Shown here piece after piece: positions 1-37,990 of a stretch of DNA of 37,990 nt (position 1 is its first letter; the number at the start of each line of letters is the position of its first letter). The position numbers and the translations under genes are program-made. A model generated the notes under the pieces. It was not told the origin of the DNA. It saw only the letters and a list, made by a program, of their open reading frames with translations, and did no database searches. Location: positions 1 through 37,990 of IMG/VR virus record IMGVR_UViG_3300037099_000441. The stretch is one strand, 5' to 3'. The stretch is from a virus.

Positions 1-67
1 GAAGCGTGCGCAGCAAAGCGTACGAATCGGGGTTGTGTAGAACGCTGATAGGTGTGTGGTCGGTCAT
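1..67 (-). CDS. Start of an unknown gene, cut by the window edge
   Basis: ATG at 67 overlaps the stop of the DNA polymerase gene (ATGA, 67-64), so this is the next gene of the same operon. The visible N-terminus reads MTDHTPISVLHNPDSYALLR and continues past the window edge. No function can be read from about 22 residues. The reading rests on the overlap alone, which is the usual gene junction in this genome. Confidence 0.6.
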   Translation of the reverse strand, partial: MTDHTPISVLHNPDSYALLRTL

Positions 68-1935
68 GGCGAGCCCTCGGCTTTCTTATCCCACGGGATT
101 ACGCGCCCGTCAAGGTCATAGGCCAATTCTGCGTTTTTCGACCATCGCCGCATGCATACGCCTTCCGTGTGGGCGGGCACCCGATGCAGATACATGTTCG
201 CGCCTTCGGCCATAAGGCGTTCCAGCTCGATAAGCCCTTCGTGAGCCCCTCCCGCGACAATTTCTACTATGATTTCGTCGTGAACGAAAGCCACAACGTG
301 CGAACCGTAGAGCGGTGACGCGGGTTCGGTATAGCAAGCGCGTGTCACGCGCCACAAGGCTTCTTTAGCGGCGTCCGCGCCAAGGCCCTGGAAACGGCCA
401 TTGCACAAGGACGTGTACCTAGAACGGCGCCACCTGTTGACGAAAAGCGCTTCCTCCTCCCCGGTGTCACCGCCAGCCACCAAAGCCGAAGCCATGCGGA
501 AGTACTCGACCATTTCTGGATCGGATTCCAGCCACATAGCCTTGAACCGGTACGCCTCGGCTTCCGTGATTGTCACGCCGTAGGAGTTCTTCGCGTAGGC
601 CACGAATTTCTCCGCGCCTAGACCACCCGGATAGCCGAAGTTGATAGCCTTTGCTGCCCGGCGCGCATCCTTACACGTCTGGTCTTTGGCTTTGATGCCC
701 GCCTTGACATCGTCGTAGCTCATGTGTAGCATCTTTGATGCCATCTCAGAATGCACGTCGATTCCGGCGTTCAACCGCTCGGCCAAGCGGGAGAACCCTA
801 TGCGCTCCAAGCACCACACGGCCCTTGTGTGCAACTCCAGCGCCGAGTAGTCGGCCGCGATGAATACGCAGCCCTCGCGAGGGGTGAAACACTCTCGGAT
901 ACCTGCGCCCCTGTTCACTGCTTGGATGTTAGGCGCCGATGCCGTGGTACGAAACGTGTCCGCGATATCGTAGCGGGGTTGGATCGGAGCATCGAAACCC
1001 TTACGGAGCATGGCGATGTCGTTGGCCAAAGTCTTGCGAACCTTCAGGAACCGGGAATACTGGCCCATGATCGACCCATCGGGGAACCTATCGCAAGCCT
1101 CGGAAGATAGGGACACCGCGCCCCCATTAGTTCGACCTATGGGGAGACCTTCGGCCAAGCATTCCTGCTCCATGAGTGCCATGGCAGCCTTCGTGTTAGC
1201 CGTGCCGTCGGGGCGTACGATACCTGCCCGGCAAAGGTCCCCGACAAGCTCGACGCGCTCCGCTTCCAGCTCCGCGGCTACGTCTTCAACGGCCTCGGGG
1301 TCCGTGTGGAGTCCCCAACATGAGGACAGATGAAGCGCGAAAGCGGCGCGCGCCTGGCGGAATTGATCGGATAAAAGGGGTCGCCCCGTCGAAGCCGCTA
1401 GTTCGTCTTGCCTCTGGTAACAGGCCAACGCGTAGAATGCGTCGGACAGAGCGTAATCGAGGGCACCTTGCGGCCACTTGGACGTGTCGGGCTCGTTATC
1501 AAATTCGGAATATCGCAGGCACCAGATGTCCTTCTCAAGCTGGACTCCGCAATGTCGCCGCGTGAGCGCCTCGAGAGTGTAATTTATCGCGTGAAACACC
1601 CCGCCGGAATCCTGGTAGGATCGATATTCCCCTTTTGCGATCTGCAACAGCTGGTCACGAATCTTCGTGTCCGTGACTTGGTCGCGATCGTACTTCCTAA
1701 AGATGGCGGGCAAAAGGTCTGGCCACTGCGCCGCGATGACGCCCATGTCGTAAGCCACGTTGTGTCCCACGAGTACGTTGTCGGCTTGGAGCCACCCTTC
1801 GATTACGGGGCGTGCGTGGGCGCGATGTAGGATAGCCGGGGCCGCGCCTTCGTCCTGCCATTGCAGGCATACCAGGGTCGGCGCTAGGCGTCCCGGTCCG
1901 ATTAGGTGCGTCTCCGTATCGAACGCCGTTATCAC
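64..1935 (-). CDS. Family A DNA polymerase with 3'-5' exonuclease domain
   Basis: Replicates phage DNA. The N-terminal exonuclease domain shows DxE in FDTET (D6, E8), Exo II in GHNVAYD (D63) and Exo III YALSD (Y161, D165). The polymerase domain shows motif A ADYSALEL (D362), motif B with R425, K429 and F433 followed by GYPGG, and motif C FVHDE (D553). F433 sits at the O-helix position that discriminates against dideoxynucleotides in E. coli Pol I. No 5'-3' exonuclease domain is present, as usual in phage enzymes; 623 residues is a normal length. It starts at GTG 1935, whose last two bases with the next base form the stop of the upstream small ORF (GTGA). The motifs are seen directly; the role follows from the family. 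Confidence 0.97.
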   Translation of the reverse strand: MITAFDTETHLIGPGRLAPTLVCLQWQDEGAAPAILHRAHARPVIEGWLQADNVLVGHNVAYDMGVIAAQWPDLLPAIFRKYDRDQVTDTKIRDQLLQIAKGEYRSYQDSGGVFHAINYTLEALTRRHCGVQLEKDIWCLRYSEFDNEPDTSKWPQGALDYALSDAFYALACYQRQDELAASTGRPLLSDQFRQARAAFALHLSSCWGLHTDPEAVEDVAAELEAERVELVGDLCRAGIVRPDGTANTKAAMALMEQECLAEGLPIGRTNGGAVSLSSEACDRFPDGSIMGQYSRFLKVRKTLANDIAMLRKGFDAPIQPRYDIADTFRTTASAPNIQAVNRGAGIRECFTPREGCVFIAADYSALELHTRAVWCLERIGFSRLAERLNAGIDVHSEMASKMLHMSYDDVKAGIKAKDQTCKDARRAAKAINFGYPGGLGAEKFVAYAKNSYGVTITEAEAYRFKAMWLESDPEMVEYFRMASALVAGGDTGEEEALFVNRWRRSRYTSLCNGRFQGLGADAAKEALWRVTRACYTEPASPLYGSHVVAFVHDEIIVEIVAGGAHEGLIELERLMAEGANMYLHRVPAHTEGVCMRRWSKNAELAYDLDGRVIPWDKKAEGSP

Positions 1936-2114
1936 TTAGACGCCTCGGTCGAAGCGGTCCGAGCGATCCACCCGTCACATTCTTCTTGCAGCTCCAAAGC
2001 TTCTTCCAGGGCTTGAAAATAAGCCTCAAAAAGAGCGGCTACGAGTTCGTTATCCACGCGTTGCCCGTTCACAAGGGCGTGTCTAATAGCTTCGAGTTGA
2101 ATCATGGTCAGCAT
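1932..2114 (-). CDS. Small acidic unknown protein upstream of the polymerase
   Basis: Sixty residues, predicted helical and acidic in the middle (runs such as EALELQEECD). Not recognised. A strong Shine-Dalgarno, GAAGGAG, lies 7 nt before ATG 2114, which decides this start over ATG 2105. The stop overlaps the polymerase GTG start (GTGA), so translation of the polymerase is probably coupled to this ORF. It could act only as a coupling leader or be a polymerase partner; nothing in the sequence decides between these. Confidence 0.75.
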   Translation of the reverse strand: MLTMIQLEAIRHALVNGQRVDNELVAALFEAYFQALEEALELQEECDGWIARTASTEASK

Positions 2115-2136
2115 GTGCGTACTCCTTCTTTCTTCG

Positions 2137-2209
2137 AGCCGTGGCCCGGAATCGAACCGGGCCTTGCCCCCAGGGCGCGGCTATCGTGTCTTACGCCGCG
2201 ACGTACGGC
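2137..2209 (-). ncRNA. tRNA-like element (degenerate tRNA-Gly-like fold)
   Basis: Read on the minus strand, 73 nt fall on standard tRNA numbering. Positions 49-65 form a perfect T-arm (CCCGG-TTCGATT-CCGGG) with T54 T55 C56 and A58. Acceptor positions 1-5 (GCCGT) pair with 68-72 (ACGGC), leaving two mismatches at 6-67 and 7-66. Positions 34-36 read GCC (Gly). The middle is poor: no GG in the D-loop, C33 instead of U33, and a weak anticodon stem. The 5' third overlaps the 3' end of the upstream coding gene (stop at 2191). It could be a decayed tRNA, a tRNA-mimicking RNA element, or a captured tRNA 3' end of the kind used as an attachment site. The T-arm is certain; a working tRNA is unlikely. 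Confidence 0.4.
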
Positions 2210-2664
2210 GAGAACGTGTGGACCGTGAAGACCTTCGACGGGTCGTCACGTAGCGGTTTGGCCAACGTTTGCACGTGGACCTTGGCGCCTGCCGCGGGGT
2301 TCTTGACCTCGTCAACAAGACTGTTGAGGAGACTATCCTGCTGGGGCTTGATCTCCTTTTCGATCTTGACCGCGTCCCTTGCTGGGTCGAGACCCATGAG
2401 GGCGTACAGCAGGCCGATGACCGCACGCGCACCCGTTTCGGAGCGCTTGCCTTGCTCGATCTTCTGGTACCACGAATATTCCGAGCCGACCTCGACGGCA
2501 GGCAGATTGCTCGACAGGATCTTGAACTCGGCTACGAAGGCTTGGCCCTTCTCGCCGGAAATGTGCTTGCATACGGATATCTGCAAATCCCCTCGAAAAT
2601 TCGAGGGGAGGTAGGGCAGGCGACGGGACGGGTCGAGACCGTTAGTGTTGGAAAAAAGCGCCAT
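2191..2664 (-). CDS. Putative single-stranded DNA-binding-like phage protein
   Basis: 157 residues. The pattern of a short beta strand (FRGDLQISVCKHI), then QAFVAEFKILSSN, then VGSEYSWYQKI, followed by a helix ending in LLYALMGLD, resembles an OB-like family often found beside phage replication genes and suspected to bind ssDNA. The replication-operon context supports this, but no catalytic or diagnostic residue exists to prove it. It lies 8 nt after the 67-aa gene and has no clear Shine-Dalgarno, so it may depend on coupling. The tRNA-like element overlaps its last codons. Function is inferred; the gene itself is secure. Confidence 0.7.
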   Translation of the reverse strand: MALFSNTNGLDPSRRLPYLPSNFRGDLQISVCKHISGEKGQAFVAEFKILSSNLPAVEVGSEYSWYQKIEQGKRSETGARAVIGLLYALMGLDPARDAVKIEKEIKPQQDSLLNSLVDEVKNPAAGAKVHVQTLAKPLRDDPSKVFTVHTFSPYVAA

Positions 2665-2672
2665 TGTAGTGC

Positions 2673-2876
2673 CTATTCTTTCGTTGGGGTGACTTGTGAC
2701 AAGTAGATGTCGTGTACCCGGGTACCATACCCGGGCGGGAAGCCTAACTTTAGGGCGCGCTCTTCAACGGCCAGCGTCGTAATGCGCCCGCGTGTCACGG
2801 CCCAGCGATCCGCAAGAGCCGTGATAGTGTTGTCGTCGTGTTGTAACTGGGTCAGCCATCTGTTGAATGAGAGCAT
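2673..2876 (-). CDS. Small unknown protein, possible helix-turn-helix
   Basis: 67 residues starting MLSFNRWLTQL. The stretch ITALADRWAVTRGRITTL has the look of a helix-turn-helix, so DNA binding is possible but unproven. The start is fixed by a promoter whose -10 box TATAAT ends 6 nt before ATG 2876; a longer frame upstream would run through the promoter. It heads a transcript with the ssDNA-binding-like gene and the polymerase. Confidence 0.7.
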   Translation of the reverse strand: MLSFNRWLTQLQHDDNTITALADRWAVTRGRITTLAVEERALKLGFPPGYGTRVHDIYLSQVTPTKE

Positions 2877-2910
2877 ATCGTCATTATAGCCAGCGCGATC
2901 TAGAGCGCAA
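2877..2910 (-). promoter_or_regulatory. Leaderless promoter for the 67-aa gene
   Basis: Minus strand: TTGCGC (2910-2905), 16 nt, TATAAT (2888-2883), 6 nt, then ATG at 2876. Transcription would begin at or next to the A of ATG. It is nearly identical to the promoter at 3254-3287, and it overlaps the end of the upstream gene. Confidence 0.8.
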
Positions 2911-3253
2911 GTGACTCTTGACGGCCGAACTTGATTATTATGTCGCGGTAGCGGTCGTGGTCGGACGTCAAGGCCACCAGGAACGGGTGGGCGCAAAGCC
3001 CGTTCAGTATGCCCAAGGCGGACACGGTCTCGGGGTGCTGCCCTTGCTGGGTGTGCGACCCGTAGACCGCCCGTGTAAGTATTTCGGGATGGTAGGCCGT
3101 CTGCCGATCACAAAGAAACCTCGCGGAAAAAACTTTGCTAATGTCTGCGGCTACCTCGGGGGAGTAGGCCAGCAGCTTGTTCAGTCTGTCGATTAGCTCC
3201 TCTTGAAATATAATTTCGCGGAACGCCGGGTCGTTTCCTTGAGATGTACTCAT
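2900..3253 (-). CDS. Conserved phage hypothetical (LGILNGL family)
   Basis: 117 residues. Features such as LNKLLAYSPEV, then an alanine/cysteine helix, then SALGILNGLCA and a C-terminal IIIKFGRQ, recall a recurrent hypothetical family of phage replication regions with a VGLLGVLNGL-type signature. No catalytic motif and no known role. It is transcribed from its own promoter, which ends 6 nt before ATG 3253. The family likeness is from memory, so treat it as tentative; the coding call is firm. Confidence 0.75.
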   Translation of the reverse strand: MSTSQGNDPAFREIIFQEELIDRLNKLLAYSPEVAADISKVFSARFLCDRQTAYHPEILTRAVYGSHTQQGQHPETVSALGILNGLCAHPFLVALTSDHDRYRDIIIKFGRQESLAL

Positions 3254-3287
3254 GCGGTCATTATAGCCATCGAGATCCCGAGCGCAA
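3254..3287 (-). promoter_or_regulatory. Leaderless promoter for the 117-aa gene
   Basis: Minus strand: TTGCGC (3287-3282), 16 nt, TATAAT (3265-3260), 6 nt, ATG at 3253. Both hexamers and the spacer end GATGGC/GCTGGC match the promoter at 2877-2910. It lies across the last codons of the SNF2 helicase gene. Confidence 0.8.
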
Positions 3288-4964
3288 GATATTTTCGGGC
3301 CAGTCGATATCGGCCAAGCTGATTTTCAGCTCGAAGCCGAGCAAGTCTTTCTTGACGGACGCTGACGCCAGAGCGCGCGGGATGGCCTCGAGATGCTCAC
3401 GGCAACCGATCATGACGTCGACGTTTACCGTATCTTCCTTCTGCCCGCGTCGGTGCGTTCTGCCGATGACTTGCTCAAGCTTCTCGGCGTCGGCAGGGCA
3501 CGCCGTCAAGAGGTTATCGCACCATTTGCCCTGTAAATTACGTCCTTCGCTATTCGCGGCCACGGACGCTATAATAGGGCCGTCGGCGTCTTCGATGAAC
3601 GTCCCTTTGGCGTCCAAGCCTAGCTGGCGGAAATACGAGCCACCGGACTCCTTAGCCAAACGATCCCCGAAGGCGCCGTGCTCCACCCAGGCAATGCCTT
3701 GCGGGTGCTCGGCTAGCCACGTCTTCGCCAAGCCTATGGCCGTATGGTCGTGCCATACGCAACGTGTCTTCGCGTCGAACGTAGGCTCTATCCGGTGCCA
3801 AGATTCCCAACATCCGTACGGATCGGGGACATCACCTCGGGCGACGGCCATGCGGACTTGCAACTCCGAATCGATTCCGGCGCGCTCGTAATCCGGTTCG
3901 GCTAGTATCTCCCGGCAAAGCTTCGCCCATGCCTTGCGCGCGTCCAGCCACTCTTGAGGGGGTTCGGGGAAAAACTCGTAATGAAACCCGAGGGCTATCT
4001 GCCTAGCCACGGCCCACGCCTGCATGGCCTCGGTCAGCGCCCACCCGTTCGGCTTGCACATAGTCTCCCGGAGGATGCGAAAATTATCTTCCGTGGCCGG
4101 GGAACAAGCATACTCGGTGCCTACTATGCTCAGTGAGCCCTGATACTCGTCCTTCGCATCCGAGATAACGATGCCGGACGTGGCCGAACAGCGAGCGAAG
4201 AACACCTTGCGCGCTACCGCGTTCTCGTCTTCCCCCTCGGGGCGCCGACCGGGCATCAAGTCGAGCAACACACCCGGTTCCCGCTTCGTGAAGGCGTTGT
4301 TATCTTCGTCGAGTGCTTCCGCCCATTCCGTGAGCTCGTGCGCGTAGTGCGGGAGAACCGAGCGGGCCTTGTGCGACCATTCCAGCAAATGCGCAAATTC
4401 TTTGATGGATCGCTTCATGATCGTGCCGGACATCACGACAACAATCGTAGCCGGGTGCGCTCGTAAGTACCGGGCCACGCGCCGCGTGACAGCAGCCTTA
4501 GAGTTCTTCAGACGATGGCCCTCGTCGGCTATGATTAGATCCGGGGGGTTCAGGTCCAAGTAAGCCGAGCCGGATACGCGGCCCAGCGTCTCGTACGACA
4601 TGATGCGCAAGTGCTTTGCGACGTTCCAGTCGCGGGCGTAGCGCAGTAGCTCCCGTTTCGTCTTCTCGATAAGCTTCGCCGGGAGAATGAGCAACGGAGA
4701 TCGGGACTGTAGCACCCGAGGCGCGAGAAAAGAGCAAAGCGTCTTGCCACCGCCGACTCGGATAGGCGCGAAGAGCCCGCCCGACAGCCCCAGGTCGTAT
4801 AGTGCTTTGGCTTGAACGTCTAGAAGGGTCTGGGAGCCTTCCGGAGACTTGAGCAGTCGCGTCATAAGCCCTGTCAAGTCGTCCGGATAGGCTCCCCGAA
4901 GGGGCAGGGCTCTTATCCGCAAGAAATCCGGAGAAGACGCGACGGGTGCCTTGCCCCAACCCAC
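3261..4964 (-). CDS. SNF2-type DEAD-like DNA helicase/translocase
   Basis: 567 residues. The N-terminal RecA-like domain has Walker A VGGGKT (about 70-75), motif II DEGH (147-150) and MSGT (178-181). The C-terminal domain carries motif VI GRTHRRGQ (about 501-508), typical of SNF2-family translocases. ATP-driven remodelling or unwinding during phage replication or recombination is the expected role. It starts at GTG 4964, directly after the stop of the nuclease gene (4966), with no strong ribosome site, so it is probably translated by coupling. The promoter of the next gene is embedded in its 3' end. Confidence 0.93.
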   Translation of the reverse strand: MGWGKAPVASSPDFLRIRALPLRGAYPDDLTGLMTRLLKSPEGSQTLLDVQAKALYDLGLSGGLFAPIRVGGGKTLCSFLAPRVLQSRSPLLILPAKLIEKTKRELLRYARDWNVAKHLRIMSYETLGRVSGSAYLDLNPPDLIIADEGHRLKNSKAAVTRRVARYLRAHPATIVVVMSGTIMKRSIKEFAHLLEWSHKARSVLPHYAHELTEWAEALDEDNNAFTKREPGVLLDLMPGRRPEGEDENAVARKVFFARCSATSGIVISDAKDEYQGSLSIVGTEYACSPATEDNFRILRETMCKPNGWALTEAMQAWAVARQIALGFHYEFFPEPPQEWLDARKAWAKLCREILAEPDYERAGIDSELQVRMAVARGDVPDPYGCWESWHRIEPTFDAKTRCVWHDHTAIGLAKTWLAEHPQGIAWVEHGAFGDRLAKESGGSYFRQLGLDAKGTFIEDADGPIIASVAANSEGRNLQGKWCDNLLTACPADAEKLEQVIGRTHRRGQKEDTVNVDVMIGCREHLEAIPRALASASVKKDLLGFELKISLADIDWPENILRSGSRWL

Positions 4965-4965
4965 G

Positions 4966-5919
4966 TTAGACTCGTTCCACTACGACGCGAGCGGCCGATA
5001 GGAGCAAGCTCAAACAGAGCATCGCTTCCGGTGTGCCAGGGTGGCCAACTAGGATATCCGCCCCTTGGTACTCAGACGAAAGGAGACGCTCGAAGGTCTC
5101 AAGCATCATCGCGTTAGCCTTGTACCCGTAGTTCTTATAGTACTTGTCCTCGCCTACTTGTGCACGCGCTCGCGCCCAAATAAGCTCGAACGTTACTAAG
5201 GTGCCGCCACTCGGTCGGCACCCGAGGAACAGAACGCCTAGCTGAACCGCTCCGATAGGCTCGGGGGCGGCATCGGCAAGGGGCGCGGGTGGGGCGCGGT
5301 CGAGTTGCAGACGTCCGGGGGCGGCATCGGCAAGGGGCGCGGGTGGGGCCCCGAGCGGGGTCGCGGGCGCGGTCACGAGAGGGGCCACGGGTGGGGCAGG
5401 GGGCGAGGGTGGGGCAGGGGGCGGAGGCGGAGCCGCGGCAAGAGTCGCCTTATTCTTAGCCCCCGGTGGACGCCCAGGCTTTCGCGGCGGTGGGTTGATG
5501 GCCACGTTAGAAGGTAAATCGGGCGTGGTAGCGGGCGGCGGCGGGGGCTGCGGGGGCTGCGGGGGCGGTGAGGCAACGGCGGCGGTGTCCGAAGGGTCGG
5601 GCACCACGAACGCCCCTTCCACCTTGCCGAATTGATTGAAGATCACCTTCTGGAATTGTGACAATTCGCCGTAGTATTTGCTCGGAAGACTTTCGTCTTG
5701 CGTGTCCACGAACGAGAAGCCTGCCGGAATGTCGGCGTCAGCCGCAGGCGCCGGAGGGGAAAAAGCGACGGCTGCAGGCGCCGGAGGGGAAAAAGCGACG
5801 GCCGCAGGCGCCGGAGGGGAAAAAGCGACGGCCGCAGGCGCCGGCATCTCAAGCGTGGGTCGGGCCGGGGTGGGGGCACTGGCCGCTTGTAGCCGTGAAA
5901 GGAAATCGTTTGATGACAT
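4966..5919 (-). CDS. Nested product: Pro/Ala-rich protein from an internal start
   Basis: In-frame internal ATG at 5919 (MSSNDFLSRL, residue 237 of the full fusion) preceded by AGGAG (5932-5928) with 8 nt spacing, one of the best ribosome sites in the region. It falls right after the Fe-S cysteines, where a Cas4-like nuclease would normally end. The product would be 317 residues: low-complexity linker, AT-hook-like motif, and a C-terminal unknown domain. The simplest reading is two former genes fused by loss of a stop codon, with the second start kept. Confidence 0.55.
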   Translation of the reverse strand: MSSNDFLSRLQAASAPTPARPTLEMPAPAAVAFSPPAPAAVAFSPPAPAAVAFSPPAPAADADIPAGFSFVDTQDESLPSKYYGELSQFQKVIFNQFGKVEGAFVVPDPSDTAAVASPPPQPPQPPPPPATTPDLPSNVAINPPPRKPGRPPGAKNKATLAAAPPPPPAPPSPPAPPVAPLVTAPATPLGAPPAPLADAAPGRLQLDRAPPAPLADAAPEPIGAVQLGVLFLGCRPSGGTLVTFELIWARARAQVGEDKYYKNYGYKANAMMLETFERLLSSEYQGADILVGHPGTPEAMLCLSLLLSAARVVVERV

Positions 5920-6627
5920 CGTGTGTTCTCCTAGGAAAAGTGGGGGCTTGCACCTATGCCTATGGGGGCATCCCCTATAGTTGCTGCAAGCGTTGAAGTT
6001 AGGTAAGAGTGTAAGGACGTACGAAGGCTTGTCAACGATATTCGCCGAAGCGTTCGCAGCCGCTTGCATTTCGTCAGCGAAGGATTCCAGCACGGCGAAA
6101 CCGCGCTCTGCTTCCGCGCGGGACATCACGTAGTCGACCGGGAGCGCCCGGTGCGGCGTCCTCTTGAGCAGGTAGAGCCACCTGAGACGGCACGCCTCGA
6201 GTTCCGGGTGCCGCCGAAGCTCGAACGTGGCGTATAGTAGCGCTTGCGGGTCTACTCTTAGGTCCTTGGCATACTTGAAATCCGATGTCGTCTTGTAGTC
6301 GATGACATACCCGGGCGACGGTACTAGATCCAATCTGCCTCGCCAGGCGTGCCGCCCCCGCAGGTCGAGAGCTCCCTCTACTTCCGCTTGTGGTCCCCAT
6401 AGCGGCACGACGTAAGGCAGCGCCTCCGCCGCGACGGCCTCGGCAGGATCAAGTAGATTGGGCTCTGGATGACCGCCATCCTTTGCCCATCGCTCTAAAA
6501 TAGCATGAACGCGACCGCCGAAATCGGTGTCCACCGTCGCGGGTTGCTCAAAGTCAGCAAAATACTGGAACCCCGCGGCTCTGTTACACGATATCCAGAG
6601 GGCAATGCGCGACGCGGAAAAGATCAT
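4966..6627 (-). CDS. Cas4-like PD-(D/E)XK nuclease fused to a Pro/Ala-rich protein
   Basis: 553 residues. Residues 1-230 form a RecB/Cas4-like nuclease: H41, D100, D110 and K112 (in VIDYKTTS) are the catalytic set. C14 with C214, C220 and C226 match the four cysteines of the 4Fe-4S cluster in Cas4/AddB nucleases. It would trim DNA ends in recombination. Residues 237-460 are Pro/Ala-rich with 10-residue repeats and an AT-hook-like RKPGRPPGAKNK. The last 95 residues form a folded-looking unknown domain with a QLGVLF segment resembling clamp-binding peptides. The start is fixed by a promoter 6 nt upstream. An internal Shine-Dalgarno and ATG at 5919 suggest the tail is also made alone. Confidence 0.9.
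   Translation of the reverse strand: MIFSASRIALWISCNRAAGFQYFADFEQPATVDTDFGGRVHAILERWAKDGGHPEPNLLDPAEAVAAEALPYVVPLWGPQAEVEGALDLRGRHAWRGRLDLVPSPGYVIDYKTTSDFKYAKDLRVDPQALLYATFELRRHPELEACRLRWLYLLKRTPHRALPVDYVMSRAEAERGFAVLESFADEMQAAANASANIVDKPSYVLTLLPNFNACSNYRGCPHRHRCKPPLFLGEHTMSSNDFLSRLQAASAPTPARPTLEMPAPAAVAFSPPAPAAVAFSPPAPAAVAFSPPAPAADADIPAGFSFVDTQDESLPSKYYGELSQFQKVIFNQFGKVEGAFVVPDPSDTAAVASPPPQPPQPPPPPATTPDLPSNVAINPPPRKPGRPPGAKNKATLAAAPPPPPAPPSPPAPPVAPLVTAPATPLGAPPAPLADAAPGRLQLDRAPPAPLADAAPEPIGAVQLGVLFLGCRPSGGTLVTFELIWARARAQVGEDKYYKNYGYKANAMMLETFERLLSSEYQGADILVGHPGTPEAMLCLSLLLSAARVVVERV
5263..5349 (-). repeat. 33-bp direct repeat in the Pro/Ala-rich region
   Basis: A 33-bp unit occurs at 5263-5295 and 5317-5349, encoding APPAPLADAAP in the fusion protein. 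It is an in-frame coding repeat, likely length-variable between relatives. Confidence 0.85.
5744..5843 (-). repeat. 30-bp tandem repeat (about 3.3 copies) in the fusion protein
   Basis: Units at 5744-5773, 5774-5803 and 5804-5833 plus a partial copy encode a 10-residue AFSPPAPAAV repeat. Copies differ by at most one base, so expansion is recent. Confidence 0.9.
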
Positions 6628-6662
6628 AACGAGTCTTTACGCCTTGACAGCCCCCGCGTCAA
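6628..6662 (-). promoter_or_regulatory. Leaderless promoter for the nuclease gene
   Basis: Minus strand: TTGACG (6662-6657), 17 nt, TAAAGA (6639-6634), 6 nt, ATG at 6627. The spacer holds a plus-strand TTGACA (6644-6649), so an inverted TTGAC pair sits between the divergent genes. A convincing plus-strand -10 was not found. Confidence 0.7.
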
Positions 6663-6679
6663 GGACCAAGGTGTGTGCA

Positions 6680-8773
6680 ATGGCTGAATCGTTCGCGTGG
6701 ATCCCTTGCTCGACTCGAGGAATACCCCTAATCAAATGGCGAGATCCCGCTACGTGGCGCCGCGACGCCCCACCGGAGAACGAGATTTTCGCGCTGCCTA
6801 CGGGGCTAGGGGGAAACAGGTTCTGGGTGCTCGACCTAGACCGGAAGAACGGCAAAGACGGCCTCGAAGCGCTCGCGGCGTACGCCCGGGAGCATGGCCA
6901 GGATCTCCCGGAGTCGTTGGTCGCCACGACACCCTCGGGGGGTTGGCATATTTATTGGGATTGCGCGGGCCGCACGATACCTCGCAAGATCGGCCTTCTC
7001 CCCGGGGTAGACGTGTTAGGCGAGCGGTCTATTGTGAAGTCCGGCCTAGGGTACGACGAGCATCCGGCCTTCGCGGGCCTGCCCCTTGTTCCCGCGCCGG
7101 ATTGGCTCGTCGCGCTGGTAACGTCAGCGGCGACCGCATCGACCGAAGAACCCGCGGCGTTGACAGCAATCCCCCTAGGAGAGAACGACCCGCGTCTGCC
7201 CGCGCACGTCGAAATGGGCAGGCGTCACCTCGAGGCCGAGCCCCCGTGCGTGTCTGGCGACGGTGGCCACGCTCACTTGTGGAACGTGGCAAGACGGCTC
7301 GTCCGGACGTACCAATTACCCGAGGAAACCGCGCTAGGCTTGCTCCAAGAGAGTTACAACGCGACGTGCGAACCCCCTTGGTCGGAGACAGAGTTGCGGC
7401 ACAAGCTCCATGAAGCGGCCACGAAAGCACAAGACTTGCCGGGTCTCGCCATTTTGCCCTTTGCGGCTTCGACGGACGCGGACGCGGACGCGGACGCGGG
7501 CGCGGACGCGGACGCACCGAAGGAATGGCGCCAACGGCCGAACCCAGAGCATAAATACACGATATCCGTGCACAATCCAGTAACAGGGCCGCAAATAGCG
7601 GCGAAGGCAACGGACCTTATCGGCACCTTCGCAGGCCCGCACGCTTCCGAAATTTGGCGCGGCGTCTGGCAATACGACGAACTCGATTGCGTGGTGCGCG
7701 CCGTCAATCCCCCGCTCCCGCTAGAAGCCGAAAAGAACGGCCTGCAACGTGTGGACTATGCGCGCGTTCAGTATTGGCTAGGAAGCGTCGGCTGGAAGAC
7801 ATCGATCGAAGCGATTGGCACCGCGATCGACGTTGCAGCCCACGAGTGCCGCGTGCACCCGATCCGAGATTATCTAGCGGGGTTGCCCGCGCCGACAACG
7901 AAGCACATCGAGCATCTAGCCTCGTCTCTAATGGGTGACGACAGTCCGTACGCCGATGATTTCGTTAGGAAATGGCTAATAGGCTGCGTCGCACGCATGA
8001 TGACGCCGGGCTGCCAGTTCGACACGGCCTTGACGCTAGTGGGCGAGATAGGAGGGGAGCGCAAATCGTCGTTCCTCTACGTGCTCGCGGGGCCGGGAAG
8101 ATCAAGATCGAGCGTTCCAGATATCTCAAACGGGCAAGCAATCGGGATGGCTATGCGGCGCCAGTGGATCGTAGAGCTGGGCGAACTGTCCGAAATGAAC
8201 ACTGCGGCCCGGTCCATATTCAAAGAGTTCATAACGCGCCGCGTCGAGCAATTCAACGCGAAGTACGCAATAACCGAGGCGGTAGAGCCTCGCCAGTGCG
8301 GAATCGCAGCGACGACAAATCGAATCGATTTCCTAGACGCATACGACTCAGCAACCCGGCGTAGGTTCTGGCCTGTACTCGTACAGAAACGAATAGCCGT
8401 CGAATGGGTTGAGGAGCACCGAGACGAGATCTGGGCGGAAGCGTACGCCGCGTATATGGCAGGCGAACAATGGTGGTATGCAGACGAGGCGGCAATTGAC
8501 GGCGCGTATCCGCGATTTATCACGGTTTCGCCGCTCGCCGAACAGGTAGCCGCGTATCTTGACCAACCCTCGCAACGGGCCTCCTTGAACGGGCTATCCG
8601 CTACTTCGGTAGCGCAAAGAGTCCTAGGCATAACGCACGTGGACGCGAAGACTCGGACGGAACTCGGAATGCTGCTATCTAAGACGCCGGGCGTAGAGAA
8701 GAAGCGTACGTCTAAGGGCGTTGTCTACTCCTTCGGCGAGGCCCCGGTGGCCAAGCTAAAGGTCGTGAAATAG
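6680..8773 (+). CDS. Primase-polymerase fused to VirE-type helicase
   Basis: 697 residues from ATG 6680 (MAESFAWIPC), preceded by AAGG 8 nt upstream; a longer frame would overlap the divergent nuclease gene and its promoter. Residues 1-150 form an archaeo-eukaryotic-type primase-polymerase: DLD at 52-54, SGGWHIYW around H90, and GVDVLGE around D111. A PriCT-like helical part follows (about 180-250), then an Asp/Ala repeat linker (about 266-280). The C-terminal VirE-like ATPase has a P-loop at about 454-463 (GEIGGERKSS), an acidic Walker-B-like strand WIVELGEL and sensor ATTN. It would prime and unwind at the fork. The P-loop is unusual: R precedes the lysine, with one extra residue. Confidence 0.92.
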   Translation: MAESFAWIPCSTRGIPLIKWRDPATWRRDAPPENEIFALPTGLGGNRFWVLDLDRKNGKDGLEALAAYAREHGQDLPESLVATTPSGGWHIYWDCAGRTIPRKIGLLPGVDVLGERSIVKSGLGYDEHPAFAGLPLVPAPDWLVALVTSAATASTEEPAALTAIPLGENDPRLPAHVEMGRRHLEAEPPCVSGDGGHAHLWNVARRLVRTYQLPEETALGLLQESYNATCEPPWSETELRHKLHEAATKAQDLPGLAILPFAASTDADADADAGADADAPKEWRQRPNPEHKYTISVHNPVTGPQIAAKATDLIGTFAGPHASEIWRGVWQYDELDCVVRAVNPPLPLEAEKNGLQRVDYARVQYWLGSVGWKTSIEAIGTAIDVAAHECRVHPIRDYLAGLPAPTTKHIEHLASSLMGDDSPYADDFVRKWLIGCVARMMTPGCQFDTALTLVGEIGGERKSSFLYVLAGPGRSRSSVPDISNGQAIGMAMRRQWIVELGELSEMNTAARSIFKEFITRRVEQFNAKYAITEAVEPRQCGIAATTNRIDFLDAYDSATRRRFWPVLVQKRIAVEWVEEHRDEIWAEAYAAYMAGEQWWYADEAAIDGAYPRFITVSPLAEQVAAYLDQPSQRASLNGLSATSVAQRVLGITHVDAKTRTELGMLLSKTPGVEKKRTSKGVVYSFGEAPVAKLKVVK

Positions 8774-8776
8774 CGA

Positions 8777-8803
8777 AAGCCCGCGACTCGAGGGCGCGGG
8801 CTT
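8777..8803 (+). terminator. Hairpin after the primase-helicase gene
   Basis: AAGCCCGCG (8777-8785) pairs perfectly with CGCGGGCTT (8795-8803), 3 nt after the TAG stop. The U-tract is poor, so it may be a weak terminator or an RNA-stabilising hairpin. Confidence 0.6.
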
Positions 8804-8820
8804 GAAGGGACGAGCGGGTA

Positions 8821-8844
8821 GGCGCGGGCCTTCAAACCCGCGCC
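8821..8844 (-). terminator. Hairpin closing the minus-strand small-gene operon
   Basis: GGCGCGGG (8821-8828) pairs with CCCGCGCC (8837-8844), 16 nt beyond the stop of the 59-aa gene on the minus strand. With the hairpin at 8777 it separates the convergent transcripts. No U-tract follows. Confidence 0.55.
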
Positions 8845-8860
8845 AAACCCGCGCCTTTAC

Positions 8861-9040
8861 TCATAAAACAATGATCTCTATTGCTTCGCAGCCCGTTTCT
8901 TTCGTCTGCATAGCGCAAGCGTCCTCGAAACCTCGGAGGACAGCGTACTCTTCTACGGCGTCTTCGGGGGAGTACGCTTGGATTAGAGCTAGCACCGTGT
9001 GCGTGGCCTGCGACTCTAGCCGATATGTATGCTTGCTCAT
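8861..9040 (-). CDS. Small unknown protein (59 aa)
   Basis: MSKHTYRLES followed by a helical alanine/acidic stretch and a terminal EIIVL strand. The composition is that of a folded small protein with normal codon use. ATG 9040 overlaps the stop of the upstream 33-aa gene (ATGA) and follows GGGAGC. Last gene of the operon begun at 9397. Not recognised. Confidence 0.75.
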   Translation of the reverse strand: MSKHTYRLESQATHTVLALIQAYSPEDAVEEYAVLRGFEDACAMQTKETGCEAIEIIVL

Positions 9041-9138
9041 ATTCCAAAGCTCCCGCGGTCCATCGTCGAAGCGCAGTGACGGCCTAGCCAGATCAGTGAC
9101 AGGATTGCAAGGACGGCGACTACGATTGCGGCGGTCAT
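9037..9138 (-). CDS. 33-aa single-pass membrane peptide
   Basis: Starts MTAAIVVAVLAILSLIWLG, one predicted membrane helix, then a short basic/polar tail. A strong GGAAGGAG Shine-Dalgarno lies 8-9 nt before ATG 9138, and the stop overlaps the next ATG. No function known; it may be a small host-envelope effector or a coupling peptide. Confidence 0.7.
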   Translation of the reverse strand: MTAAIVVAVLAILSLIWLGRHCASTMDRGSFGI

Positions 9139-9139
9139 G

Positions 9140-9397
9140 CTATACTCCTTCCCGGGAAGTTCGGGCTTTCTGATCGGCACGTTCCAATAGAGCCGCTAGA
9201 GCGTCAATCTGCGCCGAGCGCATCAAGGCTACTGCCGCGGCTAGCGCCATGTGGCCCCGCGCCACCGCAATTCGGTGCGAGCGGTCTAGAGAGTCGATGC
9301 GATCGGCTAGGTCGTCCATCAGGACGCGGTCGTCGTTCGTGTTCGTGTCGTTCGTGGTGTTCGGCTTGGTGTCGTTCGTGGTGTCCATGTTGTTCAT
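9140..9397 (-). CDS. Small accessory protein with Asn/Thr-rich N-terminus
   Basis: 85 residues. The first 24 are almost only N, T and D; the rest is a helical, amphipathic segment (MDDLADRIDSLDRSHRIAVA and onward). The early promoter ends 6 nt before ATG 9397. A second ATG three codons on (9388) is the one kept in the related cassette at 11305. Its stop codon region carries the ribosome site of the next gene. Function unknown. Confidence 0.75.
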   Translation of the reverse strand: MNNMDTTNDTKPNTTNDTNTNDDRVLMDDLADRIDSLDRSHRIAVARGHMALAAAVALMRSAQIDALAALLERADQKARTSREGV

Positions 9398-9449
9398 GAT
9401 CTTAGGATACGGCCGATCGCGGCCGCGGTCAAGGGTTTTCGTTATTTAG
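9398..9449 (-). promoter_or_regulatory. Conserved early promoter, cassette copy 1
   Basis: Minus strand: upstream CACCTAAATAACGAAAA, TTGACC (9432-9427), 17 nt GC-rich spacer with NotI and PvuI sites, TATCCT (9409-9404), 6 nt, ATG 9397. The spacer is identical in copies at 10913, 11306 and 11809. Confidence 0.9.
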
Positions 9450-9459
9450 GTGGGATATG

Positions 9460-9534
9460 TAGGGCTGCGCGGGGCTGCGCGGGTGACCTTAGGAGTCGTC
9501 AGCGTATATCCAGCCCCGTAGGAAGCCGTGGGCG
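9460..9534 (-). repeat. Repeated non-coding elements between cassettes
   Basis: Positions 9460-9500 match 11378-11418 with a single-base difference noted, and 9497-9534 match 11897-11934 nearly exactly. Together with the promoter copies they show that this region grew by duplication of gene-plus-promoter cassettes. On the minus strand the second element could encode AHGFLRGWIYADDS, possibly the remnant of a gene end. Confidence 0.8.
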
Positions 9535-9645
9535 TTACCGGCTCACGCAAAGGAGAAATACGACCGGAACGAGCATCGCGCCTAGCGCGACCGGACCGAG
9601 CCAGATTAGCGTGGCCAGCAAGAGGATGATTAGCATAGGTCGCAT
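9535..9645 (-). CDS. 36-aa hydrophobic membrane peptide
   Basis: MRPMLIILLLATLIWLGPVA and onward: nearly the whole chain is hydrophobic, enough for one long or two short membrane segments. It overlaps the 3' end of the 29-aa gene in another frame. The ribosome site is weak (GGGTGA), consistent with coupling. Unknown function; a holin-like role is possible but there is no lysis gene nearby. Confidence 0.55.
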   Translation of the reverse strand: MRPMLIILLLATLIWLGPVALGAMLVPVVFLLCVSR

Positions 9646-9719
9646 GGTGTCACCCAAGAGCAGAGGTAGAGTAGGGTCGAGGAAAGAAGAATCGGAACGA
9701 GTGGGAGTATGGTGTTCAT
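9630..9719 (-). CDS. 29-aa hydrophobic membrane peptide
   Basis: MNTILPLVPILLSSTLLYLC then a short Cys-containing tail. ATG 9719 overlaps the stop of the beta-helix gene (ATGA) and follows AGAAGGA. One predicted membrane helix. It overlaps the next small gene by 16 nt. Unknown function. Confidence 0.55.
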   Translation of the reverse strand: MNTILPLVPILLSSTLLYLCSWVTPCDLC

Positions 9720-10174
9720 GTACGTGTTCCTTCTGAGAGTATTTCGTCGTGTACCCGTGCCGAGCCGCAAACCGCCGCCGTTCCGCAAACCGTCGCCTCG
9801 CCGAAGACCGTCGCCTCGCCGAAGACCGTCGCCTCGCCGAAGACCGTCGCCTCGCCGAAGACCCAAGCCGTGTCGAAGACCCGCGCCGGTCCGTAGATGC
9901 GTGCCGAGCCGAAGACCGACGCCTTGCCGAAGACCCAAGCGTCTCCGAAGACCCGCGCCTTGCCGCAGACCCAAGCGTCTCCGAAGACCGTCGCCTTGCC
10001 GAAGACCGCAGCCGAGCCGAAGACACGCGCATTCGGACCGACGTAGGCCGTATCTGCCACCGTAGCAGTGTCGGCCACCCACCCGCCGCCGTTAGGGTGT
10101 CGGTGCGAGGGGACCAGACCGTACCCGAAATCGTGCGTCGTCGTTGTCGTCGTCGTTGTCGTCGTCGTGTTCAT
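9716..10174 (-). CDS. Hexapeptide-repeat left-handed beta-helix protein
   Basis: 152 residues from ATG 10174 after GAAGGAG. An 11-Thr tract near the N-terminus is followed by about 18 consecutive six-residue repeats of the type V-F-G-x-A-x (VFGKAT, VFGDAW, VFGEAT and similar). This is the left-handed beta-helix pattern of the bacterial-transferase hexapeptide family, like the YdcK-type proteins. No acyltransferase active-site insertion loop is visible, so a structural or binding role is more likely than catalysis. Four identical 18-bp units show recent expansion. It lies in the small-gene region after the 88-aa gene. Confidence 0.8.
   Translation of the reverse strand: MNTTTTTTTTTTTHDFGYGLVPSHRHPNGGGWVADTATVADTAYVGPNARVFGSAAVFGKATVFGDAWVCGKARVFGDAWVFGKASVFGSARIYGPARVFDTAWVFGEATVFGEATVFGEATVFGEATVCGTAAVCGSARVHDEILSEGTRT
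9789..9860 (-). repeat. Four identical 18-bp tandem repeats
   Basis: Units at 9789, 9807, 9825 and 9843 encode the VFGEAT steps of the beta-helix. One unit equals one hexapeptide rung, so copy-number change lengthens the helix without a frameshift. Confidence 0.95.
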
Positions 10175-10437
10175 GTTCGCGCTCCTTCGTCTAGGCCGGT
10201 CCAGTCGATCTCTTCGAGTGACGGCCCTCCGTAGCAATCCGAGTCGTCCCACGGGTCATCGTTTGGGGGAACGAGATAACAACCCGCTATGGCGCCCGTG
10301 CGGCGCCACTCGTCAAGGGCCCGCGCGTGTTCGTCGGAGCCGTGTTCGAGGCGCTTCGAGCCCCCAGACGGACAGCGGAAAACCCAGACGTCCACGGCCC
10401 CCCACGGAATAAGCGTCTTGTCTTTTGCGGTGCTCAT
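10171..10437 (-). CDS. Small acidic unknown protein (88 aa)
   Basis: MSTAKDKTLIPWGAVDVWVF, then a Trp- and Asp-rich C-terminus (PPNDDPWDDSD, EEIDWTGLDEG). Not recognised. ATG 10437 lies just after the stop of the secreted 50-aa gene; the stop overlaps the ATG of the beta-helix gene at 10174. Both junctions mark it as a real operon member. Confidence 0.75.
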   Translation of the reverse strand: MSTAKDKTLIPWGAVDVWVFRCPSGGSKRLEHGSDEHARALDEWRRTGAIAGCYLVPPNDDPWDDSDCYGGPSLEEIDWTGLDEGART

Positions 10438-10443
10438 CGGGGG

Positions 10444-10596
10444 TTACCGACAGGTTGTAACAGTACCGCCCAAGACGTATACCGTGGTGCATGTGTAGGT
10501 ATGTGAGGGAGCCGCGTTAGCGACTGCGCACGAAAAAGCCGTCAAGGCACCGAATATCGCGAGAGCGGAGAGAATCGTTAGCGTTAGCGTTTTCAT
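10444..10596 (-). CDS. Small secreted protein with signal peptide
   Basis: 50 residues: MKTLTLTILSALAIFGALTA then SCAVANA before APSHTYTCTT. This is a clear export signal, with cleavage probably after ANA. The mature peptide is only about 22 residues with two cysteines, perhaps a disulphide pair. The -10 box TATTAT ends 7 nt before ATG 10596 and includes an upstream ATG, so the internal one is the better start. A periplasmic or cell-surface effector, such as superinfection exclusion, is conceivable but not shown. Confidence 0.75.
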   Translation of the reverse strand: MKTLTLTILSALAIFGALTAFSCAVANAAPSHTYTCTTVYVLGGTVTTCR

Positions 10597-10651
10597 GTTG
10601 TTCATAATACGTCCGAAGGGGCTGGGGGTCAAGTGTTTTTTGATAATTAGG
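10597..10651 (-). promoter_or_regulatory. Divergent copy of the conserved early promoter
   Basis: Minus strand: upstream CCACCTAATTATC with an A-run, TTGACC (10632-10627), 17 nt, TATTAT (10609-10604), 7 nt, ATG 10596. It keeps the -35 and the A-rich upstream box but has a different spacer from the other copies. Confidence 0.85.
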
Positions 10652-10666
10652 TGGTAGATGTCGGAG

Positions 10667-10912
10667 TTAGCGGGTAGGATCGGCGTGAAGGAGCGACGTG
10701 AAGCTGATAATGGGGCGCGCGGTGGGCCGTGCCGTGGGGCGCGCGGTGGGCCGCGCGGCTTCGGGGGGTATCGTAGAGGCCGTGGCCAGAGCCAGTGAGT
10801 GCATGGCCAACGTATCCGCGCGTTGCGCAGCCCATTCGCAGGCGTCGGCCAAGCGTCCGTATTCAAGGAGGGAGTAAAGCGCTTCGTTGTTCGCGTTGTT
10901 GTTCGTGTTCAT
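10667..10912 (-). CDS. Small accessory protein (81 aa), Asn-rich start, ARPT repeats
   Basis: MNTNNNANNEALYSLLEYGR followed by a helical segment and three ARPT repeats encoded by short GC-rich direct repeats. The promoter -10 ends 6 nt before ATG 10912. No recognisable family. The disordered C-terminus may be a linker or evolutionary slack. Confidence 0.7.
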   Translation of the reverse strand: MNTNNNANNEALYSLLEYGRLADACEWAAQRADTLAMHSLALATASTIPPEAARPTARPTARPTARPIISFTSLLHADPTR

Positions 10913-10971
10913 GCTCTTATCCTACGGCCGATCGCGGCCGCGGTCAAGGGTTTTCGTTATTTAGGTGAGAT
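10913..10971 (-). promoter_or_regulatory. Conserved early promoter, cassette copy 2
   Basis: Minus strand: CACCTAAATAACGAAAA, TTGACC (10947-10942), identical 17-nt spacer, TAGGAT (10924-10919), 6 nt, ATG 10912. The TAA inside the upstream box is also the stop codon of the 114-aa gene. Confidence 0.9.
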
Positions 10972-11305
10972 ACCAGGCGACGTACACTGTCCAGACGTCC
11001 TCCCCTAGGAGCCTCAGGAGACTTTCCTCGTCTGGGCGGACGTAGTGCCACATGCCCTCGGAGTAATAGGCCGGCACGGCCCCCGTAGGCTCGGCGTCTA
11101 GGCTCGCTTCGATTAGGCTCGGCGATGGCCTGCCAGCGAGCAATTTGTTGGTATGGCAATCTAGCACCTGCGCCGGCAGGGAGCTCAGCCCCGCTGGAAG
11201 TGGTGCCGTTCCGTACGGAGGATCGTCGTCGGGGGCGGGATCGCCGTCGGGGCCGTCCGTGTACCCGGTCATTTCGTTGTTCGTGTTGTCGTTCGTGGTG
11301 TCCAT
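10961..11305 (-). CDS. Accessory protein (114 aa) with Asp/Asn/Thr-rich start
   Basis: Starts MDTTNDNTNNEMTGYTDG; a low-complexity acidic N-third precedes a more ordered part (PAQVLDCHTNKLLAGRPSPS, then EESLLRLLGEDVWTVYVAWY). Not recognised. Here the first ATG of the related 9397 cassette has become AGG, so translation starts at the second ATG, 15 nt after the -10 box. Its stop is part of the next promoter. Confidence 0.7.
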   Translation of the reverse strand: MDTTNDNTNNEMTGYTDGPDGDPAPDDDPPYGTAPLPAGLSSLPAQVLDCHTNKLLAGRPSPSLIEASLDAEPTGAVPAYYSEGMWHYVRPDEESLLRLLGEDVWTVYVAWYLT

Positions 11306-11366
11306 GTTGTTCCTGATCTTATCCTACGGCCGATCGCGGCCGCGGTCAAGGGTTTTAGATATTTAG
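11306..11366 (-). promoter_or_regulatory. Conserved early promoter, cassette copy 3
   Basis: Minus strand: upstream ACCTAAATATCTAAAA, TTGACC (11349-11344), identical 17-nt spacer, TAGGAT (11326-11321), then 15 nt to ATG 11305. It has the longest gap to a start codon among these copies. Confidence 0.88.
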
Positions 11367-11377
11367 GTGGTATACTG

Positions 11378-11418
11378 TAGGGCTGCGCGGGGCTGCGCGG
11401 GTGACCTCAGGAGTCGTC
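11378..11418 (-). repeat. Copy of the 9460-9500 intergenic element
   Basis: Contains the doubled GGGCTGCGCG and GTGACCT-AGGAGTCGTC. Its left part is the untranslated tail of the 133-aa gene, whose last codons (DDS, stop) lie inside it. Confidence 0.85.
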
Positions 11419-11808
11419 GACGCAGCTTAGGAACTCGTCCAATTCGCTCTGGCTGCCCTTGTACGCCCGTTTCGCCGCGTCAATGGCCAAGGCGACCTGG
11501 GCCATCGCTTCGACCTTCGCTAGGTTTTTGCGGAGATTCGCAGGGGTGGAATCGACCGCGTCCGCGTAGAGGTCGTAGTCGCACCATTTACGACATAGGG
11601 CCTTCAGTGCGTCTAAGGCGTCTTGCGTCAGCGCGTATTTGGCACGGTCCTCGTAGTCGGAGATGGGGTCCAAAGCGTAAGACTCGCCCACACATGCCTC
11701 GAAAGCCTCAACCCAGTCCTTAGGGACGCTGGCGTATATCTCGCTGGCCGTCACGACGGCGCGGGCGTAGGCGACTTTCTCTTCGATTCGTTTGGTGACG
11801 TTGTTCAT
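11407..11808 (-). CDS. Unknown helical protein (133 aa)
   Basis: MNNVTKRIEEKVAYARAVVT and onward: mostly helical, acidic, with a repeated aromatic/alanine pattern; ends ELDEFLSCVDDS. No recognised family. The promoter -10 ends 6 nt before ATG 11808. Placed just downstream of the beta clamp in the early region. Confidence 0.75.
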   Translation of the reverse strand: MNNVTKRIEEKVAYARAVVTASEIYASVPKDWVEAFEACVGESYALDPISDYEDRAKYALTQDALDALKALCRKWCDYDLYADAVDSTPANLRKNLAKVEAMAQVALAIDAAKRAYKGSQSELDEFLSCVDDS

Positions 11809-11869
11809 GCTTATATGATACGGCCGATCGCGGCCGCGGTCAAGTCTTTTCGTTATTTAGGTGGGATAT
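11809..11869 (-). promoter_or_regulatory. Conserved early promoter, cassette copy 4
   Basis: Minus strand: CACCTAAATAACGAAAAGA, TTGACC (11843-11838), identical 17-nt spacer, TATCAT (11820-11815), 6 nt, ATG 11808. Confidence 0.92.
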
Positions 11870-11896
11870 GTAGGTATCAGGTAGTCCGAAAGGAGC

Positions 11897-11934
11897 CGTC
11901 AGCGTATATCCAGCCCCGTAGGAAGCCGTGGGCG
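11897..11934 (-). repeat. Copy of the 9497-9534 element after the clamp gene
   Basis: 38 bp, nearly identical to 9497-9534. On the minus strand it is in frame after the clamp stop codon and would read AHGFLRGWIYADGSFRTT to the next stop if the TAA were read through. Confidence 0.85.
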
Positions 11935-11954
11935 AGGGGTGGGGATAAGGGCGA

Positions 11955-13025
11955 TTATATCCTCACCGGCATCACCACGGCGGTATAGTTGCCCTCTCGG
12001 AGGGCCAAGGGGGCAAGCGCGTCGCCACTGAGTTCCAGGGTAACCGTATCGCCTACTAGGTCTTCGATCGCCTCGCGAAGATATCGGGGGTTGACGCCTA
12101 CCGCCTCGCCGGTCCAAGGGGCCACGACGCTACCGGTGACGCCTAATTCTTCGCACACTATGATTGTGTTACCGTCCCCCGAGGCTGAGAAGATTGCGCC
12201 CCGCTTAGCCTTAGACATGCTCTTGAGCACTGCTACTAGCGCCTTCCGGGGCAGTAGGATAGGTGCGCGGTCGTACGCCGCGGGCACGACCTTGCGCCAG
12301 GGCGGGAACTTCGCATCGGACAAGCGCGTGATTAGGTGATAGGTGGCCGTATGTAGGCTAAGGTATTCCTCATTCCAGCTTGCGTGCGCCTCGGTAGCAG
12401 GTGCGCTTAGCATCGCAAGGACGGCGTCGTAAGGGATGAGCAGATGGTACGGCGATGTCGGTGCGGTAGCACGGACGACCGCCATCCGGTGGCCATCGGT
12501 CGCCACCGTGTGGACGACGCCGTCCGCGTCGCACTCGACGCAAACGCCGTGCCGATCCTCGCGCACATAGTCCTGGGACATGGCGTGTGCGACGCGCCGG
12601 ATGGCCTCGAGATCGATGGTGGCGCTCCGAGCGCCCGCTTTCGGGGTCGCGGACGGAAATTCCGGCAAGTCGGCCAAGGGGTAGGTGGGTAGTTTGACGA
12701 CGAGCGCGCCCGATACGACCGTGCCGTCGCCCCTTATCGTTACAAGAGGATTCTCCGAGGCGCTTCGGGCGAACTTGAGCAGGTCCTTCACGTCAAGAAC
12801 GATGGGCGCGGCGGTTGCCGGTACCACCGCGTCCGTAGTCGGGACTGAGACGGTAAGCTCTTGGGCCCCGTTGTAGACGCGGAACGACGCTTCGTACTTC
12901 AGGAAGGCCGCGGACGCGTAAGCGGAGATCCTTACTTGTCGCAGCGGTTCGGGGGCGTCTTTCGTCAAGAGGGCAAGGGGGGCCAAGGCTCGTACTAGCT
13001 CTTTGCGGTTCAAGGTGATTTGCAT
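11955..13025 (-). CDS. dnaN: DNA polymerase beta sliding clamp
   Basis: 356 residues in three repeats. VATDGHRMAV, FPPWRKVVP, VNPRYLREAIEDL and the C-terminal TAVVMPVRI are hallmarks of bacterial DnaN clamps, and the length is close to the usual 366. It should tether a polymerase, and other clamp-binding proteins, to DNA. A phage family A polymerase together with a phage clamp is uncommon. ATG 13025 is chosen over GTG 13031 because the promoter -10 ends 6 nt before it. Expressed from the first of the conserved early promoters. Confidence 0.95.
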   Translation of the reverse strand: MQITLNRKELVRALAPLALLTKDAPEPLRQVRISAYASAAFLKYEASFRVYNGAQELTVSVPTTDAVVPATAAPIVLDVKDLLKFARSASENPLVTIRGDGTVVSGALVVKLPTYPLADLPEFPSATPKAGARSATIDLEAIRRVAHAMSQDYVREDRHGVCVECDADGVVHTVATDGHRMAVVRATAPTSPYHLLIPYDAVLAMLSAPATEAHASWNEEYLSLHTATYHLITRLSDAKFPPWRKVVPAAYDRAPILLPRKALVAVLKSMSKAKRGAIFSASGDGNTIIVCEELGVTGSVVAPWTGEAVGVNPRYLREAIEDLVGDTVTLELSGDALAPLALREGNYTAVVMPVRI

Positions 13026-13079
13026 GATCACAGGATACGGCCGATCGGCGCCACGGTCAAGTCTTTTCGTTATTTAGGT
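13026..13079 (-). promoter_or_regulatory. Conserved early promoter of the clamp gene
   Basis: Minus strand: CACCTAAATAACGAAAAGA, TTGACC (13060-13055), 17-nt spacer that differs from the cassette copies in its first half, TATCCT (13037-13032), 6 nt, ATG 13025. Confidence 0.9.
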
Positions 13080-13188
13080 GGGATACGGTAGGGTGTGCGG
13101 GCCGGCGGGCCGGCGGGCCAGTGTACTCGCTCTCTCGAGAAACACCGAGAAAAGCCGCGTTTCGGGTGGCCAGTGTAGGGGGCGTGTA

Positions 13189-13246
13189 GAGGGCGTGTAC
13201 ACTCGAAAACACTCGAAAACCCCGTGAAAACACGCCCTCTTCTTCT
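13189..13246 (+). terminator. Long-range inverted repeat followed by a T-rich tail
   Basis: GAGGGCGTGT (13189-13198) pairs with ACACGCCCTC (13230-13239), followed by TTCTTCT. The 31-nt loop contains two ACACTCGAAA copies. It could stop plus-strand transcripts, but no gene ends here, so the role is uncertain. Confidence 0.35.
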
Positions 13247-13307
13247 ATAGTGTATAGATGTATACGGGGGGTAGAGGAAGGGGCGTATAACGGGGGGGCA
13301 ATATCCG

Positions 13308-13930
13308 TTATAGCGGATATTGCAGCGGGAATATCCCGCGGGAATATCCGCGTGAGTGACGCCCTGGCCCCCGGACAAGTGTTAGAACTAGCCAGCAGGG
13401 GTACATGGTGTACACTGGCCATCAAAAGAGTAACGATTACGAGCACTTAGACCCGTGCATACCGGCGTGTATACCCCCGGACGTATACACTACGGTGCGG
13501 CGCGGGGCGGGACGGCCTTCTACGGTGCGGCGCGGGGCGGTTCGGTGCGACGCGGCGCGGAATACAGGCAAATTCTCGATGGGAACGCTATTCCCTGCCC
13601 GACTTGGCCACCCGCCGCATTGCGTAAGATTCTACGCACTGCCTTGAAGCACCCTACACAACTCGTCGGATATTACCGGATATTACCCGGATATTGCCCG
13701 AATATCCGTCGTAATATCCGCCTCCGAGACCGAATATCCGCCTCCGAGACCGAATATCCGACGTAATATCCGCCTCCGAGACCGAATATCCTGCCCGTAA
13801 CGGGGAGGATATTGCCCGTAATGGGCCGGATATTACGTGCGCGGGCGTTCGGAATATCCGTTATAGTAGACAGCGGTCCCTTAGAGCGACGATAATATCC
13901 GCTATAGTGGATATTACCCGGATATTGGGC
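13308..13930. repeat. Iteron-like array of GGATATT/AATATCC
   Basis: By eye, 19 heptamers in both orientations: four at 13308-13355 and fifteen at 13667-13927. Some form palindromes, such as GCAATATCCG with CGGATATTGC around TTATAG at 13308-13333. A 20-bp unit CCTCCGAGACCGAATATCCG recurs at 13721 and 13741, and again, less its last base, at 13773. The mixed orientations and near-regular spacing suggest binding sites for a dedicated protein. Confidence 0.85.
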
Positions 13931-14235
13931 GTCGGTGTGCACACGCGGGGTAAGGTCGTATTGCGTCGGTGTGCGCACGCGGGTTATGGTGGGGTAAGGT
14001 CGTACGCATCATGCGCACGCGGGCGATGGGGTGTGTAAGGACGTACGCATCATGCCTAAGTAGCGGGCGATGGGGGGTGTGTAAGGACGTACGCGCAGTA
14101 CGCACGCAGGCGCCCGGTACGCACGCACATGCGGTTCGGTGCGGCGCGGGGCGATGGGCGTAGGGGGTAGGCCCGAGCGCGAAGTAGGGTCCCATAATCG
14201 GCCGCCCGCACGCATGGGGAGTAACCCGGAGATCC

Positions 14236-14445
14236 AAAATTTTTTTATATATTACCGACGGCCCCCCGCCGCCGCCGCCGCACGCATGGGAAGATAGGAA
14301 AAATATTATATTGCCGACGGCCCCCGCCGCCGCCGCACGCATGGGAAGATAGGAAAAATACTATATTGCCGACGGCCCCAAAGGATATCCCGACAGATAT
14401 TCGGTCGCCGCGCCCGCCGACGGCCCCAAAGGATATCCCGCATGT
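14236..14445. repeat. AT-rich tract and about 60-bp direct repeats
   Basis: An AT-only run of 19 nt (14236-14254) is followed by repeats built of GCCGACGGCCCC, (CCG)n, CACGCATGGGAAGATAGGAA and a TAT-rich end, with two full copies and partial copies carrying AAAGGATATCCCG. The alternation of very GC-rich and AT-rich blocks looks like a melting element beside protein sites. Confidence 0.75.
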
Positions 14446-14462
14446 TCGGGCCGCAAATACGC

Positions 14463-14498
14463 AAACCCCCGACACCTAACGAAAGGTGTCGGGGGTTT
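14463..14498 (-). terminator. Strong bidirectional terminator after the endolysin
   Basis: A perfect 15-bp stem, AAACCCCCGACACCT with AGGTGTCGGGGGTTT, around a 6-nt loop. It lies 29 nt beyond the endolysin stop, so it ends the minus-strand lysis/head transcript; the symmetry would also stop plus-strand transcription. Confidence 0.92.
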
Positions 14499-14527
14499 AG
14501 GATGTTCAGTGAGGGTATCGTGAAACA

Positions 14528-15142
14528 CTACATAAGCAAAGACAAGAACGTTTCGGGGTCACCCCCGCATTCGACAGAACGAGCGGCTAAAAAGAAAGCT
14601 TTGGCCGTAGTCACATTCCTTTCATTGGAGCAACCGTTCATGCGGCATTGCTTCCCGGCCTCCAGCCAGTCTTTAGCCTCCACAGCAGCAGAAAAGTGCG
14701 GATATCCGCCGTGGAAATTGTTCGGCCCTCGCGCCCACGCCATCGACATCAGACCCCATTGGGCATCGGCCGGATAGCTTGGCCAATCGGGGAACTGCGC
14801 CTTGACTAAGGACTCGTTGGCAGCCAATCGAACGGTGCAAAGTTCGTCGATGGCTTTCTCCGGGAGGGTGATGGTAGTGATCAGACGAAAAGCCTGGCCA
14901 CCGCGCGCGCAAAGGTCTTTGCGGCTCTTCACAAGAGCCCACTGCGCTTTGATGGTCTTGACGGTGGCTGCGGTTCCGTCTGCGTTGTTCACGAAGCCCA
15001 GGCAAACGGCCGAGGCGACGGGATCGATGAGGTTACCGCGACCGATTGTGACCAGACCTTCCGTGTCCAAGTACATGTAGGGCAGATGGCCCTCAAGCTT
15101 GTCGGTGAGCGAATTGAAGTTGTCAAACAGTTGCTGACGCAT
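14528..15142 (-). CDS. Endolysin, T4-type lysozyme (GH24-like)
   Basis: 204 residues. E17 (in LEGH), D26 (in YLDTEG) and T32 (in VTIGRGN) reproduce the T4 lysozyme triad E11-D20-T26 with exactly the same spacing of 9 and 6. It hydrolyses peptidoglycan for lysis. No signal peptide or membrane anchor, so it needs a holin. It overlaps the 3' end of the papain-like gene by 20 nt and is the last gene before the terminator. Confidence 0.93.
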   Translation of the reverse strand: MRQQLFDNFNSLTDKLEGHLPYMYLDTEGLVTIGRGNLIDPVASAVCLGFVNNADGTAATVKTIKAQWALVKSRKDLCARGGQAFRLITTITLPEKAIDELCTVRLAANESLVKAQFPDWPSYPADAQWGLMSMAWARGPNNFHGGYPHFSAAVEAKDWLEAGKQCRMNGCSNERNVTTAKAFFLAARSVECGGDPETFLSLLM

Positions 15143-15632
15143 GGGGTGCCTCGTATGCCTTCAGCATTCTCGCGAGCATACCGGGATCGATGCTCCGAAT
15201 ATCGGCTGCTGGAACGTCAGCGAACAGAGGGTGACCGATGCTCTTCAGGATAAGCGCCGCGGCTTCCGAACAGAACATGTGATGAGGGTTCGCGAAGGCG
15301 TTTGGCCAACGCTTTCCGAAGAGCATCCCGATGCGAACTACGAGCTCGCCGAGAATGCCCGAGTAGTCGTAAGGCGTGTCCCACCAAGCCGTGCAAAGGT
15401 CAAACGCGGCTTGCGCCGGCTTGCCGCCCGTTATGCAGTACTCTTCCACGACTTCGCCTTGATGCCCGAGGCGACAACGGAAACCGTCCCAAGCGGCCTC
15501 GAAGAAGACATCGCGATCGGCTAGAGCAAGCTCGAACCGTAGATACGCGTGGGACTCCGGGGCGAGGGTAATCCAACGGATGGCCCTCGACACGAAGTCA
15601 TTGGCCGTAGAGAAGCCCACGTAGAGTTTCAT
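15123..15632 (-). CDS. Permuted papain-like (NlpC/P60 superfamily) enzyme
   Basis: 169 residues. H28 in ESHAYLRF precedes C121 in MFCSEAAALIL. This His-before-Cys order is that of circularly permuted NlpC/P60 enzymes (YiiX/LRAT type). Likely an amidase or hydrolase acting on cell-wall peptides or lipids; its position among lysis genes favours the wall. ATG 15632 overlaps the previous stop (ATGA). Confidence 0.8.
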   Translation of the reverse strand: MKLYVGFSTANDFVSRAIRWITLAPESHAYLRFELALADRDVFFEAAWDGFRCRLGHQGEVVEEYCITGGKPAQAAFDLCTAWWDTPYDYSGILGELVVRIGMLFGKRWPNAFANPHHMFCSEAAALILKSIGHPLFADVPAADIRSIDPGMLARMLKAYEAPHASATV

Positions 15633-15838
15633 TTGCCCTCAAGGGTTCGCAGATTCGCGGCGGTCTCCGACACGACGGACGGAGCGATGGGCGCGATGGG
15701 CGCGATGGGCGCGGTGGACGCGGTGGGCGCGGTGGACGAGGCCTTGATACTCGCGACGAGATTCTCGACGTCTTGCACAATCTCCGGCGCGAAGGTGAAG
15801 ATTTCCTGTAGCAGAGCGATGACAACAGCGGGGTTCAT
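15629..15838 (-). CDS. Small protein with Ala/Pro/Ile repeat (69 aa)
   Basis: MNPAVVIALLQEIFTFAPEI and onward: an N-terminal amphipathic helix, then a TAP/IAP repeat encoded by a short tandem repeat. Linked by ATGA overlaps on both sides. It might be a tail- or lysis-associated small protein; not recognised. Confidence 0.65.
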   Translation of the reverse strand: MNPAVVIALLQEIFTFAPEIVQDVENLVASIKASSTAPTASTAPIAPIAPIAPSVVSETAANLRTLEGK

Positions 15839-16398
15839 ATGCTGAGGGCTTTCAGGTTGGGTGTGGTGAGAACGAACGCGGCGTCCGAAGCGGCGTCCGA
15901 AGCGGCGTCCGTAACCGAGGCGTCCAGAGCGGGCGGCGGAGCGGGCGGCGGAGCGGGGGGCGTGACGGTCGTTCCGGCGTCCGCGGCGACGCAAGTGGGG
16001 TCCGTAAAGCGGTCGGCCAGGGTCATAGCGTCTTCGATAACGGCCAAGGTCGCTTCAGAAACATCCAGGTCTTGGCCAACAGATTCGACAAGGGCTACGG
16101 CCTGAAGCATGGCGCATCCGGCCTTGGGGTTGAAGCCCGTATCGACGGCTTGAGCGGCCGTCTGTAGAAGATTCTGCGCTACGATAAGCGTCTTCGCACA
16201 AGCGGTCTGGCTGGTAGCCACGCCGCTAGCCTTGGCGTGCGCAACGCAAGCGTCGGACGCCACATTCCAAACCGTCGTCGCCAAGACGATGGCGGCCACT
16301 TGATCCGCGTGCGACGGGGTCGACGACGCGGGTAGAGTCGAACAGCCGAGCACACCGCCGAGGATACATCCAAGGCCGAGGACAAACACATTTTTCAT
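15835..16398 (-). CDS. Phage lipoprotein, lysis cassette
   Basis: 187 residues with a lipoprotein signal: MKNVFVLGLGCILGG then VLGC with the lipobox Cys at 19. The mature part is helical with several cysteines and ends in a PPAPPPAPPPAL linker and DAAS repeats. Outer-membrane anchoring in a diderm host is expected. An o-spanin-like or exclusion role is possible but it is longer than usual spanins. Overlaps both neighbours by ATGA. Confidence 0.8.
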   Translation of the reverse strand: MKNVFVLGLGCILGGVLGCSTLPASSTPSHADQVAAIVLATTVWNVASDACVAHAKASGVATSQTACAKTLIVAQNLLQTAAQAVDTGFNPKAGCAMLQAVALVESVGQDLDVSEATLAVIEDAMTLADRFTDPTCVAADAGTTVTPPAPPPAPPPALDASVTDAASDAASDAAFVLTTPNLKALSI

Positions 16399-16640
16399 GG
16401 AGACACCGGGGGGTTATCCGCGACGATCGCGGGGGTTACGGGGGCGGGCGCGACGGGGGCGGGCGCGACGGGCGCGGCTGGGATGGCGGAAGGCGAAATG
16501 TGCGCCAAAACGCCGAGAAGGGCCGTAGCTACGGACGCCGTGATCTGAGCTGCTTGGCCAACATGCGGGTCACCCGCCAATTGCGTGGCCACGCCAGCGG
16601 CGCACATGAGGAACAACATGAAGTAGTGGATAGCTTTCAT
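16395..16640 (-). CDS. Small membrane protein, holin candidate
   Basis: 81 residues. MKAIHYFMLFLMCAAGVATQ and ITASVATALLGVLAHI make two predicted membrane helices, followed by an APVAPAPV repeat tail. AAGGAGT lies upstream of ATG 16640. Size, topology and position beside endolysin genes suit a class II holin, but no family signature proves it. Confidence 0.6.
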   Translation of the reverse strand: MKAIHYFMLFLMCAAGVATQLAGDPHVGQAAQITASVATALLGVLAHISPSAIPAAPVAPAPVAPAPVTPAIVADNPPVSP

Positions 16641-16686
16641 CGGACTCCTTACCCTGAAGCTAGCACCGCTCCCGCACGTGTCAAGG

Positions 16687-16986
16687 TCAGCGGCGCACTA
16701 TTCCTGAAACGGACGTGCTTTTGATCAAGATGAAGAGACCTGTCACGATTTGGCCCGCTGTAACAGGGTAGGTCCTAGTCGTGGTGTCGCCGGCCAATTG
16801 CGCGACCAAGTTGCCCGTCGCGCCGCAATAGAAGTCGGTAGCGCAAGGATGCAGGCCGTTGGTCGGGTCGGTCAAGTCGAGATCGGCAACGCCCCCGGTG
16901 AAAGCCACGCTGACCGCAGGCTTCTCTACGTGGGAGTATTCCACTATTTGCGCGATGGTCGGGAATCCGCCTACGGGGAACGTCAT
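16687..16986 (-). CDS. Small virion protein resembling spike base proteins
   Basis: 99 residues. The C-terminal half (CATDFYCGATGNLVAQLAGD, then YPVTAGQIVTGLF and SVSGIV) matches the beta-rich pattern of short spike base proteins known from gene transfer agents (Rcc01079 type). ATG 16986 overlaps the stop of the 52-aa gene. Likely sits with the fibres on the virion; likeness by pattern only. Confidence 0.55.
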   Translation of the reverse strand: MTFPVGGFPTIAQIVEYSHVEKPAVSVAFTGGVADLDLTDPTNGLHPCATDFYCGATGNLVAQLAGDTTTRTYPVTAGQIVTGLFILIKSTSVSGIVRR

Positions 16987-17141
16987 GGCTTTTTAGTCCA
17001 AAAATTGTTGATGTAGTGGGACACAATCGCGCCACAAGCCGCGGTAATCATCGCGAAAACGAATCGCCCGATCCACTCCGCAGCCCCCGGCAAAGACATC
17101 GCAGCGGCGGAGGAGAGTAGGCCGATGATACTATGGCGCAT
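16983..17141 (-). CDS. 52-aa membrane protein, holin candidate
   Basis: MRHSIIGLLSSAAAMSLPGA then a segment with FVFAMITAACGAIV, ending FWTKKP: one or two membrane spans and a basic C-terminus. The late box CTAAAAT ends 5 nt before ATG 17141, so it heads the lysis transcript. A holin is the natural guess; not provable here. Confidence 0.6.
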   Translation of the reverse strand: MRHSIIGLLSSAAAMSLPGAAEWIGRFVFAMITAACGAIVSHYINNFWTKKP

Positions 17142-17153
17142 GGTGGATTTTAG
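17142..17153 (-). promoter_or_regulatory. Late-type box before the lysis genes
   Basis: CTAAAAT (minus, 17153-17147), 5 nt, ATG 17141. No -35 match visible. Confidence 0.7.
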
Positions 17154-17162
17154 CACGGCTGG

Positions 17163-18698
17163 TTACCTTGTGCTGCAAGTGACTGTACCGCCACTCGTAT
17201 ACGCCCCGGGAGCGCCCACGTTCACATAGAAGGAATTGGCATCGGCCACAACTACGCGCAATTGCTGGCCATTCACACCGGTAGCACCGCCGACACCGTT
17301 GATATTCACGAGATCCCCCGTCCAAAGGCCGTGATTTGCGGACGTGACCAGAGGGTTGGTGGTATTGGTCACGCCCGTTATGACCGTCTGGGGCACATTC
17401 AACGCACTTGTGCGGCTCCGTAACACATAGGATGCCAAGTCGCGAGCACCCAGGGAGTACGGCGAACCGACGTAGAAGCCGAAGTTCGTAAAGGCCGCGG
17501 AAGCCATTGACGCAATTTGAGCCCAGTGCCGCCCGTCCAAGGAGAATTGCGCGTTGATATGGGTCCCGTCGTTCAGGAACCGCAGGCGAGCTAGGTTGTA
17601 GCCGCACACCAATTGGGAAGAGTCAATACCCGACGAGGAGCTTCTACCGCTAGCGCCTATGACGAAAGAGTCCATGGCGTAGCCGTTGCTATTGAAGTAC
17701 AGGTAGTTCACATACACCGTGGACGTACCCGATACGGTGCCATTCGAGATGGCTACGCCTATCCCGGGGTAGCCGCCTGGAAGCGCTTGGGGGCTGATAG
17801 TACCGGCAAACTCCACTAGCCAAGGGGTGCTTGCAGGCAGCGACGCAGCCTTCAGCAGCACGGACTCTTGATTCGTCGTGAAAGCCGTGTCGCTAGGGGA
17901 CGAGGTAAGAAATATGACATCCCCATCGGACCGGGTCGCTATGCCGGTACCGCATACAGTGTAGTCAGACAGAACGGGTGGTACGCCTATGAGCTCACCC
18001 TGGAACACTACTTGCCAAGCCGTACCGTTGTCCAAGTATACGAAGGGGAGATCAGTGCAGTAGTAGAGGGCGCCGGCTTGGCCGGGGGGTGGTCGGCTGC
18101 CGAAGGGTCCGGTACCGGTAGGGATAGAGCCCGGGAACACGATGGCCACGGATTCGACCGCAGCGATGTTCCCCCCGGAGACCGTCACTTGCGCTACGTG
18201 CGCGCTATCTCCGTAGGTACCATCCGGGAGACCGGAACTACCCGCGGGTCCCGTCGGACCCGTCGGACCCGGAGGCCCTGCCGGTCCCGTCGCGCCCGTC
18301 GCACCCGTCGCGCCCGGAGTACCCGAGCTGGAGAGACCGCTGAAGCCGGACGGAGACACGGTAGATTCGGCCGTTATTACCGCTCCCGGCAGAGCGTTCT
18401 CCGACTCCCCGAGGTTGGTCAGAATCATGTGAGAGGAGTTTGGCACCGATGAGACGGAGTAATTGCCCCCGGTAGCCACGAAAACAGCTTGGCCAACCGA
18501 CACCCACATGGCATCGATCACGGGCACGCTCACGGTGCCCCCAACAGCGGGCTGAACGAATGACGCCGTTGTCGCCGTGAAAGCGTTGCTACCCGAGGGT
18601 CCTGGCGACCCAGTGGGGCCGGCCAGCCCTAGAACGGACGAGTACGAAGTCGCTGTAACCGGGGCAGGGGAGCTGACGTTGCTGGTTAGAGTGGTCAT
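17163..18698 (-). CDS. Collagen-like tail fibre protein, second copy
   Basis: 511 residues. A G-x-x collagen-like block (GATGATGPAGPPGPTGPTG) separates an N-terminal attachment part from a beta-rich body with LARLRFLNDGT and DGRHWAQ. The C-terminal module HGLWTGDLVNINGV and NGQQLRVVVADANSFYVNV resembles an FCCH-like domain common at phage fibre ends. It is a tandem duplicate of the next gene (18711-20258), with nearly identical last 40 codons. Probably host receptor binding. The late box lies 5 nt before ATG 18698. Confidence 0.85.
   Translation of the reverse strand: MTTLTSNVSSPAPVTATSYSSVLGLAGPTGSPGPSGSNAFTATTASFVQPAVGGTVSVPVIDAMWVSVGQAVFVATGGNYSVSSVPNSSHMILTNLGESENALPGAVITAESTVSPSGFSGLSSSGTPGATGATGATGPAGPPGPTGPTGPAGSSGLPDGTYGDSAHVAQVTVSGGNIAAVESVAIVFPGSIPTGTGPFGSRPPPGQAGALYYCTDLPFVYLDNGTAWQVVFQGELIGVPPVLSDYTVCGTGIATRSDGDVIFLTSSPSDTAFTTNQESVLLKAASLPASTPWLVEFAGTISPQALPGGYPGIGVAISNGTVSGTSTVYVNYLYFNSNGYAMDSFVIGASGRSSSSGIDSSQLVCGYNLARLRFLNDGTHINAQFSLDGRHWAQIASMASAAFTNFGFYVGSPYSLGARDLASYVLRSRTSALNVPQTVITGVTNTTNPLVTSANHGLWTGDLVNINGVGGATGVNGQQLRVVVADANSFYVNVGAPGAYTSGGTVTCSTR
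17166..17290 (-). repeat. 3' duplication shared by the two fibre genes
   Basis: About 125 bp are almost identical to 18714-18840, whereas the middle of the genes has diverged. This suggests gene conversion or selection on the C-terminal module. Confidence 0.85.
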
Positions 18699-18710
18699 GT
18701 TCTATTTTAG
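18699..18710 (-). promoter_or_regulatory. Late-type box before the second fibre gene
   Basis: CTAAAAT (18710-18704), 5 nt, ATG 18698; directly after the stop of the first fibre gene. Confidence 0.7.
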
Positions 18711-20258
18711 TCATCGCGAGGTGCAAGTGACCGTACCGCCACTCGTATACGCCCCGGGAGCGCCCACGTTCACGTAGAAGGAATTGGCATCGGCCACAAC
18801 TACGCGCAATTGCTGGCCATTCACTCCGGTAGCTCCCGTGACACCGTGAATGTTCACGAGATCGCCCGTGCGAAGGCCGTGACTTGCGGACGCGACAAGC
18901 GGGTTAGCGGACGATCCTACGGCCGTTATAGCCGTCTGGGGCACATTCAACGCACTTATGCGATTACGTAGCACGTAGGACGTCAAGTCGTGATAGTTGT
19001 TGCTTAGGGGATTGCCGACGAAAAAGCCAAAATAGGAGAAGGTCGCGGAGCCTACTATGGTTGCTCCCGTGTTCATCTGAGCCCAGTGCCGCCCGTCCAA
19101 AGAGAATTGACCATTTAGATAGGTCCCGTCGTTCAGTATACGCAAGCGAGCTAGGTTGTAGCCGCACTGCATTTGCAAGGGAGTAGTGCCGTAATTAGCA
19201 CCTACTGCCCCGTTCAGTGTGAACGTACTGAAACCGAAGCTGCTACTTGTCCCATCCAAGAAATAGTGTGCGGCGTAGCATAAGGACGAACCGAGGGTGT
19301 TCCCGTTGCTGACGACCATACCGGCACCCACATTGTTGGTAAGCCCGGGCACTTGAGGGCTTACAGTACCCGCAAACTCCACTATCCAGGGGGTACTCGC
19401 CGGCAGGGACGCAGGTTGTAGGAACGCCGCGATGTTCGTAGCCGTGAAAGCGGCGTCGTTAGGGGAGATATCGGCTAAGATCACGTCTCCTTCGGTTCTC
19501 GCGCAAGCGTTCGTTCCGTAAGTCGTATAGCCGGATAGCGCCGGGGGTACGCCTATGTTCTCGTTGTGGAACAGCACTTGCCACGCGGAACCGCTATCTA
19601 CGTATACGAAGGGCAGGTCGGTGCAATAGTACAAGGCCCCGGAGTTGCCCGGAGCCGGTCGACTGGCGAAAGGCCCGCTCGCTCTCGAGGTCACCGAAGG
19701 GGTGGATATGACGGCCGATGATACCGAGACCGGGTGCGTGCCCGCCACTACTATCACGTCCGAGTGTGTGCTATTTCCGAAGGTGCCGTTAGACAGCGTT
19801 CCCAGACCCGCAGGCCCCGCAGCGCCCGGGGGTCCTGTGGGTCCCGTGGGTCCCGTGGGTCCCGTGGGTCCCGTCGCACCCGTCGGCCCCGGTGCCGAAG
19901 ATCCGGTACCCTCGCCCGTGGGAGACACGAAAACGCCTGCGCCTGTTAGGGTCCCCGGAAGCGTGCTTCGCACGCCCCCCAGATTCGTCAGTGTCACCGA
20001 TGACCCGGACTTGGCTGCTACCAGGTAGGTGCCCACATTCATGAGCCAGAGAGTTTGGCCAACCGACACCCATGCGGCGTCGCTTAGACTCACGGTCACG
20101 TTACTGCCGACTGCCGGTTGCATGAGCGTGGCAGTAGTTCGGGAGAAGCCGGACGACCCCGTAGGCCCGGGCGCTCCCGGCAGTCCCTGCGTGACCATAG
20201 TTTTGGCCAACGCGATGCCGGAAGGCGTCAGATTCCCGGGGACCACACCGTATTTCAT
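18711..20258 (-). CDS. Collagen-like tail fibre protein, first copy
   Basis: 515 residues, the paralogue of the gene at 17163. Collagen-like blocks GLPGAPGPTGSSG near the N-terminus and GPTGATGPTGPTGPTG at about 125-150; then PASLPASTPWIVEFAGTVSP and DGRHWAQ as in the partner, and the same FCCH-like end. The first residues MKYGVVPGNLTPSGIALAKT may attach to the virion. ATG 20258 overlaps the stop of the terminator-like gene (ATGA). The two fibres may give different or mixed receptor specificity. Confidence 0.85.
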   Translation of the reverse strand: MKYGVVPGNLTPSGIALAKTMVTQGLPGAPGPTGSSGFSRTTATLMQPAVGSNVTVSLSDAAWVSVGQTLWLMNVGTYLVAAKSGSSVTLTNLGGVRSTLPGTLTGAGVFVSPTGEGTGSSAPGPTGATGPTGPTGPTGPTGPPGAAGPAGLGTLSNGTFGNSTHSDVIVVAGTHPVSVSSAVISTPSVTSRASGPFASRPAPGNSGALYYCTDLPFVYVDSGSAWQVLFHNENIGVPPALSGYTTYGTNACARTEGDVILADISPNDAAFTATNIAAFLQPASLPASTPWIVEFAGTVSPQVPGLTNNVGAGMVVSNGNTLGSSLCYAAHYFLDGTSSSFGFSTFTLNGAVGANYGTTPLQMQCGYNLARLRILNDGTYLNGQFSLDGRHWAQMNTGATIVGSATFSYFGFFVGNPLSNNYHDLTSYVLRNRISALNVPQTAITAVGSSANPLVASASHGLRTGDLVNIHGVTGATGVNGQQLRVVVADANSFYVNVGAPGAYTSGGTVTCTSR

Positions 20259-20806
20259 GGCGTGAAAGTGCCCGTAATCGTGTTATTCGGCAGGATTTCG
20301 GCTATGTAATCGCCACCCTGCCCCGGCAGGATGATGCCCGTTTTGACCATAGAAATGCCGCTAAGTCGAATGTCCGCCACCGCGGCGCACACTTCTCGCG
20401 TCTCGGCCTTGAATTGTCGATCCACCGCAGGCGACATCCACTGGAAGGCCAGCATCATCTCGTTCAAGGACTCCGTAGAGGCAGCCGATCGTATGCCTAT
20501 GCGTATGGCTTCGATGAGCTCGATGGCCTCGGCGCCGCCGTCGTAGACCTCGGCGCGCACGGATACGATGACGTCCCGGTTCCCTATCTCGAGGACGTAG
20601 GAAGTGCCCACGGGGTACGCCGGATCGCTCCAAACGGGCCTATGCTCGTCTACATGTCTGGCCACTACCGACTTGTAGGTCAGTACTATCTGAGCGCGAT
20701 CTATGTCGCCTATTTGCGGGGTCGGATCGTGCGAAAATACGACGTTTTGGATGCCCGTCAGGCTCTTTATCAGGGCTATAAAGCCCCGTGTGTCAAGAAC
20801 CGCCAT
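20255..20806 (-). CDS. Putative tail terminator / neck protein
   Basis: 183 residues. Beta-rich middle with R- and G-containing strands (DVIVSVRAEVYDG) and a C-terminal NNTITGTF; resembles the neck or tail terminator family (LIC_12616-like) that caps the tail tube. Its position after the other neck genes agrees. The late box lies 5 nt before ATG 20806, and the start overlaps the metallopeptidase gene by 14 nt. Confidence 0.6.
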   Translation of the reverse strand: MAVLDTRGFIALIKSLTGIQNVVFSHDPTPQIGDIDRAQIVLTYKSVVARHVDEHRPVWSDPAYPVGTSYVLEIGNRDVIVSVRAEVYDGGAEAIELIEAIRIGIRSAASTESLNEMMLAFQWMSPAVDRQFKAETREVCAAVADIRLSGISMVKTGIILPGQGGDYIAEILPNNTITGTFTP

Positions 20807-21143
20807 GGCTGATTTTAGGCTTTCCGAACAGGGCCAACACGTGCGGCGTCATCACGCGCACGAAGGTCTCTTCCCATGCAGAGAGGGCTTTCGGACTTAC
20901 CCCATTGGGGAGAGCGGCCACTATCGCATGTCCCGCCCCCGAGCACGCTATCATAGCATGCAGGCATTCGTGTACTAAAGTGTCCGTCTTTCTAGTTTGC
21001 GAAGCGTCCTTATCGAGCCAAATAACGCAGGCACTAGGATCGCATAGGCCCCAGGCATTGGACAATTCAGGCTGGTCCTTAGTGTCGCCTTCGCAAACCT
21101 TCCACGTCTGCCCGCAAATCGTGATCGAGCCCAGTATCTTCAC
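20793..21143 (-). CDS. Zinc metallopeptidase-like protein
   Basis: 116 residues. HECLH at 58-62 in TDTLVHECLHAMIACSG is the gluzincin-type zinc motif; a small alpha/beta fold before it (CVIWLDKD) and a helical tail after it fit short phage SprT/ImmA-like peptidases. Cleavage of a structural protein or host target is possible. Four cysteines lie before the motif. ATG 21143 overlaps the previous stop. Confidence 0.75.
   Translation of the reverse strand: MKILGSITICGQTWKVCEGDTKDQPELSNAWGLCDPSACVIWLDKDASQTRKTDTLVHECLHAMIACSGAGHAIVAALPNGVSPKALSAWEETFVRVMTPHVLALFGKPKISHGGS
20807..20818 (-). promoter_or_regulatory. Late-type box before the tail-terminator-like gene
   Basis: CTAAAAT (20818-20812), 5 nt, ATG 20806; lies within the 3' end of the metallopeptidase gene. 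Confidence 0.68.
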
Positions 21144-21592
21144 GGGGAACCTCCTGCGTCCGTCTCGAAGGTGATAGATTCTATGAGCTCGTGGGTCTCG
21201 ACCAGTGCCAGGTCATGACCCTTCTTTTGCACGGTTCTCGGGGATAGCGGCGGAGGGATGTTGGTCTCGATATGGTCTTGCACGTTCTGTACCATCTCGG
21301 CGCCCAAGTTCTGGAATGCCTTGAGCCAAGTGAACCGGTTGTTTAGCGCGACGTCTTCGACGAACGCGACGATACGGCCCGCTATGTGATACTCGTTCTG
21401 GTCCACGTAGCTGCGAAGGAAGGAGCGCTCGGGTACGCCGAAGCCGAACTCATTGCGAGCGGCCACTTCATCATTGATTTGGCCGTCCGAGCGCACGGTG
21501 TCGGGGACGCCCACCTTGACACTCTTCTCGAAAGGCTTATCGCCCAAAGCTGCTACCAGAGCCTTGTAACCGTGGTCGGTGTCGCTAATCAT
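21140..21592 (-). CDS. HK97-gp10-like head-tail/tail completion protein
   Basis: 150 residues. AARNEFGFGVPERSFLRSYV, PPPLSPRTVQKKGHD and the terminal THELIESITFE are typical of gp10-like/virion morphogenesis proteins that complete the neck. Located between the connector and terminator genes in the canonical order. ATG 21592 lies right after the connector stop. Confidence 0.7.
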   Translation of the reverse strand: MISDTDHGYKALVAALGDKPFEKSVKVGVPDTVRSDGQINDEVAARNEFGFGVPERSFLRSYVDQNEYHIAGRIVAFVEDVALNNRFTWLKAFQNLGAEMVQNVQDHIETNIPPPLSPRTVQKKGHDLALVETHELIESITFETDAGGSP

Positions 21593-21593
21593 C

Positions 21594-21911
21594 TCACGCC
21601 ACCCGGAATCCGCTCGTAACCCCTCGCTGCAAGAGCAGAAATTCTTCTCCGTACGTGGTTCGGTGATAGCCGAAACGATTGGGGAACACGGCCTTAGAGT
21701 TCTGGCCCCAAGGGCTTGATGCCAGCTTGTGCGCAGCCAAGTACATCTGGCCTTGGTCCTTCTTGGCCATAGGCTGATTCAACGCGCCGTAAGCGCCCCA
21801 CACGAACGTAGACAGCTCAAGGTCCGCGGCTCCTAGCATCATGGCCAGGAGAGGGTCGCTCACGGAATTGAACTCCGGGAATTGCGCGCGCATCATGCTT
21901 AGCGTAGCCAT
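21594..21911 (-). CDS. DUF4054-like head-tail connector
   Basis: 105 residues from ATG 21911. RAQFPEFNSVSDPLLAMMLG, DLELSTFVWGAYG and MYLAAHKLA followed by TTYGEEFLLL match the DUF4054 connector family that binds under the portal. A longer frame upstream overlaps the zinc-ribbon gene in another frame and is not used. Confidence 0.8.
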   Translation of the reverse strand: MATLSMMRAQFPEFNSVSDPLLAMMLGAADLELSTFVWGAYGALNQPMAKKDQGQMYLAAHKLASSPWGQNSKAVFPNRFGYHRTTYGEEFLLLQRGVTSGFRVA

Positions 21912-21915
21912 GTCG

Positions 21916-22104
21916 TTAGTTGGTCTCCGTAGCGAACAGCACGGCCTCGCACTTCGCTGTCTCGAAAGGGCCGCAGATGGGGCACACGCTAGCGAGCATG
22001 TGGTGAACGCGCAGGTCAACTCCGCAGACGGAACATTTGGCCGTAAGCCGACCGGTGCGCATCCCGACGTAGAGAATCTTGTAGAGCTTATCTTCGGCCA
22101 TCAT
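21916..22104 (-). CDS. Zinc ribbon protein (62 aa)
   Basis: CSVC (about 24-27) and CPIC (about 41-44) form a four-Cys zinc ribbon. MMAEDKLYKILYV precedes it. GAGG lies before ATG 22104/22101. It neighbours a second zinc ribbon gene; role unknown, perhaps assembly or transcription of late genes. Confidence 0.8.
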   Translation of the reverse strand: MMAEDKLYKILYVGMRTGRLTAKCSVCGVDLRVHHMLASVCPICGPFETAKCEAVLFATETN

Positions 22105-22134
22105 AGGGTACCTCTAACACACGGTCCGTACAAG

Positions 22135-22314
22135 TCAAGGCAGAGCGTGCGCATAAGCAGCCTGGCCTTCGTCGAAAGATCCGCACTTAGCGCACTCTCG
22201 GACACCCTCCTTGGTAAGGGCTAGCATTCCCCCACACCGGGAACAGCGCAGGTAGAAGATTCCGCGCGTGTCGCTTTCCACTATAACAGCGTACGACTTC
22301 GCTATGTTAGCCAT
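22135..22314 (-). CDS. Zinc ribbon protein (59 aa)
   Basis: MANIAKSYAVIVESDTRGIF then CSRC (24-27) and CAKC (41-44): the same ribbon spacing as the neighbouring 62-aa protein. The stop of the upstream gene abuts its ATG (TAAATG). Likely diverged duplicates. Function unknown. Confidence 0.8.
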   Translation of the reverse strand: MANIAKSYAVIVESDTRGIFYLRCSRCGGMLALTKEGVRECAKCGSFDEGQAAYAHALP

Positions 22315-22515
22315 TTAGCACCAAGGCCCTGGGGGCGGCGCTAGCGGGGGCGCCCCTGTAATAGTAGCATATCGCCCTACTGCTAGGTCGTTAGCAGTCT
22401 CTTGTACCAGGATAGGCGGCATCGACCCATCGGTCCTAGGAGTAGAGGAGATATAAAAAAACGCCGCCGTCGTGAGACACGTGACGGCAGCGTTAGAGGC
22501 GCCAAGATTGGCCAT
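22315..22515 (-). CDS. Small unknown virion-region protein (66 aa)
   Basis: MANLGASNAAVTCLTTAAFF then a Pro/Ala-rich end. The start shares MAN with both neighbours. Placed tightly between two genes (ATG 5 nt after one stop, its stop touching the next ATG), which supports coding. Not recognised. Confidence 0.6.
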   Translation of the reverse strand: MANLGASNAAVTCLTTAAFFYISSTPRTDGSMPPILVQETANDLAVGRYATITGAPPLAPPPGPWC

Positions 22516-22519
22516 GATG

Positions 22520-22771
22520 TCAGCTTATCAGATTGATGAGCGCGTGTCCAAGCCGTCTTGCCGTATCGTAGGTGAGTGTGCTCCCGAAGTTCGACCACGA
22601 AACGCCTGCGTTGGCTGATGTAAGAATGGTCACGCCTGTCGGGTTCACGATGACAGAAACAGCGTTGTTGATTGCCGTGTGCTGGCCACCTTGGGTATGG
22701 CCCTTCACGACCGTTGACGCAGGTGTGACCTTGACGGCCGAGGCCGAGACGCCTAGCGAATTGTTGGCCAT
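22520..22771 (-). CDS. Small unknown virion-region protein (83 aa)
   Basis: MANNSLGVSASAVKVTPAST and onward, Ser/Thr/Val-rich with predicted beta strands, ending DTARRLGHALINLIS. Probably a small virion component; the function is unknown. An AGGAGC site precedes ATG 22771. Confidence 0.7.
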   Translation of the reverse strand: MANNSLGVSASAVKVTPASTVVKGHTQGGQHTAINNAVSVIVNPTGVTILTSANAGVSWSNFGSTLTYDTARRLGHALINLIS

Positions 22772-22780
22772 AGGTGCTCC

Positions 22781-23212
22781 TTACTGCGCCGTGAATGTGA
22801 GATTACCCGTGATAAATTCCGCGGTGTCCGTAGCGGCCAGCGTGGTGCTCGTCGTCGGTCCGTAGAACCACATATTCCCTGCGGTGGCCGCGTCGTAAAG
22901 GCCCCAACCCACAATGGCGATGCCCGATCCGTTGCCCATGGCTGCCATGATTGTGTTCACGCCGTTTGCGACGGTGGACACCCCGGCCGCTGACGTAGCT
23001 GCGGGGAAGTTCGTCGTATTGGGCGTGATGGACAGTCGGGCGTAGGTCGGGGCGGCGGCGGTCGTGACCTCGGTCCCCGCAGCGCCGTTGGTCGGCGCCG
23101 TGGTGAACAAGGCCAAGTAGAAGTGCGCGGGCACGGCGGGAAAGGTTGACCCGCCGAGCACGTTCAGAAGAGCCGTCTGAAGATAGGTCCCAGCGCCGGA
23201 TGTGATGGTCAT
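22781..23212 (-). CDS. Virion structural protein (LALFTTAPT family)
   Basis: 143 residues. AHFYLALFTTAPTNGAAGTE, then TYARLSI and VGWGLYDAATAGNMWFYG, then a terminal GNLTFTAQ: the pattern of a common beta-rich phage structural family often encoded near head or fibre genes. ATG 23212 lies just after the capsid stop. Possibly a decoration or fibre-attachment protein. Confidence 0.7.
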   Translation of the reverse strand: MTITSGAGTYLQTALLNVLGGSTFPAVPAHFYLALFTTAPTNGAAGTEVTTAAAPTYARLSITPNTTNFPAATSAAGVSTVANGVNTIMAAMGNGSGIAIVGWGLYDAATAGNMWFYGPTTSTTLAATDTAEFITGNLTFTAQ

Positions 23213-23214
23213 GG

Positions 23215-24312
23215 TCAGCCCGCCATCCCGTCAAGAGCCTCGAAGGCGAACGGGTAGGAGACCCGGATGCCGCCGATACGCATGTGACAAGGGACCTTGA
23301 AGGAGTAGTTGATGATCTGCGGGGGGAGTTGCTCGAACTCCATCGGGATAACGAGCTGGGCCGTCTCTTCCGAACGCTCGAAGAAGATGATGCGCGGTCC
23401 GGGCGTCGAGCCGTCTTGTTTCTTGCCCGCGGTCTCGAGGTACGGCGAGAAGAACACGTTTTGCAGGTTCGGCGAGAGCTTCAAGAGATACTTGAGCAGC
23501 GTGTCATCGGTGAAGGTCGTCGACCGCGCCTGTTGATTGAGCTGCGCTTCGAGGGACAGCGGAAGCACAACAGTATTGGCCGTGTGAATGCCCTTGGAGC
23601 GGGTCCGGATGAGTGCCTGGGGCGCGAGGAAGTCCGACGTGATTGTAGAGACCGAAGTGCCCGGCAGGGTCCAATTGTTCGTGGTCGTGGTGACGTCGAG
23701 TTGCGGGAAGTTCGTAAGACCGAACTGATAGGTGGCGTCCGAAGTGGAGACAGCCGACGGCGTGAACTGCAAGGACGACTGGACGCCCGTGCCGGGGATG
23801 GCCTGAAGGCCGAAGAAGCCGATCTGTTCGACCGAGTTCTCGATAGCTCGGCGGGCGGCCAGCGCTTTGCGGGTCTCGAGAGGAATACCCGCGAAGCGTG
23901 CCTTGCGCAAGTCCTGAATCGAGTAGGAATACGAAGTGCCGAGGGAGATAAGCCGCGAAGCGTACTCCTTCATCACGACGTCAGACTCGGGCGCGTCCGC
24001 GGCGTAGTCATTGATGACTTGCGCCCGTGTGTTCATGTCGTACTGTTTCCAGGTGTACATTTCTGCACCCGGATCAACGCCCGTGAAGATCGGGAGAATC
24101 TCGCGGATCTTCAAGTTCGGGTACAGAACGTCGTAGGATCGGGCCATGACTTCCGTCAAAGAACGGATAGAGAACGCCGTCCCCGAAGAGTCGTCGCGCT
24201 CGTCACCCATACGGATACCGCCGAGTTTGGCAATATCGTGCGGGGTGACGACGTCGGTCATGTCGTAACGTGCGCCCATATTGCCGGGCGGGGCAAAACT
24301 AACCGTGGACAT
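23215..24312 (-). CDS. Major capsid protein (DUF2184-like)
   Basis: 365 residues. The N-terminal helix region, then IREILPIFTGVDPGAEMYTW, SLGTSYSYSIQDLRKARF, RRAIENSVEQIGFFG and a late RIIFFERS with EQLPPQI, match the DUF2184 capsid family (HK97 fold). It follows the protease-scaffold and cement genes in standard order. GGAG precedes ATG 24312, which overlaps the cement stop. Forms the shell of the head. Confidence 0.92.
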   Translation of the reverse strand: MSTVSFAPPGNMGARYDMTDVVTPHDIAKLGGIRMGDERDDSSGTAFSIRSLTEVMARSYDVLYPNLKIREILPIFTGVDPGAEMYTWKQYDMNTRAQVINDYAADAPESDVVMKEYASRLISLGTSYSYSIQDLRKARFAGIPLETRKALAARRAIENSVEQIGFFGLQAIPGTGVQSSLQFTPSAVSTSDATYQFGLTNFPQLDVTTTTNNWTLPGTSVSTITSDFLAPQALIRTRSKGIHTANTVVLPLSLEAQLNQQARSTTFTDDTLLKYLLKLSPNLQNVFFSPYLETAGKKQDGSTPGPRIIFFERSEETAQLVIPMEFEQLPPQIINYSFKVPCHMRIGGIRVSYPFAFEALDGMAG

Positions 24313-24881
24313 TATGTGACTCCGGGGAGGTTGACATCAACGAGAATCAGGTTGCCCGAGCCAGGAAGGACCTGGCGGTTCTTCAGGTGACCGATACCGG
24401 TGCAAACTTCGGTGCCCGCGCCAGCGGACGCGCCGGCGTCCGTGAACTTGCCTCGGTTCGTGGTCACGGTCGAAGACGAGTAAACGTTGGGGCTGCTGAA
24501 AGCGGACTGCGTAGTGCCCGACCACTCGGCGTAGATTCGTCCGCGCAAGAGCACGGGGACCATCTCACCGACCTGGTAGGGAAGACCGCCTTGACCGTAA
24601 GGCGTAATTCCGTAAGAGCCTTGGCCTTCGCGAGCGCTATTGAGGACCGACACGCCGAGGGTCGTAGTCGGAAGCGTTGACGAGGACGGCGTCTGCACTT
24701 GCTGGACGGACAGCCCGTCAGAGGCAATCATCACGGCGCGCCCGGGATTGATAACCTCGGCCGCGGGGAAGGACGCGATTTCGTTATAGGTGAGGTCCGC
24801 GAGCTGGCCCGGTTGGGCCGCATCCGGAACAAGATTCACGGCCGTTTGGCCGATGGCCAATGCCGAGTTCAAGACGGTCAT
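24312..24881 (-). CDS. Head cement/decoration protein
   Basis: 189 residues, rich in beta and small residues. FPAAEVINPGRAVMIASDG, TLGVSVLNSA, VGEMVPVLLRGRIYAE and GSGNLILVDVNLPG match structural cement proteins (Gp24/DUF2190-like) encoded just before capsid genes. It should stabilise the shell. ATG 24881 overlaps the protease stop (ATGA) and follows AGGAGC. Confidence 0.8.
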   Translation of the reverse strand: MTVLNSALAIGQTAVNLVPDAAQPGQLADLTYNEIASFPAAEVINPGRAVMIASDGLSVQQVQTPSSSTLPTTTLGVSVLNSAREGQGSYGITPYGQGGLPYQVGEMVPVLLRGRIYAEWSGTTQSAFSSPNVYSSSTVTTNRGKFTDAGASAGAGTEVCTGIGHLKNRQVLPGSGNLILVDVNLPGVT

Positions 24882-25414
24882 TTATCTGCTCCTAGTACGC
24901 CGTGGCTCTTTTTCCACGCCGAGTGTGTTTTTTCGAGGGCGTCCGCACGAATCTGCGAAATTGATTTCACCTTCGGGGCTGCGTCTTCGCGCGCCGGGGG
25001 CGGGGCATGCACCGCGACAGCGGCGACCATCGAAGGGTGCGGCTGCGCCTTGTATACGGCCAGAAGGGTGTCTAGGGTCTCCTCCGACAGGGAGTCGGCT
25101 CGCTCGGCCAGTTCCGGCGTGCGCTTGACGACGATGGCGCGCTTGATGGCGACGTTCGTTCCCTCGGGTTTGACATCCGAGTCCTTGGCCAGCGCCAGGA
25201 CAGCGATTCGGTCCGCCACAAGGGCGTCGAGGCGCTCTTGGGGAATGACCGCAGCTCGCTGAACGGCTTCCGTCGAGTCCTGGCGAACCTTCGTAAGCTC
25301 GCTCTGAAGGACGGTGATTTGCGCTCGCAACGACTCTACATCCGCCTTGCGGAGAGTCGCCAGTTCTGCTTCAAGAGCGTCGACGCGCTCCTGCAAAGGG
25401 TTGATATCGGGCAT
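24878..25414 (-). CDS. Nested scaffold protein from an internal start
   Basis: In-frame ATG at 25414 (MPDINPLQERVDALEAEL), 178 residues, begins exactly at the coiled-coil scaffold. It has no Shine-Dalgarno but does have the late box CTAAAAT ending 5 nt upstream, so a separate leaderless transcript could encode it. Nested protease/scaffold genes are known (lambda C/Nu3); here the separation would be made by a promoter. Confidence 0.7.
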   Translation of the reverse strand: MPDINPLQERVDALEAELATLRKADVESLRAQITVLQSELTKVRQDSTEAVQRAAVIPQERLDALVADRIAVLALAKDSDVKPEGTNVAIKRAIVVKRTPELAERADSLSEETLDTLLAVYKAQPHPSMVAAVAVHAPPPAREDAAPKVKSISQIRADALEKTHSAWKKSHGVLGADK

Positions 25415-25987
25415 GTACGATTTTAGCTCGAACACTTCATCGCCAGTTGCATCTAATCGCAAAGAGCAAGAATCTCCGCCTCGAGGCGCTTTGTCTTTGG
25501 GGAGCAGGGCGACGTGATTGCCTCGTATCTTTCTTTGCACACCATCGTAGCGTTCGCCTTTAGCCGTGACCCCCGGTGTGGGGTCATAGTCCACAAGGTA
25601 ACCGCACGATATATGTCGCAGGTCTCCGCCCTTTATTCGCCCGATTGCGTCGGCGTCTCTAATAAGGAGGTCGGCCAGCACGTGACTCCCGTCTTTTCGG
25701 GGCGTGCCGACGACATGCCCGATAGCATCTTTTCGCCATGTACTGGCGGAGACCCGGCGACCGGGATGCCCCACGGTGACCGTGGCGTGCGCAAAGGAGT
25801 TCAGGGAATCGCCGCTCATCACCTCTTCTTCGGGTCGGTACTCTACCCGAGGGGTGCCGTCCGGGTTGCGGTAAGGGAAAAGACCCGTGTGCGTCAGCGC
25901 CCCCGTGACTAGGATAGAACCGTCGTCCAACACCTTTATAGAGGAGGCATCTAGGCGCAAGTCGTCGTAGCGGATATTTGAGGCCAC
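24878..25987 (-). CDS. Head maturation protease fused to scaffold (DUF2213-like)
   Basis: 369 residues from GTG 25987. Residues 1-175 are a DUF2213-type protease: FAHATVTVGHPG, IGHVVGTPRK, HISCGYLVDYD and RGNHVALLPK, with conserved His and Ser as in the assemblin/S78-like fold. Residues 190-260 are a coiled coil (LQERVDALEAELATL), then a charged tail: the scaffold. It cuts itself and the scaffold during head maturation. GTG 25987 is preferred to TTG 25993 because the late box ends 5 nt before it. Scaffold alone may be made from ATG 25414. Confidence 0.88.
   Translation of the reverse strand: MASNIRYDDLRLDASSIKVLDDGSILVTGALTHTGLFPYRNPDGTPRVEYRPEEEVMSGDSLNSFAHATVTVGHPGRRVSASTWRKDAIGHVVGTPRKDGSHVLADLLIRDADAIGRIKGGDLRHISCGYLVDYDPTPGVTAKGERYDGVQRKIRGNHVALLPKDKAPRGGDSCSLRLDATGDEVFELKSYMPDINPLQERVDALEAELATLRKADVESLRAQITVLQSELTKVRQDSTEAVQRAAVIPQERLDALVADRIAVLALAKDSDVKPEGTNVAIKRAIVVKRTPELAERADSLSEETLDTLLAVYKAQPHPSMVAAVAVHAPPPAREDAAPKVKSISQIRADALEKTHSAWKKSHGVLGADK
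25415..25426 (-). promoter_or_regulatory. Internal late-type box for the scaffold
   Basis: CTAAAAT (25426-25420), 5 nt, ATG 25414, inside the protease-scaffold coding frame. Confidence 0.68.
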
Positions 25988-25999
25988 GAACAATTTTAG
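25988..25999 (-). promoter_or_regulatory. Late-type box for the head operon
   Basis: CTAAAAT (25999-25993), 5 nt, GTG 25987. It is divergent from the tail box at 26006. Confidence 0.75.
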
Positions 26000-26005
26000 T
26001 CTCGG

Positions 26006-26018
26006 CTAAAATGATTGC
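26006..26018 (+). promoter_or_regulatory. Late-type box for the tail operon
   Basis: CTAAAAT (26006-26012), 6 nt, ATG 26019. With 25993-25999 it makes an inverted repeat with a 6-nt centre. Confidence 0.75.
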
Positions 26019-27407
26019 ATGGGCATCGCTGACCTTTTGACAGTCAATATCACGGTCGCTGGGGCCTCCCCTCAAGGGTCGGGTTTCGGCGAGCCCCTTA
26101 TCGCGTCCTATCACACCCACTACACGGACCTCGTCCGGGAATACACGTCTTTGACCGGAATGGTCTCGGACGGATTCTCCACGCACGATCCGGCGTACGT
26201 CGCGGCTTCATCGGTGTTTGCGCAGAACCCGGCCCCGTCGGCGGTGAAGATCGGTCGCCGAGCTTTCGCGCTGACGCAGACGCTCCAAGTGGTGGCCGCG
26301 TCGGCATCAGCGAGCGACGTCTATCAGATGTTCGTCGCGCTTCCCGGGGGTCCGAAGGTGGCCGTCGGAGGCAATGTCACCTTGCCATCCGGTAAGGTGG
26401 TAGTCGGTGTGCAATCGACGGGAACCCCGGCAACGGACGGGCCTACCTTGGCCACCGCGCTGAACACGGCTATCGCCACCCTGGAAACGACGGCGCGATC
26501 GCACGCGACCGCGTCCGGGGCAACGATTACGCTGGCTGCGACCACGGCAGGTCTTCTCTTAGACTTTTACCCGGATCGCGCACACACTACTTTCTCCGAC
26601 GTGACTACGGATGCCGCAGGGCATCTCACCACGGACTTGAACGCCATTCTCGCGGCGGACTCCGGTTGGTACGGCCTGCTATTGGATTCGCAGTCGGTCA
26701 CGGAAATATCGGAGGCAGCGGCCTGGACGCAGTCGGCGGGCAAGCTCTTCGTCTGGAACAATTCGGACGACCAGAACAAGGTCCTCCCGGCGTCGGATAG
26801 CGCATCGGCCTTCGCCCTCACCATGGCCAACTCGGATGCACGCTCCCCCGGTCTTCATGCGGAGACGCAGCTCTTGTGCTACTCCGCAGCCGCGTGGATG
26901 GGCGTTCTTTTCACTACCGTAGCCGGGTCGGAGAACTGGGCTTTCAAGACTCTTCTTGGGGTCCCTGTCGATACCATCGCCGACGGGTACATCCACAACA
27001 TCGAGAACAAGAACGGCTCCGTCTACACGCGCGTCCTGGGCGTCGCGCTTACGCAGTTCGGCAAGACACCGGACGGGGAGTGGATCGACATCATCCGAGG
27101 TCGCGATTCTTTGGTCAACGCCCTGCAAGTGCAGATTGTCGCTCTTCAGGCCAACACGCTCAAGGTGCCCTACACGGATGCCGGTATCTCCCAGTTCTAC
27201 TCGATCATCGATTCGACGCTGAAGCAGTTCGTGTCTATCGGCTTCTTGGCCGCAAACCCTGCCTACACCATCACCGTGCCGAAGGTTGCACAGATACCGA
27301 GCACCAACCGAGCGGGTCGGACGATCCCGGCAGGTTACATCACCTTCCAGGCGCAGCTCGCGGGCGCTATCAACAATCTTTCGATCTCCGGCACGCTCAC
27401 GGCGTAA
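26019..27407 (+). CDS. Tail sheath protein (DUF3383-like)
   Basis: 462 residues. Blocks such as QVVAASASASDVYQMFVALP, LFVWNNSDDQ, ETQLLCYSAAAWMGVLFTT, WAFKTLLGV and a C-terminal PAGYITFQAQLAGAI match the DUF3383 sheath family. It forms the contractile sheath around the tube. It starts a plus-strand operon running to 36735. Confidence 0.92.
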   Translation: MGIADLLTVNITVAGASPQGSGFGEPLIASYHTHYTDLVREYTSLTGMVSDGFSTHDPAYVAASSVFAQNPAPSAVKIGRRAFALTQTLQVVAASASASDVYQMFVALPGGPKVAVGGNVTLPSGKVVVGVQSTGTPATDGPTLATALNTAIATLETTARSHATASGATITLAATTAGLLLDFYPDRAHTTFSDVTTDAAGHLTTDLNAILAADSGWYGLLLDSQSVTEISEAAAWTQSAGKLFVWNNSDDQNKVLPASDSASAFALTMANSDARSPGLHAETQLLCYSAAAWMGVLFTTVAGSENWAFKTLLGVPVDTIADGYIHNIENKNGSVYTRVLGVALTQFGKTPDGEWIDIIRGRDSLVNALQVQIVALQANTLKVPYTDAGISQFYSIIDSTLKQFVSIGFLAANPAYTITVPKVAQIPSTNRAGRTIPAGYITFQAQLAGAINNLSISGTLTA

Positions 27408-27420
27408 GGGAATACACACC

Positions 27421-27864
27421 ATGGCCATCGGCGGATTCAAGCAGTACGACGCTTCGCAAGTCGATATCGTTATCTCGGGTATCCTTATCAACTCCGGCTT
27501 CGCATCCGGGGAGTTCCTTACGATCAAGCAATCCGCGCCGGATTACAAGAAGTACGTGGGCTCGGACGGCGAAGTCGCCCGATCGCGTACTAACGACAGG
27601 TCCGGAGAGCTTGAGATCAAGTTGGCGCAGACGTCGTCCGGAAACAGTTTTCTCACCGCGTTATCGAACTTGGACATCCTATCCAAGAACGGCGCCGGCG
27701 TCGGGGCCATGCTCATTCGAGACAAGGTTTCCGGCACGTGCATCTACACGGCCGGCAAGGTGTGGATAGCCAAGCCACCGGATGTTACCTACGACGCGGA
27801 CGTGACGACCCGGACGTGGCTGCTGGAATTTGCGGACCTCACGCGCGTAGACGCCGGCTCGTGA
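27421..27864 (+). CDS. Tail tube protein (DUF3277-like)
   Basis: 147 residues from ATG 27421, 13 nt after the sheath stop with AAGGG upstream. QVDIVISGILINSGFASGEF, SGELEIKLAQTSSGN, LIRDKVSGTCIYTA and a terminal WLLEFADLTRVDAG are typical of DUF3277 tubes (KPP10-like). It stacks to form the inner tube. Confidence 0.92.
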   Translation: MAIGGFKQYDASQVDIVISGILINSGFASGEFLTIKQSAPDYKKYVGSDGEVARSRTNDRSGELEIKLAQTSSGNSFLTALSNLDILSKNGAGVGAMLIRDKVSGTCIYTAGKVWIAKPPDVTYDADVTTRTWLLEFADLTRVDAGS

Positions 27865-28007
27865 TAGCCGTCCTGCTATCCGGCTTTCTCTCTTACAAGG
27901 ACCTCGTACCCATACCCGTGTATGCGTACGGGGCCTTGTGCGTAGAGATAGCGATCACGGCGCAGCCCCCGGGGTCCATAAGCGTGCTCGTGTCCGTGCT
28001 GTTCTAG
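27861..28007 (+). CDS. Small unknown protein after the tube gene (48 aa)
   Basis: GTG start overlapping the tube stop (GTGA), MIAVLLSGFLSYKDLVPIPV and onward. Hydrophobic but without a clear single membrane span. The GTGA junction is the same as at the polymerase gene. Possibly an accessory tail protein; unrecognised. Confidence 0.6.
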   Translation: MIAVLLSGFLSYKDLVPIPVYAYGALCVEIAITAQPPGSISVLVSVLF

Positions 28008-28029
28008 CCTTATATCAGAGAGGGCACCC

Positions 28030-28473
28030 ATGCGACAAGCTTTAGACTACACGATCCAGGGCGAGAGTTTCACGATTGAGCAGCTAGGCGCACGCGAGGG
28101 CAGCAAAGTTCTGGCGCGCCTCACGAAGGCTGTTGCGCCGGTGGCTGCCATGGCTTCGGCTGATACGACGACAGAGGAGCTGCTGGCCAAACTGCTAGAG
28201 TCGGTGAAAGAAGAAGACCTGGACTACCTGATCACGGTGTTCTCTAAGACCACGCGGGTGAATCTGTCTTCCGGCAAGAGTCTTCCGCTCGGAGACCAGT
28301 TCGATGAGTACTTCGCGGGCAAGTACGGGCTCTTGATGCAGTGGCTATACAAATGCCTCGACGCAAACTTCGCTAGTTTTTTAGCCGAGCTAGGGGTAAA
28401 CCTGGCCGAGCTATCCGCCGAAGCGGGGAAGGCCATGCAAAAAGTGACGACGTCGACTGCCCCGATTGGCTGA
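28030..28473 (+). CDS. Tail assembly chaperone, short form
   Basis: 147 residues. Small, helical, between tube and tape measure, which is the standard chaperone position. YTIQGESFTIEQLGAREGSK, DLDYLITVFSKTTRV and WLYKCLDANFASFLAELG are its main blocks. A -1 frameshift near its end fuses it to a second frame (see 28030-28628). Binds the tape measure during tail assembly. Confidence 0.85.
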   Translation: MRQALDYTIQGESFTIEQLGAREGSKVLARLTKAVAPVAAMASADTTTEELLAKLLESVKEEDLDYLITVFSKTTRVNLSSGKSLPLGDQFDEYFAGKYGLLMQWLYKCLDANFASFLAELGVNLAELSAEAGKAMQKVTTSTAPIG

Positions 28474-28628
28474 TCTGGCGGCCCGTCTTCAAGCACTTGG
28501 CCTCTCTCCAAGAGGTCGAAATCCATTGGTCCTTGGACGACCTTCTAGAGGCCCACGAGCTTTTGAACATAGTCGAGGACGAGGAACAACGAGCCCTAAA
28601 ATCTCAAGAGTACCATGGCGCTCCGTGA
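28030..28628 (+). CDS. Tail assembly chaperone, -1 frameshift product
   Basis: Frame 0 to AAA at 28441-28443, slip back one base, then AGT at 28443 and on to TGA at 28626-28628: about 199 residues. The second frame encodes DWLIWRPVFKHLASLQEVE then LDDLLEAHELLNIVEDEE, a protein-like segment resembling the small ORF before many tape measure genes. It has no start codon of its own in a sensible place and overlaps the tape measure start. Programmed frameshifting here is widespread in tailed phages. Confidence 0.7.
28437..28445 (+). other. Putative -1 ribosomal frameshift site
   Basis: G-CAA-AAA-GTG in the zero frame: an A5 run (28439-28443). The AAA codon can re-pair after slipping one base back. 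It is not a perfect X-XXY-YYZ heptamer. The zero frame stops 27 nt further on. Confidence 0.55.
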
Positions 28629-30450
28629 CATAGCTGTAAAATTTGGCGTCCAAGTGCAGGGCGTAGAAAAGATTACGGATGTCACCCGTAAGACGAATGC
28701 GGCTATAGGCGCGCTGACTAGCCTCGGGGACCAGTTGGGGCGGCTGACACGTTTCACGTCTTTGCGTTACTTGGCGCGCACTATGCGGGACTTCGTGTCG
28801 AATCAGATCGAGGCTGCCACGGCCCTCAAGTATCAGGCGGAGAAGCTGGGAATCTCTACCGACGAGCTGAAAAAGTATCGGTACGTGGCCGAGCGTATGA
28901 AAGTGCCGGTCAACGAGATGGCCGTGGCTATGCGTTTCTTCAACCGGGCTGCCGGAGAAGTGGCGCTGGGTACGAAAGGCACGACCAAGATATTCCAGCA
29001 AATGGGTCTGTCCGTAAAGGATGCCCACGGCAATATCAAGCCCACGGACCAACTACTTTTCGAGTTTTCGGATAAGCTTGCCGCTATACCGTCGCAAGCC
29101 GTGCGTACCGCTTTCGCCATGCGCGCCCTAGGTAGGGGCGGCTCGGCTTTATTGCCGGTCCTTCAGCACGGGTCGGAAGCTCTGAAGAAGCAGTTCGCCC
29201 TATACGAGGCGTTCACGGGCGGCCCGTCCACGAAGGTCATACAGCTCTCCGACGAGATCAAGGGCAAGTTGATGCTCCAACAGTTGGGTTGGAAAGCCAT
29301 CTACTCGACCCTTGCGGCCGAGGTCCTTCCTATCGTCAACAAGTGGCTGGACAAGTCCAACGAGAACATAAAGCGTATGGTCGACTTGGCCCAGAACACG
29401 TACGGTGTGGCCACGGCCCTTCGCTTTCTGGCCGTGGCGCTCCCCGTCGCGGCCATGGTGCTCTACACTACCAAGGCTCTGTTGGCGGGGGAAGCCACCG
29501 AGAAAATCTTGGGCACCATGGCCATGTCCGGCGTAGTGGTAACGCTGGCCGCGGTCATAGGGACCTTGTACCTCGCCTTCGATCAGCTCTACTCTACGCT
29601 GAGCGGAGCGGATACGTCTCTCGGGCAATTGCTCGATGATACCAAAGGCTTCGGGGCAGCCAAGCAATGGGTCGATGACTTCAAGGGTGCTTTGGATGGC
29701 CTCGTCAAGGCTATTCTAGGCCCCGATGCACAGCTAGGTACGCTGTTAGAAGACGCTGAGTTCACCTTCGCCGATGCTTTACCTACCATAGTGCGAGTCT
29801 CCGTACAGGCTTTGACCGGCTTAGCTGCTACGATTGACACCATCATCACGGGCCTTCGGATGATGCTGGATCTTCTAAAGGCCGCGGACGCGCTGAGTAC
29901 GAAGAATGCCGTGGCTTGGGCCCTTAGTAAAGTCCTGCCGAAGGGCGCCATGCGCGACGAAGCCGCGGGCATTGCGGGCAAGGCTGAGGGGGATATAAAA
30001 GGCGGTTTTCAGGATATCGGGGCTACGGGGGCGGGTTGGTCGAAGCGCATTGAGGAATACCAAAAAGTTTTCCACGTGGCCGGAGAGATACCTGATGCAC
30101 CCAAAGGGTATACTCGGCGGCTTCAAGCGCGCAGGGACGCCGAGCGAGTAGAAGAAGCCCGTAAGACGGGGGTCCCGTTGGACATGGATGTAACGCACCC
30201 AAAGCACAAGCCTTACTCTAGCAGCGCTGTAGTGCCTGCGGAGGTGCCGGCACCGAGTAAGGTGTCCAACACGGTGCATAGTAACACTACCAATAACATA
30301 CACGTGCATACGGCAAGCACGAACGCCACACCTAGGGAGATAGCCGATGCCGTGCAGAAAGCCGTCGCGAAGGCTCTAGCCGATCGCGATAGAGCCGTGT
30401 TTGCGACTACGACGACCGCTCAACCCGATCCCTTGGCACAATACCCATGA
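28615..30450 (+). CDS. Tape measure protein
   Basis: 611 residues, the longest tail protein. A helical N-terminus (FGVQVQGVEKITDVTRKTNA), then KYQAEKLGISTDELKKYRYV and MRFFNRAAGEVA as in tape measures, hydrophobic spans at about 270-325, and a disordered C-terminus with NNIHVHTA. It sets tail length; at about 1.5 Å per residue the tail would be near 90 nm, an inference. A CTAAAAT box occurs 12 nt before ATG 28615. Confidence 0.9.
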   Translation: MALRDIAVKFGVQVQGVEKITDVTRKTNAAIGALTSLGDQLGRLTRFTSLRYLARTMRDFVSNQIEAATALKYQAEKLGISTDELKKYRYVAERMKVPVNEMAVAMRFFNRAAGEVALGTKGTTKIFQQMGLSVKDAHGNIKPTDQLLFEFSDKLAAIPSQAVRTAFAMRALGRGGSALLPVLQHGSEALKKQFALYEAFTGGPSTKVIQLSDEIKGKLMLQQLGWKAIYSTLAAEVLPIVNKWLDKSNENIKRMVDLAQNTYGVATALRFLAVALPVAAMVLYTTKALLAGEATEKILGTMAMSGVVVTLAAVIGTLYLAFDQLYSTLSGADTSLGQLLDDTKGFGAAKQWVDDFKGALDGLVKAILGPDAQLGTLLEDAEFTFADALPTIVRVSVQALTGLAATIDTIITGLRMMLDLLKAADALSTKNAVAWALSKVLPKGAMRDEAAGIAGKAEGDIKGGFQDIGATGAGWSKRIEEYQKVFHVAGEIPDAPKGYTRRLQARRDAERVEEARKTGVPLDMDVTHPKHKPYSSSAVVPAEVPAPSKVSNTVHSNTTNNIHVHTASTNATPREIADAVQKAVAKALADRDRAVFATTTTAQPDPLAQYP

Positions 30451-31250
30451 GTTTGTTAGACGCTATCGGTCTGGGCGCAGGGACTCAAGGAGTCCCGACG
30501 GCCGACCAAATGAACGTTGTGTCATCGGCCCCGGGGCATGATGACTCGGTCCTTCCCGCTTATATCCAATGGGGCGATCCCTCGGCGCAGAACTTTCTCA
30601 TATTCGACGCGGTCATGTCCGAGACGCATACGCGCGTGGCCACCGTCACGACGCATACGGTAGAGACGGGCGTGGCCGTGACGGACCATGTGCGCCCCGA
30701 GCCGGATGAGCTCGCACTCGAGGTCATCGTCTCTAACACGCCGCTCCCCAAGTCGAACGATCCGGACATGGTCGTAGGGCCGGTGACACTTACCATCCCA
30801 CAACCGAACACGTTCTATTCGATATCGGGAGCTATCGACGCGCTGGCCACGGTGATTGGGTTGAAGCCGGCCTTCCCCACGACGCTGAATGCAATCGTGG
30901 CTTCTTACCCTTCCGATCACGACTACATAAAGCTGGCGCACTTCACTTTGACGAATCTCCGTAACAACGCGCTTCTTCTGACCGTGCGCTGCCCGCGGGC
31001 CGAGTACGACAACATGGTGCTCAAGAGCGTGGTCATGACCCGCGACCCTGAGTTAGGCACGGGCGCTGCCCGATTTCGACTCGAGATGGTGCAAATTCGC
31101 ACGGTAGCGTCATCAGTCGGCGCGGCTCCCCAACCCACCGTAGCAGCCGCAGCACCAACCCAGAGCAACGGAAGCCAAGAAGCTAAAGACGACGACAATA
31201 CGCCGCATACGTATACGTCCGTGATAGACAGATTTCTAGGTGTACGATAA
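30447..31250 (+). CDS. Dit-like baseplate/tail protein
   Basis: 267 residues. THTRVATVTTHTVETGVAVT with DHVRPEPDELALEVIVSN is the N-terminal signature of Dit-like phage proteins that crown the tube end. The last 40 residues are disordered. ATG 30447 overlaps the tape measure stop. It probably connects tube and hub. Confidence 0.82.
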   Translation: MSLLDAIGLGAGTQGVPTADQMNVVSSAPGHDDSVLPAYIQWGDPSAQNFLIFDAVMSETHTRVATVTTHTVETGVAVTDHVRPEPDELALEVIVSNTPLPKSNDPDMVVGPVTLTIPQPNTFYSISGAIDALATVIGLKPAFPTTLNAIVASYPSDHDYIKLAHFTLTNLRNNALLLTVRCPRAEYDNMVLKSVVMTRDPELGTGAARFRLEMVQIRTVASSVGAAPQPTVAAAAPTQSNGSQEAKDDDNTPHTYTSVIDRFLGVR

Positions 31251-31606
31251 TGGCGCTCAATATCCCGACCGATTCCGCCGCTCTTTTCTGGACGCAGACT
31301 ACGGCCCTCGACGGCGTCAGTTACGTGCTCACATTCCGGTACAACTCCCGGGAGCAGTGCTACTACCTGAGCATAGATTCTCAGGACGGCTCTACGAACT
31401 ACGTCAACGGGCTGAAGCTAGTGTCTAATTACTTGTTATTGCAAGAGGTTTCCACGCCTCCCGGAGAGCTGGTAGTCTTGGCCATAGGCGATGACTCCCC
31501 AGCCCGTGTCGGAGACTTCGGCGGCGGTAGGTGCGCTTTATACTACATAGCGCAAGCGGACGTCATAGCCTCGGGTGCCGAGCCTTGGCGTAACCCCTAT
31601 GCTTGA
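31250..31606 (+). CDS. Baseplate plug protein
   Basis: 118 residues. NIPTDSAALFWTQTTALDGV, YVLTFRYNSREQCYYLSID and GTNYVNGLKLV-type blocks resemble the small cyanophage Pam3-type plug/DUF6983 family that follows Dit-like genes. One nucleotide overlaps the previous stop. Confidence 0.78.
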   Translation: MALNIPTDSAALFWTQTTALDGVSYVLTFRYNSREQCYYLSIDSQDGSTNYVNGLKLVSNYLLLQEVSTPPGELVVLAIGDDSPARVGDFGGGRCALYYIAQADVIASGAEPWRNPYA

Positions 31607-32531
31607 TCCTACGACCAAGCTCTTCGCCCGGCAGGTCAATCTCACCATCGGCATGCCCTCGGGGCCGCTATCGCTTCCCTTCAACGATGCTAATTCCACG
31701 GGGCTGGCGGTCGACGGTCTGGACATAGAGTTCGACGTAGAAAAGTCTTTGAAGTCGTCGGAGCCTAACAAGGCTCGGATAAAGGTGTGGAATCTCACAC
31801 GGGACCACATCAAGGCGATTGGCCAAGCTCAAGCGCTCACGGTGCGTCTAGAGGCCGGCTACGAGGGCAATACGGCGCAGGTTTACTACGGCGGGATTCG
31901 CTCCGCGCATTCTACCCGAGAGGGCGACACGGACTTTGTCACCATACTGGAATCGGAAAACACGGTAGCAAAGCCCGGGATAGTGTCCGCCACGAAAAAA
32001 GTGACGACGTCGTCCTTCGTCAGCGTCCCGCAAGGCCCTCGGGTGTCTCTGTCGTCCGCGATTAGCACGTTGGCCCCTATCCTGGGTGTGACGACAGGGG
32101 ACTTGACGGCTGCTTTGGCCGGGAAAGAAGCCATCCTGATAAGCGGGTCGTCCTTGCACGGGAACGCGGCGCAGCGCATGACCGATATCTGTCGATCGGC
32201 AGGGCTGGAATGGTCGATACAGGACGAGGTCTTGCAACTCGTAGATATCGGCAAGGCGCTCACTACGACTACGGCGTTCAACATTTCCCCGGACACGGGC
32301 TTGGTAGGCTCCCCGACGTCCGACTCCCAAGGCGTCGTAGAGGCCACGGTCCTGCTGACCCCTGGCCTAGCGCCCGGCGTCCTAGTGAACTTCGTCGGCG
32401 CCGGGGACCCTAGCGGCTTGACACCGTGCATATTCGTCAATGGCGGCGGTTACCGTATCGACAAGATCCGAGCCCACGGTAGCACCTTCAGCAGGGACTA
32501 TTACCACTCCTTTACGGCGGTGAAATACTGA
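31599..32531 (+). CDS. Baseplate hub protein
   Basis: 310 residues from ATG 31599, overlapping the plug stop; GTG 31575 is possible. DGLDIEFDVEKSLKSSEPNK, ARIKVWNLTRDHIKAI and YEGNTAQVYYGGIRSAHSTR are typical of hub proteins of this baseplate type (gp44/gpD-like beta-barrels). It forms the central hub that carries the spike. Confidence 0.82.
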   Translation: MLDPTTKLFARQVNLTIGMPSGPLSLPFNDANSTGLAVDGLDIEFDVEKSLKSSEPNKARIKVWNLTRDHIKAIGQAQALTVRLEAGYEGNTAQVYYGGIRSAHSTREGDTDFVTILESENTVAKPGIVSATKKVTTSSFVSVPQGPRVSLSSAISTLAPILGVTTGDLTAALAGKEAILISGSSLHGNAAQRMTDICRSAGLEWSIQDEVLQLVDIGKALTTTTAFNISPDTGLVGSPTSDSQGVVEATVLLTPGLAPGVLVNFVGAGDPSGLTPCIFVNGGGYRIDKIRAHGSTFSRDYYHSFTAVKY

Positions 32532-32532
32532 C

Positions 32533-33252
32533 ATGCCCATACCTCGCACGTTACCGGAGATTCTGGGGGCGCACGCTGACGTTCTGAAGAGCGATATCCG
32601 AAAGTGCATCCCGGCCACGGTTACCGCCGTGAACGCGGCGAAGATGACGGTGGATGTTCAAGTAGCCGTCAATGACGTGCTATTCGATCCGTTGGGTAAC
32701 GCCTACTCCGTAGCAGCCCCGACGATTGCGGATGTACCGCTCGGCGTGGCCCGAGGGGGTAAGTTTTTCGTGTGGGTGCCGGTGTCGGTAGGGGATTCCG
32801 TTCTGCTCATATTCTCCGACCTATCGGCGGACTCGTGGCGTCTGGCATCCAGCGCGCCCACCCAAGGCGTGGACCCCGTGTTCCTGGGGCGGCACACCCT
32901 TGACTCGGCGTTCGCGATCCCTATGTTCGCGCCCGACTCCCAGGCGTTAGCAGACCCCGCGCTCGACCCGACGAAAATTATCATAGGCCGGGACGGCGGG
33001 CCGGAGATCAAAGTCTCTCCGGCCGGGATAGAGCTTGGAGCGGCGGGCGCGACCCCGCCCTCCGATTACGTGGCCTTGGCATCTAAAGTTGAAACGGAAT
33101 TGAACGCCATAAAGGCGAACATTACCGACATTCTAACGGCATTGGCTGCGGCTGTTTCTCTGCCTACGGGCGGCAAATTGACTTTTGCACCCTCTTTGCC
33201 TTCGCCCTATTCCCCCGGTCCCGTAGCTTCTTCCACCGTAAAATGCGCGTAG
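32533..33252 (+). CDS. Gp138-like baseplate spike protein
   Basis: 239 residues. IPATVTAVNAAKMTVDVQVA, then a barrel with VWVPVSVGDSVLLIFSDLSA and DSWRLASS, match Gp138/gpV-type OB-fold spikes; the C-terminal part with GPEIKVSPAGIELGA is a short beta repeat. It would form the puncturing tip. Confidence 0.85.
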   Translation: MPIPRTLPEILGAHADVLKSDIRKCIPATVTAVNAAKMTVDVQVAVNDVLFDPLGNAYSVAAPTIADVPLGVARGGKFFVWVPVSVGDSVLLIFSDLSADSWRLASSAPTQGVDPVFLGRHTLDSAFAIPMFAPDSQALADPALDPTKIIIGRDGGPEIKVSPAGIELGAAGATPPSDYVALASKVETELNAIKANITDILTALAAAVSLPTGGKLTFAPSLPSPYSPGPVASSTVKCA

Positions 33253-33253
33253 G

Positions 33254-33265
33254 CTAAAATTCACC
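33254..33265 (+). promoter_or_regulatory. Late-type box before the gp25-like gene
   Basis: CTAAAAT (33254-33260), 5 nt, GTG 33266, just after the spike stop; a secondary late start inside the tail operon. Confidence 0.7.
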
Positions 33266-33652
33266 GTGTCCTGCTTTCTGATGACATCCTCTGGCGATCT
33301 GGATTTCTCGACGGGCAATCTTTCGATAGTCCGCGGCGTGGCCCAGGTTACGGCTCAGAAACTTACAGCACTATACTCTATCGCACAAGGGGAGTGGTTC
33401 ATCGACGGACGCCTAGGGGTTCCATACGTGACGCAAGTTTTGATCAAGAACCCGAGCCTTAGCAGCATCAGCACAATGCTCATAAACATCGCTCAGAAGT
33501 GCCCGGGCGTGGCAGCCGTGAGCAGCATCGAGATGAACTACACGCCGAACGCGCGCACGCTCGGGGCCACGCTCACGATAATCACGAATGATGGCGCCGT
33601 TCTCTCTGGGGGCCTTGGCCAACCTTTTATTGTCACGAGGCAAGCGACATGA
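33266..33652 (+). CDS. gp25-like baseplate wedge protein
   Basis: 128 residues from GTG 33266. DGRLGVPYVTQVLIKNPSLS, an N-terminal GDLDFSTGNLSIVRGVAQVT, and a late YTPNARTLGATLTIITNDG match gpW/gp25 wedge proteins. It nucleates sheath assembly on the baseplate. The overlap with the next ATG (ATGA) marks one operon. Confidence 0.88.
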   Translation: MSCFLMTSSGDLDFSTGNLSIVRGVAQVTAQKLTALYSIAQGEWFIDGRLGVPYVTQVLIKNPSLSSISTMLINIAQKCPGVAAVSSIEMNYTPNARTLGATLTIITNDGAVLSGGLGQPFIVTRQAT

Positions 33653-34860
33653 GCATCAACAATCTAACGGCTTCGGGCTTTGTAGCCTCTACGGTGACGG
33701 AAGAGGTTACCTACCTCAACGGCCAGGTACAGACCCTCATCGATCCGAACCTGGATGTCGACCCGGATCAACCCCTAGGGCAAATCATTGGCATCTTCGC
33801 CGCGGAGTTTGCAGCCGCGACCGAACTCTTGGCCACGGTTTACAATTCGATGAACCCTGCCGCGGCCGAGGGCACCTTGCTGGCGAACCTGGCTTCCCTC
33901 ACGGGGACCTATCCGCAGGTCGCTACGTATTCCACGGTCCCTTGCAACCTCACGCTAAGCGCGGGCACCACGGTAGGGGCCGGTTCTACTATCTCGGTCC
34001 CCGGACAACCCACGTCTAATGTTTGGAGATTGCTCACCTCCGTAACGGCGCCTAGCGGCGGGGGTGTCGTCCCCGGGTCCTTCCAAGCCACGGTGACGGG
34101 GCCTCAGAACGTGACCTCGGGCACGAGCATGGTCATTTCGCCTACGATTACGGGTTGGTCCGCTTGCGTAACTACGGCGAATGCCACGCAAGGTCAAAAC
34201 GCGGATACAGACACCACGCTTCGGACTCGGCGAATCGAAGAGCTCGGGGGCGAACAGTTCGGCACTACCGCCGCAATCCAAGCCGCCGTTCTGGCCGCGG
34301 TGACGCCTTACGCCGGGGGATCGCCATCAGGCGCTTGGTGCTACGAGAACACATCGTACGCCTCGGACGCGAGCGGCGTGCCCCCGCATAGCATCCATGT
34401 GGTCTACTGGGCCGGGGCGTCAAACATAACGCCGTCGACAACCCTGGCAAACATCATAGCCCAAGCGATATGGTCGCACAAGGGTGCAGGCGTCGGCACC
34501 TACGGAGCTTTGTCGGGCGTGGCCACGGATGCCTTAGGCAATAACTATACCATATACTTCGACGTGGGGACGGCGGTGCCTGTCTACGTGTCGCTGAACA
34601 CAACGCCCAACCCCGTCACCACGGCGCAGCGCGCGGCTATTGTGACCGAGCTGACGACCTTCACGGAGCAGACGTGGACCTTCGGGACGACCGTGAAGGT
34701 TATTCCTCTGCTGGCCAGCGTGCTAAATGGCGTCGCGGGTCTTGTCGACATTCCCACCTACGGCATCGGTCTCGCGCCTGCACCGGTGACTACGGGTAAC
34801 ATCGTCATGGGCCCCACGCAGATAGCAATCCTCAGTGGTATCCTAGTGAACGGAACATGA
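33649..34860 (+). CDS. Baseplate J-like protein
   Basis: 403 residues. PDQPLGQIIGIFAAEFAAAT, SMNPAAAEGTLLANLASLTG, the TLRTRRIEELGGEQFGTTAA block and HSIHVVYWAG are the classic baseplate J (gp47-like) pattern. It forms the wedge arms. Overlaps both neighbours by ATGA. Confidence 0.93.
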   Translation: MSINNLTASGFVASTVTEEVTYLNGQVQTLIDPNLDVDPDQPLGQIIGIFAAEFAAATELLATVYNSMNPAAAEGTLLANLASLTGTYPQVATYSTVPCNLTLSAGTTVGAGSTISVPGQPTSNVWRLLTSVTAPSGGGVVPGSFQATVTGPQNVTSGTSMVISPTITGWSACVTTANATQGQNADTDTTLRTRRIEELGGEQFGTTAAIQAAVLAAVTPYAGGSPSGAWCYENTSYASDASGVPPHSIHVVYWAGASNITPSTTLANIIAQAIWSHKGAGVGTYGALSGVATDALGNNYTIYFDVGTAVPVYVSLNTTPNPVTTAQRAAIVTELTTFTEQTWTFGTTVKVIPLLASVLNGVAGLVDIPTYGIGLAPAPVTTGNIVMGPTQIAILSGILVNGT

Positions 34861-35429
34861 TCCCCGCTCAGAACTTTGACATCGCCACGGGCGGCACGGC
34901 GCTGCTGACGTCGGTCTACGCGAACAAGCCCGGGATATCGGCGCTTGTGACGGCCTTCTCGAATCGCTTTCAGGTCTTGGAATCGCAAATGGGGTCCATC
35001 CTGAACGGCATCAACCTGGCCAATCATCCCATGCCCGGGGGTCCTTGGGACGTGCTCGACAAGTACGGTCTAATCGTAGGGGAATCCCGGCAAGGTCGGA
35101 GCGACGCGGCTTATCTGCCCGCCCTGCGACTCCGCGTTTTGGTGAACAATTCCCACGGTTTGGTGTCGGACATAATCGCCGTTGCTAGCGCTATCTTGAC
35201 CCCCGGCGGGTACACCTTCGTATACTCCGAGGCTCCGGACCAGACCTTCTTGATCACGGCCCTCGGAATACCGGACGAGGACATCGCGGCGCTTTTCCAG
35301 TACCTCCCTTTGGCTCGGGACGGCGGCGCCGACGCCCACATAATAGTTTCCAGCCCCGGAGACGACGTGCTGATCTGGGGTAACACTTGGGACGCTGCGA
35401 CGACGCTCGCATCCGAAGAGGTAAAATGA
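34857..35429 (+). CDS. DUF2612-like tail protein
   Basis: 190 residues. ANHPMPGGPWDVLDKYGLIV, RLRVLVNNSHGLVSDIIAV and a C-terminal half with beta strands match DUF2612, which follows baseplate J and links fibres to the baseplate. ATG 34857 overlaps the J stop; its stop overlaps the next ATG. Confidence 0.82.
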   Translation: MIPAQNFDIATGGTALLTSVYANKPGISALVTAFSNRFQVLESQMGSILNGINLANHPMPGGPWDVLDKYGLIVGESRQGRSDAAYLPALRLRVLVNNSHGLVSDIIAVASAILTPGGYTFVYSEAPDQTFLITALGIPDEDIAALFQYLPLARDGGADAHIIVSSPGDDVLIWGNTWDAATTLASEEVK

Positions 35430-35527
35430 CGGCCTACATACGCGCATTGTGGTTACGCCTAAGCGCGGCCCCCTTCAAATGGGGTTGCCTATGGGGAAAC
35501 AACATCTTTTTTGAAGGAGACGAGTAA
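35426..35527 (+). CDS. 33-aa peptide between baseplate and fibre genes
   Basis: MTAYIRALWLRLSAAPFKWG then CLWGNNIFFEGDE. ATGA overlap upstream and TAATG overlap downstream, with the ribosome site of the fibre gene (GAAGGAG) inside it. Trp-rich. It may be a true peptide or a coupling ORF. Confidence 0.55.
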   Translation: MTAYIRALWLRLSAAPFKWGCLWGNNIFFEGDE

Positions 35528-36735
35528 TGCTTTCCGTGACTTTCCCGTGGTCTTCTGCGGTCAACTATCCTTCCGGCCCGGATGTCGGTACGGCAACGAA
35601 AGTGGTCCCCACCGCTAATCAGTTCATCCGAGGCACGCCGGCTACGGCGCAGACCTTCGACTATCTTCTGAACGAGCGCGACACCTTTGCGCAGAACAGC
35701 AGCCCCTTGACTTGGCAAAGTCCGCTCCCTACCACGGGTTACTACAGCGGGGCCTGGTACGACTCCCTGCAAGGTGTTTGGCTCCTAGGCACTAACCCGA
35801 CCGGCGGCGGAGCCACGGCCTTCCAGGCTCTTTGGAACCCCGGCACGGCATCCAATAACAGCGCGCCCATTACGGGTTCGCCCTACGGCACGACGCAGCC
35901 TATGACTCTGAGTTACAATTCGGAGCACCCGGGGGCATACGCCGTCATCAGCACGGGCTCGCCCGGCTCGGCGGGCACGGCAGAGGTCTTCTACTTCGGG
36001 CCTGCGGGTACCGGTCTGACCCACGCTTACACTGTCACCCTTGTAACGTCTGTCACGTGCGCGGAGCTGGTATATGTGCCGAGTTGGCCAATGCTGTACG
36101 CTATGGGCAGTTCCAGCGGTTGGTCTGTTCTGTCCGGTCTGGCATCGCCCTCTATCGTAGCTTCTAGCTCCGTGGCCAGCACACAAGTCATGGCGCGGAG
36201 TAGCGGCACCACGGCCATATTCGCTAGCAGCGTTGATCCGTCGTACGTCACGACCACGGACGGGCACACCTTCGTAACCCGAGCCTTCCCGTCCGCTATG
36301 AACATAGGGCCGGGTACAGCGCAATACCAGCTAGCAGGAATAACCTGGCACTCGTCCATACTTGGCTCCGTGTGGGTGGCTAATGTCGCCAAGGTGAATA
36401 CCAGTGCGATAAGCACCTGGATTTCTCTGGACGCTATCACGTGGACGCAACAGAGTGCCCTCGTCGTGGTGTCCACGCATATCGGTGCGGTCATAGACCT
36501 GGCTTCGGCCGGGCATCACCTAGCGGCGGTGTGCGCTTTCGTGCCCTCCTACCCGCAGACCTGGAACACGACGCTATCCCGTATCCTTACGTCTGAGGAC
36601 TTGGGCGTCACTTGGCACATGTCCCCGGGTGCTGTACTCGGCGACTTGAACCCCAGGATCTACTCGGGCAACGGGCAATTCTATGTCACCGGGGGCGGCA
36701 GTGCCGTGTTCTCCGATAAAGTGATCGAAGTCTAA
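35527..36735 (+). CDS. Propeller-like tail fibre / receptor-binding protein
   Basis: 402 residues. An N-terminal attachment part (QFIRGTPATAQTFDYLLNER) is followed by repeats ending in Asp-box-like motifs: TTDGHTFVT, SLDAITWTQQ and SEDLGVTWHM. These point to a BNR/sialidase-like beta-propeller. Last gene of the tail operon, as for receptor-binding proteins. GAAGGAG lies upstream of ATG 35527. Enzymatic activity is not shown. Confidence 0.7.
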   Translation: MLSVTFPWSSAVNYPSGPDVGTATKVVPTANQFIRGTPATAQTFDYLLNERDTFAQNSSPLTWQSPLPTTGYYSGAWYDSLQGVWLLGTNPTGGGATAFQALWNPGTASNNSAPITGSPYGTTQPMTLSYNSEHPGAYAVISTGSPGSAGTAEVFYFGPAGTGLTHAYTVTLVTSVTCAELVYVPSWPMLYAMGSSSGWSVLSGLASPSIVASSSVASTQVMARSSGTTAIFASSVDPSYVTTTDGHTFVTRAFPSAMNIGPGTAQYQLAGITWHSSILGSVWVANVAKVNTSAISTWISLDAITWTQQSALVVVSTHIGAVIDLASAGHHLAAVCAFVPSYPQTWNTTLSRILTSEDLGVTWHMSPGAVLGDLNPRIYSGNGQFYVTGGGSAVFSDKVIEV

Positions 36736-37172
36736 ATCGCGCCGCTGCGTATGCGGCCCCAGGGTTGCCGCAAAGACCACTGGCCAAGCCCAATAGCGTC
36801 GAGCATGTTGTGTTCGACGCTCTTGGTCATCTTCGGCAGCTGGTCTCGCGTGTCGGCCGATAGCGTGGCCTTGATGCGCGCGGCCATGATATCGCCGTCG
36901 ATAGTGCCCTTCCACTCCCGCGGCTCCACTAGGCGAACGGTGTGGTCGGAGTATCGCTCCTGATACCGCCCCACGCACCTGGCTAGGTGTAATATGCTTG
37001 TGACCGTACCCTGCGAATAGATCCGGGCCGGACTCTCGATAACTACCAGGTAAATCCCCGGGACGCTTACGGGTTCGTCCGGCGTTACGACCCCGGCCTT
37101 GACCAAGACGCCGTGGGTGAAAATAGCGTACCCTGTATGCAGACCGGGGTCTAGAGCGAGTATGTTTCCCAT
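36732..37172 (-). CDS. RuvC-like Holliday junction resolvase
   Basis: 146 residues. ILALDPGLHTGYAIF (D8), YLVVIESPARIY (E46) and the C-terminal SVEHNMLDAIGLG (D125) give the acidic set of the RuvC/RNase H fold. It would resolve branched DNA before packaging. Its TAG stop overlaps the fibre TAA from the other strand. The promoter lies 6 nt before ATG 37172. Confidence 0.85.
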   Translation of the reverse strand: MGNILALDPGLHTGYAIFTHGVLVKAGVVTPDEPVSVPGIYLVVIESPARIYSQGTVTSILHLARCVGRYQERYSDHTVRLVEPREWKGTIDGDIMAARIKATLSADTRDQLPKMTKSVEHNMLDAIGLGQWSLRQPWGRIRSGAI

Positions 37173-37207
37173 ACGCGCATTATGGGACCCCGTGGATGTT
37201 ACGTCAA
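37173..37207 (-). promoter_or_regulatory. Leaderless promoter for the resolvase
   Basis: Minus strand: TTGACG (37207-37202), 17 nt, CATAAT (37184-37179), 6 nt, ATG 37172. The -35 covers the last codons of the upstream gene. Confidence 0.75.
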
Positions 37208-37603
37208 GGTCTTAGTCGCTAGGCGCTTCCACGTCTCGCGCTCCGCGGCCGTGAGCCGGGAGAAGTCCGCTAAACCCGTAGAGTCCTTCGGAGACCCGTC
37301 GACGCCTGCGCTAGGCTGCGGGGGAGGGGAATACTTGAGGACTAAATCTAGCAGGGCTATAATCTGCTTAGGGTCTAAAGGTCCTACAGCGTTCTCGTAG
37401 TCGGGATGCCGGCTAAGGCGAAGCCATTTCTCCACCTGCCCCGCGGCAAGCTCCAAGGCAGACGTCTGGAACTTGTTCAAAGCCACCGCTCGGCGGGCGC
37501 GCTCAAGAGCGGCTTGCCCTCGCGCTTCCTCCGTCTCCGCAAGAGCCGCAACTTCCGGCCGTTCCCTAGGCGGCACCCATTTCGCAATATGCTCTTTGGC
37601 CAT
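37199..37603 (-). CDS. Unknown helical protein, possible small terminase-like
   Basis: 134 residues. MAKEHIAKWVPPRERPEVAA then a long helix (LERARRAVALNKFQTSALEL), a middle helix and a disordered tail with SPPPQPSAG. Divergent from the portal gene, where packaging genes are common, so a small terminase is possible; no helix-turn-helix signature confirms it. Late box 5 nt before ATG 37603. Confidence 0.6.
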   Translation of the reverse strand: MAKEHIAKWVPPRERPEVAALAETEEARGQAALERARRAVALNKFQTSALELAAGQVEKWLRLSRHPDYENAVGPLDPKQIIALLDLVLKYSPPPQPSAGVDGSPKDSTGLADFSRLTAAERETWKRLATKTLT

Positions 37604-37627
37604 GCTCTATTTTAGCTAAAATGTCCC
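37604..37627. promoter_or_regulatory. Palindromic divergent late promoter pair
   Basis: ATTTTAGCTAAAAT (37609-37622) is a perfect 14-bp palindrome: one CTAAAAT box per strand, each 5 nt from its start codon (37603 minus, 37628 plus). The two promoters overlap at the centre, so they may compete. Confidence 0.75.
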
Positions 37628-37990
37628 ATGACTACCGGGATTGATAGCGTGGACGAGAGCATGAAACTACGGCAAGACGCCGCGAACGCAGAGGTATCGG
37701 CGGCCGAGAAGGCCCTGGCCGCTAAAGCACAATATCATAAAGCTATTTCGCAAATTAGAGAAGACAACCTCCTAGACGGCCTTGTCGGAAATGGCCCCTC
37801 AGGGAGCGGCGGCGGGTGGGTGAACCCCGTCACTGGCCACGGTGTCTTCGGCCGCGACAAGGTGATGTTCGGGCGCTACGACGAAGCCTTCCGTATCGAT
37901 GACACGCAACTCACGGCGCTCTTCAACGGCAATGACATCGCCAAGAAGATTGTCAAAGGCTTCCCGGACGAGATGTTCCGACGGGGCTGG
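37628..37990 (+). CDS. Portal protein (DUF1073-like), N-terminal part
   Basis: 121 codons before the window ends. The N-terminus is charged and helical; then NPVTGHGVFGRDKV, FGRYDEAFRIDDTQLTALFN and GNDIAKKIVKGFPDEMFRRG match the start of DUF1073 portals. The portal forms the ring through which DNA enters. Incomplete only because the window stops. Confidence 0.85.
   Translation, partial: MTTGIDSVDESMKLRQDAANAEVSAAEKALAAKAQYHKAISQIREDNLLDGLVGNGPSGSGGGWVNPVTGHGVFGRDKVMFGRYDEAFRIDDTQLTALFNGNDIAKKIVKGFPDEMFRRGW

Follow-up and report, generated by a model that had tools for sequence, protein, structure and literature searches.

A two-cluster, mixed-orientation heptamer array as the probable replication origin of a phage encoding a PrimPol-VapE helicase

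The Rep protein of SaPIs has been reported to bind, through its C-terminal domain, iterons located just 3′ of rep (PMC7581432). PICI origins consist of two iteron sets placed around an AT-rich region (PMC6092414), an organisation which, according to the ISME J 2018 paper on these elements, is not shared by any other known bacterial replicon (PMC6092414). ORF904 of the archaeal plasmid pRN1 is a PrimPol-helicase with a C-terminal winged helix, and the essential origin region of this plasmid lies near the gene (PMC4234260). That origin is a 100-nt stem-loop without iterons. In P4, ori and crr carry octamers of the GGTGAACA type in both orientations, forming two clusters about 4.7 kb apart, and ori stands away from the gene for the initiator, alpha. 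The alpha protein combines primase and helicase in one chain and binds DNA through a domain at its C-terminus. Its primase domain is of the bacterial (Toprim) kind (PMC4234260).

The locus compared here with these systems lies in a linear virus record of 37,990 bases, analysed over its full length and referred to below as the window. Since the right end falls inside a gene read by eye as portal, the record is a fragment. An initial annotation had placed a heptamer array between the early and late halves of this phage, and the gene content fits: to its left are replication genes for a family A DNA polymerase (64-1935, minus strand; part of the phage's own replication set), an SNF2-like helicase, a PD-(D/E)XK nuclease, a PrimPol-VapE helicase and a sliding clamp, and to its right are lysis genes and contractile-tail virion genes. 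The array occupies a 1.5-kb interval (13032-14527) between the clamp gene dnaN (11955-13031, minus strand; phrog_947, E 1.1e-39; PF02767), which probably starts at the ATG at 13025, and an ORF, also on the minus strand, read as lysozyme. The ORFs overlapping the array are all of the chance type, and its description as free of genes is thus plausible. At the right of the interval, a hairpin read directly from the sequence, CCCCCGACACC-N8-GGTGTCGGGGG (14466-14495), probably terminates the leftward late operon before the putative origin region; it was not flagged by a terminator scan. Among the leftward early genes there are duplicated segments with 98% identity (9458-9534 versus 11376-11418 and 11891-11934), and the gene at 9716-10252 (minus strand) contains 18-bp repeats encoding a YdcK-like beta-solenoid (PF18836).

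Exactly 19 copies of the heptamer GGATATT/AATATCC lie within 13300-13926, as 4 + 15 copies and all where the annotation had located them, versus two in the rest of the 38-kb window. The total of 21 compares with a mean of 2.84 and a maximum of 8 in dinucleotide shuffles (n = 100). Cluster 1 (13300-13349) has heptamers at 13300 (-), 13315 (+), 13330 (-) and 13343 (-). Cluster 2 (13668-13926) also holds both orientations, at 13668 (+), 13678 (+), 13689 (+), 13701 (-), 13713 (-), 13733 (-), 13753 (-), 13765 (-), 13785 (-), 13807 (+), 13828 (+), 13853 (-), 13894 (-), 13909 (+) and 13920 (+). Neighbouring copies in cluster 2 are spaced by 10, 11, 12, 12, 20, 20, 12, 20, 22, 21, 25, 41, 15 and 11 bp, that is, mostly by 10-12 or 20-22 bp, with modest phasing to a turn of 10.2-11.0 bp (p = 0.02). 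Since the heptamer is preceded by C in 15 of the 19 copies, the extended unit can be written as CGGATATT. Both kinds of higher-order repeat that had been claimed for the array are real: a 20-bp unit, AATATCCGCCTCCGAGACCG, is repeated 2.4 times in tandem at 13713-13760 within cluster 2, and palindromes are present in cluster 1 (AATATCCGTTATAGCGGATATT, 13300-13321) and cluster 2 (AATATCCGCTATAGTGGATATT, 13894-13915). The two palindromes are near-identical and constitute a 26-nt inverted repeat that brackets the array. When all heptamers of the record were scored for clustering, this was the only significant mixed-orientation array (score 27.7); the next-best arrays had their copies in a single orientation, and one of these was part of an 18-bp repeat inside an ORF. 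To the right of the array, palindromic GGATATCC words occur at 14383-14390, 14431-14438 and 14700-14707, two of them in a 25-bp repeat, and are possibly related to the iteron.

The clusters are separated by 318 bp of DNA that is partly very GC-rich and not AT-rich. Of all 20-bp stretches in the 38-kb window, the four with the lowest stability, starting at 14235, 14292, 14346 and 13244, lie within the same 1.5-kb interval, and AT-rich elements flank the array on both sides. The first three form AT-rich boxes in 55-bp repeats (14233-14379) and the fourth lies in a stretch to the left of cluster 1 (13238-13263); each of these two regions is a candidate DNA unwinding element. Cumulative GC skew, which the annotation had proposed as a way of recognising an origin, tracked gene strand and had no turning point at 13.3-13.9 kb, and was uninformative.

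A search for a phage-encoded protein that might bind the repeats, also proposed at the outset, led to the PrimPol-VapE/D5 helicase as the probable binder (6527-8773, plus strand, as the ORF from the first GTG; PF05272, E 3.7e-51). The true start probably lies further in than this GTG. The N-terminus contains the PrimPol motifs VLDLD, SGGWHIYW and GVDV, recognised by eye, and gave weak matches to primase/polymerase profiles. By sequence the protein matched PDB entry 7PDS, described as PriRep1 with dsDNA (phmmer E 2.4e-21), and its AlphaFold model (mean pLDDT 76.8) matched the same entry by Foldseek (E 3.5e-21) and by VIA (Z 28.2 over 379 residues, covering helicase residues 352-742); the NrS-1 helicase region (Z 14.0) and the SaPI5 primase-helicase (Z 12.3) were lower-ranking VIA matches. 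In two predictions the last 100 residues were modelled as helices plus a two-strand wing typical of a winged helix, and this predicted C-terminal domain (aa 669-736, encoded at 8531-8734, plus strand) is the proposed reader of the iterons. A fold search with the C-terminus alone returned mostly generic winged-helix PDB matches, none with E ≤ 0.001.

The association between such helicases and short repeats was surveyed by applying a simple clustered-heptamer score to 16 named-phage regions and 80 viral contigs with related helicases. For the 79 contigs with at least 600 nt of 3′ flank, a threshold of 3 was used (the best of 80 shuffled sequences scored 2.7). Arrays at or above this threshold were present in 40 of the 79 contigs, 36 of them in mixed orientation, and 30 of these 36 started between 300 nt before and 600 nt after the helicase stop codon, compared with 3.0 expected under uniform placement. 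About half of the surveyed loci had no array above threshold, so an array is not obligatory for helicases of this family. The 30 arrays at helicase ends had 21 different top heptamers, several being variants of one lineage (GTCCCAC and relatives), leaving perhaps about 15 independent motifs. Among the named phages, 8 of 16 had a mixed array at the helicase 3′ end, with RcPacific just below threshold; arrays were displaced in SFCi1 (upstream of the helicase gene) and BV57P3 (7 kb away), and in the others either no array exceeded the threshold or there was nothing but a same-orientation repeat at an end of the record. AmM-1, JY04, Haddon and the viral contig L123 share the association at the helicase 3′ end.

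The iteron was also compared with the helicase domains. In pairs of helicases with a C-terminal identity of at least 0.6, the iterons matched in 99% of cases; in pairs with a core identity above 0.5 but a C-terminal identity below 0.4 they were mostly unmatched, the mean number of unmatched heptamer positions, out of 7, being 2.9 in such pairs versus 0.9. These sequence comparisons suggest that the iteron motif follows the C-terminal domain of the helicase, in part through shared ancestry, related phages having both in common. Many surveyed arrays consist of two sets 97-124 bp apart. Some are nearly mirror images, as 3′ of the VapE helicase genes of three contigs, L219 (2041-2372), L217 (9217-9478) and L222 (5264-5518, about 400 nt after the gene), and these three arrays are themselves candidate origins. 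ABAtENZ, IME1320_01, StAB, AmM-1 and the IMG/VR contig L219 resemble the window in having a mixed-orientation heptamer array tied to a related helicase; they differ from it in that their arrays are at the helicase 3′ end, many as two sets with this separation, and in their motifs. Surveyed arrays had 5-13 heptamers, versus 19 in the window.

Following the helicase gene of the window itself (stop at 8773), a scan of 8774-9180 revealed nothing comparable to the arrays of relatives. Since the GGATATT array is then the only candidate, it was taken as the probable origin, and this is the main step in the reasoning. We infer binding of these repeats by this helicase and initiation of replication at the array, and put at roughly 0.65 the probability that the array serves as origin for a replicon of the PriRep/P4-alpha type with a self-loading helicase. 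The first of the two functions initially offered for the array, a replication origin, is favoured by the comparative evidence from helicase-linked arrays. The neighbourhood of dnaN had been thought to mark the origin; the array does lie upstream of dnaN, but the link looks incidental, the array of related phages being 3′ of the helicase gene. In the proposed mechanism, the PrimPol-VapE helicase would bind the CGGATATT iterons through its C-terminal winged helix, assemble on them as hexamers and open the AT-rich DNA next to the array (at 14.23-14.37 kb or at 13.24 kb); its own PrimPol domain would then supply priming before hand-over to the family A polymerase and clamp of the phage.

PICI and SaPI origins with Rep or Pri-Rep initiators (PriRep1, 7PDS; SaPI5 Rep, 7OLA) share with the window a helicase of the same family, by sequence and by fold, together with multiple short iterons, AT-rich DNA nearby and, in the predicted fold, a C-terminal DNA-binding domain on the helicase. 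They differ in that their iterons are directly 3′ of rep, whereas those of the window are 4.5 kb from the helicase gene, in having AT-rich DNA between the two iteron sets rather than in boxes outside the array, and in belonging to satellite islands rather than to a phage with its own polymerase and clamp. The layout of P4 is close to that of the window, with short iterons in both orientations and in two clusters, spacings of about 10, 21 and 43 bp (annotated ori gaps of 10, 11, 22, 43 and 10), an ori that likewise stands away from the initiator gene, and a fused primase-helicase. However, the iteron sequence is unlike CGGATATT, the primase domain of alpha is Toprim whereas that of the window's helicase is PrimPol-type, and the distance between the P4 clusters far exceeds the 318 bp seen here. 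ORF904 of pRN1 has the domain arrangement of the window's helicase, a PrimPol-helicase with a C-terminal winged helix, but its origin has no counterpart of the iteron array of this phage.

Against the origin reading, the array is not 3′ of the helicase gene, and it does not have the two-set layout with a 97-124 bp centre of many surveyed origins. Another origin could lie in the missing part of the linear fragment. We infer that the array is a variant, one that would work like a PriRep or P4 origin but lacks the position and the layout that define the PICI type. A further suggestion, speculative and unlikely, is that the origin left the vicinity of its initiator gene for a place ahead of the clamp gene and was remodelled into 19 iterons flanked by unwinding boxes, where binding of the initiator could also influence expression of the clamp and tie the loading of polymerase to initiation.

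Relatives of the phage were distant. The closest in the replication module, IMGVR_UViG_3300010373_000940 (G004), has the same gene order (polymerase, SNF2, nuclease, helicase), with identities of 37% for polA, 42% for SNF2 and 34% for the helicase, and its own array of eight AGGGAC copies around the helicase 3′ end. Its head genes come after the helicase gene and share its strand; across 8774-25993 of the window the arrangement differs, the head genes being inverted and distant, as though through a large inversion. Viral contigs scanned with one protein at a time (clamp, helicase or polymerase) yielded no close relatives, and a capsid scan gave three fragments, all without the replication region. 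No relative carrying the same array was found in the collections searched, and no DNA similarity of the array interval to phages was detected. MW202816 (polymerase 28% and SNF2 27% identity) was considered as a relative and dropped, as no array was present there. A scan of viral contigs for GGATATT triplets returned mostly AT-rich or same-orientation arrays, and a scan of genome contigs with CGGATATT mostly chance matches of 3-5 sites. The one strong match in the CGGATATT scans was L123, a virus of 66% GC with seven GGATATT heptamers at 5576-5744, starting where an unrelated Prim-Pol helicase gene has its stop codon. The agreement may be accidental, because arbitrary heptamers could occur in any of thousands of phages and no clear resemblance is seen between the C-terminal domains.

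The array could instead be an origin at which another protein, such as the product of a small early ORF, acts as initiator and recruits the PrimPol-helicase. Displacement of the array from the helicase gene and its departure from the usual two-set layout would be in keeping with this, as would the presence of several early ORFs without a family match. Yet the ORFs scanned gave no recognisable second initiator, helicase loader or helix-turn-helix protein, and in relatives the arrays adjoin the helicase gene itself and the motif follows the helicase C-terminal domain; we consider a separate initiator unlikely.

The second function initially offered, the operator or enhancer of a master transcription regulator switching early (leftward) versus late genes, in the manner of dispersed phage stoperators, appears weaker and is in our view quite unlikely. 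The position of the array, upstream of dnaN with early modules on one side and late ones on the other, would suit it, TATAGT-like words lie between the heptamers of the two palindromes, and one promoter-like match (13867-13896) overlaps cluster 2, although such matches barely exceeded those in shuffles (3 versus 1.2). The recurring early promoters point elsewhere. Five near-identical minus-strand cassettes (9380-9470, 10895-10985, 11297-11387, 11791-11881 and 13008-13098), each just before a leftward gene, combine a conserved upstream TATCCCACCTAAATAACGAAAA, TTGACC, a 17-nt spacer that is palindromic in the copies and a TATCCT-type -10; GGATATT is absent from all five, including that of dnaN (TTGACC-N17-TATCCT, 13032-13060, minus strand). 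Nor are the heptamers spread to other promoters, 19 of the 21 being in one interval, and among the ORFs scanned in this incomplete genome none was recognised as coding for a regulator. In most cassette copies the start codon follows the -10 by about 6-7 nt, and the genes possibly give leaderless mRNAs under one regulator. If one regulator does control the five early genes, its site is more likely in the promoter cassette than in the heptamers.

Partition centromeres include short repeats in both orientations, and the array might be such a site, or another DNA-organising site, comparable to the arrays of heptads in plasmid partition systems. The loosely matching folds for the helicase C-terminus do include centromere binders of the winged-helix class, AspA for example, but the ORFs scanned yielded no ParA-like or centromere-binding gene and spacings of 10-12 and 20-22 bp are unlike contiguous heptads, making this very improbable. 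Equally hard to credit is a functionless repeat expansion: the interval holds several further repeat families, so duplication is tolerated there, but a heptamer invariant in 19 copies among variable spacers, in mixed orientation and at helical-turn spacings, is not expected from tandem duplication.

Taken together, these data point to a likely origin, and to its likely initiator, in a phage lineage whose relatives in the collections searched are all distant. A PICI-like origin organisation is seen here in many phages, and the survey suggests a rule by which many phages with VapE/PrimPol-helicases have a heptamer array of their own, in most cases located 3′ of the helicase gene, with a motif that goes together with the C-terminal domain of that helicase. 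Such a rule would allow origins to be predicted from sequence, and makes a protein-DNA code between winged helix and iteron testable.
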